Below are positions 1 through 64,000 of a DNA stretch of 64,000 bases, in pieces; the stretch's first letter is position 1; every line of letters starts with the position of its first letter. The translations under genes and the position numbers were made by a program. The notes below the pieces were generated by a model. The model searched no databases and was not told the origin of the DNA. It was given only the letters and a program-made list of their open reading frames with translations. The DNA comes from Pseudanabaena frigida (GTDB taxonomy: Bacteria > Cyanobacteriota > Cyanobacteriia > Pseudanabaenales > Pseudanabaenaceae), in assembly GCA_003242085.1 (NCBI GenBank), contig QBML01000018.1, positions 29,725 through 93,724 of the forward strand, read 5' to 3'.

Positions 1-372
1 GTTCATGCCTCGGCGACGAAGAGCATTCGCAGATGTAACTTTGCTAGTTTTCTCATTATTAAAAAAGTTGTCTTGAGTGAAAGTACGGAACTTTGGATAT
101 TCAGGTGCTTCAGGGGCAGGAATATTCAAAGCATTCAGTACCATAACCATGCTAGCTACCCCGCAAAAAGCTTGATTTTGCTGCGTGATAAAGTGAATAC
201 TTAAAGGGAAGTAATCAGTTCTATTCTCACTGTTAATTAATAACTTTTCCTCATCCACAGAGTTAAATGGAATTAAATTTGAGGGGAGTTCGAGGGTTTG
301 GGCAAGTGAACTAGAACCTGTAATCGACAAGCTCAGAATCAAAGCTTGGATAGTAATTGCAAAAAGTTTCAT
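1..372 (-). CDS. Phytochelatin synthase-like protein, N-terminal part, truncated at window edge (copy 1)
   Basis: Translation MKLFAITIQ..ELPSNLIPFNSVDEEKLL..DYFPLSIHFITQQNQAFCGVASMVMVLNALNIPAPEAPEYPKFRTFTQDNFF matches the PCS N-terminal catalytic region (CGVAS Cys); signal peptide. Confidence 0.8.
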   Translation of the reverse strand, partial: MKLFAITIQALILSLSITGSSSLAQTLELPSNLIPFNSVDEEKLLINSENRTDYFPLSIHFITQQNQAFCGVASMVMVLNALNIPAPEAPEYPKFRTFTQDNFFNNEKTSKVTSANALRRRGMN

Positions 373-471
373 ACACTTTATTTTGAACAATTAATCATTT
401 GGTGAAAAGTGAAAAGCTCGGCTACTGGTTTGAGGAAATCTTGCCAAGATTATATAGCTATAGACATTTCA

Positions 472-522
472 AAACCCAAGAGAGAGTTGCGGCGGTTCAC
501 GCCGCAACTCTCTCTTGGGTTT
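472..522. repeat. 23-bp-stem palindrome (family B-like flank); copy at 23965..24015
   Basis: aaacccaagagagagttgcggcg-gttca-cgccgcaactctctcttgggttt. Confidence 0.85.
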
Positions 523-726
523 GGGGTTTGTTTGTCCTTAATAATTGGCTACCGCTATAAGTAGCTCAGCATAAATAAACTTAGAAGTGTATGTCGCCCA
601 CATAGAGGGCAACATACACTTGAGTCACTTAAATATGTTACATAAAATACAAAAAACTGGCAGATAAAGAAATATTGATTATGATTAGAACAATGCCAAA
701 TAAAACATAATCGAAAAGAGACATCA

Positions 727-1797
727 ATGGTTTCTACCAACAGCAAGATAGGTATTATCGGCGCAGGGACATCGGGGGCTTATCTTGCCAGTCTACTCAT
801 TCAAGAAGGATTTCAGGTTACTTTGTTTGAGAAAGCCCCAGTAGTCCGTACCGATGGATGTGGCATTCTGATCGTCCAATCGGGAATGAAAGCACTGCAT
901 GAGGGCAACCCCAAAATTACTCAAAAAATTATTGAAGCTGGTAATCCTGTTAAATTATTTGAGTTCCGTAATCTTAAGGGGGGATTCATCAATTCAGAAG
1001 CCGTTACCTATGCTGAAGACGAACTACCAGGAATGCTCGTTCACCGCAAGGCTATTTTAGAAGCAATTCTCGATACTTTACCCCCCGATCGGATTCAGTT
1101 TAATGCTCAATTGTCAGCCATCTCTCAAACCGATCGTAGCGCGATCGCCCATTTTAAAGATGGCAGTCAATGGGAAGGAGATTTAATTATTGGTGCAGAT
1201 GGGATTCTGTCTAAGGTGCGTCAGTCCGTCGTTCCCAATGTTGAGCTTAACTATCTAGGCGATCTCGTTTGGCGCGGAATTGTTGAAGATCGTAGCTTCT
1301 GTCCCGAAGGCAACTTCTTTGTTTATGTCCGTGGTCGCGGCATTTATGCGAACTTCTTTCATATTGACGATACTCACACCCATTGGGGATTCTTTATCGA
1401 AACTGAACAAACGGATGCTGAGAAGGGAATACTCCAGCCGACTAATACAACTATTCCTGCTCAAGAATTAGCGAAACTTCCTGAAGATGCCCGAAAGGTA
1501 ATTGAATCAACACCTTCAGAAACTATGATTTGTCGTTATTCCTACGATATCGATCCCTTACCAAAGTTATATGATGGTCGCGTGCTTTTAATTGGTGATG
1601 CGGCTCATGCAAAGAGTTCTACTCGTGCTAGAGGAATGACTTCAGGATGGGAAGATGGCTTGTTGCTAACGCAGTATCTCAAATCCAGTGCCAGTATTAC
1701 CGAGGCTCTTGAGAATTACCAGACCGAGAGATTACCGATTGTCCATGAATATCAACGCACCAGTCGCGAAGTAAGTCGAAAAATTGGTCGTCGTTAA
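727..1797 (+). CDS. FAD-dependent monooxygenase/oxidoreductase (copy 1)
   Basis: N-terminal IGIIGAGTSGAYLASLL Rossmann motif; late GDAAHA motif. Confidence 0.85.
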   Translation: MVSTNSKIGIIGAGTSGAYLASLLIQEGFQVTLFEKAPVVRTDGCGILIVQSGMKALHEGNPKITQKIIEAGNPVKLFEFRNLKGGFINSEAVTYAEDELPGMLVHRKAILEAILDTLPPDRIQFNAQLSAISQTDRSAIAHFKDGSQWEGDLIIGADGILSKVRQSVVPNVELNYLGDLVWRGIVEDRSFCPEGNFFVYVRGRGIYANFFHIDDTHTHWGFFIETEQTDAEKGILQPTNTTIPAQELAKLPEDARKVIESTPSETMICRYSYDIDPLPKLYDGRVLLIGDAAHAKSSTRARGMTSGWEDGLLLTQYLKSSASITEALENYQTERLPIVHEYQRTSREVSRKIGRR

Positions 1798-1879
1798 CAG
1801 ATAGATAGAGAATGCGCCCCTTCGGGGCGCATTCTCTCAAACCATAAAGGCAAAGTTGCTTAGGAAAAAGACAAATTAA

Positions 1880-2347
1880 ATGATTACAACCTCTGAAATT
1901 GCTCCAGATTTAGAACAAGTTCCTGAAATATTTACTCGTCATATTGGCACTTGGAAGGGCGAGTATATTAAAACTGATAAGCAGGGACATTTTTCGCGTA
2001 GCTTTGTCGGCAGCTTTACGATCGCGATCGCAGGTAATCAGTATCAACAGGTGAACAAGTATGAATACGTCGATGGTTCGCGCCTTCAGCTTGATTTTGA
2101 AGGATACTTTGAGGATCGGATTTTGAAAATGCGATCGAGTAGTTACTCTGACTTTGAGGCGATCGCATGGGATGCAGGTAAAGACTTAGTTTGCTTTCGG
2201 GCAAATAAGACTCAAGATGGTGCGCTCATTACGTTTATAGAAACAATGACTCTACTAAGCGAAAATCATCGCGTTCGTAGCACCCAAGCCTTTAAGGATG
2301 GTGTTTTTGATGGGATTTCCTTTATTGAGGAAATGCGGATTGCTTAA
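1880..2347 (+). CDS. DUF3598-like protein (copy 1)
   Basis: 155 aa ORF, HIGTWKGEY.. beta-barrel-like pattern. Confidence 0.5.
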   Translation: MITTSEIAPDLEQVPEIFTRHIGTWKGEYIKTDKQGHFSRSFVGSFTIAIAGNQYQQVNKYEYVDGSRLQLDFEGYFEDRILKMRSSSYSDFEAIAWDAGKDLVCFRANKTQDGALITFIETMTLLSENHRVRSTQAFKDGVFDGISFIEEMRIA

Positions 2348-2350
2348 CTA

Positions 2351-2411
2351 GAACCAACAGCAATTTTGAAAAGTGTTGCAAAGCAACACTTTTCAAAATT
2401 GCTGTTGGTTC
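2351..2411. repeat. Palindrome family A member, 29-bp perfect stem; copy at 25844..25904
   Basis: gaaccaacagcaattttgaaaagtgttgc-aaa-gcaacacttttcaaaattgctgttggttc. Confidence 0.9.
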
Positions 2412-4084
2412 AGCGATCAAAGATTGCTGGCATAATAGCGATATTGCGATCTATTGCCGAAACCTTGAATCAATCCTATTTTCAGTCTGAATATTTACTA
2501 TTTGACCCCACTACACCAGACCATGATGCAGTAAATATTGTCTTTGCTTTCCCAAATACTTACACCGTAGGAATTACCAGCTTAGGCTATCAAGGAGTGT
2601 GGGCAAACCTAGCCACCCGATCGCAAGTTAACGTTAGTCGTTGGTTTACCGATGCCCATGAGGATTTACCACGTCAGATTGAGATATTAGGATTCTCCTT
2701 TTCATGGGAACTTGATTACGTAAATATTCTTGCTGCTTTAAAAAAGTTTGATATTCCTATTGATACTTGCGATCGCACCGACGAACATCCATTAGTATTT
2801 GGTGGGGGGCCAGTTCTAACCGCCAATCCTGAACCCTTCGCAGCGTGGTTTGATATTGTTCTACTCGGTGATGGCGAAGAATTAATTGGGAACTTCCTCA
2901 AAGCTTATCAAGAAGTACGTCATGCTAGTCGTGAGGTCAAATTACGTCATTTAGCAAAACTAGATGGAATTTATATTCCCCAGTTCTATGCAGTTACCTA
3001 CGAATCCGATGAAGGCGCGATCGCCTCAATTCAACCCATTGATTCCGATATTCCCGCAATTATCCATAAGCAAACCTACAAGGGCAATACGCTATCAGCT
3101 TCCACAGTTGTGACCGAAAAAGCAGCATGGGAAAGCATCTTTATGGTGGAAGTGGTGCGGAGTTGTCCAGAGATGTGCCGCTTCTGCTTAGCGAGTTACT
3201 TAACACTTCCCTTTCGGACTGCTAGTTTGGAGACGAGTCTGATGCCTGCGATCGCGAAAGGACTAACTGTAACTAAGCGCTTAGGTTTACTCGGCGCATC
3301 AATTACCCAACATCCTGAATTTGATACTTTACTGGATCATCTCGCACAGCGGCAGTTTGATGATGTGCGCCTCAGTCTTGCGTCGGTGCGTACCAACACA
3401 CTGACAGAGAAATTAGCAAGAATTCTCTCTACCCGTGATAGTCGGTCTGTTACTATTGCGATCGAAAGCGGTTCTGAACGCTTGCGCGAAATTATTAATA
3501 AGAAATTGCATAATGATGAAATCAAGCAAGCGGCGATCAACGCTCAGGTAGGTGGTTTGAAATCATTAAAACTCTATGGCATGGCAGGTGTACCCATGGA
3601 AAATGATGACGATATCGAGCAAACCATCGAAATGCTAATTTCCCTACGTAAAATTGCGCCAAAATTAAAAATCACCTTTGGTTGCAGTACCTTCGTTCCG
3701 AAATCCCATACACCTTGGCAATGGCAAGGTGTCAGTACAACCGCTGAGAAGAAAATGCAATATTTCCGTAAAAAGCTATTACCAAAAGGGATAGATTTTC
3801 GTCCTGAGAGTTACAAAGATTCACTTGTGCAAGCGCTCATTTCTAGAGGCGATCGCCGTTTGACTAAGTTATTGATTCTGGCTTGCAGCTACAGCGATGG
3901 CGATGTCCCCAGCGATGGTTCCTACAAACGTGCCTTTAAGGAATTACGCGGACAGTTGCCACCATTAGCTTGGTATGTGCATGAAGATTGGAATGTTAAT
4001 CAAGTTCTACCTTGGCAACACCTTCGCAGTGCTTTACCTGTAGAGACATTGATCAAACATCGCGAAACTTCTTTCGCCCATTAA
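2366..4084 (+). CDS. B12-binding-type radical SAM protein (copy 1)
   Basis: VVRSCPEMCRFCLASY (CxxxCxxC), B12-like N-terminal region. ORF-track start lies inside a palindrome, so the true start is probably further in. Confidence 0.8.
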   Translation: MKSVAKQHFSKLLLVQRSKIAGIIAILRSIAETLNQSYFQSEYLLFDPTTPDHDAVNIVFAFPNTYTVGITSLGYQGVWANLATRSQVNVSRWFTDAHEDLPRQIEILGFSFSWELDYVNILAALKKFDIPIDTCDRTDEHPLVFGGGPVLTANPEPFAAWFDIVLLGDGEELIGNFLKAYQEVRHASREVKLRHLAKLDGIYIPQFYAVTYESDEGAIASIQPIDSDIPAIIHKQTYKGNTLSASTVVTEKAAWESIFMVEVVRSCPEMCRFCLASYLTLPFRTASLETSLMPAIAKGLTVTKRLGLLGASITQHPEFDTLLDHLAQRQFDDVRLSLASVRTNTLTEKLARILSTRDSRSVTIAIESGSERLREIINKKLHNDEIKQAAINAQVGGLKSLKLYGMAGVPMENDDDIEQTIEMLISLRKIAPKLKITFGCSTFVPKSHTPWQWQGVSTTAEKKMQYFRKKLLPKGIDFRPESYKDSLVQALISRGDRRLTKLLILACSYSDGDVPSDGSYKRAFKELRGQLPPLAWYVHEDWNVNQVLPWQHLRSALPVETLIKHRETSFAH

Positions 4085-4117
4085 AACCAGAGGCGGCACT
4101 TAGTGCTGCCTCTATTA

Positions 4118-5599
4118 CTAGGATTGCTCGTTTTGTAGTCTCCTTCTTTCTGCTAGACGCATTAAGATTTCCGTATGCACTTCGCGAGTGATGGGATAGA
4201 AATATGCCAAGGCTAAGCCAATAATTAAAGCGATCGTTGGCAGAGGGCCGATCGCTACTCTGATCGCAAATAGAGCTGAATCAGGTTGTACAGGTAGGGG
4301 CTGACAGGGAACGCTCTCTTTAAATTTTGCCCATGACAGACCTAGACCCAGCAAAAATAGACCGCCTGCTAGCCCAAACTTTTGCAATAACACCATGAAG
4401 GCGTAGAATATCCCTTCGCGGCGTTGTCCTGTCTCTAATTCATCGAGATCGGTGACATCGGGAATCATCGACCAAGGAATCAGATACGCCGTAGAAACTC
4501 CAGCACCTGCCATAATTGCAAGTATATAGAGCATTACAACTTGTCCTGGTTGCAAGAAAAACAAACCTGCTTGGGCAATAATCCAAATACCTGACCCCAT
4601 AAAGTAAGCGGCTTTTTTGCCAAATCTATTGCTGATAGCACTCCATACCGATAGCATGACTAGAGCTGTACCCTGAACGGCGATCGTGACGAGAATGAAG
4701 TCATTCTCTTGCATCTTCATCCAATTTACGACGAAATAGGGAATGATCGAGGCAGTAATTTGCAAGGCTAGCCACGAACAGAAATAGATACCAATCACAA
4801 AGAGAAAGGGACGATTGCTGAAGACTACCTTTAGCTGTTCCCCAAAGCTCATCTCTTCAGGAGTTGCATCGAGGGAGGCGTTATGGAGGCGATGACGATC
4901 GCCTGCGATCGCTCTCTTCTTAATTCCCCATACGCACCAATATATCGAGACACAAGAAATAAAAGCGCAGACTGCACCCAGCACAATATATTGCGTGCCA
5001 CCAGCATTGCAGCTACCCGTCTGCCTTGCAGGATCTTTAAAAAAGGCAAAGATTAGCTGAGCAATAAACAGAGAGAGAATACTGCCGCCAATTGAGAAGG
5101 TAAAACGGAAAGTGTTGAGACTTGTCCGTTCGTTATAATCTTGTGTAATTTCGGGGGTAAGCGCTGTATAGGGAAGGTTAACAGCGGTGAAGAAGGTATT
5201 AAAAACGATGCCGACAACTGCGTAATACCAAAAGAGAACCGTCTTATCGGTACTAGGTACTAGCCACTGGGCAAAAAATGACAAGCCAAAGGGAATCGCG
5301 GCATACAGCATCCAAGGCAGTCGTCTTCCCATTTTTGAGTTAGTGCGATCGCTTAGGACACCGATAATGGGATCGTTGATCGCATCAAAGATTTTGCCAA
5401 TTAATAAAACTAGTCCTGCAAGGGCTGGCTCAAGTCCTGCAACATTAGTAAAGAAGAATAATAGAAAAAATGAGAGCAGGTTGGTCGTGATCGCAGTACC
5501 GAGATCGCCTGCACCATACGCCATTTTTTCACCAAAAGTTAGTTTGGTTTGAGTGAGGTCATACTGGGATGTATCTAAGGAATTCTCAGAATTACTCAT
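4118..5599 (-). CDS. GPH/MelB-like MFS sugar transporter (copy 1)
   Basis: GEKMAYGAGDLGTAI.. DAINDPIIGVLSDRT..GRRLPW motif, multiple TM segments. Confidence 0.85.
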   Translation of the reverse strand: MSNSENSLDTSQYDLTQTKLTFGEKMAYGAGDLGTAITTNLLSFFLLFFFTNVAGLEPALAGLVLLIGKIFDAINDPIIGVLSDRTNSKMGRRLPWMLYAAIPFGLSFFAQWLVPSTDKTVLFWYYAVVGIVFNTFFTAVNLPYTALTPEITQDYNERTSLNTFRFTFSIGGSILSLFIAQLIFAFFKDPARQTGSCNAGGTQYIVLGAVCAFISCVSIYWCVWGIKKRAIAGDRHRLHNASLDATPEEMSFGEQLKVVFSNRPFLFVIGIYFCSWLALQITASIIPYFVVNWMKMQENDFILVTIAVQGTALVMLSVWSAISNRFGKKAAYFMGSGIWIIAQAGLFFLQPGQVVMLYILAIMAGAGVSTAYLIPWSMIPDVTDLDELETGQRREGIFYAFMVLLQKFGLAGGLFLLGLGLSWAKFKESVPCQPLPVQPDSALFAIRVAIGPLPTIALIIGLALAYFYPITREVHTEILMRLAERRRLQNEQS

Positions 5600-5746
5600 A
5601 GTTTAATTGCATAATTTCAATTTTAAATTATGAGAGAGGCTTACCCTGTAGGTAAGCCTCTCTCTCATAACTCGTTTAGAATTGCTTTAGCATAATGCAA
5701 ACCTTGCTCGTCATAATGAGAATAGTAATTTTCGTAAGTTATTGTT

Positions 5747-6319
5747 ATGAATCCAGAAAGTCCAATTAGTCCCACACCTACTACTTCTAATCAGCTGCGA
5801 AATTTATTAGTAGCGATCGCCGCAATCCTATTGACTACAGCCCTATTTTTTGGCTTTCAGGCACAGCAAAGTAGCACCTCACTGGATGCAGTGGCAGCGG
5901 CAGCAGTTCCCATTGATGAGGCTTTGGCAAATAGCAAACCAACCACGATCGAGTTTTATGCAGATTGGTGTACTAGTTGTCAGTCAATGGCGGCAGATAA
6001 CTTGTCTCTTGAAAAGGAATATAGCGATCGCATGAATTTTGTGATGCTCAATGTGGACAATACTAAGTGGTTGCCAGAGGTAACTAAATATCGCGTTGAT
6101 GGCATTCCTAGATTTATTTTTTTAGACCGCGAGAATAAGTTGATTGGTGATACTACAGGTGCAATTCCTCGCGAAATTATGGCAGCAAATATTGATGCGG
6201 CGATCGGCGATCTACCTTTGCCTCACAATAGCGTGAGTAGCGATCGCACATCACCTGTGTCCGAAGCCAAAGCAGCAGACATTTCTCAACCAAGAGATCA
6301 CAGCAAAAAGCCAGCATAG
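5747..6319 (+). CDS. Thioredoxin-domain protein, TxlA/HCF164-like (copy 1)
   Basis: TM anchor plus EFYADWCTSCQSMA..VDGIPRFIFLD. Confidence 0.85.
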   Translation: MNPESPISPTPTTSNQLRNLLVAIAAILLTTALFFGFQAQQSSTSLDAVAAAAVPIDEALANSKPTTIEFYADWCTSCQSMAADNLSLEKEYSDRMNFVMLNVDNTKWLPEVTKYRVDGIPRFIFLDRENKLIGDTTGAIPREIMAANIDAAIGDLPLPHNSVSSDRTSPVSEAKAADISQPRDHSKKPA

Positions 6320-6327
6320 CCAAGAAT

Positions 6328-6374
6328 CATGAAAGACGAGAGGCGGTGCTTTGCACCGCCTCTCGTCTTTCATG
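6328..6374. terminator. 22-bp-stem hairpin; copy at 29821..29867
   Basis: catgaaagacgagaggcggtgc-ttt-gcaccgcctctcgtctttcatg between convergent genes. Confidence 0.85.
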
Positions 6375-6382
6375 GTCTATTT

Positions 6383-7894
6383 TTAAGGTTGGTTTTGGCG
6401 GGTAAGCTCTTGCGAATTATTTAAACTGGGCGCTGCACTTGGACTGGCATTAGGTAGAGGTAGTTGAATGTTTTCAATGACACTCGTACCACGACGATTA
6501 TTAGAATTTGGAGAGTCCGACGCATCGTTAGACGTTGTGTTAGCTGGGCTAGAGCTATTAGTTGTCGGTAAATTACCTCCATTCAGAAAATAGTCATAAG
6601 TTACCCGCGAGATTTGACGAATCAACTCATTAGCACGTTGATCGTTATCTGGACGCTTAACCATTACGGCGATCGCATAGCGCTTACCATTGGGCATATC
6701 AACAATTCCTGCATCACCAACTGCCGAGCCAATATCCCCTGTTTTATGAATAATTCTTGCATCTTCGCCAATTCCCTTAGGTAAGAGTGTGTTGGTCACA
6801 GGGCGGCGCATGATGTCCATAAAGCGATCGCGACTGCGGGGCTCGATCAATTTACCCTTATCCAACATTGCTAATAACGACACCATATCTTGAGTACTAA
6901 TTTTATTAGTTCCCTCAAGATCGGGCAGTTGGCTATTAACTACGATGTTATTGAGTCCCCAGGATTTAAAGCGTTGATTAAGAGCGGCAAATCCTCCTAA
7001 TCGCTTGATAATCATATTGGTCGCAGTATTATCGCTGACCACGATCATTTGCGTTGCTGTTTCCAAAGCCGAGATTTTTGTGCCTGTTGGTAAAAGCTGC
7101 AACTCACCTGCTTCACCAACTTTGACATCGGCAGTCATCTCTAGCTGCTCATCAAGCTTGATTTTCCCTGCATCCACATCTTGAAAAAAAGCAACCAGAA
7201 TTGGGGATTTAATTGTACTAGCCGCAGAGATCGGTTGATTTGCGCCAATTTGTACATATGCTCCCGAGTCGAGATCGACCACCATCATTTGCATGGCGAG
7301 ATCTTTTTCTTTGGCAGCTAATTCTTTAATCTTGCTGAGTAAAGGTGTGGCTTCGGTCTTTAGCTCAAGAGGAATGATATCTTGACTGGTTTTATTGTTT
7401 TCTTCTTTGGCAAGTACTTCTGGGATCACGGTCTTGGCGCGAATTGATTGCTGGTTTTGCCAAAAGGAGATCGCTGTCCCTGCGATTACACTCAGACCGA
7501 TCCCCGCGATCGCCAGTCGTAGAACTTGCCAACCCAAAGACTTAACAGGGGACTTCGTTGGGAGCGATCGACTATTGGGAGATTTTCGACGATTTCTTGG
7601 ATCAGGGCGTTGCTCGGGACGAGCTTCGATTCTGCCTTGACGATTTGGCAAAGGCTTAACTTTGTTCTCCAAAGAACGGCTTTCAAATCGCGGATCGATT
7701 ATTGGTTCTGGAGAGCGCGAAGCCTCAGACGATCGGAGAAGGCGAGGTTGAGTTTTGGAGTCAGAAACAATAGGACGGAGCAAACTATCATTAGTGCTTG
7801 TCACAGCCTTGGTACGACGCTCGCGCAACTTATTTAAACGTGCTTCTCGGCTTTTTTCGGTAGCGTCAGGCGATGAAAAGTTTCTTGGTTCCAC
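6383..7894 (-). CDS. Class A beta-lactamase-like serine hydrolase (copy 1)
   Basis: AASTIKSPIL (SxxK), VVSDNTATN (SDN), IHKTGDIG (KTG). Confidence 0.85.
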   Translation of the reverse strand: MEPRNFSSPDATEKSREARLNKLRERRTKAVTSTNDSLLRPIVSDSKTQPRLLRSSEASRSPEPIIDPRFESRSLENKVKPLPNRQGRIEARPEQRPDPRNRRKSPNSRSLPTKSPVKSLGWQVLRLAIAGIGLSVIAGTAISFWQNQQSIRAKTVIPEVLAKEENNKTSQDIIPLELKTEATPLLSKIKELAAKEKDLAMQMMVVDLDSGAYVQIGANQPISAASTIKSPILVAFFQDVDAGKIKLDEQLEMTADVKVGEAGELQLLPTGTKISALETATQMIVVSDNTATNMIIKRLGGFAALNQRFKSWGLNNIVVNSQLPDLEGTNKISTQDMVSLLAMLDKGKLIEPRSRDRFMDIMRRPVTNTLLPKGIGEDARIIHKTGDIGSAVGDAGIVDMPNGKRYAIAVMVKRPDNDQRANELIRQISRVTYDYFLNGGNLPTTNSSSPANTTSNDASDSPNSNNRRGTSVIENIQLPLPNASPSAAPSLNNSQELTRQNQP

Positions 7895-8062
7895 TGCTAT
7901 TTATAACTCCGATACAAAAATGTCTCTACTAACCAATTAACTAGCTAGGCGCAATTAAATATAAAGCCCAAGAACCTGTGCAGACCACTGCGCAGTCTGC
8001 ACAGGTTTTAATCTGGTTTTTTAATTATGCCGAGGTACTTAACTATTTGCGAGTGAAAATAG

Positions 8063-8812
8063 TTAATCAAGATGAGCCGTAGCCCAATTGACCTGTCGCA
8101 AAATCCCCCGCAACATAGCAACCTCTGATGGACTCAGGTTGGCGCGATCGAAGATCTGGCGGAACTTTCGCAACCGATGCACGGCAGTATGTGGATAAAC
8201 ATAGCCGATCTTGAGCAAAACTGCTTCAAGTTGCTGGTAGCAAGCTTCTATGTCTTCGCGGGTTGCAAGGTCTATGGGTGCTGACTTTATCAAATCTTGC
8301 GCGATTTGGCTAGTCAAATTTTCGTGACATTGGGGATCTTCACTGAGTAGTTGCAACTGATAGCAACAAATCCCCACTGCTTGCGCCAAATTCAGCGAGG
8401 GATAATCTGGATTTACAGGAATTCGCATTACCTGTTGACAATGCTGAATTTCAGTATTACTTAAGCCACGATCCTCTGCACCAAAGACGATCGCACTAGT
8501 CTCAACCTGCGATAACCAACTCAAGCCTTTCGGCGGCGTAGTCACTTTCATTTCGCCCTTGTCGATTCTGCCTGCGGTGGCGATCGCTCTTTGGCAACCT
8601 ACTAGCGCTTGGGGCAAACTATCGACGATCTGGGCGCTGTCCAAAATTTCTGGAGCATGGACTGCCATATGTCTTGCTTCTTCACTGTGGCGATCGCACT
8701 TTGGATTCACTAACCACAGCTCCGACAACCCAAAGTTTTTCATCACCCTTGCCACTGAGCCAAGGTTACGCGCCCCCGCCGTCTCTACTAAAACAATTCT
8801 GATACTTGACAT
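8063..8812 (-). CDS. trmJ: TrmJ-like tRNA 2'-O-methyltransferase (SPOUT) (copy 1)
   Basis: IRIVLVETAGARNLGSVARVMKNFGLSELWLVNPKC; VFGAEDRGLSN; NLAQAV. Confidence 0.85.
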   Translation of the reverse strand: MSSIRIVLVETAGARNLGSVARVMKNFGLSELWLVNPKCDRHSEEARHMAVHAPEILDSAQIVDSLPQALVGCQRAIATAGRIDKGEMKVTTPPKGLSWLSQVETSAIVFGAEDRGLSNTEIQHCQQVMRIPVNPDYPSLNLAQAVGICCYQLQLLSEDPQCHENLTSQIAQDLIKSAPIDLATREDIEACYQQLEAVLLKIGYVYPHTAVHRLRKFRQIFDRANLSPSEVAMLRGILRQVNWATAHLD

Positions 8813-8912
8813 ATAGCGATCGCAAATTAATTGTTTATAAGAATTTAGCTGAAATATCTTCGCAATATGCTAAGTTTATTGATAGATCAAGTGCTGATTA
8901 ATCAAGCAATCC

Positions 8913-9197
8913 GTGAAAATAGTATTTTTTAATGTAGTAGAAAAATTTTCTGAGAGGAATCCTGATTCCCAAAAACTTCTCCTATCTTGGAGTAAAAGAA
9001 TCAAAGTTATAAGTCCAAAACATTTTGTGGAATTACGAGAATTTTTCCAACAGGCTGACCAAGTAGGAGAATTAACTGTATTTAACATAGGTAGTAACTA
9101 TAGATTAATTGCTCGCATAAATTATGAGTCACAGCAAGTTTTTATTCGTAATGTCCTTCCGCATAAAGAATATGAACGAGGCAAATGGAAAAAATAA
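8913..9197 (+). CDS. higB: HigB-family mRNA interferase toxin (copy 1)
   Basis: 94 aa, NIGSNYRLIARINYESQQVFIRNVLPHKEYERGKWKK C-terminal motif typical of HigB. Confidence 0.85.
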   Translation: MKIVFFNVVEKFSERNPDSQKLLLSWSKRIKVISPKHFVELREFFQQADQVGELTVFNIGSNYRLIARINYESQQVFIRNVLPHKEYERGKWKK

Positions 9198-9263
9198 GAA
9201 GTAAATAAAAGCACACCGAGAAGAGGAACTAAAAAAAGTTCTTCCTAAACATTGGAGAAAGCC

Positions 9264-9689
9264 ATGAAAACTATCAAAAAAAACAAAAAATCTTATATTG
9301 ATTTACTATTAGAGTTTCCTCCTCGCCCTATACACTCAGAGGAAGATTTAGATGCAGTACAAAAAGTTGTTTATGATTTGATTGATCGGGGCAACTTAAG
9401 TACCGATGAAGAAGAATACTTAAATGTTCTGGGTACGTTGGTTGAACAGTATGAACAAGTTCATCATCCCATTCCCGATATTTATGGTGTTGAACTAATA
9501 GAAGCCTTACTTGAAGAATTTGATCTCAAACAAAAAGACTTAGTACCAATTTTTAAAACGGAGTCTATTGTTTCTGCGGTATTAAATGGACATCGCAAAC
9601 TCATGACTGAGCATATTGAAAAATTAGCTAACTTCTTTCATGTCTCACCTGCGGTATTTTTTCCAGCAACGCAAATACATAGTAAATAA
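9264..9689 (+). CDS. higA: HigA-like HTH antitoxin (copy 1)
   Basis: Directly downstream of higB; C-terminal Xre-like HTH (LLEEFDLKQKDLVPIFKTESIVSAVLNGHRKLMTEHIEKLANFFHVSPAVFF). Confidence 0.85.
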   Translation: MKTIKKNKKSYIDLLLEFPPRPIHSEEDLDAVQKVVYDLIDRGNLSTDEEEYLNVLGTLVEQYEQVHHPIPDIYGVELIEALLEEFDLKQKDLVPIFKTESIVSAVLNGHRKLMTEHIEKLANFFHVSPAVFFPATQIHSK

Positions 9690-9691
9690 CG

Positions 9692-9720
9692 TCAAAAAGG
9701 TTTTTTGAAAACCTTTTTGA
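9692..9720. terminator. 13-bp-stem bidirectional terminator between higA and the antiporter; copy at 33185..33213
   Basis: tcaaaaaggtttt-ttg-aaaacctttttga. Confidence 0.75.
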
Positions 9721-9744
9721 TGTTTAGCAGAATTTTGTATAGAC

Positions 9745-11133
9745 CTATGAATTGACAGCAGTTTCCGAACTAGTGTCCTTAATTTGACCAAATGCGATCC
9801 TTAAAAATGGCGGTGCTAAGAAGGTGGTCAAAATCACCATAATGATAATTGCCACTTCTAGAGGCTTGTCGATCGCACCGCTAGCCGTACCAATACCTGC
9901 AAATACTAACCCGACTTCACCACGCGGAACCATGCCCACACCGATCGCTAAACGATTGATATTAGGTATGCCAAAGACCACCCAGCCCGTAATCACTTTG
10001 CCAAGAATTGCCACTAACAGCAGAAATATAGCAATTAATAAGCCACTACGATTTTCGGGAATCATCGGATTGAGAACACTGAGATCGGCTCTAGCACCGA
10101 CAGTGACAAAAAAAACAGGTACTAGTAAATCCGCAACAGGTTTAATCAATTCATCTAACTCTTTACGAGCGTCGGTTTCATCGAGCACCAATCCTGCGGC
10201 AAAGGCTCCTAAAATCGCTTCTAAATGGATCGCATTGCCAATAAATGCCATCAAATAGGCAAATATGAAAGCGGGAATGACAATATTGCCACGAGTTTTG
10301 AGATTAGAAACTAGCGCCACAAAGGCTTTGTTAAAAAACCCACCTAAGAGAATCGAACCAAACAGGAAGGCGATCGCACTAATTAACAGGATTGCAACAT
10401 TGACAATATCAACTTCACCTGTTTTCGCCAAACTCGCAACTACCGCTAAAACAACGATCCCCAGCACGTCATCAATGACTGCCGCACCAACGATAATTTG
10501 CCCCTCTTTCGATCTTAGCTGACCGATTTCGGCAAGAACCTTAGAAGTAATCCCAATACTGGTTGCCGTGAGCGCAGCTCCCGCAAAAATGGCAGGAATT
10601 GCGGCAACATGGAAAAAATACATTAATCCGATTGTGCCTGCTGCAAATGGAACAGTCACACCGATAAAGGCAACCACAAAAGCTTGGATTCCTACTTCCT
10701 TGAGTTGACGCATGTCTGACTCTAGACCAATCTCAAAGAGAAGGATAATCACACCCAACTCAGCAATTACCGAAATTACTTCACTTTGTTTTTCAAAGAT
10801 GCTGTTGACCGCTGCGGGTGACAATTGATTCAACAACTGTAATCCTGACATTAATAAAGAGTCCGATGATTCAAAACCACCTTCAGGAAAAATAACTAAG
10901 CGCAATGCAGATACACCGATAATCACACCAGCAACTAATTCTCCCAAAACAGGAGGTAGTTCTAAGCGCTTGGCAATTTCACTGCCGACTTTACTAGCAA
11001 TATAGATAATGACTAGGGTGATTAAGACACCTGAGAGAATAATTGGAGCATTTTCTGACTCAACAGTGGCGAGCAAAGGCTGCGGAATATGTAGTCCAGA
11101 GAGACGATCGGAAATCACATTAATCGAGAACAT
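9745..11133 (-). CDS. Cation:proton antiporter, CPA2/Kef-Nap type (copy 1)
   Basis: Na+/H+ exchanger-like TM pattern, ELGVIILLFEIGLESD, AALTATSIGIT. Confidence 0.85.
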   Translation of the reverse strand: MFSINVISDRLSGLHIPQPLLATVESENAPIILSGVLITLVIIYIASKVGSEIAKRLELPPVLGELVAGVIIGVSALRLVIFPEGGFESSDSLLMSGLQLLNQLSPAAVNSIFEKQSEVISVIAELGVIILLFEIGLESDMRQLKEVGIQAFVVAFIGVTVPFAAGTIGLMYFFHVAAIPAIFAGAALTATSIGITSKVLAEIGQLRSKEGQIIVGAAVIDDVLGIVVLAVVASLAKTGEVDIVNVAILLISAIAFLFGSILLGGFFNKAFVALVSNLKTRGNIVIPAFIFAYLMAFIGNAIHLEAILGAFAAGLVLDETDARKELDELIKPVADLLVPVFFVTVGARADLSVLNPMIPENRSGLLIAIFLLLVAILGKVITGWVVFGIPNINRLAIGVGMVPRGEVGLVFAGIGTASGAIDKPLEVAIIIMVILTTFLAPPFLRIAFGQIKDTSSETAVNS

Positions 11134-11238
11134 AGGCTGTTTTCTTTATATTTTAGGGATAATCCAAGGAACCCAAGTTTCACATTATTATGGTTTCGTT
11201 TATCTGTCTCTAGTGCTATCAGTTACAGTTTGTCTTAA

Positions 11239-11339
11239 ATATAGCAATGCAAGTTTAGTTTAAGACGTAAAGAAAGGCAGGGCTTTGCGCTGGCTTTCTT
11301 TATTTGGTTTTTGATTTGTCCTAGCTATCTTTAGCATAG
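11239..11339 (+). repeat. Palindrome family B member; copy at 34732..34832
   Basis: atagcaatgcaagtttagtttaagacgtaaagaaaggcag..ctggctttctttatttggtttttgatttgtcctagctatctttagcatag. Confidence 0.7.
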
Positions 11340-11453
11340 ATATAAACTTATCTATGCAACTTGATGATTCATCCATTCGGGCTTAGGATGCGTATATATT
11401 CATAAGACTTGCAAAATTAATGCTTAAGTTCACGACTCTATTTCTTCGCCCCT

Positions 11454-12029
11454 ATGAAAATTGCCGATCAAGCCGATCGAACAGATGCTGAAATACTGCA
11501 AGCTTGGAGATCGGGAAGCAGTCAAGCTTTTGGTATCTTTTACGATCGCTATGGCGAGTTGGTTTACCGCGTATCTTTAAGGATTTTGGGCAGTTCTCAA
11601 GAAGCAGAGGATTTAACTCAAGAAATTTTCATTTTGCTCAGTCGGTCGGCAAACTATGATAGTAAACGCGGTTCGATCGCTACTTTCTTATCAGTTCTGA
11701 CCCGATCTAGGGCAATTGACCGCATCCGCAAAACGCGATCGCAACAGCAACATTTACAAAAATGGGAGCAGAGCATTTCTTCAGAACATGACACTAGAAA
11801 CTCATCACTCATGGAAAATGCTTCACTTGCCGAACGCTCAGAAAAAGTTAAAGCAGCTTTAGCCAATTTGCCTATCAAACAACGTCAAGTTTTAGAAATG
11901 GCATATTTTGATGGACTCAGCCAAACTGAAATTGCTAAAGCTCTGGATACTCCTTTGGGAACTGTCAAGTCTTGGGCGCGGAATGGATTGATTCGATTGA
12001 GAGAAAGTTTGAAGGATTCGCTAGAATGA
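11454..12029 (+). CDS. ECF-type RNA polymerase sigma factor (copy 1)
   Basis: Region 2 (YRVSLRILGSSQEAEDLTQEIF) and region 4 (LPIKQRQVLEMAYFDGLSQTEIAKALDTPLGTVKSW). Confidence 0.93.
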   Translation: MKIADQADRTDAEILQAWRSGSSQAFGIFYDRYGELVYRVSLRILGSSQEAEDLTQEIFILLSRSANYDSKRGSIATFLSVLTRSRAIDRIRKTRSQQQHLQKWEQSISSEHDTRNSSLMENASLAERSEKVKAALANLPIKQRQVLEMAYFDGLSQTEIAKALDTPLGTVKSWARNGLIRLRESLKDSLE

Positions 12030-12829
12030 TTATGAACAACCGTCAATATCCCCAAGAGTGGGAAGAGTTATTAGCAGGATATGTTCTTGGTGATTTAGAA
12101 CCTGAAGAAGTCACTGAGATGCATCGACTTATCGCTGAGCACCCTGAAATAGTCAAAGAAATCGATCGTTTACAAGAAACTTTAGCGCTCCTTCCACTCG
12201 GTCTAAATGAGAGTTATCCAGCTAGAGATCTTCGCGATCGCATTGCTGCGGTAGCTATTCCTACACCCGTCGAGGATCTATTAGTCGATCCATTAGATCC
12301 CGCAATCAATCCATCACCCAAAATCAAACAATCATCGCGTTTTTACGATCTCTGGAACTTTACATGGATGAGTTTCGCGGCTATTGGGGCGATCGCTTTA
12401 GTTTCTCTGGGTTTTGATAATTATCAAATGCGCCAACAAATCGCCACAAATCAAGTAGAACTACAAAAATATCGTCAAACCATTGCCATGTTGCAAGGTG
12501 CTGATAATCGGATGATTTCGCTAAAGGGCATGGGGGCAATTCCTACAGCAACTGGTAGCGTGATGATCGCTCCCACTGAAAAAACGGCAATGATTAGCAT
12601 TCAGAATTTAATGCCAATCCCTCAAGAAAATAGTTATCGACTTTGGGCGATCGTTGATGGCAAAAAGGTAGACTGCGCTCAGTTCCGTCCTGACGAACAA
12701 GGTAAAGTCTTTTTAAAAGTACCCTTAGGTAGTGCTCTCAAGCAATCTACTACCGTGATTATCACCATTGAGCCAAACAAAGATATGCCAGAACCAACTG
12801 GGGAAATGGTAATGAAAGGAGAAGTTTAG
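12026..12829 (+). CDS. RskA/anti-sigma-K-like anti-sigma factor (copy 1)
   Basis: ATGA overlap with the sigma stop; ZAS-like N-terminus, single TM, RskA-type C-terminus (SYRLWAIVDGKKVDCAQF..). ORF-track start 11972 is upstream of this better start. Confidence 0.88.
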   Translation: MIMNNRQYPQEWEELLAGYVLGDLEPEEVTEMHRLIAEHPEIVKEIDRLQETLALLPLGLNESYPARDLRDRIAAVAIPTPVEDLLVDPLDPAINPSPKIKQSSRFYDLWNFTWMSFAAIGAIALVSLGFDNYQMRQQIATNQVELQKYRQTIAMLQGADNRMISLKGMGAIPTATGSVMIAPTEKTAMISIQNLMPIPQENSYRLWAIVDGKKVDCAQFRPDEQGKVFLKVPLGSALKQSTTVIITIEPNKDMPEPTGEMVMKGEV

Positions 12830-12871
12830 TTACGGAATGTTCATAGCAATAATTTTATTACAGCTATTTTC

Positions 12872-12922
12872 GCTCTAAATAAAGCAAGACGGCGCTTCGC
12901 GCCGTCTTGCTTTATTTAGAGC
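12872..12922. terminator. 24-bp-stem hairpin after anti-sigma gene; copy at 36365..36415
   Basis: gctctaaataaagcaagacggcgc-ttc-gcgccgtcttgctttatttagagc. Confidence 0.85.
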
Positions 12923-12992
12923 CTAGAACAAAAAATTTTTGATTCGAGTTTGAGCGCGACGCGCAGTAAAGCTTCTGTGTGACACAGAAGCT

Positions 12993-13922
12993 TTAGGAGT
13001 AGTTTACAGCGTCATTAAATTTCAAGAAGGAATTAGTTTTCTGCTTCATACCAGCATCCATCTGCTCGGGATGACGCAGCACCGTGTAAAACAAAGTGAA
13101 ATATATAATTTTAGTTGCTTCGACCACAGCATCCAGAATCTGATGCGATATTGCTCCTATGTAAACAACAAAAATAATAATTGGTGCTATCACCTGAACA
13201 TTAGTAGGATGTAACAGATAAATCAATCCAGCCGCGATCGCAATTAGAATTACATACAAAGGTCCTACGATCCAAATAATAACATCGCCGACAAAATCAA
13301 TGCCAAAAACACCCATTAAAACGGAAGGCACGTGATTTCGCAAATCCTTAATCTGGACAACTGCCGCCTTTAGGGTCAATCGATCCACTGCGATCGCAGG
13401 AATAAGATAGTGATTCACCAAATCCCAAATTTCCACAGCCCCCTCAATCAGTAGGTTAATTAAGAAGGTTTTGATCGCTCCCCACATTCCTTGTTCTTCT
13501 GAATTACGAAGAGAGCCAAGGTATTTGAAAAACATATCGAGAAATGCAAGGAGGCGAATTTTGCCACCTACACTTTCCACCATTCTCTGTGATTGCCCGA
13601 AGGCTGGTTTAGTGCCGCAGGCAGTCGTACAAGCTAACCAACTCAGACGAAGCTTTAGTTCTGTAAAATAAAAGAAGCTCCAACAGTACAGAATAAGCGC
13701 AATCAGCAACCCTGCAAAGCCGACTCCCATAGTCTTAGTTCCTAAGAACAAACATAGCACCGATCCCCAGAAGAGGGTAGTCAGAATCAGAGATACTAAA
13801 ATGATCCGTATTAAAGGCTTCAATAACGCAGGATTTTGACCTAACAGAGAATACGTATTTTTGAGTAGAAATACAGTATCTTGAAGTTTTTCTCCGATCG
13901 ATCGCTGTGTCATCGCCCTCAT
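12993..13922 (-). CDS. Hypothetical membrane protein (copy 1)
   Basis: 309 aa with several TM segments. Confidence 0.75.
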   Translation of the reverse strand: MRAMTQRSIGEKLQDTVFLLKNTYSLLGQNPALLKPLIRIILVSLILTTLFWGSVLCLFLGTKTMGVGFAGLLIALILYCWSFFYFTELKLRLSWLACTTACGTKPAFGQSQRMVESVGGKIRLLAFLDMFFKYLGSLRNSEEQGMWGAIKTFLINLLIEGAVEIWDLVNHYLIPAIAVDRLTLKAAVVQIKDLRNHVPSVLMGVFGIDFVGDVIIWIVGPLYVILIAIAAGLIYLLHPTNVQVIAPIIIFVVYIGAISHQILDAVVEATKIIYFTLFYTVLRHPEQMDAGMKQKTNSFLKFNDAVNYS

Positions 13923-14117
13923 AAACTTCCTCTATCTATACTGTAGTGAATTATGGCAGAATCACCAAAAATATAACATCTAGACATTTTCCAGACAAGA
14001 CTGTGGAATTTTTAATTTACCTCATCCAATTTATTAAGCCGTTCGTATATTAGCTAAAGGGAATCGTAAACAAAGATTCCTGACACTAGATTTTTTAGAA
14101 AAGATGAGTTGATCAAA

Positions 14118-14534
14118 ATGAAATACAGATTTCTTGGACTGATTGCTGGATTGACCTTAGCTGCTGGACTCGTTTCATGTTCTGCGACAACAACTCCCAC
14201 AGAACAAGCGACTCCCGCAACCCAATCCACTCCAGCAACAAAACCTGCTGATGCGATGAAAGGCGACGCCATGAAGGATAAAACTGGCGATGCTATGAAG
14301 AATGATGCGATGAAAGGCGATGCCATGAAGGATAAAACTGGCGACGCTATGAAGAGTGACGCTATGAAAGGCGACGCTATGAAGGATAAAACTGGCGACG
14401 CTATGAAGAGCGATGCTATGAAGAGCGATGCTATGAAAGGCGATGCCATGAAGAATGATGCTATGAAAGGCGATGCCATGAAGAGCGACGCCATGAAAGG
14501 TGATGCCATGAAGAGCGACAAGCCCAAGCAATAG
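14118..14534 (+). CDS. Methionine-rich DAMK-repeat lipoprotein (MXKDX-like pentapeptide repeat) (copy 1)
   Basis: Signal peptide with LVSC lipobox, then 16 DAMK units (DAMKG/DAMKS/DAMKN/DAMKDKTG). Confidence 0.9.
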   Translation: MKYRFLGLIAGLTLAAGLVSCSATTTPTEQATPATQSTPATKPADAMKGDAMKDKTGDAMKNDAMKGDAMKDKTGDAMKSDAMKGDAMKDKTGDAMKSDAMKSDAMKGDAMKNDAMKGDAMKSDAMKGDAMKSDKPKQ

Positions 14535-14570
14535 ATCGGAATGGTCTATTGGATGTCTCAAGTTTCTTAC

Positions 14571-14622
14571 TTTGATTGTATTAGGATGCACTAAATTAAC
14601 AGTGCATCCTAATACAATCAAA
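14571..14622. terminator. 22-bp-stem hairpin between DAMK and DM13 genes; copy at 38064..38115
   Basis: tttgattgtattaggatgcact-N8-agtgcatcctaatacaatcaaa. Confidence 0.8.
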
Positions 14623-14677
14623 TCCCTGACATACTCAACACTTCTAGAAACTCTATTTATACAGATAGAATCTATTT

Positions 14678-15223
14678 ATGATGGCGAAAAACTTCAGTCT
14701 GGCAACTACGGCAGTAATGTTGATGCTAGGATGCACTGCCGTTCCATCAACCAATCCGAAAACATCTCAAGCAGATGCTGTCACTACAATAGCTAATACA
14801 GAAGTCAAGTCTGTGCTGCGTACATCACAAACTTTGCCTGTTGCTACAAACCCAAAAGCTGATACTAAATCTCGAATTGGGAGCTTTATTAGTGGCGAAC
14901 ATGCTACTAGCGGCAAAGCTAAAATCGTCCAAGAGAATGGAACTTATTTCATTGAGTTTGACCAAACCTTTAAGACATCAGAAAACGGGCCAGACCTGTT
15001 TGTGATTTTGCATCGATCGCCTGATATTTTGAAAGTATCTAAGCCACCAGATTATAGAATTGCTGAGGGTGATTATGTAGCGATCGCTCCTCTCAAAAGT
15101 TTTAACGGAAAGCAACGCTACGAGATCCCCGCAAATATTCAATCAGATGGCTACCAGTCTGTAGCAGTTTGGTGTAGGAAGTATAACGCCACGTTTGGTT
15201 TTGCTCCTTTGTCTGGGGTTTAG
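14678..15223 (+). CDS. DM13-domain lipoprotein (copy 1)
   Basis: Lipobox LMLGC; GSFISGEHATSGKAKI..GPDLFVIL..YQSVAVWCRKYNATFGFAPL. Confidence 0.82.
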   Translation: MMAKNFSLATTAVMLMLGCTAVPSTNPKTSQADAVTTIANTEVKSVLRTSQTLPVATNPKADTKSRIGSFISGEHATSGKAKIVQENGTYFIEFDQTFKTSENGPDLFVILHRSPDILKVSKPPDYRIAEGDYVAIAPLKSFNGKQRYEIPANIQSDGYQSVAVWCRKYNATFGFAPLSGV

Positions 15224-15243
15224 AAATTTCTGAAGAATAAGTA

Positions 15244-15290
15244 GCTTCGACTTCGCTTAGCAATCTGCGCTGGCTGAGCAAAGTCGAAGC
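15244..15290. repeat. REP-like imperfect palindrome (gcttcgactt..agtcgaagc); copy at 38737..38783
   Basis: gcttcgacttcgcttagc..gctgagcaaagtcgaagc after the DM13 gene. Confidence 0.6.
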
Positions 15291-15443
15291 CCTCCACAGC
15301 TCATTTAAGATTGCGATACTTCGCAAGCATACTCTAAACGCTAGATTCTTAAGCAGAATCTCAGCAATTCCTCAATGAATTCTAAGGCTAAGCATGTATA
15401 TAAAGTTTAGCAATCATCATTAATTTAATTTGGAGACCATATT

Positions 15444-16091
15444 GTGAATGCAAGGTTGCTACGTCGTCGTCGGTTTTTAACTTATTTAGGATTGGGTTCT
15501 TTAGGAATTGGCAGCACTGCCTGCGCCGCTCAATTTGGCTCGGCAACTACATCTACTCCGATCGCATCCAAGACAACGGTAGAAACAACCCCTAATGCAG
15601 ATATTACTAAATCCAATAATTCTGAAGTTACAACTGTGGACGAAAAATCTAAAGCAAGCAGTCAAAAATTACCAGAATTTCAAGGGATTTCCCAATGGTT
15701 AAATTCTAGTCCTTTGACCGTTCAAGAATTAAAGGGAAATGTCGTCTTAATTCAGTTCTGGACATTTAGTTGCATCAATTGTCAGCGCACATTGCCCTAC
15801 GTCACCAAATGGCACGATCGCTATGCTGCTAAAGGATTGAAAATTATCGGCGTACATACACCAGAATTTGCCTTTGAGCGCGATCCCAACAACATCAAAG
15901 ATGCAATGCAAAAACATGGCATTCTTTATCCAGTTCCCATTGATAATGAGTTCAAAACTTGGAAAGCCTATGGCAATGAGTATTGGCCACATATCTACTT
16001 AGCCGATCGCCAAGGGAATCTCGTTTACGATTACATTGGTGAAGGAGCATACGATCGCACCGAGCAAACTATCAAACAATTATTGGGCTAG
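15444..16091 (+). CDS. Tat-exported TlpA/redoxin-like thioredoxin protein (copy 1)
   Basis: GTG start; RRRRFLTYLGLGSLGIG Tat-like signal; FWTFSCINCQRTLPYV (CINC). Confidence 0.9.
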   Translation: MNARLLRRRRFLTYLGLGSLGIGSTACAAQFGSATTSTPIASKTTVETTPNADITKSNNSEVTTVDEKSKASSQKLPEFQGISQWLNSSPLTVQELKGNVVLIQFWTFSCINCQRTLPYVTKWHDRYAAKGLKIIGVHTPEFAFERDPNNIKDAMQKHGILYPVPIDNEFKTWKAYGNEYWPHIYLADRQGNLVYDYIGEGAYDRTEQTIKQLLG

Positions 16092-16102
16092 GAATCAAGC
16101 GC

Positions 16103-16810
16103 ATGTCGCTCTCACTTTCGCCATTGTCAATCGGGTTAGCAATATTAGGCGGCTTATTAACTGCTTTCTCACCATGCATTTTGCCGATTTTGCCGATCGT
16201 TGTTGGTAGATCTCTACAAACTCATCGCTATGGACCATTGGCTCTAGTGGCTGGATTGATTAGCGGGTTTGCGATCGCGGGTAGCTTGTTGGGAATTGCC
16301 AGTAACTGGCTCACAGGATTAAGCAATTTTATTCGGAATATCGCGATCGTCTTCCTCTTAGCTTTGGGAATGTTCTCAATCTTCCCAAAATGGAGCTATC
16401 TCTTAATAAGTAAAATATCTAGCAAATTTCCTGCATTTAAAGTAAAAGAACCAACCAAAGCCAACTTAGCAGGAGAATTTTGGTTAGGCTCACAACTCGG
16501 TCTACTATGGACACCTTGCGCTGGTCCCGTATTAGGAAGTATCTTAATTCTAGCCGCAGCTAATCACGAAATCTTCACCGCTTTCATTTTGCTGCTTGCC
16601 TATGGATTAGGGACAGGATTACCGATATTACTGCTTGCCTACGCAAGTCGTTACTTCAGTAAGTCATTTTTAAAACTGCGATCGCGCAGTCAAATTTTAC
16701 AAAAAGTTGGTGGTGTGATGATCTCGATTACCGCGATCGCCATTCTACTTGGCTGGGATGTAAAGATACAGCTTTGGTTAGCCCCATTTTTTCCGCCCTT
16801 ACCTCTATAA
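16103..16810 (+). CDS. ccdA: CcdA/DsbD-like thiol reductant transporter (copy 1)
   Basis: AFSPCILPILPIVVG and LLWTPCAGPVLGS membrane Cys motifs. Confidence 0.88.
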   Translation: MSLSLSPLSIGLAILGGLLTAFSPCILPILPIVVGRSLQTHRYGPLALVAGLISGFAIAGSLLGIASNWLTGLSNFIRNIAIVFLLALGMFSIFPKWSYLLISKISSKFPAFKVKEPTKANLAGEFWLGSQLGLLWTPCAGPVLGSILILAAANHEIFTAFILLLAYGLGTGLPILLLAYASRYFSKSFLKLRSRSQILQKVGGVMISITAIAILLGWDVKIQLWLAPFFPPLPL

Positions 16811-16827
16811 CAACTCTGTAACTAATT

Positions 16828-17412
16828 ATGAGTAAGAAACCTTCTCCTACACCAAAACAAGCGATCGCTGCAAAGTTGTTCCATTCCTTTAATTTGATCG
16901 CGCTCATTTTAATGACGGCTAGTGGACTGCAAATCTATAATGCCAATCCAGTTTTTGGTGGGCGTGCGGGTTGGCGATTTCCCAAAGAATTACTTTTAGG
17001 AGGATGGTTAGGAGCAGGTAGAAATTGGCATTTCGCCTCAATGTGGCTATTTTCCATGACATTGTTGATCTATGGACTTTACATTTTTATTTCGCGTCGT
17101 TGGAAGCATAAGTTTGCCTCAGATAAAGATATTCAAGCGCTCCAAGCTAAAAATCCTAAGCGCAAGACCTACGCTTGGCATCGCATTGCCTACACTGCGA
17201 TTATTCCAATTCTGATTTTGGCAATTCTCTCTGGTTTATGCATGTATAAACCCGTACAATTTGCATGGATTTCAGGATTATTCGGCAGTTGGCAAAACCT
17301 TCGCATCGCGCATTTCTTGACGATTCCGATCGTGCTTATCTTTGCGATCGTGCATATCTTTTTATCTTTCCGAGTTGGTGGTTTAAAGATGATTCGTTCT
17401 ATGTTTATTTAG
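16828..17412 (+). CDS. Cytochrome b/b561-type membrane subunit (copy 1)
   Basis: KLFHSFNLIALILMTASGLQIY, WHFASMWLF, HRIAYTAI, IVHIFLSF: four TM segments with His pairs. Confidence 0.83.
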   Translation: MSKKPSPTPKQAIAAKLFHSFNLIALILMTASGLQIYNANPVFGGRAGWRFPKELLLGGWLGAGRNWHFASMWLFSMTLLIYGLYIFISRRWKHKFASDKDIQALQAKNPKRKTYAWHRIAYTAIIPILILAILSGLCMYKPVQFAWISGLFGSWQNLRIAHFLTIPIVLIFAIVHIFLSFRVGGLKMIRSMFI

Positions 17413-17470
17413 CTATTGGCTTTTAGCTTTTTCAAAAATCACTTAAAAGAATGCGTAGGATTATAAAAAA

Positions 17471-18232
17471 ATGCAATTTGATAAATATCAGCACCGTCGG
17501 TTTTCACGTCGCCAGTTAATGCAGTATGCCAGCTTATCGGGTATGGGCTTATTTTTGGGAAGTTGCTCTAGTGATTCTAGTCGAGTCAGCCCGATTTTTA
17601 AGCCACTCAACCAACAAGCGGGAAATGTGAAGGCTTTATTTGAGCCACTCAACCAAAGTATTGAAGAACTAATCTTTCAAGCAAAAAATCCTGCCCCAGA
17701 ATATCCAATTAGTGCGATCGAGCCTAACGCATTATTGATTAATTCCTTCGACACTACGCCTGTCATCGACCCTAATTCCTTTAAATTGATTATTGACGGT
17801 GAAGTGAATAATCCGATGCAACTAAGTATGAAGGATATTCAATCATTGCCATTGATTTCAATGGTGATCCGTCATATTTGTGTCGAAGGCTGGTCGGCGA
17901 TCGTACAGTGGGGCGGTGTGCGTTTATACGATCTCGCAAAGTTAGTGCAACCAAAAGCAGGAGCGCGTTATGTCTATTTTGAATCTGCCGACAACTATTA
18001 TGAAAGCTGGGATATAGCTTCAGCTTTACATCCACAAACGTTACTCGCTTATCAAAAGAATGGTCAACCAATGCCAGTTGAGAATGGCGCACCTCTTCGT
18101 TTGGCTTCTCCAATTAAGCTCGGCTATAAGCTCTCAAAATGGGTGATTCGCGTTCACTTTACAAATGAACTAGTCCAAAAACGTCTAGGTTATTGGGAAG
18201 ATGAAGGTTATGAATGGTTTGCTGGATTATAA
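17471..18232 (+). CDS. Molybdopterin-dependent oxidoreductase, YedY/MsrP-like (SUOX fold) (copy 1)
   Basis: RRFSRRQLMQYASLSGMGLFLGSC Tat/lipo signal; IRHICVEGWSAIVQWGG Mo-ligating Cys region. Confidence 0.87.
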   Translation: MQFDKYQHRRFSRRQLMQYASLSGMGLFLGSCSSDSSRVSPIFKPLNQQAGNVKALFEPLNQSIEELIFQAKNPAPEYPISAIEPNALLINSFDTTPVIDPNSFKLIIDGEVNNPMQLSMKDIQSLPLISMVIRHICVEGWSAIVQWGGVRLYDLAKLVQPKAGARYVYFESADNYYESWDIASALHPQTLLAYQKNGQPMPVENGAPLRLASPIKLGYKLSKWVIRVHFTNELVQKRLGYWEDEGYEWFAGL

Positions 18233-19552
18233 GTTTGCGTATGCATTAGCAAATAAACTCATTTGCTCTATCTTGTTTTCAATAGAACTTACACAATTAT
18301 CTTTTTCAACCTTAGTTTTTAATTCAATGCTATTGAGTAATGCAATCAGACTTCTCCCTACAGCAAAAGCTAAGTTTACAGGGACTGCATTCCCAATCTG
18401 CTTATATTGGCTCGATATTGGACCAGAAAAATTCCAATCATCAGGGAATGTTTGAATACGGGCATACTCCCTCACCGTGAGAGGTCTACTTTCTTCAGGG
18501 TGACATCTTTCGGTTTGTTTTTGAGCGGGGCTACAAGTTAATGTTAGGCTTGGTTCATCCCATGCTAGTCTACGAGTCATTCCTGTCTTTCCTCCACCAA
18601 GAAAATAACTTCCTTGCATATATTCACGCTGTAAATCATCTGGCAAATTGCGCCAATAGCCGCCTTGAGGAACAAGCTTTAAGATTTCCGCTTTTCTTTT
18701 GGGATATTTCTGTCCAATAGACTCAGGTACATCATTTGGATAAAGTTCACCACCTTTGAGAGCATCTTTCAAGACATAAACTCGCTTGTAGGGTGAAGGC
18801 CATTGAAATTTTGCGTACTTCAATAAGTCATTACGAATACCAACCAGCATTAATCGCTCGCGCTTTTGCGGCACTTTATAGAAAATCGCTTTTAATACTC
18901 TCGGCTCAATTAACGTATATCCCAAACCAGAAATAACCGATTTAATTACTTCAATAGTCCTGCCATTGTCATGTTCGAGTAATCCTCTAACATTCTCCCC
19001 AAGAAAAACTTTTGGTTGAGATTCTTTAATTACACGGGCAAACTCAAAAAACAATGTTCCGCGCGTATCCTCAAACCCTAATTGATTGCCAGCATAAGAA
19101 AAAGCCTGACAAGGAAACCCGCCAGAAATAAAGTCAATCCCTTTAAAGGTCGTAAAATCTACATTCTGAATATCTCCTTCAATTACGTTCCACTCTGGTC
19201 TATTTTCTCTAAGTGTATTGCAAGCGTGCTTATCAAACTCATTTAGTGCAACAGCCTCAAATCCAGCCTTTTCAAGACCGATCGCTAATCCACCAGCACC
19301 AGCAAAAAGCTCAATAGATGAGAATTTTCTGACAGGTTTGATCTGGATTTCAGAATCCCAGTTAGAATTCAACATATCCCGAATTTCTTTAAACTCGGTT
19401 AATTGATCGATTCTGTATTGTTTTTTGCCCGAAATGCATGTAAAAGGTTTTATTTTGCCACTTTTTTCCCACTTTAATAATGTTGATTTGGAAACAGACA
19501 CAATATCCGCTAACAGTTCAGCATTGATGCTATTTTCATATATCGAAGTCAT
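18227..19552 (-). CDS. DNA (cytosine-5) methyltransferase with N-terminal MerR-like HTH (copy 1)
   Basis: SIELFAGAGGLAIGLEKAGF, GGFPCQAFSYAG (PCQ), GENVRGL (ENV), late IGNAVPV; N-terminal LADIVSVSKSTLLKWEKSGKIKPF. Confidence 0.95.
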   Translation of the reverse strand: MTSIYENSINAELLADIVSVSKSTLLKWEKSGKIKPFTCISGKKQYRIDQLTEFKEIRDMLNSNWDSEIQIKPVRKFSSIELFAGAGGLAIGLEKAGFEAVALNEFDKHACNTLRENRPEWNVIEGDIQNVDFTTFKGIDFISGGFPCQAFSYAGNQLGFEDTRGTLFFEFARVIKESQPKVFLGENVRGLLEHDNGRTIEVIKSVISGLGYTLIEPRVLKAIFYKVPQKRERLMLVGIRNDLLKYAKFQWPSPYKRVYVLKDALKGGELYPNDVPESIGQKYPKRKAEILKLVPQGGYWRNLPDDLQREYMQGSYFLGGGKTGMTRRLAWDEPSLTLTCSPAQKQTERCHPEESRPLTVREYARIQTFPDDWNFSGPISSQYKQIGNAVPVNLAFAVGRSLIALLNSIELKTKVEKDNCVSSIENKIEQMSLFANAYANL

Positions 19553-20279
19553 GAAACCCTGCATATTTACGAAATGACAATAAATAGATACTCTTTAGGA
19601 GATTGTTATCAATCTCTTTTAATTCGTTCACTACTGTATTTGACTTCTCAGAAAGTTTAACATTGGAAACAACATCTTCGATTATCCTAGGTAACGCAGT
19701 ACATAATTTCTTAAAAGCTAATTTATCATCCGTAACAATTTCATAAAATTTGTCAATCGAGACTCTACGAATTTTTTCATGTGAGACTTTATTTTTATCA
19801 ATACTCACAGTCCATTGTATATTTTGGCTATTAGAAGCGATGACTTCAACTAACATACAAGTGGCATTAGGATCTTTTATCAGTGTATCTTGCATTCGCA
19901 TGTATGTATTTTTGGAAGATGATAAATTCATAGTGTTATGCTTGTTTTTCATTTCTACATAAACCTTCTTCGATTCATTTATAACGTCATACCCCTGACT
20001 TGGCACAGTCCATCCATTACCAAGAAACTTAAAAATATTCTGATGAAAATAACCTATGTGGTTTGTGTTGCTCTTATCTAACTATCTAATGATTTCGCTC
20101 TCAAGAACATCTTCAATATCTTTTTTGTATACTTTTGAATCAAATGTCAGTTTTACTGGATCAATTAAGTTACTGTTAAATTCTGCTAGATCGATCTGAA
20201 ATCGATATTTCATTACAGTATCTTTTACATGCTGGAAAATATCATCATCACTGATAAATCCTAAATTGTATTTTTTCAT
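19536..20279 (-). pseudogene. Eco47II/Sau96I-like type II restriction endonuclease, interrupted by in-frame TAG (copy 1)
   Basis: ORFs 20279..20082 and 20006..19536 share a frame; read-through gives ..ESEIIR*LDKSNTNHIGYFHQNIFKFLGNGWTVPSQGYDVINESKKVYVEMKNKHNTMN.. over 248 codons; adjacent to C5-MTase. Confidence 0.8.
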
Positions 20280-20694
20280 TTTTCTAGTTAATTAAAATCA
20301 AATGAAACCTTAAACAACATACTAGACATAGTTTGTTATTCTAATCAAACTATAAAAGTTTTAGATAAATAATTAAGTTTTCGCTTAATCATTTTACTCT
20401 ATTTTTTCTCTTTTACATTTCATGCATATAGAGGAGGCTAAGATCGCTCTTGATGCATTATGTAAGAACTATCCATCTTTCTTGATATTCAAAGGACTAA
20501 GAACGAAATCGCATTTTTATATTAATCTTGCACTTCAGAAAGCATTATAATTAAAATGAGTATTGAAACATCTATCCACAATTAGACCTCTTGCATAAAG
20601 AGCAATACTTTTAGGAGGGGTTTAGAAAGACGATTGAGACGCATCAGATCGTAACTAATGAGATTTATCGCCCTAGCAGTAGGGAAAATGAAAA

Positions 20695-21789
20695 ATGCTA
20701 AAACTCTTCAATTCATCTAAAGATAAGACAAACAATGCGATCGCCAAAGCGGTAAAATCCTTAACTCAACATGGAATCAGTGAAACAGAACAGGAGAATT
20801 TCATTGCTTTCTTACAAAGCGAAGACAACCGCTCTCTCTACCATACAAATCCACGCCTGATTGCCGATCGGTTGAAGCTCTCAGAGCGCGATACATTAAA
20901 ACTTTTAGTAGCATCCTTAAAGGAAGGAATTGTCACTCTTAATTGGGACATCCAATGTCCAGTATGTCAGGGGGTTGATTTTGCAGCAACTCAATTATGC
21001 GATCTCAGGACATTGCATGTTTGTCCTGTGTGTTTTCACAAGCACGAGTCAGATGCCGATCGGCAAGTACGAGTTACATTTAGCATCGATGAAAGACTGC
21101 GATCGCTACCCAAAGAAGCAGACGATCCAGCATTTCGCAATCATGTTGATGCCCAGTACGGAGTAGTTTCAGGACATCGACTCTTAACCTTACAAATGTT
21201 TCGCGAGCTATTCCCCCGTGAAACCATCCCGCCAAATGAAAGCTTACTGATTCGACAAGTCACAATTTTATTCACCGATTTAGCTGGTTCAACAGCTCTC
21301 TACAGCCAACAAGGAGATTCCCAAGCCTATAGCCTAGTCAATCAACATTTTAATCTTCTCTTTGAAATTGTCGATCAACATAATGGCGCGGTAATTAAAA
21401 CGATTGGCGACGCAATTATGGCAACCTTTACTTCGCCCGATGACGGGCTAAAAGCAGCGATCGCAATGCAAGCAAGAATGCAGAGTTTCAATCAGAGTAT
21501 TCAATCTTCAGAGCATCAACTAATTCTTAAAATAGGTGTCCATGCAGGGCCTTGTATTAGTGTCAACCTCAACGATCGCAATGACTACTTTGGCACTACG
21601 GTGAATACTGCGGCAAGAGTCCAAGGTCTCAGTCAAGGCAATGACATCGTATTCACCGCATCGTTACGCAATCAAGCGCAGGCGATCGAATCTATAAAAC
21701 ACTACATTAGCGAACAGAGTTCTGTTAATTTAAAAGGCTTAAGCGAACCAATAGTAGTTTTTCGGATGAAGGCTAATCATAAAATTTGA
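20695..21789 (+). CDS. Class III adenylate/guanylate cyclase-domain protein with zinc-ribbon-like module (copy 1)
   Basis: VTILFTDLAGSTALYS..GAVIKTIGDAIMATF..; CPVCQGVDF..LHVCPVCFHKH. Confidence 0.9.
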   Translation: MLKLFNSSKDKTNNAIAKAVKSLTQHGISETEQENFIAFLQSEDNRSLYHTNPRLIADRLKLSERDTLKLLVASLKEGIVTLNWDIQCPVCQGVDFAATQLCDLRTLHVCPVCFHKHESDADRQVRVTFSIDERLRSLPKEADDPAFRNHVDAQYGVVSGHRLLTLQMFRELFPRETIPPNESLLIRQVTILFTDLAGSTALYSQQGDSQAYSLVNQHFNLLFEIVDQHNGAVIKTIGDAIMATFTSPDDGLKAAIAMQARMQSFNQSIQSSEHQLILKIGVHAGPCISVNLNDRNDYFGTTVNTAARVQGLSQGNDIVFTASLRNQAQAIESIKHYISEQSSVNLKGLSEPIVVFRMKANHKI

Positions 21790-21805
21790 GATGTCATTAG
21801 AACCA

Positions 21806-21856
21806 CAAGAGATTTTTTAAAAGTGTTGATTCGCAACACTTTTAAAAAATCTCTTG
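21806..21856. repeat. Palindrome family A member (23-bp stem); copy at 45299..45349
   Basis: caagagattttttaaaagtgttg-attcg-caacacttttaaaaaatctcttg. Confidence 0.85.
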
Positions 21857-21907
21857 CTTCGGGTTTAATCATAGATCGCTATGAGATTGCAGATGGAGTT
21901 TAAAATC

Positions 21908-22432
21908 ATGTCTAATCTAACTGAGAAGCCTAAAGCAGATTCCAAGAGCGTAAATTTAAAACGATTACTTTTATTCTCAGGACTTGGTGCTATCCCAATT
22001 GGAATTGCGGTATGTTTTATCTATGTTCCACCTAGTTGCGCTTGTCGCGATCGAGGCATAGATGCTTCTGGCGCTTACATCCGTGCTCAACAAGCATATT
22101 CCTTAGAACATAAAACTTTTACTAGTTCCTATCAATCTTTGGGTATTAAGGAGATACCTACACAAACACCTCTCTTCAATATTTCGACAGAAGTCAGTAA
22201 GGATAAAGTAGTCGTATATGGAACGCCACGAGATGTACCTACAGACTTGTTTCGATTAGGACTCACCAAAGCCGAAACTCGTAGTTTTGTGAATGCAGCT
22301 TTCTATGACAAAAAAAGCCAAACACCTATTTCTATATCTTGCGTATCTGAGAAAAGCACATTAGAGAAACCTCCAACCCCTGCTTTTAATGGAGAGAAAT
22401 TGACTTGTCCTGTTGGTTTCACAAGTAAATAA
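21908..22432 (+). CDS. Type IV pilin-like (G/H-type) secreted protein (copy 1)
   Basis: N-terminal TM segment, RAQQAYSLEHKTFTSSYQSLGI pattern common in cyanobacterial pilin-like proteins; modest support. Confidence 0.5.
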   Translation: MSNLTEKPKADSKSVNLKRLLLFSGLGAIPIGIAVCFIYVPPSCACRDRGIDASGAYIRAQQAYSLEHKTFTSSYQSLGIKEIPTQTPLFNISTEVSKDKVVVYGTPRDVPTDLFRLGLTKAETRSFVNAAFYDKKSQTPISISCVSEKSTLEKPPTPAFNGEKLTCPVGFTSK

Positions 22433-22463
22433 CGACTTGCCGCTATTCGCGAACAAAAAAGCC

Positions 22464-22514
22464 TCAATCAACCATTGAGAGCATTTCTCTGAAATGCTCT
22501 CAATGGTTGATTGA
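22464..22514. repeat. 23-bp-stem palindrome with a family A-like right flank; copy at 45957..46007
   Basis: tcaatcaaccattgagagcattt-ctctg-aaatgctctcaatggttgattga, followed by tttgatttaagcacaaagtactgt. Confidence 0.75.
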
Positions 22515-22824
22515 TTTGATTTAAGCACAAAGTACTGTCTCTCTTTTTTGATTTCGCGATCGCTGAGAAGCATAAAAGTTAGATTCATTGTAAATTTTCC
22601 TTTCTCATACAATAAAGATTATCTAAAGAATTGATTAGAGAAAGACGATTGCAAACTTAAATAAGTTTACATATTTATAGTCAAACAGTAGTTTATAGAA
22701 ATTTTACAACTTAATGAAGTTCGAGTAATGCCCTCGTCGCAAGTGGGAGACATCACTCCATTAGCTTCATTTGATTGTAAAGCACTGTATACACTATTAG
22801 AAATGAGTGAACTAAGGTGCATGA

Positions 22825-23697
22825 ATGAAGATAGGCGTTATCAAGGAAATAGAATTTGGAGAACGTAGGGTAGCTCTAATTCCTGAAGTGGTAGGTCGTT
22901 TGGTCAAAAATGGTTTAGAAGTTTTGATCGAAAGTCATGCTGGTGAATCATCTTTTTTTGCGAATGATACTTATGAAGAAGTCGGAGCCAAGATTATTAC
23001 AGATAAAAGTATTCTGATTAATGAGTCGGACATTTTATTAAAAGTGGGCGCACCTCGCGAAGAAGAGGTAAATATGTTCAAACAAGGGCAAATTACCATC
23101 GGATTTCTCAATCCTCTAGGTAGACCCGAACTGATTCGCCGCCTCGCGCATCAAGGTGTGACAGCGATGAGCATGGAAATGATCCCACGCAGCAGTCGGG
23201 CGCAGAGTATGGACGCACTATCTTCGCAAGCTTCGATCGCTGGTTACAAAGCAGTTCTCATTGCCGCAGCAGCATTACCCAAATATCTCCCGATGCTGAC
23301 GACAGCAGCAGGCACAATCCCACCCGCAAAGGTGGTGGTGTTGGGCGCAGGTGTGGCAGGGCTTCAGGCGATCGCTACAGCTCGTCGTCTCGGCGCACAG
23401 GTTGAAGCTTACGATATCCGTCCCGCAGTGCGGGAAGAAGTCCAGAGTCTCGGTGCAAAATTTATTGACGTGTTTTTAGAAGAAGATACTACTGTTCATG
23501 CCTCGGCGACGAAGAGCATTCGCAGATGTAACTTTGCTAGTTTTCTCATTATTAAAAAAGTTGTCTTGAGTGAAAGTACGGAACTTTGGATATTCAGGTG
23601 CTTCAGGGGCAGGAATATTCAAAGCATTCAGTACCATAACCATGCTAGCTACCCCGCAAAAAGCTTGATTTTGCTGCGTGATAAAGTGAATACTTAA
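22825..23697 (+). pseudogene. pntA: pntA1 truncated after codon 223 and fused to 67 unrelated codons at the duplication joint
   Basis: Codons 1-223 identical to intact pntA at 46318; after FLEEDTT the frame continues VHASATKSIRRC.. to a stop at 23697. Confidence 0.95.
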
Positions 23698-23865
23698 AGG
23701 GAAGTAATCAGTTCTATTCTCACTGTTAATTAATAACTTTTCCTCATCCACAGAGTTAAATGGAATTAAATTTGAGGGGAGTTCGAGGGTTTGGGCAAGT
23801 GAACTAGAACCTGTAATCGACAAGCTCAGAATCAAAGCTTGGATAGTAATTGCAAAAAGTTTCAT
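23476..23865 (-). pseudogene. Phytochelatin synthase-like 5' fragment truncated by the joint (copy 2)
   Basis: Same PCS N-terminus as copy 1; after ANALRRRGMN (23494) it reads into antisense pntA and stops at 23476. Confidence 0.85.
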
Positions 23866-24219
23866 ACACTTTATTTTGAACAATTAATCATTTGGTGAAA
23901 AGTGAAAAGCTCGGCTACTGGTTTGAGGAAATCTTGCCAAGATTATATAGCTATAGACATTTCAAAACCCAAGAGAGAGTTGCGGCGGTTCACGCCGCAA
24001 CTCTCTCTTGGGTTTGGGGTTTGTTTGTCCTTAATAATTGGCTACCGCTATAAGTAGCTCAGCATAAATAAACTTAGAAGTGTATGTCGCCCACATAGAG
24101 GGCAACATACACTTGAGTCACTTAAATATGTTACATAAAATACAAAAAACTGGCAGATAAAGAAATATTGATTATGATTAGAACAATGCCAAATAAAACA
24201 TAATCGAAAAGAGACATCA

Positions 24220-25290
24220 ATGGTTTCTACCAACAGCAAGATAGGTATTATCGGCGCAGGGACATCGGGGGCTTATCTTGCCAGTCTACTCATTCAAGAA
24301 GGATTTCAGGTTACTTTGTTTGAGAAAGCCCCAGTAGTCCGTACCGATGGATGTGGCATTCTGATCGTCCAATCGGGAATGAAAGCACTGCATGAGGGCA
24401 ACCCCAAAATTACTCAAAAAATTATTGAAGCTGGTAATCCTGTTAAATTATTTGAGTTCCGTAATCTTAAGGGGGGATTCATCAATTCAGAAGCCGTTAC
24501 CTATGCTGAAGACGAACTACCAGGAATGCTCGTTCACCGCAAGGCTATTTTAGAAGCAATTCTCGATACTTTACCCCCCGATCGGATTCAGTTTAATGCT
24601 CAATTGTCAGCCATCTCTCAAACCGATCGTAGCGCGATCGCCCATTTTAAAGATGGCAGTCAATGGGAAGGAGATTTAATTATTGGTGCAGATGGGATTC
24701 TGTCTAAGGTGCGTCAGTCCGTCGTTCCCAATGTTGAGCTTAACTATCTAGGCGATCTCGTTTGGCGCGGAATTGTTGAAGATCGTAGCTTCTGTCCCGA
24801 AGGCAACTTCTTTGTTTATGTCCGTGGTCGCGGCATTTATGCGAACTTCTTTCATATTGACGATACTCACACCCATTGGGGATTCTTTATCGAAACTGAA
24901 CAAACGGATGCTGAGAAGGGAATACTCCAGCCGACTAATACAACTATTCCTGCTCAAGAATTAGCGAAACTTCCTGAAGATGCCCGAAAGGTAATTGAAT
25001 CAACACCTTCAGAAACTATGATTTGTCGTTATTCCTACGATATCGATCCCTTACCAAAGTTATATGATGGTCGCGTGCTTTTAATTGGTGATGCGGCTCA
25101 TGCAAAGAGTTCTACTCGTGCTAGAGGAATGACTTCAGGATGGGAAGATGGCTTGTTGCTAACGCAGTATCTCAAATCCAGTGCCAGTATTACCGAGGCT
25201 CTTGAGAATTACCAGACCGAGAGATTACCGATTGTCCATGAATATCAACGCACCAGTCGCGAAGTAAGTCGAAAAATTGGTCGTCGTTAA
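24220..25290 (+). CDS. FAD-dependent monooxygenase (copy 2)
   Basis: Identical to 727..1797. Confidence 0.85.
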   Translation: MVSTNSKIGIIGAGTSGAYLASLLIQEGFQVTLFEKAPVVRTDGCGILIVQSGMKALHEGNPKITQKIIEAGNPVKLFEFRNLKGGFINSEAVTYAEDELPGMLVHRKAILEAILDTLPPDRIQFNAQLSAISQTDRSAIAHFKDGSQWEGDLIIGADGILSKVRQSVVPNVELNYLGDLVWRGIVEDRSFCPEGNFFVYVRGRGIYANFFHIDDTHTHWGFFIETEQTDAEKGILQPTNTTIPAQELAKLPEDARKVIESTPSETMICRYSYDIDPLPKLYDGRVLLIGDAAHAKSSTRARGMTSGWEDGLLLTQYLKSSASITEALENYQTERLPIVHEYQRTSREVSRKIGRR

Positions 25291-25372
25291 CAGATAGATA
25301 GAGAATGCGCCCCTTCGGGGCGCATTCTCTCAAACCATAAAGGCAAAGTTGCTTAGGAAAAAGACAAATTAA

Positions 25373-25840
25373 ATGATTACAACCTCTGAAATTGCTCCAG
25401 ATTTAGAACAAGTTCCTGAAATATTTACTCGTCATATTGGCACTTGGAAGGGCGAGTATATTAAAACTGATAAGCAGGGACATTTTTCGCGTAGCTTTGT
25501 CGGCAGCTTTACGATCGCGATCGCAGGTAATCAGTATCAACAGGTGAACAAGTATGAATACGTCGATGGTTCGCGCCTTCAGCTTGATTTTGAAGGATAC
25601 TTTGAGGATCGGATTTTGAAAATGCGATCGAGTAGTTACTCTGACTTTGAGGCGATCGCATGGGATGCAGGTAAAGACTTAGTTTGCTTTCGGGCAAATA
25701 AGACTCAAGATGGTGCGCTCATTACGTTTATAGAAACAATGACTCTACTAAGCGAAAATCATCGCGTTCGTAGCACCCAAGCCTTTAAGGATGGTGTTTT
25801 TGATGGGATTTCCTTTATTGAGGAAATGCGGATTGCTTAA
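25373..25840 (+). CDS. DUF3598-like protein (copy 2)
   Basis: Identical to 1880..2347. Confidence 0.5.
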   Translation: MITTSEIAPDLEQVPEIFTRHIGTWKGEYIKTDKQGHFSRSFVGSFTIAIAGNQYQQVNKYEYVDGSRLQLDFEGYFEDRILKMRSSSYSDFEAIAWDAGKDLVCFRANKTQDGALITFIETMTLLSENHRVRSTQAFKDGVFDGISFIEEMRIA

Positions 25841-25858
25841 CTAGAACCAACAGCAATT

Positions 25859-27577
25859 TTGAAAAGTGTTGCAAAGCAACACTTTTCAAAATTGCTGTTG
25901 GTTCAGCGATCAAAGATTGCTGGCATAATAGCGATATTGCGATCTATTGCCGAAACCTTGAATCAATCCTATTTTCAGTCTGAATATTTACTATTTGACC
26001 CCACTACACCAGACCATGATGCAGTAAATATTGTCTTTGCTTTCCCAAATACTTACACCGTAGGAATTACCAGCTTAGGCTATCAAGGAGTGTGGGCAAA
26101 CCTAGCCACCCGATCGCAAGTTAACGTTAGTCGTTGGTTTACCGATGCCCATGAGGATTTACCACGTCAGATTGAGATATTAGGATTCTCCTTTTCATGG
26201 GAACTTGATTACGTAAATATTCTTGCTGCTTTAAAAAAGTTTGATATTCCTATTGATACTTGCGATCGCACCGACGAACATCCATTAGTATTTGGTGGGG
26301 GGCCAGTTCTAACCGCCAATCCTGAACCCTTCGCAGCGTGGTTTGATATTGTTCTACTCGGTGATGGCGAAGAATTAATTGGGAACTTCCTCAAAGCTTA
26401 TCAAGAAGTACGTCATGCTAGTCGTGAGGTCAAATTACGTCATTTAGCAAAACTAGATGGAATTTATATTCCCCAGTTCTATGCAGTTACCTACGAATCC
26501 GATGAAGGCGCGATCGCCTCAATTCAACCCATTGATTCCGATATTCCCGCAATTATCCATAAGCAAACCTACAAGGGCAATACGCTATCAGCTTCCACAG
26601 TTGTGACCGAAAAAGCAGCATGGGAAAGCATCTTTATGGTGGAAGTGGTGCGGAGTTGTCCAGAGATGTGCCGCTTCTGCTTAGCGAGTTACTTAACACT
26701 TCCCTTTCGGACTGCTAGTTTGGAGACGAGTCTGATGCCTGCGATCGCGAAAGGACTAACTGTAACTAAGCGCTTAGGTTTACTCGGCGCATCAATTACC
26801 CAACATCCTGAATTTGATACTTTACTGGATCATCTCGCACAGCGGCAGTTTGATGATGTGCGCCTCAGTCTTGCGTCGGTGCGTACCAACACACTGACAG
26901 AGAAATTAGCAAGAATTCTCTCTACCCGTGATAGTCGGTCTGTTACTATTGCGATCGAAAGCGGTTCTGAACGCTTGCGCGAAATTATTAATAAGAAATT
27001 GCATAATGATGAAATCAAGCAAGCGGCGATCAACGCTCAGGTAGGTGGTTTGAAATCATTAAAACTCTATGGCATGGCAGGTGTACCCATGGAAAATGAT
27101 GACGATATCGAGCAAACCATCGAAATGCTAATTTCCCTACGTAAAATTGCGCCAAAATTAAAAATCACCTTTGGTTGCAGTACCTTCGTTCCGAAATCCC
27201 ATACACCTTGGCAATGGCAAGGTGTCAGTACAACCGCTGAGAAGAAAATGCAATATTTCCGTAAAAAGCTATTACCAAAAGGGATAGATTTTCGTCCTGA
27301 GAGTTACAAAGATTCACTTGTGCAAGCGCTCATTTCTAGAGGCGATCGCCGTTTGACTAAGTTATTGATTCTGGCTTGCAGCTACAGCGATGGCGATGTC
27401 CCCAGCGATGGTTCCTACAAACGTGCCTTTAAGGAATTACGCGGACAGTTGCCACCATTAGCTTGGTATGTGCATGAAGATTGGAATGTTAATCAAGTTC
27501 TACCTTGGCAACACCTTCGCAGTGCTTTACCTGTAGAGACATTGATCAAACATCGCGAAACTTCTTTCGCCCATTAA
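25859..27577 (+). CDS. Radical SAM protein (copy 2)
   Basis: Identical to 2366..4084. Confidence 0.8.
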   Translation: MKSVAKQHFSKLLLVQRSKIAGIIAILRSIAETLNQSYFQSEYLLFDPTTPDHDAVNIVFAFPNTYTVGITSLGYQGVWANLATRSQVNVSRWFTDAHEDLPRQIEILGFSFSWELDYVNILAALKKFDIPIDTCDRTDEHPLVFGGGPVLTANPEPFAAWFDIVLLGDGEELIGNFLKAYQEVRHASREVKLRHLAKLDGIYIPQFYAVTYESDEGAIASIQPIDSDIPAIIHKQTYKGNTLSASTVVTEKAAWESIFMVEVVRSCPEMCRFCLASYLTLPFRTASLETSLMPAIAKGLTVTKRLGLLGASITQHPEFDTLLDHLAQRQFDDVRLSLASVRTNTLTEKLARILSTRDSRSVTIAIESGSERLREIINKKLHNDEIKQAAINAQVGGLKSLKLYGMAGVPMENDDDIEQTIEMLISLRKIAPKLKITFGCSTFVPKSHTPWQWQGVSTTAEKKMQYFRKKLLPKGIDFRPESYKDSLVQALISRGDRRLTKLLILACSYSDGDVPSDGSYKRAFKELRGQLPPLAWYVHEDWNVNQVLPWQHLRSALPVETLIKHRETSFAH

Positions 27578-27610
27578 AACCAGAGGCGGCACTTAGTGCT
27601 GCCTCTATTA

Positions 27611-29092
27611 CTAGGATTGCTCGTTTTGTAGTCTCCTTCTTTCTGCTAGACGCATTAAGATTTCCGTATGCACTTCGCGAGTGATGGGATAGAAATATGC
27701 CAAGGCTAAGCCAATAATTAAAGCGATCGTTGGCAGAGGGCCGATCGCTACTCTGATCGCAAATAGAGCTGAATCAGGTTGTACAGGTAGGGGCTGACAG
27801 GGAACGCTCTCTTTAAATTTTGCCCATGACAGACCTAGACCCAGCAAAAATAGACCGCCTGCTAGCCCAAACTTTTGCAATAACACCATGAAGGCGTAGA
27901 ATATCCCTTCGCGGCGTTGTCCTGTCTCTAATTCATCGAGATCGGTGACATCGGGAATCATCGACCAAGGAATCAGATACGCCGTAGAAACTCCAGCACC
28001 TGCCATAATTGCAAGTATATAGAGCATTACAACTTGTCCTGGTTGCAAGAAAAACAAACCTGCTTGGGCAATAATCCAAATACCTGACCCCATAAAGTAA
28101 GCGGCTTTTTTGCCAAATCTATTGCTGATAGCACTCCATACCGATAGCATGACTAGAGCTGTACCCTGAACGGCGATCGTGACGAGAATGAAGTCATTCT
28201 CTTGCATCTTCATCCAATTTACGACGAAATAGGGAATGATCGAGGCAGTAATTTGCAAGGCTAGCCACGAACAGAAATAGATACCAATCACAAAGAGAAA
28301 GGGACGATTGCTGAAGACTACCTTTAGCTGTTCCCCAAAGCTCATCTCTTCAGGAGTTGCATCGAGGGAGGCGTTATGGAGGCGATGACGATCGCCTGCG
28401 ATCGCTCTCTTCTTAATTCCCCATACGCACCAATATATCGAGACACAAGAAATAAAAGCGCAGACTGCACCCAGCACAATATATTGCGTGCCACCAGCAT
28501 TGCAGCTACCCGTCTGCCTTGCAGGATCTTTAAAAAAGGCAAAGATTAGCTGAGCAATAAACAGAGAGAGAATACTGCCGCCAATTGAGAAGGTAAAACG
28601 GAAAGTGTTGAGACTTGTCCGTTCGTTATAATCTTGTGTAATTTCGGGGGTAAGCGCTGTATAGGGAAGGTTAACAGCGGTGAAGAAGGTATTAAAAACG
28701 ATGCCGACAACTGCGTAATACCAAAAGAGAACCGTCTTATCGGTACTAGGTACTAGCCACTGGGCAAAAAATGACAAGCCAAAGGGAATCGCGGCATACA
28801 GCATCCAAGGCAGTCGTCTTCCCATTTTTGAGTTAGTGCGATCGCTTAGGACACCGATAATGGGATCGTTGATCGCATCAAAGATTTTGCCAATTAATAA
28901 AACTAGTCCTGCAAGGGCTGGCTCAAGTCCTGCAACATTAGTAAAGAAGAATAATAGAAAAAATGAGAGCAGGTTGGTCGTGATCGCAGTACCGAGATCG
29001 CCTGCACCATACGCCATTTTTTCACCAAAAGTTAGTTTGGTTTGAGTGAGGTCATACTGGGATGTATCTAAGGAATTCTCAGAATTACTCAT
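27611..29092 (-). CDS. GPH/MelB-like MFS transporter (copy 2)
   Basis: Identical to 4118..5599. Confidence 0.85.
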   Translation of the reverse strand: MSNSENSLDTSQYDLTQTKLTFGEKMAYGAGDLGTAITTNLLSFFLLFFFTNVAGLEPALAGLVLLIGKIFDAINDPIIGVLSDRTNSKMGRRLPWMLYAAIPFGLSFFAQWLVPSTDKTVLFWYYAVVGIVFNTFFTAVNLPYTALTPEITQDYNERTSLNTFRFTFSIGGSILSLFIAQLIFAFFKDPARQTGSCNAGGTQYIVLGAVCAFISCVSIYWCVWGIKKRAIAGDRHRLHNASLDATPEEMSFGEQLKVVFSNRPFLFVIGIYFCSWLALQITASIIPYFVVNWMKMQENDFILVTIAVQGTALVMLSVWSAISNRFGKKAAYFMGSGIWIIAQAGLFFLQPGQVVMLYILAIMAGAGVSTAYLIPWSMIPDVTDLDELETGQRREGIFYAFMVLLQKFGLAGGLFLLGLGLSWAKFKESVPCQPLPVQPDSALFAIRVAIGPLPTIALIIGLALAYFYPITREVHTEILMRLAERRRLQNEQS

Positions 29093-29239
29093 AGTTTAAT
29101 TGCATAATTTCAATTTTAAATTATGAGAGAGGCTTACCCTGTAGGTAAGCCTCTCTCTCATAACTCGTTTAGAATTGCTTTAGCATAATGCAAACCTTGC
29201 TCGTCATAATGAGAATAGTAATTTTCGTAAGTTATTGTT

Positions 29240-29812
29240 ATGAATCCAGAAAGTCCAATTAGTCCCACACCTACTACTTCTAATCAGCTGCGAAATTTAT
29301 TAGTAGCGATCGCCGCAATCCTATTGACTACAGCCCTATTTTTTGGCTTTCAGGCACAGCAAAGTAGCACCTCACTGGATGCAGTGGCAGCGGCAGCAGT
29401 TCCCATTGATGAGGCTTTGGCAAATAGCAAACCAACCACGATCGAGTTTTATGCAGATTGGTGTACTAGTTGTCAGTCAATGGCGGCAGATAACTTGTCT
29501 CTTGAAAAGGAATATAGCGATCGCATGAATTTTGTGATGCTCAATGTGGACAATACTAAGTGGTTGCCAGAGGTAACTAAATATCGCGTTGATGGCATTC
29601 CTAGATTTATTTTTTTAGACCGCGAGAATAAGTTGATTGGTGATACTACAGGTGCAATTCCTCGCGAAATTATGGCAGCAAATATTGATGCGGCGATCGG
29701 CGATCTACCTTTGCCTCACAATAGCGTGAGTAGCGATCGCACATCACCTGTGTCCGAAGCCAAAGCAGCAGACATTTCTCAACCAAGAGATCACAGCAAA
29801 AAGCCAGCATAG
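29240..29812 (+). CDS. TxlA-like thioredoxin (copy 2)
   Basis: Identical to 5747..6319. Confidence 0.85.
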   Translation: MNPESPISPTPTTSNQLRNLLVAIAAILLTTALFFGFQAQQSSTSLDAVAAAAVPIDEALANSKPTTIEFYADWCTSCQSMAADNLSLEKEYSDRMNFVMLNVDNTKWLPEVTKYRVDGIPRFIFLDRENKLIGDTTGAIPREIMAANIDAAIGDLPLPHNSVSSDRTSPVSEAKAADISQPRDHSKKPA

Positions 29813-29875
29813 CCAAGAATCATGAAAGACGAGAGGCGGTGCTTTGCACCGCCTCTCGTCTTTCATGGTCTATTT

Positions 29876-31387
29876 TTAAGGTTGGTTTTGGCGGGTAAGC
29901 TCTTGCGAATTATTTAAACTGGGCGCTGCACTTGGACTGGCATTAGGTAGAGGTAGTTGAATGTTTTCAATGACACTCGTACCACGACGATTATTAGAAT
30001 TTGGAGAGTCCGACGCATCGTTAGACGTTGTGTTAGCTGGGCTAGAGCTATTAGTTGTCGGTAAATTACCTCCATTCAGAAAATAGTCATAAGTTACCCG
30101 CGAGATTTGACGAATCAACTCATTAGCACGTTGATCGTTATCTGGACGCTTAACCATTACGGCGATCGCATAGCGCTTACCATTGGGCATATCAACAATT
30201 CCTGCATCACCAACTGCCGAGCCAATATCCCCTGTTTTATGAATAATTCTTGCATCTTCGCCAATTCCCTTAGGTAAGAGTGTGTTGGTCACAGGGCGGC
30301 GCATGATGTCCATAAAGCGATCGCGACTGCGGGGCTCGATCAATTTACCCTTATCCAACATTGCTAATAACGACACCATATCTTGAGTACTAATTTTATT
30401 AGTTCCCTCAAGATCGGGCAGTTGGCTATTAACTACGATGTTATTGAGTCCCCAGGATTTAAAGCGTTGATTAAGAGCGGCAAATCCTCCTAATCGCTTG
30501 ATAATCATATTGGTCGCAGTATTATCGCTGACCACGATCATTTGCGTTGCTGTTTCCAAAGCCGAGATTTTTGTGCCTGTTGGTAAAAGCTGCAACTCAC
30601 CTGCTTCACCAACTTTGACATCGGCAGTCATCTCTAGCTGCTCATCAAGCTTGATTTTCCCTGCATCCACATCTTGAAAAAAAGCAACCAGAATTGGGGA
30701 TTTAATTGTACTAGCCGCAGAGATCGGTTGATTTGCGCCAATTTGTACATATGCTCCCGAGTCGAGATCGACCACCATCATTTGCATGGCGAGATCTTTT
30801 TCTTTGGCAGCTAATTCTTTAATCTTGCTGAGTAAAGGTGTGGCTTCGGTCTTTAGCTCAAGAGGAATGATATCTTGACTGGTTTTATTGTTTTCTTCTT
30901 TGGCAAGTACTTCTGGGATCACGGTCTTGGCGCGAATTGATTGCTGGTTTTGCCAAAAGGAGATCGCTGTCCCTGCGATTACACTCAGACCGATCCCCGC
31001 GATCGCCAGTCGTAGAACTTGCCAACCCAAAGACTTAACAGGGGACTTCGTTGGGAGCGATCGACTATTGGGAGATTTTCGACGATTTCTTGGATCAGGG
31101 CGTTGCTCGGGACGAGCTTCGATTCTGCCTTGACGATTTGGCAAAGGCTTAACTTTGTTCTCCAAAGAACGGCTTTCAAATCGCGGATCGATTATTGGTT
31201 CTGGAGAGCGCGAAGCCTCAGACGATCGGAGAAGGCGAGGTTGAGTTTTGGAGTCAGAAACAATAGGACGGAGCAAACTATCATTAGTGCTTGTCACAGC
31301 CTTGGTACGACGCTCGCGCAACTTATTTAAACGTGCTTCTCGGCTTTTTTCGGTAGCGTCAGGCGATGAAAAGTTTCTTGGTTCCAC
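29876..31387 (-). CDS. Class A beta-lactamase-like serine hydrolase (copy 2)
   Basis: Identical to 6383..7894. Confidence 0.85.
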   Translation of the reverse strand: MEPRNFSSPDATEKSREARLNKLRERRTKAVTSTNDSLLRPIVSDSKTQPRLLRSSEASRSPEPIIDPRFESRSLENKVKPLPNRQGRIEARPEQRPDPRNRRKSPNSRSLPTKSPVKSLGWQVLRLAIAGIGLSVIAGTAISFWQNQQSIRAKTVIPEVLAKEENNKTSQDIIPLELKTEATPLLSKIKELAAKEKDLAMQMMVVDLDSGAYVQIGANQPISAASTIKSPILVAFFQDVDAGKIKLDEQLEMTADVKVGEAGELQLLPTGTKISALETATQMIVVSDNTATNMIIKRLGGFAALNQRFKSWGLNNIVVNSQLPDLEGTNKISTQDMVSLLAMLDKGKLIEPRSRDRFMDIMRRPVTNTLLPKGIGEDARIIHKTGDIGSAVGDAGIVDMPNGKRYAIAVMVKRPDNDQRANELIRQISRVTYDYFLNGGNLPTTNSSSPANTTSNDASDSPNSNNRRGTSVIENIQLPLPNASPSAAPSLNNSQELTRQNQP

Positions 31388-31555
31388 TGCTATTTATAAC
31401 TCCGATACAAAAATGTCTCTACTAACCAATTAACTAGCTAGGCGCAATTAAATATAAAGCCCAAGAACCTGTGCAGACCACTGCGCAGTCTGCACAGGTT
31501 TTAATCTGGTTTTTTAATTATGCCGAGGTACTTAACTATTTGCGAGTGAAAATAG

Positions 31556-32305
31556 TTAATCAAGATGAGCCGTAGCCCAATTGACCTGTCGCAAAATCCC
31601 CCGCAACATAGCAACCTCTGATGGACTCAGGTTGGCGCGATCGAAGATCTGGCGGAACTTTCGCAACCGATGCACGGCAGTATGTGGATAAACATAGCCG
31701 ATCTTGAGCAAAACTGCTTCAAGTTGCTGGTAGCAAGCTTCTATGTCTTCGCGGGTTGCAAGGTCTATGGGTGCTGACTTTATCAAATCTTGCGCGATTT
31801 GGCTAGTCAAATTTTCGTGACATTGGGGATCTTCACTGAGTAGTTGCAACTGATAGCAACAAATCCCCACTGCTTGCGCCAAATTCAGCGAGGGATAATC
31901 TGGATTTACAGGAATTCGCATTACCTGTTGACAATGCTGAATTTCAGTATTACTTAAGCCACGATCCTCTGCACCAAAGACGATCGCACTAGTCTCAACC
32001 TGCGATAACCAACTCAAGCCTTTCGGCGGCGTAGTCACTTTCATTTCGCCCTTGTCGATTCTGCCTGCGGTGGCGATCGCTCTTTGGCAACCTACTAGCG
32101 CTTGGGGCAAACTATCGACGATCTGGGCGCTGTCCAAAATTTCTGGAGCATGGACTGCCATATGTCTTGCTTCTTCACTGTGGCGATCGCACTTTGGATT
32201 CACTAACCACAGCTCCGACAACCCAAAGTTTTTCATCACCCTTGCCACTGAGCCAAGGTTACGCGCCCCCGCCGTCTCTACTAAAACAATTCTGATACTT
32301 GACAT
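31556..32305 (-). CDS. trmJ: TrmJ-like methyltransferase (copy 2)
   Basis: Identical to 8063..8812. Confidence 0.85.
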   Translation of the reverse strand: MSSIRIVLVETAGARNLGSVARVMKNFGLSELWLVNPKCDRHSEEARHMAVHAPEILDSAQIVDSLPQALVGCQRAIATAGRIDKGEMKVTTPPKGLSWLSQVETSAIVFGAEDRGLSNTEIQHCQQVMRIPVNPDYPSLNLAQAVGICCYQLQLLSEDPQCHENLTSQIAQDLIKSAPIDLATREDIEACYQQLEAVLLKIGYVYPHTAVHRLRKFRQIFDRANLSPSEVAMLRGILRQVNWATAHLD

Positions 32306-32405
32306 ATAGCGATCGCAAATTAATTGTTTATAAGAATTTAGCTGAAATATCTTCGCAATATGCTAAGTTTATTGATAGATCAAGTGCTGATTAATCAAGC
32401 AATCC

Positions 32406-32690
32406 GTGAAAATAGTATTTTTTAATGTAGTAGAAAAATTTTCTGAGAGGAATCCTGATTCCCAAAAACTTCTCCTATCTTGGAGTAAAAGAATCAAAGT
32501 TATAAGTCCAAAACATTTTGTGGAATTACGAGAATTTTTCCAACAGGCTGACCAAGTAGGAGAATTAACTGTATTTAACATAGGTAGTAACTATAGATTA
32601 ATTGCTCGCATAAATTATGAGTCACAGCAAGTTTTTATTCGTAATGTCCTTCCGCATAAAGAATATGAACGAGGCAAATGGAAAAAATAA
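32406..32690 (+). CDS. higB: HigB toxin (copy 2)
   Basis: Identical to 8913..9197. Confidence 0.85.
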   Translation: MKIVFFNVVEKFSERNPDSQKLLLSWSKRIKVISPKHFVELREFFQQADQVGELTVFNIGSNYRLIARINYESQQVFIRNVLPHKEYERGKWKK

Positions 32691-32756
32691 GAAGTAAATA
32701 AAAGCACACCGAGAAGAGGAACTAAAAAAAGTTCTTCCTAAACATTGGAGAAAGCC

Positions 32757-33182
32757 ATGAAAACTATCAAAAAAAACAAAAAATCTTATATTGATTTACT
32801 ATTAGAGTTTCCTCCTCGCCCTATACACTCAGAGGAAGATTTAGATGCAGTACAAAAAGTTGTTTATGATTTGATTGATCGGGGCAACTTAAGTACCGAT
32901 GAAGAAGAATACTTAAATGTTCTGGGTACGTTGGTTGAACAGTATGAACAAGTTCATCATCCCATTCCCGATATTTATGGTGTTGAACTAATAGAAGCCT
33001 TACTTGAAGAATTTGATCTCAAACAAAAAGACTTAGTACCAATTTTTAAAACGGAGTCTATTGTTTCTGCGGTATTAAATGGACATCGCAAACTCATGAC
33101 TGAGCATATTGAAAAATTAGCTAACTTCTTTCATGTCTCACCTGCGGTATTTTTTCCAGCAACGCAAATACATAGTAAATAA
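32757..33182 (+). CDS. higA: HigA antitoxin (copy 2)
   Basis: Identical to 9264..9689. Confidence 0.85.
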   Translation: MKTIKKNKKSYIDLLLEFPPRPIHSEEDLDAVQKVVYDLIDRGNLSTDEEEYLNVLGTLVEQYEQVHHPIPDIYGVELIEALLEEFDLKQKDLVPIFKTESIVSAVLNGHRKLMTEHIEKLANFFHVSPAVFFPATQIHSK

Positions 33183-33237
33183 CGTCAAAAAGGTTTTTTG
33201 AAAACCTTTTTGATGTTTAGCAGAATTTTGTATAGAC

Positions 33238-34626
33238 CTATGAATTGACAGCAGTTTCCGAACTAGTGTCCTTAATTTGACCAAATGCGATCCTTAAAAA
33301 TGGCGGTGCTAAGAAGGTGGTCAAAATCACCATAATGATAATTGCCACTTCTAGAGGCTTGTCGATCGCACCGCTAGCCGTACCAATACCTGCAAATACT
33401 AACCCGACTTCACCACGCGGAACCATGCCCACACCGATCGCTAAACGATTGATATTAGGTATGCCAAAGACCACCCAGCCCGTAATCACTTTGCCAAGAA
33501 TTGCCACTAACAGCAGAAATATAGCAATTAATAAGCCACTACGATTTTCGGGAATCATCGGATTGAGAACACTGAGATCGGCTCTAGCACCGACAGTGAC
33601 AAAAAAAACAGGTACTAGTAAATCCGCAACAGGTTTAATCAATTCATCTAACTCTTTACGAGCGTCGGTTTCATCGAGCACCAATCCTGCGGCAAAGGCT
33701 CCTAAAATCGCTTCTAAATGGATCGCATTGCCAATAAATGCCATCAAATAGGCAAATATGAAAGCGGGAATGACAATATTGCCACGAGTTTTGAGATTAG
33801 AAACTAGCGCCACAAAGGCTTTGTTAAAAAACCCACCTAAGAGAATCGAACCAAACAGGAAGGCGATCGCACTAATTAACAGGATTGCAACATTGACAAT
33901 ATCAACTTCACCTGTTTTCGCCAAACTCGCAACTACCGCTAAAACAACGATCCCCAGCACGTCATCAATGACTGCCGCACCAACGATAATTTGCCCCTCT
34001 TTCGATCTTAGCTGACCGATTTCGGCAAGAACCTTAGAAGTAATCCCAATACTGGTTGCCGTGAGCGCAGCTCCCGCAAAAATGGCAGGAATTGCGGCAA
34101 CATGGAAAAAATACATTAATCCGATTGTGCCTGCTGCAAATGGAACAGTCACACCGATAAAGGCAACCACAAAAGCTTGGATTCCTACTTCCTTGAGTTG
34201 ACGCATGTCTGACTCTAGACCAATCTCAAAGAGAAGGATAATCACACCCAACTCAGCAATTACCGAAATTACTTCACTTTGTTTTTCAAAGATGCTGTTG
34301 ACCGCTGCGGGTGACAATTGATTCAACAACTGTAATCCTGACATTAATAAAGAGTCCGATGATTCAAAACCACCTTCAGGAAAAATAACTAAGCGCAATG
34401 CAGATACACCGATAATCACACCAGCAACTAATTCTCCCAAAACAGGAGGTAGTTCTAAGCGCTTGGCAATTTCACTGCCGACTTTACTAGCAATATAGAT
34501 AATGACTAGGGTGATTAAGACACCTGAGAGAATAATTGGAGCATTTTCTGACTCAACAGTGGCGAGCAAAGGCTGCGGAATATGTAGTCCAGAGAGACGA
34601 TCGGAAATCACATTAATCGAGAACAT
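33238..34626 (-). CDS. Cation:proton antiporter (copy 2)
   Basis: Identical to 9745..11133. Confidence 0.85.
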   Translation of the reverse strand: MFSINVISDRLSGLHIPQPLLATVESENAPIILSGVLITLVIIYIASKVGSEIAKRLELPPVLGELVAGVIIGVSALRLVIFPEGGFESSDSLLMSGLQLLNQLSPAAVNSIFEKQSEVISVIAELGVIILLFEIGLESDMRQLKEVGIQAFVVAFIGVTVPFAAGTIGLMYFFHVAAIPAIFAGAALTATSIGITSKVLAEIGQLRSKEGQIIVGAAVIDDVLGIVVLAVVASLAKTGEVDIVNVAILLISAIAFLFGSILLGGFFNKAFVALVSNLKTRGNIVIPAFIFAYLMAFIGNAIHLEAILGAFAAGLVLDETDARKELDELIKPVADLLVPVFFVTVGARADLSVLNPMIPENRSGLLIAIFLLLVAILGKVITGWVVFGIPNINRLAIGVGMVPRGEVGLVFAGIGTASGAIDKPLEVAIIIMVILTTFLAPPFLRIAFGQIKDTSSETAVNS

Positions 34627-34946
34627 AGGCTGTTTTCTTTATATTTTAGGGATAATCCAAGGAACCCAAGTTTCACATTATTATGGTTTCGTTTATCTGT
34701 CTCTAGTGCTATCAGTTACAGTTTGTCTTAAATATAGCAATGCAAGTTTAGTTTAAGACGTAAAGAAAGGCAGGGCTTTGCGCTGGCTTTCTTTATTTGG
34801 TTTTTGATTTGTCCTAGCTATCTTTAGCATAGATATAAACTTATCTATGCAACTTGATGATTCATCCATTCGGGCTTAGGATGCGTATATATTCATAAGA
34901 CTTGCAAAATTAATGCTTAAGTTCACGACTCTATTTCTTCGCCCCT

Positions 34947-35522
34947 ATGAAAATTGCCGATCAAGCCGATCGAACAGATGCTGAAATACTGCAAGCTTGG
35001 AGATCGGGAAGCAGTCAAGCTTTTGGTATCTTTTACGATCGCTATGGCGAGTTGGTTTACCGCGTATCTTTAAGGATTTTGGGCAGTTCTCAAGAAGCAG
35101 AGGATTTAACTCAAGAAATTTTCATTTTGCTCAGTCGGTCGGCAAACTATGATAGTAAACGCGGTTCGATCGCTACTTTCTTATCAGTTCTGACCCGATC
35201 TAGGGCAATTGACCGCATCCGCAAAACGCGATCGCAACAGCAACATTTACAAAAATGGGAGCAGAGCATTTCTTCAGAACATGACACTAGAAACTCATCA
35301 CTCATGGAAAATGCTTCACTTGCCGAACGCTCAGAAAAAGTTAAAGCAGCTTTAGCCAATTTGCCTATCAAACAACGTCAAGTTTTAGAAATGGCATATT
35401 TTGATGGACTCAGCCAAACTGAAATTGCTAAAGCTCTGGATACTCCTTTGGGAACTGTCAAGTCTTGGGCGCGGAATGGATTGATTCGATTGAGAGAAAG
35501 TTTGAAGGATTCGCTAGAATGA
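34947..35522 (+). CDS. ECF sigma factor (copy 2)
   Basis: Identical to 11454..12029. Confidence 0.93.
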   Translation: MKIADQADRTDAEILQAWRSGSSQAFGIFYDRYGELVYRVSLRILGSSQEAEDLTQEIFILLSRSANYDSKRGSIATFLSVLTRSRAIDRIRKTRSQQQHLQKWEQSISSEHDTRNSSLMENASLAERSEKVKAALANLPIKQRQVLEMAYFDGLSQTEIAKALDTPLGTVKSWARNGLIRLRESLKDSLE

Positions 35523-36322
35523 TTATGAACAACCGTCAATATCCCCAAGAGTGGGAAGAGTTATTAGCAGGATATGTTCTTGGTGATTTAGAACCTGAAG
35601 AAGTCACTGAGATGCATCGACTTATCGCTGAGCACCCTGAAATAGTCAAAGAAATCGATCGTTTACAAGAAACTTTAGCGCTCCTTCCACTCGGTCTAAA
35701 TGAGAGTTATCCAGCTAGAGATCTTCGCGATCGCATTGCTGCGGTAGCTATTCCTACACCCGTCGAGGATCTATTAGTCGATCCATTAGATCCCGCAATC
35801 AATCCATCACCCAAAATCAAACAATCATCGCGTTTTTACGATCTCTGGAACTTTACATGGATGAGTTTCGCGGCTATTGGGGCGATCGCTTTAGTTTCTC
35901 TGGGTTTTGATAATTATCAAATGCGCCAACAAATCGCCACAAATCAAGTAGAACTACAAAAATATCGTCAAACCATTGCCATGTTGCAAGGTGCTGATAA
36001 TCGGATGATTTCGCTAAAGGGCATGGGGGCAATTCCTACAGCAACTGGTAGCGTGATGATCGCTCCCACTGAAAAAACGGCAATGATTAGCATTCAGAAT
36101 TTAATGCCAATCCCTCAAGAAAATAGTTATCGACTTTGGGCGATCGTTGATGGCAAAAAGGTAGACTGCGCTCAGTTCCGTCCTGACGAACAAGGTAAAG
36201 TCTTTTTAAAAGTACCCTTAGGTAGTGCTCTCAAGCAATCTACTACCGTGATTATCACCATTGAGCCAAACAAAGATATGCCAGAACCAACTGGGGAAAT
36301 GGTAATGAAAGGAGAAGTTTAG
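35519..36322 (+). CDS. RskA-like anti-sigma factor (copy 2)
   Basis: Identical to 12026..12829. Confidence 0.88.
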   Translation: MIMNNRQYPQEWEELLAGYVLGDLEPEEVTEMHRLIAEHPEIVKEIDRLQETLALLPLGLNESYPARDLRDRIAAVAIPTPVEDLLVDPLDPAINPSPKIKQSSRFYDLWNFTWMSFAAIGAIALVSLGFDNYQMRQQIATNQVELQKYRQTIAMLQGADNRMISLKGMGAIPTATGSVMIAPTEKTAMISIQNLMPIPQENSYRLWAIVDGKKVDCAQFRPDEQGKVFLKVPLGSALKQSTTVIITIEPNKDMPEPTGEMVMKGEV

Positions 36323-36485
36323 TTACGGAATGTTCATAGCAATAATTTTATTACAGCTATTTTCGCTCTAAATAAAGCAAGACGGCGCTTCGCGCCGTCT
36401 TGCTTTATTTAGAGCCTAGAACAAAAAATTTTTGATTCGAGTTTGAGCGCGACGCGCAGTAAAGCTTCTGTGTGACACAGAAGCT

Positions 36486-37415
36486 TTAGGAGTAGTTTAC
36501 AGCGTCATTAAATTTCAAGAAGGAATTAGTTTTCTGCTTCATACCAGCATCCATCTGCTCGGGATGACGCAGCACCGTGTAAAACAAAGTGAAATATATA
36601 ATTTTAGTTGCTTCGACCACAGCATCCAGAATCTGATGCGATATTGCTCCTATGTAAACAACAAAAATAATAATTGGTGCTATCACCTGAACATTAGTAG
36701 GATGTAACAGATAAATCAATCCAGCCGCGATCGCAATTAGAATTACATACAAAGGTCCTACGATCCAAATAATAACATCGCCGACAAAATCAATGCCAAA
36801 AACACCCATTAAAACGGAAGGCACGTGATTTCGCAAATCCTTAATCTGGACAACTGCCGCCTTTAGGGTCAATCGATCCACTGCGATCGCAGGAATAAGA
36901 TAGTGATTCACCAAATCCCAAATTTCCACAGCCCCCTCAATCAGTAGGTTAATTAAGAAGGTTTTGATCGCTCCCCACATTCCTTGTTCTTCTGAATTAC
37001 GAAGAGAGCCAAGGTATTTGAAAAACATATCGAGAAATGCAAGGAGGCGAATTTTGCCACCTACACTTTCCACCATTCTCTGTGATTGCCCGAAGGCTGG
37101 TTTAGTGCCGCAGGCAGTCGTACAAGCTAACCAACTCAGACGAAGCTTTAGTTCTGTAAAATAAAAGAAGCTCCAACAGTACAGAATAAGCGCAATCAGC
37201 AACCCTGCAAAGCCGACTCCCATAGTCTTAGTTCCTAAGAACAAACATAGCACCGATCCCCAGAAGAGGGTAGTCAGAATCAGAGATACTAAAATGATCC
37301 GTATTAAAGGCTTCAATAACGCAGGATTTTGACCTAACAGAGAATACGTATTTTTGAGTAGAAATACAGTATCTTGAAGTTTTTCTCCGATCGATCGCTG
37401 TGTCATCGCCCTCAT
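36486..37415 (-). CDS. Hypothetical membrane protein (copy 2)
   Basis: Identical to 12993..13922. Confidence 0.75.
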   Translation of the reverse strand: MRAMTQRSIGEKLQDTVFLLKNTYSLLGQNPALLKPLIRIILVSLILTTLFWGSVLCLFLGTKTMGVGFAGLLIALILYCWSFFYFTELKLRLSWLACTTACGTKPAFGQSQRMVESVGGKIRLLAFLDMFFKYLGSLRNSEEQGMWGAIKTFLINLLIEGAVEIWDLVNHYLIPAIAVDRLTLKAAVVQIKDLRNHVPSVLMGVFGIDFVGDVIIWIVGPLYVILIAIAAGLIYLLHPTNVQVIAPIIIFVVYIGAISHQILDAVVEATKIIYFTLFYTVLRHPEQMDAGMKQKTNSFLKFNDAVNYS

Positions 37416-37610
37416 AAACTTCCTCTATCTATACTGTAGTGAATTATGGCAGAATCACCAAAAATATAACATCTAGACATTTTCCAGACAAGACTGTGGA
37501 ATTTTTAATTTACCTCATCCAATTTATTAAGCCGTTCGTATATTAGCTAAAGGGAATCGTAAACAAAGATTCCTGACACTAGATTTTTTAGAAAAGATGA
37601 GTTGATCAAA

Positions 37611-38027
37611 ATGAAATACAGATTTCTTGGACTGATTGCTGGATTGACCTTAGCTGCTGGACTCGTTTCATGTTCTGCGACAACAACTCCCACAGAACAA
37701 GCGACTCCCGCAACCCAATCCACTCCAGCAACAAAACCTGCTGATGCGATGAAAGGCGACGCCATGAAGGATAAAACTGGCGATGCTATGAAGAATGATG
37801 CGATGAAAGGCGATGCCATGAAGGATAAAACTGGCGACGCTATGAAGAGTGACGCTATGAAAGGCGACGCTATGAAGGATAAAACTGGCGACGCTATGAA
37901 GAGCGATGCTATGAAGAGCGATGCTATGAAAGGCGATGCCATGAAGAATGATGCTATGAAAGGCGATGCCATGAAGAGCGACGCCATGAAAGGTGATGCC
38001 ATGAAGAGCGACAAGCCCAAGCAATAG
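37611..38027 (+). CDS. Methionine-rich DAMK-repeat lipoprotein (copy 2)
   Basis: Identical to 14118..14534. Confidence 0.9.
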   Translation: MKYRFLGLIAGLTLAAGLVSCSATTTPTEQATPATQSTPATKPADAMKGDAMKDKTGDAMKNDAMKGDAMKDKTGDAMKSDAMKGDAMKDKTGDAMKSDAMKSDAMKGDAMKNDAMKGDAMKSDAMKGDAMKSDKPKQ

Positions 38028-38170
38028 ATCGGAATGGTCTATTGGATGTCTCAAGTTTCTTACTTTGATTGTATTAGGATGCACTAAATTAACAGTGCAT
38101 CCTAATACAATCAAATCCCTGACATACTCAACACTTCTAGAAACTCTATTTATACAGATAGAATCTATTT

Positions 38171-38716
38171 ATGATGGCGAAAAACTTCAGTCTGGCAACT
38201 ACGGCAGTAATGTTGATGCTAGGATGCACTGCCGTTCCATCAACCAATCCGAAAACATCTCAAGCAGATGCTGTCACTACAATAGCTAATACAGAAGTCA
38301 AGTCTGTGCTGCGTACATCACAAACTTTGCCTGTTGCTACAAACCCAAAAGCTGATACTAAATCTCGAATTGGGAGCTTTATTAGTGGCGAACATGCTAC
38401 TAGCGGCAAAGCTAAAATCGTCCAAGAGAATGGAACTTATTTCATTGAGTTTGACCAAACCTTTAAGACATCAGAAAACGGGCCAGACCTGTTTGTGATT
38501 TTGCATCGATCGCCTGATATTTTGAAAGTATCTAAGCCACCAGATTATAGAATTGCTGAGGGTGATTATGTAGCGATCGCTCCTCTCAAAAGTTTTAACG
38601 GAAAGCAACGCTACGAGATCCCCGCAAATATTCAATCAGATGGCTACCAGTCTGTAGCAGTTTGGTGTAGGAAGTATAACGCCACGTTTGGTTTTGCTCC
38701 TTTGTCTGGGGTTTAG
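38171..38716 (+). CDS. DM13-domain lipoprotein (copy 2)
   Basis: Identical to 14678..15223. Confidence 0.82.
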   Translation: MMAKNFSLATTAVMLMLGCTAVPSTNPKTSQADAVTTIANTEVKSVLRTSQTLPVATNPKADTKSRIGSFISGEHATSGKAKIVQENGTYFIEFDQTFKTSENGPDLFVILHRSPDILKVSKPPDYRIAEGDYVAIAPLKSFNGKQRYEIPANIQSDGYQSVAVWCRKYNATFGFAPLSGV

Positions 38717-38936
38717 AAATTTCTGAAGAATAAGTAGCTTCGACTTCGCTTAGCAATCTGCGCTGGCTGAGCAAAGTCGAAGCCCTCCACAGCTCATTTA
38801 AGATTGCGATACTTCGCAAGCATACTCTAAACGCTAGATTCTTAAGCAGAATCTCAGCAATTCCTCAATGAATTCTAAGGCTAAGCATGTATATAAAGTT
38901 TAGCAATCATCATTAATTTAATTTGGAGACCATATT

Positions 38937-39584
38937 GTGAATGCAAGGTTGCTACGTCGTCGTCGGTTTTTAACTTATTTAGGATTGGGTTCTTTAGGAA
39001 TTGGCAGCACTGCCTGCGCCGCTCAATTTGGCTCGGCAACTACATCTACTCCGATCGCATCCAAGACAACGGTAGAAACAACCCCTAATGCAGATATTAC
39101 TAAATCCAATAATTCTGAAGTTACAACTGTGGACGAAAAATCTAAAGCAAGCAGTCAAAAATTACCAGAATTTCAAGGGATTTCCCAATGGTTAAATTCT
39201 AGTCCTTTGACCGTTCAAGAATTAAAGGGAAATGTCGTCTTAATTCAGTTCTGGACATTTAGTTGCATCAATTGTCAGCGCACATTGCCCTACGTCACCA
39301 AATGGCACGATCGCTATGCTGCTAAAGGATTGAAAATTATCGGCGTACATACACCAGAATTTGCCTTTGAGCGCGATCCCAACAACATCAAAGATGCAAT
39401 GCAAAAACATGGCATTCTTTATCCAGTTCCCATTGATAATGAGTTCAAAACTTGGAAAGCCTATGGCAATGAGTATTGGCCACATATCTACTTAGCCGAT
39501 CGCCAAGGGAATCTCGTTTACGATTACATTGGTGAAGGAGCATACGATCGCACCGAGCAAACTATCAAACAATTATTGGGCTAG
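38937..39584 (+). CDS. Tat-exported TlpA-like protein (copy 2)
   Basis: Identical to 15444..16091. Confidence 0.9.
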   Translation: MNARLLRRRRFLTYLGLGSLGIGSTACAAQFGSATTSTPIASKTTVETTPNADITKSNNSEVTTVDEKSKASSQKLPEFQGISQWLNSSPLTVQELKGNVVLIQFWTFSCINCQRTLPYVTKWHDRYAAKGLKIIGVHTPEFAFERDPNNIKDAMQKHGILYPVPIDNEFKTWKAYGNEYWPHIYLADRQGNLVYDYIGEGAYDRTEQTIKQLLG

Positions 39585-39595
39585 GAATCAAGCGC

Positions 39596-40303
39596 ATGTC
39601 GCTCTCACTTTCGCCATTGTCAATCGGGTTAGCAATATTAGGCGGCTTATTAACTGCTTTCTCACCATGCATTTTGCCGATTTTGCCGATCGTTGTTGGT
39701 AGATCTCTACAAACTCATCGCTATGGACCATTGGCTCTAGTGGCTGGATTGATTAGCGGGTTTGCGATCGCGGGTAGCTTGTTGGGAATTGCCAGTAACT
39801 GGCTCACAGGATTAAGCAATTTTATTCGGAATATCGCGATCGTCTTCCTCTTAGCTTTGGGAATGTTCTCAATCTTCCCAAAATGGAGCTATCTCTTAAT
39901 AAGTAAAATATCTAGCAAATTTCCTGCATTTAAAGTAAAAGAACCAACCAAAGCCAACTTAGCAGGAGAATTTTGGTTAGGCTCACAACTCGGTCTACTA
40001 TGGACACCTTGCGCTGGTCCCGTATTAGGAAGTATCTTAATTCTAGCCGCAGCTAATCACGAAATCTTCACCGCTTTCATTTTGCTGCTTGCCTATGGAT
40101 TAGGGACAGGATTACCGATATTACTGCTTGCCTACGCAAGTCGTTACTTCAGTAAGTCATTTTTAAAACTGCGATCGCGCAGTCAAATTTTACAAAAAGT
40201 TGGTGGTGTGATGATCTCGATTACCGCGATCGCCATTCTACTTGGCTGGGATGTAAAGATACAGCTTTGGTTAGCCCCATTTTTTCCGCCCTTACCTCTA
40301 TAA
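39596..40303 (+). CDS. ccdA: CcdA/DsbD-like protein (copy 2)
   Basis: Identical to 16103..16810. Confidence 0.88.
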   Translation: MSLSLSPLSIGLAILGGLLTAFSPCILPILPIVVGRSLQTHRYGPLALVAGLISGFAIAGSLLGIASNWLTGLSNFIRNIAIVFLLALGMFSIFPKWSYLLISKISSKFPAFKVKEPTKANLAGEFWLGSQLGLLWTPCAGPVLGSILILAAANHEIFTAFILLLAYGLGTGLPILLLAYASRYFSKSFLKLRSRSQILQKVGGVMISITAIAILLGWDVKIQLWLAPFFPPLPL

Positions 40304-40320
40304 CAACTCTGTAACTAATT

Positions 40321-40905
40321 ATGAGTAAGAAACCTTCTCCTACACCAAAACAAGCGATCGCTGCAAAGTTGTTCCATTCCTTTAATTTGATCGCGCTCAT
40401 TTTAATGACGGCTAGTGGACTGCAAATCTATAATGCCAATCCAGTTTTTGGTGGGCGTGCGGGTTGGCGATTTCCCAAAGAATTACTTTTAGGAGGATGG
40501 TTAGGAGCAGGTAGAAATTGGCATTTCGCCTCAATGTGGCTATTTTCCATGACATTGTTGATCTATGGACTTTACATTTTTATTTCGCGTCGTTGGAAGC
40601 ATAAGTTTGCCTCAGATAAAGATATTCAAGCGCTCCAAGCTAAAAATCCTAAGCGCAAGACCTACGCTTGGCATCGCATTGCCTACACTGCGATTATTCC
40701 AATTCTGATTTTGGCAATTCTCTCTGGTTTATGCATGTATAAACCCGTACAATTTGCATGGATTTCAGGATTATTCGGCAGTTGGCAAAACCTTCGCATC
40801 GCGCATTTCTTGACGATTCCGATCGTGCTTATCTTTGCGATCGTGCATATCTTTTTATCTTTCCGAGTTGGTGGTTTAAAGATGATTCGTTCTATGTTTA
40901 TTTAG
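40321..40905 (+). CDS. Cytochrome b-type membrane protein (copy 2)
   Basis: Identical to 16828..17412. Confidence 0.83.
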   Translation: MSKKPSPTPKQAIAAKLFHSFNLIALILMTASGLQIYNANPVFGGRAGWRFPKELLLGGWLGAGRNWHFASMWLFSMTLLIYGLYIFISRRWKHKFASDKDIQALQAKNPKRKTYAWHRIAYTAIIPILILAILSGLCMYKPVQFAWISGLFGSWQNLRIAHFLTIPIVLIFAIVHIFLSFRVGGLKMIRSMFI

Positions 40906-40963
40906 CTATTGGCTTTTAGCTTTTTCAAAAATCACTTAAAAGAATGCGTAGGATTATAAAAAA

Positions 40964-41725
40964 ATGCAATTTGATAAATATCAGCACCGTCGGTTTTCAC
41001 GTCGCCAGTTAATGCAGTATGCCAGCTTATCGGGTATGGGCTTATTTTTGGGAAGTTGCTCTAGTGATTCTAGTCGAGTCAGCCCGATTTTTAAGCCACT
41101 CAACCAACAAGCGGGAAATGTGAAGGCTTTATTTGAGCCACTCAACCAAAGTATTGAAGAACTAATCTTTCAAGCAAAAAATCCTGCCCCAGAATATCCA
41201 ATTAGTGCGATCGAGCCTAACGCATTATTGATTAATTCCTTCGACACTACGCCTGTCATCGACCCTAATTCCTTTAAATTGATTATTGACGGTGAAGTGA
41301 ATAATCCGATGCAACTAAGTATGAAGGATATTCAATCATTGCCATTGATTTCAATGGTGATCCGTCATATTTGTGTCGAAGGCTGGTCGGCGATCGTACA
41401 GTGGGGCGGTGTGCGTTTATACGATCTCGCAAAGTTAGTGCAACCAAAAGCAGGAGCGCGTTATGTCTATTTTGAATCTGCCGACAACTATTATGAAAGC
41501 TGGGATATAGCTTCAGCTTTACATCCACAAACGTTACTCGCTTATCAAAAGAATGGTCAACCAATGCCAGTTGAGAATGGCGCACCTCTTCGTTTGGCTT
41601 CTCCAATTAAGCTCGGCTATAAGCTCTCAAAATGGGTGATTCGCGTTCACTTTACAAATGAACTAGTCCAAAAACGTCTAGGTTATTGGGAAGATGAAGG
41701 TTATGAATGGTTTGCTGGATTATAA
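40964..41725 (+). CDS. YedY/MsrP-like molybdoenzyme (copy 2)
   Basis: Identical to 17471..18232. Confidence 0.87.
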   Translation: MQFDKYQHRRFSRRQLMQYASLSGMGLFLGSCSSDSSRVSPIFKPLNQQAGNVKALFEPLNQSIEELIFQAKNPAPEYPISAIEPNALLINSFDTTPVIDPNSFKLIIDGEVNNPMQLSMKDIQSLPLISMVIRHICVEGWSAIVQWGGVRLYDLAKLVQPKAGARYVYFESADNYYESWDIASALHPQTLLAYQKNGQPMPVENGAPLRLASPIKLGYKLSKWVIRVHFTNELVQKRLGYWEDEGYEWFAGL

Positions 41726-43045
41726 GTTTGCGTATGCATTAGCAAATAAACTCATTTGCTCTATCTTGTTTTCAATAGAACTTACACAATTATCTTTTTC
41801 AACCTTAGTTTTTAATTCAATGCTATTGAGTAATGCAATCAGACTTCTCCCTACAGCAAAAGCTAAGTTTACAGGGACTGCATTCCCAATCTGCTTATAT
41901 TGGCTCGATATTGGACCAGAAAAATTCCAATCATCAGGGAATGTTTGAATACGGGCATACTCCCTCACCGTGAGAGGTCTACTTTCTTCAGGGTGACATC
42001 TTTCGGTTTGTTTTTGAGCGGGGCTACAAGTTAATGTTAGGCTTGGTTCATCCCATGCTAGTCTACGAGTCATTCCTGTCTTTCCTCCACCAAGAAAATA
42101 ACTTCCTTGCATATATTCACGCTGTAAATCATCTGGCAAATTGCGCCAATAGCCGCCTTGAGGAACAAGCTTTAAGATTTCCGCTTTTCTTTTGGGATAT
42201 TTCTGTCCAATAGACTCAGGTACATCATTTGGATAAAGTTCACCACCTTTGAGAGCATCTTTCAAGACATAAACTCGCTTGTAGGGTGAAGGCCATTGAA
42301 ATTTTGCGTACTTCAATAAGTCATTACGAATACCAACCAGCATTAATCGCTCGCGCTTTTGCGGCACTTTATAGAAAATCGCTTTTAATACTCTCGGCTC
42401 AATTAACGTATATCCCAAACCAGAAATAACCGATTTAATTACTTCAATAGTCCTGCCATTGTCATGTTCGAGTAATCCTCTAACATTCTCCCCAAGAAAA
42501 ACTTTTGGTTGAGATTCTTTAATTACACGGGCAAACTCAAAAAACAATGTTCCGCGCGTATCCTCAAACCCTAATTGATTGCCAGCATAAGAAAAAGCCT
42601 GACAAGGAAACCCGCCAGAAATAAAGTCAATCCCTTTAAAGGTCGTAAAATCTACATTCTGAATATCTCCTTCAATTACGTTCCACTCTGGTCTATTTTC
42701 TCTAAGTGTATTGCAAGCGTGCTTATCAAACTCATTTAGTGCAACAGCCTCAAATCCAGCCTTTTCAAGACCGATCGCTAATCCACCAGCACCAGCAAAA
42801 AGCTCAATAGATGAGAATTTTCTGACAGGTTTGATCTGGATTTCAGAATCCCAGTTAGAATTCAACATATCCCGAATTTCTTTAAACTCGGTTAATTGAT
42901 CGATTCTGTATTGTTTTTTGCCCGAAATGCATGTAAAAGGTTTTATTTTGCCACTTTTTTCCCACTTTAATAATGTTGATTTGGAAACAGACACAATATC
43001 CGCTAACAGTTCAGCATTGATGCTATTTTCATATATCGAAGTCAT
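41720..43045 (-). CDS. C5-cytosine methyltransferase with HTH (copy 2)
   Basis: Identical to 18227..19552. Confidence 0.95.
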   Translation of the reverse strand: MTSIYENSINAELLADIVSVSKSTLLKWEKSGKIKPFTCISGKKQYRIDQLTEFKEIRDMLNSNWDSEIQIKPVRKFSSIELFAGAGGLAIGLEKAGFEAVALNEFDKHACNTLRENRPEWNVIEGDIQNVDFTTFKGIDFISGGFPCQAFSYAGNQLGFEDTRGTLFFEFARVIKESQPKVFLGENVRGLLEHDNGRTIEVIKSVISGLGYTLIEPRVLKAIFYKVPQKRERLMLVGIRNDLLKYAKFQWPSPYKRVYVLKDALKGGELYPNDVPESIGQKYPKRKAEILKLVPQGGYWRNLPDDLQREYMQGSYFLGGGKTGMTRRLAWDEPSLTLTCSPAQKQTERCHPEESRPLTVREYARIQTFPDDWNFSGPISSQYKQIGNAVPVNLAFAVGRSLIALLNSIELKTKVEKDNCVSSIENKIEQMSLFANAYANL

Positions 43046-43772
43046 GAAACCCTGCATATTTACGAAATGACAATAAATAGATACTCTTTAGGAGATTGTT
43101 ATCAATCTCTTTTAATTCGTTCACTACTGTATTTGACTTCTCAGAAAGTTTAACATTGGAAACAACATCTTCGATTATCCTAGGTAACGCAGTACATAAT
43201 TTCTTAAAAGCTAATTTATCATCCGTAACAATTTCATAAAATTTGTCAATCGAGACTCTACGAATTTTTTCATGTGAGACTTTATTTTTATCAATACTCA
43301 CAGTCCATTGTATATTTTGGCTATTAGAAGCGATGACTTCAACTAACATACAAGTGGCATTAGGATCTTTTATCAGTGTATCTTGCATTCGCATGTATGT
43401 ATTTTTGGAAGATGATAAATTCATAGTGTTATGCTTGTTTTTCATTTCTACATAAACCTTCTTCGATTCATTTATAACGTCATACCCCTGACTTGGCACA
43501 GTCCATCCATTACCAAGAAACTTAAAAATATTCTGATGAAAATAACCTATGTGGTTTGTGTTGCTCTTATCTAACTATCTAATGATTTCGCTCTCAAGAA
43601 CATCTTCAATATCTTTTTTGTATACTTTTGAATCAAATGTCAGTTTTACTGGATCAATTAAGTTACTGTTAAATTCTGCTAGATCGATCTGAAATCGATA
43701 TTTCATTACAGTATCTTTTACATGCTGGAAAATATCATCATCACTGATAAATCCTAAATTGTATTTTTTCAT
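43029..43772 (-). pseudogene. Eco47II-like restriction endonuclease with in-frame TAG (copy 2)
   Basis: Identical to 19536..20279, including the amber codon. Confidence 0.8.
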
Positions 43773-44187
43773 TTTTCTAGTTAATTAAAATCAAATGAAA
43801 CCTTAAACAACATACTAGACATAGTTTGTTATTCTAATCAAACTATAAAAGTTTTAGATAAATAATTAAGTTTTCGCTTAATCATTTTACTCTATTTTTT
43901 CTCTTTTACATTTCATGCATATAGAGGAGGCTAAGATCGCTCTTGATGCATTATGTAAGAACTATCCATCTTTCTTGATATTCAAAGGACTAAGAACGAA
44001 ATCGCATTTTTATATTAATCTTGCACTTCAGAAAGCATTATAATTAAAATGAGTATTGAAACATCTATCCACAATTAGACCTCTTGCATAAAGAGCAATA
44101 CTTTTAGGAGGGGTTTAGAAAGACGATTGAGACGCATCAGATCGTAACTAATGAGATTTATCGCCCTAGCAGTAGGGAAAATGAAAA

Positions 44188-45282
44188 ATGCTAAAACTCT
44201 TCAATTCATCTAAAGATAAGACAAACAATGCGATCGCCAAAGCGGTAAAATCCTTAACTCAACATGGAATCAGTGAAACAGAACAGGAGAATTTCATTGC
44301 TTTCTTACAAAGCGAAGACAACCGCTCTCTCTACCATACAAATCCACGCCTGATTGCCGATCGGTTGAAGCTCTCAGAGCGCGATACATTAAAACTTTTA
44401 GTAGCATCCTTAAAGGAAGGAATTGTCACTCTTAATTGGGACATCCAATGTCCAGTATGTCAGGGGGTTGATTTTGCAGCAACTCAATTATGCGATCTCA
44501 GGACATTGCATGTTTGTCCTGTGTGTTTTCACAAGCACGAGTCAGATGCCGATCGGCAAGTACGAGTTACATTTAGCATCGATGAAAGACTGCGATCGCT
44601 ACCCAAAGAAGCAGACGATCCAGCATTTCGCAATCATGTTGATGCCCAGTACGGAGTAGTTTCAGGACATCGACTCTTAACCTTACAAATGTTTCGCGAG
44701 CTATTCCCCCGTGAAACCATCCCGCCAAATGAAAGCTTACTGATTCGACAAGTCACAATTTTATTCACCGATTTAGCTGGTTCAACAGCTCTCTACAGCC
44801 AACAAGGAGATTCCCAAGCCTATAGCCTAGTCAATCAACATTTTAATCTTCTCTTTGAAATTGTCGATCAACATAATGGCGCGGTAATTAAAACGATTGG
44901 CGACGCAATTATGGCAACCTTTACTTCGCCCGATGACGGGCTAAAAGCAGCGATCGCAATGCAAGCAAGAATGCAGAGTTTCAATCAGAGTATTCAATCT
45001 TCAGAGCATCAACTAATTCTTAAAATAGGTGTCCATGCAGGGCCTTGTATTAGTGTCAACCTCAACGATCGCAATGACTACTTTGGCACTACGGTGAATA
45101 CTGCGGCAAGAGTCCAAGGTCTCAGTCAAGGCAATGACATCGTATTCACCGCATCGTTACGCAATCAAGCGCAGGCGATCGAATCTATAAAACACTACAT
45201 TAGCGAACAGAGTTCTGTTAATTTAAAAGGCTTAAGCGAACCAATAGTAGTTTTTCGGATGAAGGCTAATCATAAAATTTGA
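44188..45282 (+). CDS. Class III nucleotide cyclase-domain protein (copy 2)
   Basis: Identical to 20695..21789. Confidence 0.9.
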   Translation: MLKLFNSSKDKTNNAIAKAVKSLTQHGISETEQENFIAFLQSEDNRSLYHTNPRLIADRLKLSERDTLKLLVASLKEGIVTLNWDIQCPVCQGVDFAATQLCDLRTLHVCPVCFHKHESDADRQVRVTFSIDERLRSLPKEADDPAFRNHVDAQYGVVSGHRLLTLQMFRELFPRETIPPNESLLIRQVTILFTDLAGSTALYSQQGDSQAYSLVNQHFNLLFEIVDQHNGAVIKTIGDAIMATFTSPDDGLKAAIAMQARMQSFNQSIQSSEHQLILKIGVHAGPCISVNLNDRNDYFGTTVNTAARVQGLSQGNDIVFTASLRNQAQAIESIKHYISEQSSVNLKGLSEPIVVFRMKANHKI

Positions 45283-45400
45283 GATGTCATTAGAACCACA
45301 AGAGATTTTTTAAAAGTGTTGATTCGCAACACTTTTAAAAAATCTCTTGCTTCGGGTTTAATCATAGATCGCTATGAGATTGCAGATGGAGTTTAAAATC

Positions 45401-45925
45401 ATGTCTAATCTAACTGAGAAGCCTAAAGCAGATTCCAAGAGCGTAAATTTAAAACGATTACTTTTATTCTCAGGACTTGGTGCTATCCCAATTGGAATTG
45501 CGGTATGTTTTATCTATGTTCCACCTAGTTGCGCTTGTCGCGATCGAGGCATAGATGCTTCTGGCGCTTACATCCGTGCTCAACAAGCATATTCCTTAGA
45601 ACATAAAACTTTTACTAGTTCCTATCAATCTTTGGGTATTAAGGAGATACCTACACAAACACCTCTCTTCAATATTTCGACAGAAGTCAGTAAGGATAAA
45701 GTAGTCGTATATGGAACGCCACGAGATGTACCTACAGACTTGTTTCGATTAGGACTCACCAAAGCCGAAACTCGTAGTTTTGTGAATGCAGCTTTCTATG
45801 ACAAAAAAAGCCAAACACCTATTTCTATATCTTGCGTATCTGAGAAAAGCACATTAGAGAAACCTCCAACCCCTGCTTTTAATGGAGAGAAATTGACTTG
45901 TCCTGTTGGTTTCACAAGTAAATAA
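45401..45925 (+). CDS. Type IV pilin-like protein (copy 2)
   Basis: Identical to 21908..22432. Confidence 0.5.
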   Translation: MSNLTEKPKADSKSVNLKRLLLFSGLGAIPIGIAVCFIYVPPSCACRDRGIDASGAYIRAQQAYSLEHKTFTSSYQSLGIKEIPTQTPLFNISTEVSKDKVVVYGTPRDVPTDLFRLGLTKAETRSFVNAAFYDKKSQTPISISCVSEKSTLEKPPTPAFNGEKLTCPVGFTSK

Positions 45926-46317
45926 CGACTTGCCGCTATTCGCGAACAAAAAAGCCTCAATCAACCATTGAGAGCATTTCTCTGAAATGCTCTCAATGGT
46001 TGATTGATTTGATTTAAGCACAAAGTACTGTCTCTCTTTTTTGATTTCGCGATCGCTGAGAAGCATAAAAGTTAGATTCATTGTAAATTTTCCTTTCTCA
46101 TACAATAAAGATTATCTAAAGAATTGATTAGAGAAAGACGATTGCAAACTTAAATAAGTTTACATATTTATAGTCAAACAGTAGTTTATAGAAATTTTAC
46201 AACTTAATGAAGTTCGAGTAATGCCCTCGTCGCAAGTGGGAGACATCACTCCATTAGCTTCATTTGATTGTAAAGCACTGTATACACTATTAGAAATGAG
46301 TGAACTAAGGTGCATGA

Positions 46318-47463
46318 ATGAAGATAGGCGTTATCAAGGAAATAGAATTTGGAGAACGTAGGGTAGCTCTAATTCCTGAAGTGGTAGGTCGTTTGGTCAA
46401 AAATGGTTTAGAAGTTTTGATCGAAAGTCATGCTGGTGAATCATCTTTTTTTGCGAATGATACTTATGAAGAAGTCGGAGCCAAGATTATTACAGATAAA
46501 AGTATTCTGATTAATGAGTCGGACATTTTATTAAAAGTGGGCGCACCTCGCGAAGAAGAGGTAAATATGTTCAAACAAGGGCAAATTACCATCGGATTTC
46601 TCAATCCTCTAGGTAGACCCGAACTGATTCGCCGCCTCGCGCATCAAGGTGTGACAGCGATGAGCATGGAAATGATCCCACGCAGCAGTCGGGCGCAGAG
46701 TATGGACGCACTATCTTCGCAAGCTTCGATCGCTGGTTACAAAGCAGTTCTCATTGCCGCAGCAGCATTACCCAAATATCTCCCGATGCTGACGACAGCA
46801 GCAGGCACAATCCCACCCGCAAAGGTGGTGGTGTTGGGCGCAGGTGTGGCAGGGCTTCAGGCGATCGCTACAGCTCGTCGTCTCGGCGCACAGGTTGAAG
46901 CTTACGATATCCGTCCCGCAGTGCGGGAAGAAGTCCAGAGTCTCGGTGCAAAATTTATTGACGTGTTTTTAGAAGAAGATACTACTGCCACAGGTGGCTA
47001 TGCTAAAGAGATTTCAGAAGCTGCAAAACAACATGCTCAGGAGATCTTAGCTAAGCATATTAAAGAGGCGGATATTGTGATTACCACCGCCCAAGTCCCT
47101 GGACGTAAAGCACCTGTAATGGTCACAGATGCGATGATCGCGCAGATGAAGCGCGGCTCAATCATCGTCGATCTGGCTGGCGAACAGGGCGGTAATTGTG
47201 AAGGAACGGAAGCTGGCAAAGATGTTATTCGTCATGGAGCGACCATTATTTCGCCAATTAATTTACCTTCTTCAATGCCGATTCATGCTTCGCAAAAATA
47301 CGCTAAGAACTTGCTCAATCTTCTCAATCACATGATTAAGAAAGGCGAGCTAAATCTTGATTTTGAAGATGACATTATCAACAGCACTTGTATTACCCAT
47401 GCTGGCGAGATCCGCAATCAGCGCGTAAAAGATGCTCTATCTCAATTAGCAGTTACCGTTTAA
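46318..47463 (+). CDS. pntA: NAD(P) transhydrogenase subunit alpha part 1, intact
   Basis: MKIGVIKEIEFGERRVALIPEVV.. GAGVAGLQAIATARRLGAQVEAYDIR; followed by alpha-2 and beta genes. Confidence 0.95.
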   Translation: MKIGVIKEIEFGERRVALIPEVVGRLVKNGLEVLIESHAGESSFFANDTYEEVGAKIITDKSILINESDILLKVGAPREEEVNMFKQGQITIGFLNPLGRPELIRRLAHQGVTAMSMEMIPRSSRAQSMDALSSQASIAGYKAVLIAAAALPKYLPMLTTAAGTIPPAKVVVLGAGVAGLQAIATARRLGAQVEAYDIRPAVREEVQSLGAKFIDVFLEEDTTATGGYAKEISEAAKQHAQEILAKHIKEADIVITTAQVPGRKAPVMVTDAMIAQMKRGSIIVDLAGEQGGNCEGTEAGKDVIRHGATIISPINLPSSMPIHASQKYAKNLLNLLNHMIKKGELNLDFEDDIINSTCITHAGEIRNQRVKDALSQLAVTV

Positions 47464-47531
47464 TCCAAAAACAGAGGTTAGGGTCGGCACTTCGTACCAA
47501 CCCTAACCTCTATTCCTAATAAAAATCAACT

Positions 47532-47822
47532 ATGAACGAATCATTAATCAGCGCCCTATTTGTGTTTGCCCTTGCATCCTTTACAGGATTTGAAATAATC
47601 AACAAGATTCCACCAACACTGCATACACCTCTAATGTCTGGCTCCAATGCCATTTCAGGAATATCGGTAATCGGAGCTTTGATTGTAGCGGGTAGTGATG
47701 TAAATCCCAATCTCTCCGTAATCCTAGGATTGATATCCGTCGTCTGCGCCACAATCAACGTCGTTGGTGGCTTTCTCGTCACCGATCGCATGTTGCAAAT
47801 GTTTAAAAAGAAAGAGGCATAA
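47532..47822 (+). CDS. NAD(P) transhydrogenase subunit alpha part 2
   Basis: 96 aa membrane segment FTGFEIINKIPPTLHTPLMSGSNAISGI. Confidence 0.93.
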   Translation: MNESLISALFVFALASFTGFEIINKIPPTLHTPLMSGSNAISGISVIGALIVAGSDVNPNLSVILGLISVVCATINVVGGFLVTDRMLQMFKKKEA

Positions 47823-47828
47823 ATCACC

Positions 47829-49241
47829 GTGTTTGAGAATATGTTGGATTATCTGCCTACTGGAATTCAGTTAACTTATTTAGTAGCTGCTTCACTCTTT
47901 ATTGTCGGTCTCAAACAGATGGGATCGCCTGCCACAGCACGTGGTGGTAATTTACTAGGGGCGATCGCGATGCTTCTAGCAGTCATCGCCACGTTGCTCG
48001 ATAAGCAAGTATTAAGCTATGGCTTGATATTGGTAGCGATCGCAATCGGCTCAGCGATCGGTTCGCTAATTGCTTACAGAGTTGCCATGACCGATATGCC
48101 CCAGATGGTGGGCTTATTGAATGGATTAGGAGGTCTAGCTTCCTCTCTAGTTGCCGTAGGTGAATATTGGCGAGTAATTAGTCACGGTCAAACCTTACCC
48201 CTCGTCGATAATCTCTCGATTATGGCAAGCGTCTTGATCGGTAATATAACTTTTACGGGCAGTATGATTGCCTTCGCCAAACTCCAAGGGATCATGAAAG
48301 GTGCACCGATTCGATTCGCCTATCAGCAAACGATCAATATTCTCCTATTAGCTGCCTTCGCCTTTGGTGCTGCCATGTTGATTGCTAATCCTGCCGATCT
48401 CGCAGGATTCATCGGCATTAATATCATCTCATTATTAGTTGGCGTGTTATTCGTGATCCCCATCGGTGGTGGCGATATGCCTGTCGTCATCTCACTGCTC
48501 AACTCCCTCTCAGGGGTTGCCGCAAGTGCCGCAGGTTTTGTAGTAATGAATAATGTCTTGATCATTTCTGGCGCGTTAGTTGGCGCTTCGGGATTAATTC
48601 TCACCCAGATTATGTGCAAAGCGATGAACCGCACCCTTCCCAACGTGTTGTTTAGCGGTTTTGGCACAACTCCAGTTACAGAGGGTGCGACGAGTGACAG
48701 TACTAACAAAACTGTTAAAACTATCGATCCTGAAGAATGCGCGATGATGTTGGGCTATGCGCGATCGGTGGTGATTGTCCCAGGATATGGCATGGCGGTC
48801 GCTCAAGCGCAACATGCCGTTCGCGAGTTGTCGGATCTACTAGAGCGTAAAGGTGTCGAAGTGAAATTTGCAATCCACCCTGTTGCGGGTCGGATGCCTG
48901 GGCATATGAATGTTCTGCTAGCAGAAGCAAATGTTCCCTATTCGCAACTATACGATATGGACGATATCAATACGCAATTTGAGAATACTGATGTGGTATT
49001 GATTATCGGCGCTAATGATGTAGTCAACCCTGCGGCACGAACAAATCAAGCCAGCCCCATTTATGGAATGCCGATTCTCGAAGTAGATAGAGCCAAAAAT
49101 GCGATCGTGATCAAGCGTGGTATGAGTGCAGGCTTTGCGGGAGTCGAAAACGAACTGTTCTATCAACAAAAAACAATGATGCTATTTGGTGGTGCTAAAG
49201 ACATGGTGGCAAAGCTAGCCAATGAGCTAAAACAAATTTAA
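47829..49241 (+). CDS. pntB: NAD(P) transhydrogenase subunit beta
   Basis: GTG start; VVIVPGYGMAVAQAQHAVREL..GRMPGHMNVLLAEANVPY; C-terminal NADP domain. Confidence 0.95.
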   Translation: MFENMLDYLPTGIQLTYLVAASLFIVGLKQMGSPATARGGNLLGAIAMLLAVIATLLDKQVLSYGLILVAIAIGSAIGSLIAYRVAMTDMPQMVGLLNGLGGLASSLVAVGEYWRVISHGQTLPLVDNLSIMASVLIGNITFTGSMIAFAKLQGIMKGAPIRFAYQQTINILLLAAFAFGAAMLIANPADLAGFIGINIISLLVGVLFVIPIGGGDMPVVISLLNSLSGVAASAAGFVVMNNVLIISGALVGASGLILTQIMCKAMNRTLPNVLFSGFGTTPVTEGATSDSTNKTVKTIDPEECAMMLGYARSVVIVPGYGMAVAQAQHAVRELSDLLERKGVEVKFAIHPVAGRMPGHMNVLLAEANVPYSQLYDMDDINTQFENTDVVLIIGANDVVNPAARTNQASPIYGMPILEVDRAKNAIVIKRGMSAGFAGVENELFYQQKTMMLFGGAKDMVAKLANELKQI

Positions 49242-49259
49242 GAGGATTGAGATTAAACC

Positions 49260-49463
49260 ATGAGTTTACAGCGCATTTCGACAATCTTTCTGGGGGCGAT
49301 CGGCATCGCATTATTGATTTTCGCCATCTGGCTGTTCAACAATGTTCCTTATACAGTTTTTGCGGCACAGATGTTTGGACTCGGTGGCTTGGCAATCATC
49401 GCGATCGCTGTTCTGGTTTATCGATCAACTAGCTTTCTAGAAGTAATTCGCGCTTATGTCTAA
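49260..49463 (+). CDS. Small two-TM protein downstream of pntB
   Basis: 67 aa hydrophobic ORF 18 bp after pntB, same strand. Confidence 0.6.
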   Translation: MSLQRISTIFLGAIGIALLIFAIWLFNNVPYTVFAAQMFGLGGLAIIAIAVLVYRSTSFLEVIRAYV

Positions 49464-49494
49464 GATAGATAAAAGCAAAAGCAATCTACCAACA

Positions 49495-49601
49495 GTATAG
49501 CGGTTTTCATTTTGCCTACGGCAAAATGAAAACTCAAAAACCTTACTGGGATTGATTTTTTGTTTTCAAATGAGTATGCACTCAATCGAAACCCGCTATA
49601 C
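49495..49601 (+). repeat. MITE-like remnant with terminal inverted repeats GTATAGCGG(G)TTT
   Basis: Left end gtatagcggttttcatttt, right end inverted gtatagcgggtttcgattg; internal 14-bp hairpin at 49503..49533. Confidence 0.5.
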
Positions 49602-49671
49602 GTATATCGAGTTTGCTAAGCGATCGACTATGTGTGGATTGTAAGTCTATTATGCTAAAACAAATTTAGTT

Positions 49672-49724
49672 CTTATAAAAAAGAAGAGGGAATCACTAAG
49701 TAATTCCCTCTTCTTTTTTATAAG
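49672..49724. terminator. 22-bp-stem hairpin between pnt region and acsF
   Basis: cttataaaaaagaagagggaat-N9-attccctcttcttttttataag. Confidence 0.8.
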
Positions 49725-49750
49725 TAAACGTCAAGCACTCACTTTTTCTT

Positions 49751-50830
49751 TTAGAGAACTACTCCCTTGGGAGTGGGAATAGAAGGTTGTAAATACATCG
49801 TCAAGAACTGTAAACCATTATTAGCAAGGTAAGGGAGCTTTTGAACTTTTTTCAACCATTCGGGAGAACTAGATTCATCAATCTGCACTAACTTTGCATT
49901 GTTCTCTTCGCACTTCTTCAGGCAAGCCCAGAATTTAGGATTTTCTAAATCCATAATTACAGGGAAAGCTTTCGCCGCATCGCGATTGGTTTCACGCAGA
50001 ACTTCATCGACATACTTTCTAGTATCCATACCAATGGATTCATAGAACTCATTACGGACACAGATATCATTTAGATACATGGTAGCAAACACCGATAGTA
50101 AGAAGAACTTACTCCAGAGATTGGCTCTAATACCCTTGATATTATTTTGCTCACTGCGGAGAAGTAAGCTACAGAAATCACCATGACGGCTCTCATCTTG
50201 ACACCAATTTTCAAAGAAATTGAAGATTGGATAGATGCGATATTCTGGGTGAGACAAGAAATGCTGATGGATTTTGATGTAGCGCCAGTAACCAATCTTT
50301 TCCGATAGATAAGTGGCGTAAAAAATAAACTTCGGTGCGAAGTAAACATACTTCTTGGTTTTCGATAATGTCGAAAGGTCAAGTTGCAGATCGAAGTCTG
50401 GCATCGCCTTATTCAGAAAACCAGCGTGACGAGCTTCATCACGACTCATCAAGCTGAAAATTTCAGCCATCAGAGGATTCTTATCCTTGATTTTGACGGC
50501 AATTTCTTTGTATAGCAAAAATCCTGAAAACTCCGAGGTGCAAGATCCTTCAAGAAACACGCGAAAATGCTCTCTCACCTTAGGATCGATATGATTCCAA
50601 TCTTGATTGAAATCAGCAGTACGAACAAAGTGACGACGGTTATAGTCAAATTTAAATTCTTCGAGGATCGCTTCATAATCTGGTGTTAGATCGAAGATAT
50701 CCATATTTGCCATCGCTTCAAAGTCAGTGGTGTAGAAGCGTGGAGTTAGGATCGATTCGCGTCGGCCAGTCCCGTTAACCTTTTGTTGGTTTGACTGGCT
50801 TACATCGGGTTTAGAAGGGGTAGCTACCAT
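49751..50830 (-). CDS. acsF: Mg-protoporphyrin IX monomethyl ester oxidative cyclase (aerobic)
   Basis: RRESILTPRFYTTDFEAMANMD..EGSCTSEFSGFLLYKE..SRDEARHAGFLNKAM..QDESRHGDFC di-iron motifs. Confidence 0.96.
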   Translation of the reverse strand: MVATPSKPDVSQSNQQKVNGTGRRESILTPRFYTTDFEAMANMDIFDLTPDYEAILEEFKFDYNRRHFVRTADFNQDWNHIDPKVREHFRVFLEGSCTSEFSGFLLYKEIAVKIKDKNPLMAEIFSLMSRDEARHAGFLNKAMPDFDLQLDLSTLSKTKKYVYFAPKFIFYATYLSEKIGYWRYIKIHQHFLSHPEYRIYPIFNFFENWCQDESRHGDFCSLLLRSEQNNIKGIRANLWSKFFLLSVFATMYLNDICVRNEFYESIGMDTRKYVDEVLRETNRDAAKAFPVIMDLENPKFWACLKKCEENNAKLVQIDESSSPEWLKKVQKLPYLANNGLQFLTMYLQPSIPTPKGVVL

Positions 50831-50978
50831 AGTTCGTGCTGTTTTCTTTTATGCTGCTAGAAGATTTTGTTAATAAATTGCAGTTTATATACCTATATGA
50901 CTGCCTATTTTACGACTACTGTCTAGTTTATGGGTAGTTATATCTAGAAATAAGGTTTGCTTGTTAAGAAGCGTTAAG

Positions 50979-52676
50979 CTATTTATTGGCGATCGCCGCA
51001 TCAATTTGCTCGATACTAAGAGTCCGCAACAAGCTCACCTGTGCCGCAGGGGTAGATATATTCGCAAAATATTCAGAAGTGAGATAATCTGTATACGTAG
51101 CTTCTTGGACTAGATGCTTTTTGAAGAAGGCAACACTCAGCAACTTCAAATAATCTTGCGAGGCGATCGCATTTGGTCCAGCTAAAACACTGCTTATTTC
51201 AGGACTCAGGCGATCGTCTGATGTAATTGCCGTAACCGCCGTATGTCCCGCTCTATTCAGTAGTACCAAATAGCGACTTGGAGCAGTTAACCAAGTAAAA
51301 GGTACGATTTGCTCGGAGACCACAGGAGCAAACGTATCATCAGAACTGCCAACGATCGCGATCGGTACAGTGATTTTGCTAAACGCTGCCTTCCCTAAGA
51401 CATGGCTTGTCACTGGATTAACCGCAATTACCGCAGTAATGCGCGAATCTCCCAATTTATAGGCTTGGTTGGGTAGTCCTAGCGCCACACATTGCAATAA
51501 CAGTGAAGCATTCCATTTATATTTACCTTGGCAAACTTCTCCAAGATCGGCAAACTGGATCTGAGCGTCGCTGACTAAAGCCAAAGCCGCATACCCACCA
51601 AAAGAGTGACCAATCATGCCCACACTCTTCCAATTGATGTTATTAGCCTGAGGTGACTTTTCTAAATAATTCAGAACCGCAGTTATATCTTGAGGACGCT
51701 CAATAAAGCTCTCTGGTGGTGCAATCTCACTGGCAGCACCAATAATTAATTTATCTAATTGCTCTGCACTACTATTAGGTGAAACCGTCAGCACAACTGC
51801 AAAGCCATAGGATGCTAGATGTTCAGCAAGATAGAGTAGTGGCTCGCGGTTAGAAATTAGACCAGGATAGATAACGATCGCAGGAAGAGGTTTGAGATTA
51901 GCGTTGATAAGTTTGGGGACAAACAGATAAAACGGAATTTCATATTTACTATTTAGCGCTGGTGCTTTGAGGCTATATCGCTCCCACTTCATGTTCCCTG
52001 CTTCACGTAAGTCCGCCAACTGTAAAGGAGTCGGTAAAGTCGATGTTACTGGCGGGTTTGAAGGTATCGCTTGCTTTATTGCCTCGTTATTGACCATTTG
52101 CACGACTCTTTGAGTGTTCTGGAGCAAATCACTCAATTCTCCTACTGTTTGCAAACCCTCTTGAATATCAAAATAAATATCTGAGGTAGGGAATTTACGT
52201 AAGAAATTTAATAAAGATAAACCGTTCTGTTTATCAACTGTTGCCAAAACTGCCGCAGCGCGAATTGCTCGATTTCCTGATAGGTTAGGGCCAGTCCTGA
52301 TAAATTCGCCTAAGATATCCAATGCTCTTTCGCCCTGAGAAGTATAAAGAAATCTAGATAACAGAGATACAGGCACATCAGCTCTCTCTGACAAAATTCG
52401 CCGAAACGTCGCCATATCTGGCGCAGAAATATAACGAGATGCCATATCAAGAGCACCACGTAACTCTCCAGTTTTAGCAAAAACCTCCAAGTCATCAACA
52501 GATACTGAAACCTCAAAAACATTAAATCTAAAATTTACCGTTTCGGCTGCTTCACTAGACTTAACGCTCGTCCCTCCACTAATTGCCCCGATCGCACTAA
52601 GCAAAATCATTAACGTAGCAGATCGGATAACCAATCGCGAGCAAATACCGGCGATCGCATCTGTTAGATATTTCAT
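50979..52676 (-). CDS. Alpha/beta hydrolase with N-terminal DUF1400-like domain
   Basis: Signal peptide; VGMIGHSFGGYAAL nucleophile elbow; LLNRAGHTAV. Confidence 0.85.
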   Translation of the reverse strand: MKYLTDAIAGICSRLVIRSATLMILLSAIGAISGGTSVKSSEAAETVNFRFNVFEVSVSVDDLEVFAKTGELRGALDMASRYISAPDMATFRRILSERADVPVSLLSRFLYTSQGERALDILGEFIRTGPNLSGNRAIRAAAVLATVDKQNGLSLLNFLRKFPTSDIYFDIQEGLQTVGELSDLLQNTQRVVQMVNNEAIKQAIPSNPPVTSTLPTPLQLADLREAGNMKWERYSLKAPALNSKYEIPFYLFVPKLINANLKPLPAIVIYPGLISNREPLLYLAEHLASYGFAVVLTVSPNSSAEQLDKLIIGAASEIAPPESFIERPQDITAVLNYLEKSPQANNINWKSVGMIGHSFGGYAALALVSDAQIQFADLGEVCQGKYKWNASLLLQCVALGLPNQAYKLGDSRITAVIAVNPVTSHVLGKAAFSKITVPIAIVGSSDDTFAPVVSEQIVPFTWLTAPSRYLVLLNRAGHTAVTAITSDDRLSPEISSVLAGPNAIASQDYLKLLSVAFFKKHLVQEATYTDYLTSEYFANISTPAAQVSLLRTLSIEQIDAAIANK

Positions 52677-52941
52677 AATTTAGCTTTCTTTGTTTTAGCT
52701 TTTTGTGAAGGCTTTTCTAAAAGCTAACACGAAATTTATCTTTGATAGGTTTAAGAAGAGTTCTCTTCATAAACCCAGAAATAAGAAGTAACGCATCAAC
52801 TTTCTTGATTTTTGGCTGACGCTCGCGATATACAAAACAATACAAATGTTAATATTCATCAATTTTGCCCCAACCGCTAGGGTGCAATGCTAACATCCAA
52901 AATAGTTAAAAGATGATTAAACAAAGCTTTAGGAGCGCATT

Positions 52942-54162
52942 TTGACATTACGAGTTGCTGTTGTAGGCGGCGGACCTGCGGGTTCCTGTGCGGCTGAAAC
53001 ACTTGCCAAAGCAGGAATTGAGACCTACATATTCGAGCGTAAGCTAGACAACGCCAAACCCTGCGGTGGAGCAATTCCTCTATGTATGGTTTCAGAATTT
53101 GAGTTGCCTGACGAAATTATCGATCGCCGCGTCCGCAACATGAAAATGATCTCTCCCAGCAATGTGGAAGTAGATATCAAACTAGACAATCCCGATGAAT
53201 ATATCGGCATGTGTCGTCGTGAAGTTTTAGATGCTTTTTTACGCAATCGTGCGGCTGACCTTGGAGCAAAGCTAATCAATGGTCGCATTCTCGATATTAA
53301 GATTACTGAAAATGGCAAGCAGCCTTATGTGCTGACCTACTCAGATTTTGCTGAAGGTGGCAATGAAGGTGTTATGCGTACCCTCGAAGTCGATCTGATT
53401 GTCGGTGCTGATGGCGCTAACTCGGTAGTAGCCAAAGCGATCGATGCTGGTGACTATAACTATGCGATCGCCTTCCAAGAGCGCATTCGTATTTCACCAG
53501 ACAAGATGGAATATTACAAAGATTTAGCAGAAATGTACGTTGGCGATGATGTTTCGCCCGATTTCTACGCATGGGTATTCCCTAAATACGATCATGTGGC
53601 AGTTGGTACTGGCACGATGCATAAAAACCAACGCCTGATCAAGAAGCTACAGGCAGGCATTCGCGCTCGCGCTTTGCCCAGAATCGAAGGTGGCGAAGTG
53701 ATTAAGGTCGAAGCCCATCCAATTCCCGAACATCCACGTCCTCGCCGTGTCGTCGGTCGTGTTGCCCTCGTCGGTGATGCGGCTGGCTATGTTACCAAGT
53801 CCAGTGGTGAAGGTATTTATTTTGCTGCTAAGTCTGGTCGGATGTGTGCTGAGGCGATCGTGGAGTTTGCCGAAGCAGGTAAGCGCATTCCTACTGAAGC
53901 CGATCTCAAGGTTTACATCAAGCGTTGGGATAAGCAGTATGGTCTCACTTACAAAGTCCTAGACATTCTCCAGAATGTTTTTTACGCCACAAACGCTACC
54001 CGTGAGGCATTTGTAGAAATGTGCGCCGATAAAGATGTACAAAAGCTCACCTTTGATAGCTATCTCTACAAAACTGTTGTACCAGCCAATCCTTTCACGC
54101 AGCTAAAAATTACCGCTAAAACCATCGGTAGTTTATTGAGAGGCAATGCTCTAGCCCCTTAA
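52942..54162 (+). CDS. chlP: Geranylgeranyl reductase
   Basis: TTG start; LRVAVVGGGPAGSCAAETLAKAGIETYIFERKLDNAKPCGGAIPLCM; ChlP signature. Confidence 0.95.
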   Translation: MTLRVAVVGGGPAGSCAAETLAKAGIETYIFERKLDNAKPCGGAIPLCMVSEFELPDEIIDRRVRNMKMISPSNVEVDIKLDNPDEYIGMCRREVLDAFLRNRAADLGAKLINGRILDIKITENGKQPYVLTYSDFAEGGNEGVMRTLEVDLIVGADGANSVVAKAIDAGDYNYAIAFQERIRISPDKMEYYKDLAEMYVGDDVSPDFYAWVFPKYDHVAVGTGTMHKNQRLIKKLQAGIRARALPRIEGGEVIKVEAHPIPEHPRPRRVVGRVALVGDAAGYVTKSSGEGIYFAAKSGRMCAEAIVEFAEAGKRIPTEADLKVYIKRWDKQYGLTYKVLDILQNVFYATNATREAFVEMCADKDVQKLTFDSYLYKTVVPANPFTQLKITAKTIGSLLRGNALAP

Positions 54163-54204
54163 ATAAAACAAGGAGTGCGTAAACGCACTCCTTGTTTTAT
54201 TTAA
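54159..54204. terminator. chlP 3' hairpin (22-bp stem)
   Basis: ttaaataaaacaaggagtgcgt-aa-acgcactccttgttttatttaa. Confidence 0.8.
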
Positions 54205-54233
54205 AAAAATCATAGCCCTAGGGCTATGATTTT

Positions 54234-54353
54234 TTATTTGCTGCTTTGACCTTCTTCACGGCTAGCTGTTTGAATATACAGAGTTAGCAAGAAAACGGTA
54301 GGTACAAATACTGCTAGAACAGTTGCAAGAAGACCAAGAAAATTAGTTTCCAT
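54234..54353 (-). CDS. psbM: Photosystem II protein M (not in supplied ORF track)
   Basis: Manual translation METNFLGLLATVLAVFVPTVFLLTLYIQTASREEGQSSK*; PTVFLL.LYIQTASRE is the PsbM signature. Confidence 0.93.
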   Translation of the reverse strand: METNFLGLLATVLAVFVPTVFLLTLYIQTASREEGQSSK

Positions 54354-54444
54354 AAATTTGACTTTGATTGCTTATGTTAAATATTTTGATGACTGCTAAT
54401 ATTCTAAGTTCAAAATTGATTACTCTTACGAAAAAATTAAAAAC

Positions 54445-54483
54445 CAAAAAAGAAGGCAGCGCTACACGCTGCCTTCTTTTTTG
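54445..54483. terminator. Hairpin 3' of S1-like gene (17-bp stem)
   Basis: caaaaaagaaggcagcg-ctaca-cgctgccttcttttttg. Confidence 0.8.
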
Positions 54484-54487
54484 AAGA

Positions 54488-55378
54488 TTAAGCTTCCCAG
54501 AGTTTACTGATATTTTTTTCTAGACGCTCCTCTGCTTCAGCAAATACCTGTGCTGAATTATCGAGAATCTCACCAGCATGAAGTTCGAGCAGTTTTGTGG
54601 AGAGAGCAATACGATTGCGCGACTCGTCGATATCCACAACAACAGCCTTGATTACATCATTGAGCTGAAACACCCGCGTAGGATCGCTAACAGGCTTTTG
54701 GCTCATTTCTTTGACATGGAGTAAGCCTGAAACTCCTGCAAATTCTACAAATGCGCCAAAGGGGCGAATATTAGTAATCTTGCCAGTGATCAGTTGTCCT
54801 TTAGCAAGTTGATTCATCGCCGCAAGTTTGGCGGCTTGACGGTTAGACAGAACTAACTTCTTGCGAGTTTCATCAGCATCTAAAACCATTACAGGAATAG
54901 TTTTGCCGATCAACTTGGCAAGATCGGTTGTGTCTGACAAGTGCGATCGCGGTACAAAGCCACGCAATCCTACAGAGTCAACAATTACACCGCCACTGTT
55001 TGTACCGATTACCTTAGTTTCAAATACCTTGGATTCAGCTTGATAATCCCGTAGTGTTTGCCAAGCTTGCTTGAATAGCAAGCGGCGTACTGAAAGCTTC
55101 ACTTCACCATCAGCATTCTGGCTGCTAATGATCAGAAATTCGTACTCATTGCCAATTGGGAAGGCATCATTAGAGCGCGAGGAGCCACTGAGAGTAGCTT
55201 CTTCAATTGGGAGAAAACCTAAAGATTTAGCGCCAATATCGACATAAATGCCACTACTTTCGACTGAAATTACCTTGCCCTTCACGGTTTGCCCCACAGC
55301 AAACTCGTAATTATGCTCGGCGAGGGCATTGGCAAAATCGTCGGCAGAAAATGACTGAATATTTGTTGTGGCGTTCAT
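54488..55378 (-). CDS. S1-domain RNA-binding protein (cyanobacterial Rps1-like)
   Basis: Repeated S1 motifs: GQTVKGKVISVESSGIYVDIGAKSLGFLP; GQLITGKITNIRPFGAFVEFAGVSGLLHVKEMS. Confidence 0.9.
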   Translation of the reverse strand: MNATTNIQSFSADDFANALAEHNYEFAVGQTVKGKVISVESSGIYVDIGAKSLGFLPIEEATLSGSSRSNDAFPIGNEYEFLIISSQNADGEVKLSVRRLLFKQAWQTLRDYQAESKVFETKVIGTNSGGVIVDSVGLRGFVPRSHLSDTTDLAKLIGKTIPVMVLDADETRKKLVLSNRQAAKLAAMNQLAKGQLITGKITNIRPFGAFVEFAGVSGLLHVKEMSQKPVSDPTRVFQLNDVIKAVVVDIDESRNRIALSTKLLELHAGEILDNSAQVFAEAEERLEKNISKLWEA

Positions 55379-55545
55379 GGATAGAGATAAATATGCTAAA
55401 GATGCGAAGCGTTACTTGCGTGTATTTTATTGTAATTGTCTCACAGCGATTATAGAGAATATGAAGTAAATCTATCTTTCTCGATAATCGCTACGCTTCT
55501 TAATACAAAAAAACAAAATTATTGAGGCGAGCTTCTCACGCTTCA

Positions 55546-55941
55546 TTAATTTTGGGCTTTATGCGAATCACCAATCAGATAAATCACAAATAGTAAAACC
55601 ATTACAGAATCGATCGCGATCGCAATGCCTGCTTGATGACCGAGATACTGCCGACCGTATATAAGCACTAAAGCAATAAAAGTAAGCTTGCTAATACTAG
55701 AGACAGTCAAAATCAAGGGACGACTTACAGACTTGAACGCACCGTAGATTTGCATTGCGCCAACAAGTGTAATTAAAGCGCCCCAGTTACGCACAATAAT
55801 TTCTGCAAGTTGACCATCCAAAGACACACCAAATGTAGAACGTAAGGCTTCCTGTGGAGCGATCGCTGCATAAAATAAGGTGCAAGTCAGTGCACCAGAC
55901 ACGAGCATAATCCACTTTATTTGGGCAACAATCCACTTCAT
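55546..55941 (-). CDS. Small membrane protein of unknown function
   Basis: 131 aa with 4 predicted TM segments. Confidence 0.65.
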   Translation of the reverse strand: MKWIVAQIKWIMLVSGALTCTLFYAAIAPQEALRSTFGVSLDGQLAEIIVRNWGALITLVGAMQIYGAFKSVSRPLILTVSSISKLTFIALVLIYGRQYLGHQAGIAIAIDSVMVLLFVIYLIGDSHKAQN

Positions 55942-56005
55942 CGGTTTTCCTAATCTGAATATTCGCCTAAATTAGACAACTCTTTATGGTCGATAAAACT
56001 ATAGC

Positions 56006-56052
56006 TAGTTAAGAAAAAGTGCGGTGCGACGCACCGCACTTTTTCTTAACTA
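56006..56052. terminator. 22-bp-stem hairpin
   Basis: tagttaagaaaaagtgcggtgc-gac-gcaccgcactttttcttaacta. Confidence 0.75.
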
Positions 56053-56077
56053 CAGCTTGTTTAGGCTTTATGCAGTA

Positions 56078-56128
56078 CAAGAAATTTTTTAAAAGTGTTG
56101 CTTCGCAACACTTTTAAAAAATTTCTTG
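56078..56128. repeat. Palindrome family A member (24-bp stem)
   Basis: caagaaattttttaaaagtgttgc-ttc-gcaacacttttaaaaaatttcttg, followed by ggttttgagaaagcgcaaagcaccgta. Confidence 0.85.
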
Positions 56129-56166
56129 GGTTTTGAGAAAGCGCAAAGCACCGTAACGGCTTAATT

Positions 56167-56283
56167 CTATAGCAATAACAGAGATAGCTAGGCAAAATCA
56201 AAACCCAAATAAATAGAGGCGGCGCTTCGCGCCGCCTCTATTTATTTGGGTTTTATGTCCTAAGCAAAACTTGCATTGCTATA
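56167..56283 (-). repeat. Palindrome family B member (MITE-like, about 117 bp, 26-bp central stem)
   Basis: Ends ctatagcaat../..attgctata; centre aaaacccaaataaatagaggcggcgc-ttc-gcgccgcctctatttatttgggtttt. Confidence 0.8.
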
Positions 56284-56415
56284 TATCAAATTGATGAGCT
56301 TGCTTATCAATTTGATACTCTTCAGGCAGGTGCGAAAGCGAATGCACTAGACTAGTAGATAATTAATAAAGTCAAGCGATTACCGCATCGACGGGGTTAT
56401 AAGGAGCTACAGGCA

Positions 56416-58311
56416 GTGATGTCTTCTCAAGAAAAAATCTTTCGGCAAATCTTTCGGACAAACTTGTGGCGGCGCGTCAAAACGACGGTCATAAGTTTAG
56501 CAATATTGCAGAGTGTGGCGCTGACAGTGCCAACCTCTGCTCGTGCTGACGGAGAAAATGCATCGACTATCGGATATACCGAACTACTTTCGAGCGTAAA
56601 AGATAATAAAGTCCAAAAAATCGACCTTGAAAGCAACGGTTTAGCAGCAGAAGCAGTTTTGAAAGATGGTCGAAAAGTCAGGATCGATCTAATCGCCCGT
56701 GATGGCAATACCGAGTTGATGAAGGCATTACGTGAAAACAATGTCGATATAGCGGTAAGAGCACCTCAGCAACCAACATTAATTTGGCAACTCGCTAGTA
56801 CATTTTTTGTACCCTTGCTGTTGATTTTTGTACTGTTGATGGTGTTACGTCGCCTCAGCAATGCCCCAGGTGGCCCTGGACAAACTCTCAGTTTTGGCAA
56901 AACAAAGGCAAGATTTTCGCCTGAAGCCAAGACAGGTATCATGTTTGAGGATGTTGCAGGAATTGATACCGCCAAAGAAGAATTACAGGAAGTTGTCACA
57001 TTTCTCAAACAGCCCGATCGCTTTACAGCAGTTGGCGCAAAAATCCCCAAGGGCGTATTGCTGATTGGTCCTCCAGGAACTGGTAAGACACTCTTGGCTA
57101 AGGCGATCGCAGGAGAGGCAGGGGTTCCTTTCTTCTCGTTGTCGGGTTCTGAGTTTGTGGAAATGTTTGTTGGGGTTGGCGCTTCTCGTGTACGTGACCT
57201 ATTCCAAAAAGCCAAAGAAAATGCGCCCTGTATCATCTTCATTGATGAAATTGATGCAGTCGGGCGGCAGCGAGGAACTGGTATCGGGGGAGGCAACGAT
57301 GAGCGCGAGCAAACCCTTAACCAAATGCTAACGGAAATGGATGGGTTTCAGGGAAATACGGGTGTAATCGTGGTAGCAGCTACCAATCGTCCAGATGTTC
57401 TTGATAGTGCTTTGCTACGTCCAGGTAGATTTGATCGCCAGATTACAGTAGACTTGCCTGACTTCAAAGGTCGTCAAGAAATTCTCAAAGTCCATGCCCG
57501 CAATAAAAAGCTAGATGAGAATGTCTCCATAGAGGCAATCGCCCGCCGCACTCCTGGATTTGCTGGAGCAGATTTGGCTAACTTACTAAATGAAGCTGCA
57601 ATTTTAACCGCCAGACGTTATAAAGAGGCGATCGGTGAATTAGAAATTTCTGATGCGATTGATCGGGTCAAGATTGGCATGACTCTGAAACCTTTATTGA
57701 ATAGCGCGGAAAAAACCAAAACGGCTTATCACGAAATCGGACATGCTTTGCTCACAACCTTGCTAAAAAACACTGACCCGTTGGATAAAGTTACAATTAT
57801 CCCTCGCTCTGGCGGGACTCTCGGCTTTTCATTGTCTCTTCCATCTGAAGAAATGGGGCTTGAGACTCGTTCCACGCTTCTAGACATGATTACTGTAGCT
57901 TTGGGTGGCAGAGCCGCCGAAGAAGTAGTCTTTGGCATTGCAGAAATTGATGTTGGTGCTAGCAGCGACTTGCAAAAAGTGGCTAAAATTGCGCGCACGA
58001 TGGTTACTAAATTAGGGATGTCTAGCTTAGGTTTGGCAGCCTTTGAGGGACAGCAACAAAATGAATTTAGTTGGATGCAAAAGAACGAGTATTCCGAAGA
58101 AATTGCGAGTAAAATTGACCAACAAGTCCGAAATATCGCTAAAACATGCTATGACCAAGCGAAGCAGATTATTTTGGAAAATCGTGATCTTTGTGATCGA
58201 CTAGTCGATATTCTTCTGGAATCGGAAACCTTAGATGGTGAAGAATTTCGTAAGATTGTTTCCCAATACACGCAATTGCCTGAGAAACAAACTGCTTCAT
58301 TAAAATTTTAA
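56416..58311 (+). CDS. ftsH: ATP-dependent zinc metalloprotease FtsH
   Basis: [57 protein letters not shown] zinc motif. Confidence 0.97.
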
Positions 58312-58336
58312 CTAGCATAAATAACTAATTAGCCAT

Positions 58337-58379
58337 AAAAATAGATAAGGATGTGCAAAGCACATCCTTATCTATTTTT
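58337..58379. terminator. 20-bp-stem hairpin between ftsH and pheA
   Basis: aaaaatagataaggatgtgc-aaa-gcacatccttatctattttt. Confidence 0.85.
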
Positions 58380-58388
58380 GGACTTAAT

Positions 58389-59225
58389 ATGACAACGATC
58401 GCTTATCTTGGTCCCGCAGGTACATACTCAGAAATGGCTGCCCTGCAATATTTGCAGTTAAATTATCCAGACTTAACACGAGATATTCCCACACTGCGCC
58501 CTTACCAAACTATTCCTCAAGCAATTAACGCCGCTGAGCATGGTCATGTTGATATTGCGGTTGTGCCTGTAGAAAACTCGATCCAAGGCGGTGTAACCAT
58601 GACCCTCGATAGCCTTTGGCAATCCGAGTCTTTGCAGATCCAACAGGCGATCGTCCTACCGATCGCCCATGCCTTGATTACTCGCGCCCCAAATCTTGAG
58701 GATATTAAAGCTGTCTATTCGCATCCCCAAAGTTTAGCCCAGTGCCAACAATGGCTCGATCGCTATCTACCAAACGTTCAACAGATTGCCACTGACTCCA
58801 ATACCGATCGGTTACATAGTGTTGCTGAAGATGCGACAGTAGCGGCGATCGCTTCACAACATGCCGCTGAGCTATACAAATTACCAGTTCTAAAATTTCC
58901 CATTAACGATCAACCAGATAATTGCACTCGTTTTTTGGTCTTAGGTCGCACTACGCCCACGACAAAAGGCACGCATTCATCACTCGCCTTTAGCCTCAAG
59001 CGCAATATGCCAGGCGCATTAGTAAAACCTTTGTTAGTATTTGCCGATCGCCAGATCAATTTGAGCCGTATCGAGTCACGCCCCACTAAGCGATCGCTTG
59101 GTGAATATATTTTCTTCCTCGACATTGATGCGGCGATCGAAGACCCTAACTTCAGCGAAGCCTTAGTCGAACTGCAAAACGTTACTGAAAACCTCAAAAT
59201 CCTTGGTAGTTATTCCATCGCTTAA
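58389..59225 (+). CDS. pheA: Prephenate dehydratase
   Basis: MTTIAYLGPAGTYSEMAAL..VPVENSIQGGV..; ESRPTKRSLGEYIFFLDI. Start re-assigned from 58353, which lies in the hairpin. Confidence 0.93.
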   Translation: MTTIAYLGPAGTYSEMAALQYLQLNYPDLTRDIPTLRPYQTIPQAINAAEHGHVDIAVVPVENSIQGGVTMTLDSLWQSESLQIQQAIVLPIAHALITRAPNLEDIKAVYSHPQSLAQCQQWLDRYLPNVQQIATDSNTDRLHSVAEDATVAAIASQHAAELYKLPVLKFPINDQPDNCTRFLVLGRTTPTTKGTHSSLAFSLKRNMPGALVKPLLVFADRQINLSRIESRPTKRSLGEYIFFLDIDAAIEDPNFSEALVELQNVTENLKILGSYSIA

Positions 59226-59258
59226 CGAGATAGTAAAAGCTGCTAAGCCCCGCTCTTA

Positions 59259-60020
59259 CTATATTTTTGAATGAGCAAGACGTTTATTCCGCATCAGCAC
59301 GTTAGCACCTTCATTAGTTTGCTCAATTACTAATAGCGGTGTTGGTTTAGCAGTTTGATCCCAACTAATTACTGCTAGCCTTCCTTGAATCGTAGGTTGC
59401 CAATTACGGTTTTCATCTGAGGCAACAACAAAACTTTCTAGCCCTGCCGCCAAATCTTTGAGAATACTTTGCGAACCATGAGCAGGAATCTTCGCTAATT
59501 TGACATGGATACGAAAAAGCACGCGGATTTGTGAATCGTCGTGGTGTTCTGGTTGAAAAGCTACATCAAAAATCACATCTACTTTTCGCGCATTACCACT
59601 ATCTTCCTCACTTGGCATCAAAGCAGGCGCAACTTTTTGACGAAGATTAACCTTCATCTGCGCCAAGATAATTTCACAAAAATGAGGCTCCTCCATTCTC
59701 ATACTCAGATAATCCAGATTAAACTCACGGGAATGAATCAGATCGGGGTTACGCTCGTTTTCATCAATAGTATGCAATGCAAGTTTTAGCTTTTTGGCAA
59801 GCTCCTGATTTTTGATTTTTTCGACCTTAAGTTGTTGTCGATTTTTTCGCAATTGCCAGTAATGATAGGCAGTCGCGCCAAGTGCGCCCCACAGTAAGAC
59901 CAGCAATAAGCTCACACAAACCGTGTTTTGCAGTGGCATGGTTGACTGCTCGATTGAGCCTAACAAACCTTCGCGATCGCTAGGTTTTACAGTCATTAGA
60001 ACTCTTGATGCGTACAACAT
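59259..60020 (-). CDS. Hypothetical protein with one TM segment
   Basis: 253 aa ORF, TM plus coiled-coil-like stretch. Confidence 0.65.
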   Translation of the reverse strand: MLYASRVLMTVKPSDREGLLGSIEQSTMPLQNTVCVSLLLVLLWGALGATAYHYWQLRKNRQQLKVEKIKNQELAKKLKLALHTIDENERNPDLIHSREFNLDYLSMRMEEPHFCEIILAQMKVNLRQKVAPALMPSEEDSGNARKVDVIFDVAFQPEHHDDSQIRVLFRIHVKLAKIPAHGSQSILKDLAAGLESFVVASDENRNWQPTIQGRLAVISWDQTAKPTPLLVIEQTNEGANVLMRNKRLAHSKI

Positions 60021-60191
60021 AAAAATGCACCAATTTTAAATAGAAATTCGGTAAGCTTCCCCTACTTATGACGATTCGCGTAAGTCATAAGTGGCAATTA
60101 TCAATAAAATCTTTCTGATTCCCCCCTCAGACTATTCCCCAAATGCTGCAAATAATGAGCACATTACAGCAATTACCGATCGATCGAACCA

Positions 60192-60242
60192 CAAGAAGAA
60201 TCTTAAAAGCGTTGCTTCACAACGCTTTTAAGATTCTTCTTG
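60192..60242. repeat. Palindrome family A member (23-bp stem)
   Basis: caagaagaatcttaaaagcgttg-cttca-caacgcttttaagattcttcttg, followed by gtttgggtttaagcgcaaagcgctgta. Confidence 0.85.
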
Positions 60243-60369
60243 GTTTGGGTTTAAGCGCAAAGCGCTGTATACAACTAACCCAAAAAGTAAAAGCGGCAAT
60301 AAATGCCGCTTTTACTTTCTATATCTTGCCAAATAAAGCTAAGCTTCACTTAGCGGGGCTTTTGATAAC

Positions 60370-60576
60370 TTAGTCGATAGAAATTGATTGAGGCCCATCA
60401 TTTTTGCTATTGCTGCTAGTAGTAGAAGCAGCATTCACAGTTGCTCCCTGTTTTTCAAGCCACCCCTTTAAAGGATCTTGTTGGAGATCTAGTTTGAGAA
60501 ACCCCGAAACGAGACCACCAAAAAATGCAACGGGTTGCCCTAAGAACTCATTGAGAATCGGTTTTAGCTCGTCCAT
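60370..60576 (-). CDS. Small conserved-looking hypothetical protein
   Basis: 68 aa MDELKPILNEFLGQPVAFFGGLVSGFLKLDLQQDPLKGWLEKQG. Confidence 0.6.
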   Translation of the reverse strand: MDELKPILNEFLGQPVAFFGGLVSGFLKLDLQQDPLKGWLEKQGATVNAASTTSSNSKNDGPQSISID

Positions 60577-60734
60577 AAATGCAGAAATGTAGTTTGGGTT
60601 AGATAACAGACAAAGATTTAGATGGCGCTGCCGATAAAGGTAGTACCTATCGCAATTGTACCTTCTTTTTTAGAGACCCGTCATTTAAAGCTGTAGCAAA
60701 CCAGTAGTTCTCATTATGAATCAGCAACGTAGAC

Positions 60735-60790
60735 GCTGACACTATAAATGAAAGCCAGTCGTAGGGCTGGCTTTCATTTATAGTGTCAGC
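60735..60790. terminator. 24-bp-stem hairpin 3' of kinase gene
   Basis: gctgacactataaatgaaagccag-N8-ctggctttcatttatagtgtcagc. Confidence 0.8.
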
Positions 60791-60795
60791 CATCT

Positions 60796-62580
60796 TTAAT
60801 TCACTTTTGTAAGACTAGCAATTTTCCATTTACCTTCTTCAAAACGGAGCGTACACACATACTTACCTCGCGATGGCTGGGACTGCGTACTATCAATCTT
60901 GCCATTGACATAAAGCGTTGGGCTTTCAAAAATTTCTACTGTTACATTCGCTTGATTATCTTGAATACCAAAAGAGCCTGCCCGACTAACAGTAAATTCA
61001 CCATAGCGATAAAAAGCATTATTGCTTTGCAACCAGTCAATCGAGCCCTTACGTTTTTCTAAAGCTTCACCTGTAGTTAATTCAGCTAATAATTGACGGT
61101 CGAATGGTGGGGCAAACATTTGATTTTTACTAGCCACTAAGTTATTGACGATCGCCACAGCATCTGACTCAGACAAGGGTTCAATTCCTGTTTTCGTTGA
61201 TGTAGTCGATGTTTTTGTGGGTGTGGGGCGATCGCTAGCTGAATGACTCGCAGAAGGGGATGGGCTAGAAGAAGGGGTAGCCACAACTGATATTGATGGA
61301 CTAGCCACAGATATCGCATCAGGATTTGCGGTAGTAGGGCTAGGCTTACTGGTTTGGTTAGCTTGACTAGTAGCCATTTTTGGCTCATTTACCACACTAG
61401 GATTTCGAGTTGCCATAACCGCACCGATCGCGATCGCGGTTACAAATGCTCCACCCCAAACAGCAACCCATAGACCTTTTTTATCGCTACTACCACTATT
61501 ACTCTGACTAGGGGCATAAATCTGCACGGTAGGCGGAGCTGGATTCGCATAAGCAGGATCGCGACCGCCAGAATTAGCACCAACCTGTGGGGCAGAAGTT
61601 GATGCGGGTTGTGCTAAAGGCTGTGTTGGCAATAATACAGGTGGTGTAGGTACGACTTTTGGAGAAACTTCAGTAATTAAGTTATTACCTTTATTTATAC
61701 CCACAATCGTTGACTGAAGACCGTTTGCAGTCTGACTTGCTTGTTGACTTGGTAACTGGTTCGAGCCTAAGGCTGCTAAAGCTTGACGCACTTCTGATGA
61801 GGTTTCATAGCGATCTTTGTAGTGATAGCGGGTCATCTTAGCCAAGATATCGATTAATCCCGACTTAGTAGACACAAGGTGCTGCCAAATTAATTCCCCC
61901 GTTTGATAGTCTTCCTGTAGTTCGCGAGGCGGCAAACCTGTCAAAGCCTGAATACCGATTACCCCGATCGCATATAGATCGCTATTTGTTCGTGGCTTTC
62001 CTTGAGCTTGTTCGCTGGGCATATAACCCAAAGTACCGATCGCCACTGTCGCAATAGTCTGCCCCTCTTGATTTATTTGATTTTGTACCTGCTTGATTGC
62101 CCCAAAATCGATCAGCACCAACTTGTCATCAGACTTACGCCGAATAATATTATCTGGCTTGATATCACGATGAATTACGCCATGACTATGCGTATATTCC
62201 AAAATATTTAATAAATCATCTAATATCTGGATTACTTGAATGTCCTTCAGCCGATAACCACGTACTAACTCTAGTTCTAGCGATCGCCCTTCAATAAACT
62301 CTTCCACCAGATAAAATTCTCCTTGCTGCTCAAAATAGGCTAGTAAGCGCGGAATGCGATCGTGATTGCCCAACTGAGCAAGAGTTTGCGCCTCACTCGT
62401 AAACAAACGACTAGCAACTTTTAAATATTGGAGGTCATTACTAGCTGGTTTGAGATGCTTGACTACACAGAGGGGCTCATTGGGAATGCGAGTATCATGA
62501 GCGAGATAAGTATGTCCAAATCCGCCCTCACCCAATTTGCTAGCAATGCGGTAGCGCCCATCAAGTAATTGACTAATCAT
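60796..62580 (-). CDS. Serine/threonine protein kinase with C-terminal ARC6/IMS-like domain
   Basis: LDGRYRIASKLGEGGFGHTYLAHD; GVIHRDIKPDNII; C-terminal ARC6-like IMS (DUF4101) pattern. Confidence 0.92.
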   Translation of the reverse strand: MISQLLDGRYRIASKLGEGGFGHTYLAHDTRIPNEPLCVVKHLKPASNDLQYLKVASRLFTSEAQTLAQLGNHDRIPRLLAYFEQQGEFYLVEEFIEGRSLELELVRGYRLKDIQVIQILDDLLNILEYTHSHGVIHRDIKPDNIIRRKSDDKLVLIDFGAIKQVQNQINQEGQTIATVAIGTLGYMPSEQAQGKPRTNSDLYAIGVIGIQALTGLPPRELQEDYQTGELIWQHLVSTKSGLIDILAKMTRYHYKDRYETSSEVRQALAALGSNQLPSQQASQTANGLQSTIVGINKGNNLITEVSPKVVPTPPVLLPTQPLAQPASTSAPQVGANSGGRDPAYANPAPPTVQIYAPSQSNSGSSDKKGLWVAVWGGAFVTAIAIGAVMATRNPSVVNEPKMATSQANQTSKPSPTTANPDAISVASPSISVVATPSSSPSPSASHSASDRPTPTKTSTTSTKTGIEPLSESDAVAIVNNLVASKNQMFAPPFDRQLLAELTTGEALEKRKGSIDWLQSNNAFYRYGEFTVSRAGSFGIQDNQANVTVEIFESPTLYVNGKIDSTQSQPSRGKYVCTLRFEEGKWKIASLTKVN

Positions 62581-62613
62581 GCTTGCCTACTCCATCTCTG
62601 CAATAAATATAGC

Positions 62614-62666
62614 AAAACCCAGAGATTCGAGACGGCACTTCCTGCTATCTCGAATCTCTGGGTTTT
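62614..62666. repeat. 19-bp-arm palindrome, truncated family B-like flanks
   Basis: aaaacccagagattcgaga..tctcgaatctctgggtttt, preceded by tatagc and followed by gtcctaag. Confidence 0.6.
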
Positions 62667-62847
62667 AATTCGTCCTAAGTATTATAATGACACCTTGGTT
62701 TATGATGGTTAAGCTGTAATGCCTATAACTAACTTAAAGCGCTAACGTCAGAAAATGACATAGCCTAGAATAGACATATAGCTTTTAGAAACGGTTTGTA
62801 GAAAAGGACTAGTAAACTGCTAGCCGAACCAGTTGTTTTGATGATTT

Positions 62848-63198
62848 ATGGCTAGATACACTCAACATTTCTTAGTTGAAATCGCTCCCGAAGACCTGCA
62901 TTCAACGATTATCAAAACGTTGGAAGCTTGCAGCTTAGTAATTACCTATGAAACCGACGACTATGTGATTGCTCAAGAAATCGAGACGAATGCTTCATTC
63001 GCCAAAATGGTAACTGTAGAAGTTCTAATCCATCGCTCTGAGATAGAAGGTAATCAAGCAAAATTGACTAGTGTTACTAAAAATTCTGAACTACCTCTTC
63101 GTATTAACAATCACTGTCAAGGGATCTCCAATCGCGTTTCTAAAGCATTTAGTGACAGCTCAGCATGGAAACTCTTAGAAGTTACCGCAGGATATTAA
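62848..63198 (+). CDS. Hypothetical protein, conserved-looking
   Basis: 116 aa ORF directly upstream of smpB. Confidence 0.65.
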   Translation: MARYTQHFLVEIAPEDLHSTIIKTLEACSLVITYETDDYVIAQEIETNASFAKMVTVEVLIHRSEIEGNQAKLTSVTKNSELPLRINNHCQGISNRVSKAFSDSSAWKLLEVTAGY

Positions 63199-63229
63199 AA
63201 AGTACTTAGACAGTACTCAATGGGAATAA

Positions 63230-63688
63230 ATGGGCAATTATCGTCGTGTACTCGCCGAAAATCGGCAAGCTAGATTTAATTACGAAATCCTCGAAACTCA
63301 TGAAGCAGGAATCGAGTTGCTTGGTACTGAAGTTAAATCAATTAAAGGAGGAAAAGCAAATCTACGCGATGCCTATGGCATTGTGCGGAAGGGGCAGATC
63401 ATGCTGCTGAATATGTATATTGCCCCCCACCATACAACTAGTGTGTATTTTAATCATGAGCCAACCCGCACTCGCCGCTTGCTGCTGCATAAGGACGAAA
63501 TTCGTAAATTGATCGTGGCTGTACAACAAAAGGGTTTGACTTTAATACCACTTAAGGTTTATCAGAAGGATGGATGGATTAAGGTCGATCTAGCGTTAGT
63601 GCGACAGAAGAAGCTACATGATAAGCGTGATGACATGAAAAAACGCGATGATAAACGTGAAATCGAACGTGCTATGAAAACCCATTAG
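63230..63688 (+). CDS. smpB: SsrA-binding protein
   Basis: RRVLAENRQARFNYEILETHEAGIELLGTEVKSIKGGKANLRDAYG. Confidence 0.96.
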   Translation: MGNYRRVLAENRQARFNYEILETHEAGIELLGTEVKSIKGGKANLRDAYGIVRKGQIMLLNMYIAPHHTTSVYFNHEPTRTRRLLLHKDEIRKLIVAVQQKGLTLIPLKVYQKDGWIKVDLALVRQKKLHDKRDDMKKRDDKREIERAMKTH

Positions 63689-63704
63689 CTTCTGCATCGC
63701 TCAG

Positions 63705-63812
63705 CTATAGCAATACAAGTTTTGCTTAGGACATAAAACCCAAAACATAGGGGCGGTGCTATGCACCGCCCCTATGTTTTGATTTGTCCTAGCTATCTCT
63801 TTCATTGCCATA
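63705..63812 (+). repeat. Palindrome family B member (MITE-like)
   Basis: ctatagcaatacaagttttgcttaggacataaaaccc..caaaacataggggcggtgc-tat-gcaccgcccctatgttttg..atttgtcctagctatctctttcattgcc. Confidence 0.8.
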
Positions 63813-63852
63813 ACACAAAGTGAAACTACTGCTGGTTGAACAGCGCTGAAGC

Positions 63853-64000
63853 CTAATGCATTGCCATCATTTCCAATTCATAAAGGCTGGCATACAAACC
63901 TTGTTTAGCGATTAACTGGTCGTGACTGCCAGATTCAATCACTTCGCCTTGCTTAAGTACAAGAATGCGATCGACATTGCGAATGGTTGAGAGTCGGTGA
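63853..64000 (-). CDS. ABC transporter (ATPase C-terminus), truncated by window end
   Basis: Manual translation [48 protein letters not shown]. Confidence 0.93.

Follow-up and report, generated by a model that had tools for sequence, protein, structure and literature searches.

The type II MITEs of the IS630 family (PMC10969869) are non-coding elements of less than 500 bp that share terminal inverted repeats with an autonomous IS and insert at TA. They are mostly intergenic, reach high copy numbers and include many degenerate copies, and in all these respects they resemble the palindromic repeats described here, termed family B. A separate body of work concerns the evolution of hairpins, in which homogenisation of the arms together with inversion of the spacer, with short spacers being preferred, is regarded as the signature of intermolecular template-switching at the replication fork (PMC8604942; PMC8794818). 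Ten spacer inversions in coding sequence were reported in the yeast study (PMC8604942), and small inversions are known from 11 sites among 20 plastomes (PMC6824564). Family B was encountered in a stretch of 64,000 nucleotides from a Pseudanabaena genome, henceforth the window. The comparisons presented below make it likely, in our judgement, that it is best explained overall as an IS630-type MITE whose hairpin core is rewritten by replication template-switching.

Family B in the window and in the genus

A reading of the window from its sequence alone (the sequence-only reading) had proposed a family of elements with shared ends around a central hairpin. Both features are borne out in the two full copies (Table 1), which fold far better than shuffled sequences (z-scores of -11.7 for the first and -9.9 for the second). 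The accompanying statement that the central hairpins always pair is valid for these two copies, but is not strictly true, as the older copy pairs imperfectly in its stem and has degenerated at its right outer end. The counterpart of this older copy, previously listed alongside it, is not an independent copy; it lies in the second repeat unit of an exact tandem duplication (period 23,493 bp). This duplication occupies positions 1..46987 of the window with zero mismatches, and represents either a very recent event or an assembly artefact. The two remaining relatives, which had been described as diverged members, still possess the AAACCC..GGGTTT hairpin, with a right side resembling TTTGTCCT or TTCGTCCT, but lack proper outer ends, and are degenerate or chimaeric.

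Table 1. Family-B copies and their parts in the window
Feature	Position	Strand	Remarks
Full copy TATAGCAAT...ATTGCTATA, predicted IS630-derived MITE	56168..56283	-	116 bp, full-length; left end at right-hand side
Central perfect hairpin AAAACCCAAATAAATAGAGGCGGCGC-TTC-GCGCCGCCTCTATTTATTTGGGTTTT	56200..56254	.	26-bp arms, TTC loop
Left terminal inverted repeat TATAGCAATGCAAGTTTTGCTTAGGAC	56257..56283	-	Matches IS left ends TATAGCAAAAAAAGGGAGAGATAGGACATAA (L248) and TATAGTAACGTAAGGGTAAGATAGGACATAA (L288)
Right terminal inverted repeat, consensus TATAGCAATGAAAGAGATAGCTAGGACAAAT	56168..56197	-	Family consensus equals L269 IS right end at 27/30 first bases
Second full copy, different stem ACATAGGGGCGGTGC	63706..63812	+	TAT loop; previously quoted ends present
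Perfect hairpin of second full copy	63741..63781		19-bp arms, TAT loop
Older copy, imperfect stem	11240..11330	+	Right outer end degenerate; fold z -2.1
Exact duplicate of older copy	34733..34823	+	Within 23,493-bp tandem duplication
Degenerate or chimaeric relative	458..560	+	AAACCC..GGGTTT hairpin, 5-nt loop, TTTGTCCT on right; outer ends unrecognisable
Degenerate relative	62608..62690	+	Most of left end missing; TATAGC joined straight to AAAACCC

The copies share a common plan, namely TATAGCAAT-GCAAGTTTTGCTTAGGAC-ATAAAACCC, the palindrome with a loop of usually 3 nt, and GGGTTTTGA-TTTGTCCTAGCTATC-TCTTTCATTGCTATA, with a full length of 116 bp. The recurrence of these flanks elsewhere in the genome, on which the sequence-only reading had made the family depend, is evident: in the host genome (5.39 Mb) the right-end motif has 122 matches and the left-end motif 91, compared with 26 and 0 respectively for the reversed controls. 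Extraction yielded 155 distinct two-ended copies, 113 of them with identical spacing; 80 two-ended copies came from the host genome, as counted before removal of identical copies, and many more copies have just one recognisable end. Several copies lie at or near the ends of host contigs (L005, L016, L077, L081, L101, L104, L119 and L121), suggesting that the true copy number may be higher. The centres of only 2 of 79 host copies fall within an ORF of at least 100 aa, compared with 253 of 311 points chosen at random from the same stretches. Family B is thus small, non-coding and present in high copy number, as a MITE is.

The end motifs occur in 24 of the 26 genomes counted as belonging to the same genus as the host, and in none of 32 other genomes. 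Named records containing an exactly matching stretch belong to Pseudanabaena, to a strain filed as Phormidium tenue and to one cyanobacterial MAG. In the literature searched, family B appears to be undescribed, though it is a known kind of element, and nothing was found on Pseudanabaena palindromes or very small mobile repeats.

Relationship to IS630, target site and mobility

IS630-type transposases are found throughout the genus Pseudanabaena. One such insertion sequence (L248/L267), an autonomous element, spans 954 bp, with its HTH_Tnp_IS630 and DDE_3 portions split over two frames. Both ends of the MITE are matched by this IS and by its relatives in other congeners (L269, L292, L268 and L288), a match that includes GGACATAA at the left end and GGACAAAT at the right. 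The IS left ends have TAGGACATAA in common with the left end of the MITE, and 27 of 30 positions of the L269 IS right end (TATAGCAAAGAAAGAGATAGTTAGGATAAAT) are identical to the right-end consensus of the MITE. Moreover, the asymmetry between left and right ends is the same in the MITE and in the related IS of congeners, with near-identical termini. The terminal inverted repeats of family B are hence homologous to those of autonomous IS630 elements with DDE_3. The search for a helper transposase suggested by the sequence-only reading was successful to the extent that such partners are present in congeners, but no intact helper IS was found in the host genome: its two IS630 genes are either bounded by different termini or show just 30–39% similarity. 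This suggests that the mobility of family B in the host genome is probably past.

The flanks of 84 copies yield a symmetrical target consensus, WTM-TA-KAW, and the target-site duplication sought in them proved to be TA only, with nothing longer. As intergenic regions turn over too much to provide a clean empty site between strains, insertions within genes were used instead, the evidence of insertion being restored reading frames. Excision in silico of the copy in L076 of the host, leaving one TA, restores an Acyl_transf_3 ORF, and the same operation on the copy in L175 of strain SR411 restores an xisI ORF; in both cases the respective Pfam domain (XisI in the latter) spans the joint. The shared IS630 ends, the TA target and the two restored genes, taken together, indicate that family B is, on sequence grounds, a type II MITE that originated from a Pseudanabaena insertion sequence of the IS630 family (Tc1/mariner superfamily). 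The earlier designation "MITE-like" thereby gains a related autonomous partner, a TA target and two gene insertions whose frames are restored on removal. The shared termini, target and gene insertions also point to mobilisation of the MITE in trans by the IS transposase: the DDE_3 enzyme would have acted on the TATAGCAA..TAGGACA ends and inserted the MITE at TA sites, after which its ends would have decayed independently of each other.

Two further IS630-related elements were observed. In L237 the right end of a family-B copy encloses an IS630 with ends TATAGTAAATTCAAATAA.. (1420..2347), the gene of which is interrupted by a run of N. The window contains a second MITE-like element at 49498..49600 (TATAGCGGTTTTCATTTTGCC-TAC-...CCCGCTATA), and its ends correspond to those of another IS630 (L247).

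Stem subfamilies and concerted change of the arms

The stems of family B sort into subfamilies (typified by AAATAAATAGAGGCG, AAAAGATGAGTGGCG, AAAAAGCGAGTTGCG and others), which tend to go with particular end variants. The sequence-only reading had called the stem hypervariable; within a subfamily, it is in fact less variable per base than the flanks, and differs mainly between subfamilies. In the main host subfamily (37 copies), pairs in the outer ends show 30% one-sided changes, with two-sided changes in 12 cells against 10.8 expected by independence. In the AT-rich stem, one-sided changes amount to 0.7% and matched two-sided changes to 3.4%, the latter in 14 cells against about 1.1 expected, and the GC core is intermediate (8.8% one-sided, 5.1% two-sided). 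The 29 paired changes in these copies fall into 18 kinds, 7 of the changes being transversions, and individual copies depart from the stem of their subfamily through matched changes on both arms. A second subfamily displays the same contrast between ends and stem, with counts inflated by shared ancestry.

The same pattern is seen between orthologs, of which two pairs came up by chance. The copies at the same site in UWO311 (L185) and M085S1 (L235) have different loops and, in the stem, two matched-pair differences, of which one is a transversion. Those in the genomes G025 (L138) and G023 (L139) differ within the element by just one matched pair, and the hairpin adjoining this element has a flipped 1-nt loop. 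Thus, both arms change in concert beyond chance, as expected of evolution by template-switching. The loops, read relative to the fixed ends, are evenly divided between the two orientations, with GAA in 44 and TTC in 42 copies (p=0.91), and TTT in 14 and AAA in 10 (p=0.54).

An exchangeable, copy-specific stem had been suggested previously, and this would make the hairpin a module that moves or recombines on its own and passes from one set of conserved ends to another. Hairpins with AAACCC..GGGTTT edges are indeed found between different outer ends (TACTCCCTTCCCA.. in L204/L186, and a different-ended element in L309) or with one family-B end only. Against this, stem types go with end variants, which argues against a freely exchanged cassette; variants are set apart by single matched pairs, and orthologous copies have altered the stem in place through matched substitutions. 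The concerted evolution of the arms explains the variation of the stem without any exchange, and we consider a cassette improbable. Other palindromic repeats with AAACCC..GGGTTT edges or similar cores and different outer ends (e.g. TACTCCCTTCCCA..) were noted in L204, L186, L024 and L309, and it is possible that the core was shared anciently between families. A 160-bp stretch among such other-ended repeats is present in G025 and absent from G023.

Matched changes could also be compensatory mutations fixed by selection on an RNA structure, the hairpin serving as a terminator or mRNA stabiliser. The almost exclusively intergenic position of the copies and the great stability of the hairpins would fit such a role. 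However, stem mismatches show no RNA-strand bias (29 G-T versus 22 A-C, p=0.40, a test that use of both strands would weaken), the 7 transversions among the 29 paired changes lack a G-U intermediate, and exact inversion of the loop is not predicted by such selection. These observations render it less likely, and we regard it as very improbable; a comparison with Rfam also gave no family match at the gathering threshold in the whole window. Replication template-switching would account for both arms and loop: the replication machinery would switch template between the hairpin arms, probably intermolecularly and at the fork, and thereby rewrite the core repeatedly. Copying of one arm onto the other would either convert single mutations into matched pairs or erase them, and the same switch would invert the short loop. 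Other hairpins of these genomes would undergo the same process, which would not be particular to the MITE.

Loop inversion in the genus and comparison with known systems

G025 and G023 are closely related congeners, for which 216 kb could be aligned with 0.92% substitutions; G025 is a metagenome assembly, and its L138 is identical to L205 (M53BS1SP1A06MG). The aligned sequence holds 103 hairpins; gap-free alignment was obtained for 100 of them, and in 99 the loop was of a kind in which inversion would be visible. In 30 of these 99 the loop of one genome is the exact reverse complement of that of the other, with 4 other loop changes. Flips affected 9 of 18 loops of 1 nt, 20 of 53 of 3 nt, and 1 of 28 of all other sizes (1 of 27 among longer loops). 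Loop inversion and concerted arm change are thus natural variation between orthologs and between copies, and inversion, the other feature expected of template-switching, is found both in the family-B copies and in the hairpins of these two genomes. Arm changes are commoner in flipped than in unflipped hairpins (10/30 versus 9/69, p=0.026), which lends modest support to template-switching. Several flips coincide with an arm difference where the hairpin of one genome is perfect, and in one case the inverted interior contained a mismatched pair. Hairpins sharing the stem of the element at 49498..49600 are loop-flipped at four places in this comparison.

Clean paired arm changes between the two genomes number just two, and one-sided changes persist at 0.61% per base, only a little under the genome average of 0.92%, which counts against template-switching. 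This indicates that correction of the arms is slower than flipping of the loops, and the two could have different causes. Treating flips as reversible, we calculate about 0.47 flips for each hairpin in the time taken for 0.0092 substitutions per site, about 50 times the per-site rate. Together with the MITE copies, this suggests that loop inversion per hairpin can outpace point substitution per site tens of times over, and flips could be polymorphic within a population.

The very high frequency of flips and their strong dependence on short loops might also be expected of a dedicated inversion system, either a site-specific recombinase or extrusion of a cruciform followed by the action of a nuclease and a ligase. 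The flipped hairpins, however, have nothing in common in sequence beyond being inverted repeats, and flips go with arm changes, including correction-like ones, so that a dedicated system seems a poor prospect. A more general proposal is that hairpin rewriting is unusually active in Pseudanabaena through changes in replication or in the handling of cruciforms, or through some dedicated factor, such that the 1–3-nt loops of many intergenic hairpins flip almost freely, maybe being polymorphic within a culture, while arm mutations are copied across or erased; we rate this as unlikely. Replication template-switching is the most likely cause of both kinds of change, though inversion by way of a cruciform is conceivable.

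A control comparison of Escherichia coli K-12 with REL606 provided just 4 comparable hairpins in 195 kb, too few for a baseline rate; relaxed criteria gave 34 hairpins of unmatched arm length, with one flagged flip in a divergent stretch that was judged spurious. Loop inversion at such a density in a bacterial genome was not found in the literature, a weak negative as subscription journals lay mostly outside the scope of the search. Within the window, positions 23494..64000 (40.5 kb) contain 22 perfect hairpins with arms of at least 12 bp, against 0 in each of 3 shuffles; among these is a CAAGA..TCTTG family at 45299, 56078 and 60192.

The MITE itself is ordinary, and the rate of flipping is the interesting part. 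Freely decaying ends around a non-decaying hairpin, in many copies, constitute a natural experiment on the maintenance of perfect DNA palindromes, and a testable system for template-switching in bacterial replication. The observations also matter for the use of compensatory changes as evidence of RNA function, and for SNP-based phylogeny near hairpins.

REP elements (PMC3733652) are, like family B, repeated intergenic palindromes, but are shorter and bear a GTAG or CGTC tag at one end; the ends of family B are of the IS630 type, and its target is TA. The family-B consensus was rejected as a REP element, as it has AAAACCC/GGGTTTT at the foot of the hairpin and no such tag. Unlike the described IS630-family MITEs (PMC10969869), family B has as its core a long, near-perfect hairpin of subfamily-specific sequence, and its ends are imperfect and asymmetric, as in its IS. 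Evolution of hairpins by template-switching is already known from yeast (PMC8604942) and RNA genes (PMC8794818), and the mutations described there and in quasipalindromes of E. coli (PMC7202029) show the same homogenisation of arms, matched double changes, spacer inversion and preference for short spacers. Pseudanabaena differs in that the hairpins of a bacterial genus are involved, with 30 of 99 flipped in 216 kb between two genomes at 0.92% divergence. The hairpin loops of plastids (PMC6824564) likewise flip back and forth, homoplastically and mostly in intergenic regions; in Pseudanabaena, dozens of flips separate two bacterial genomes, partly inside transposon-derived repeats, and the phenomenon is genome-wide and very frequent.
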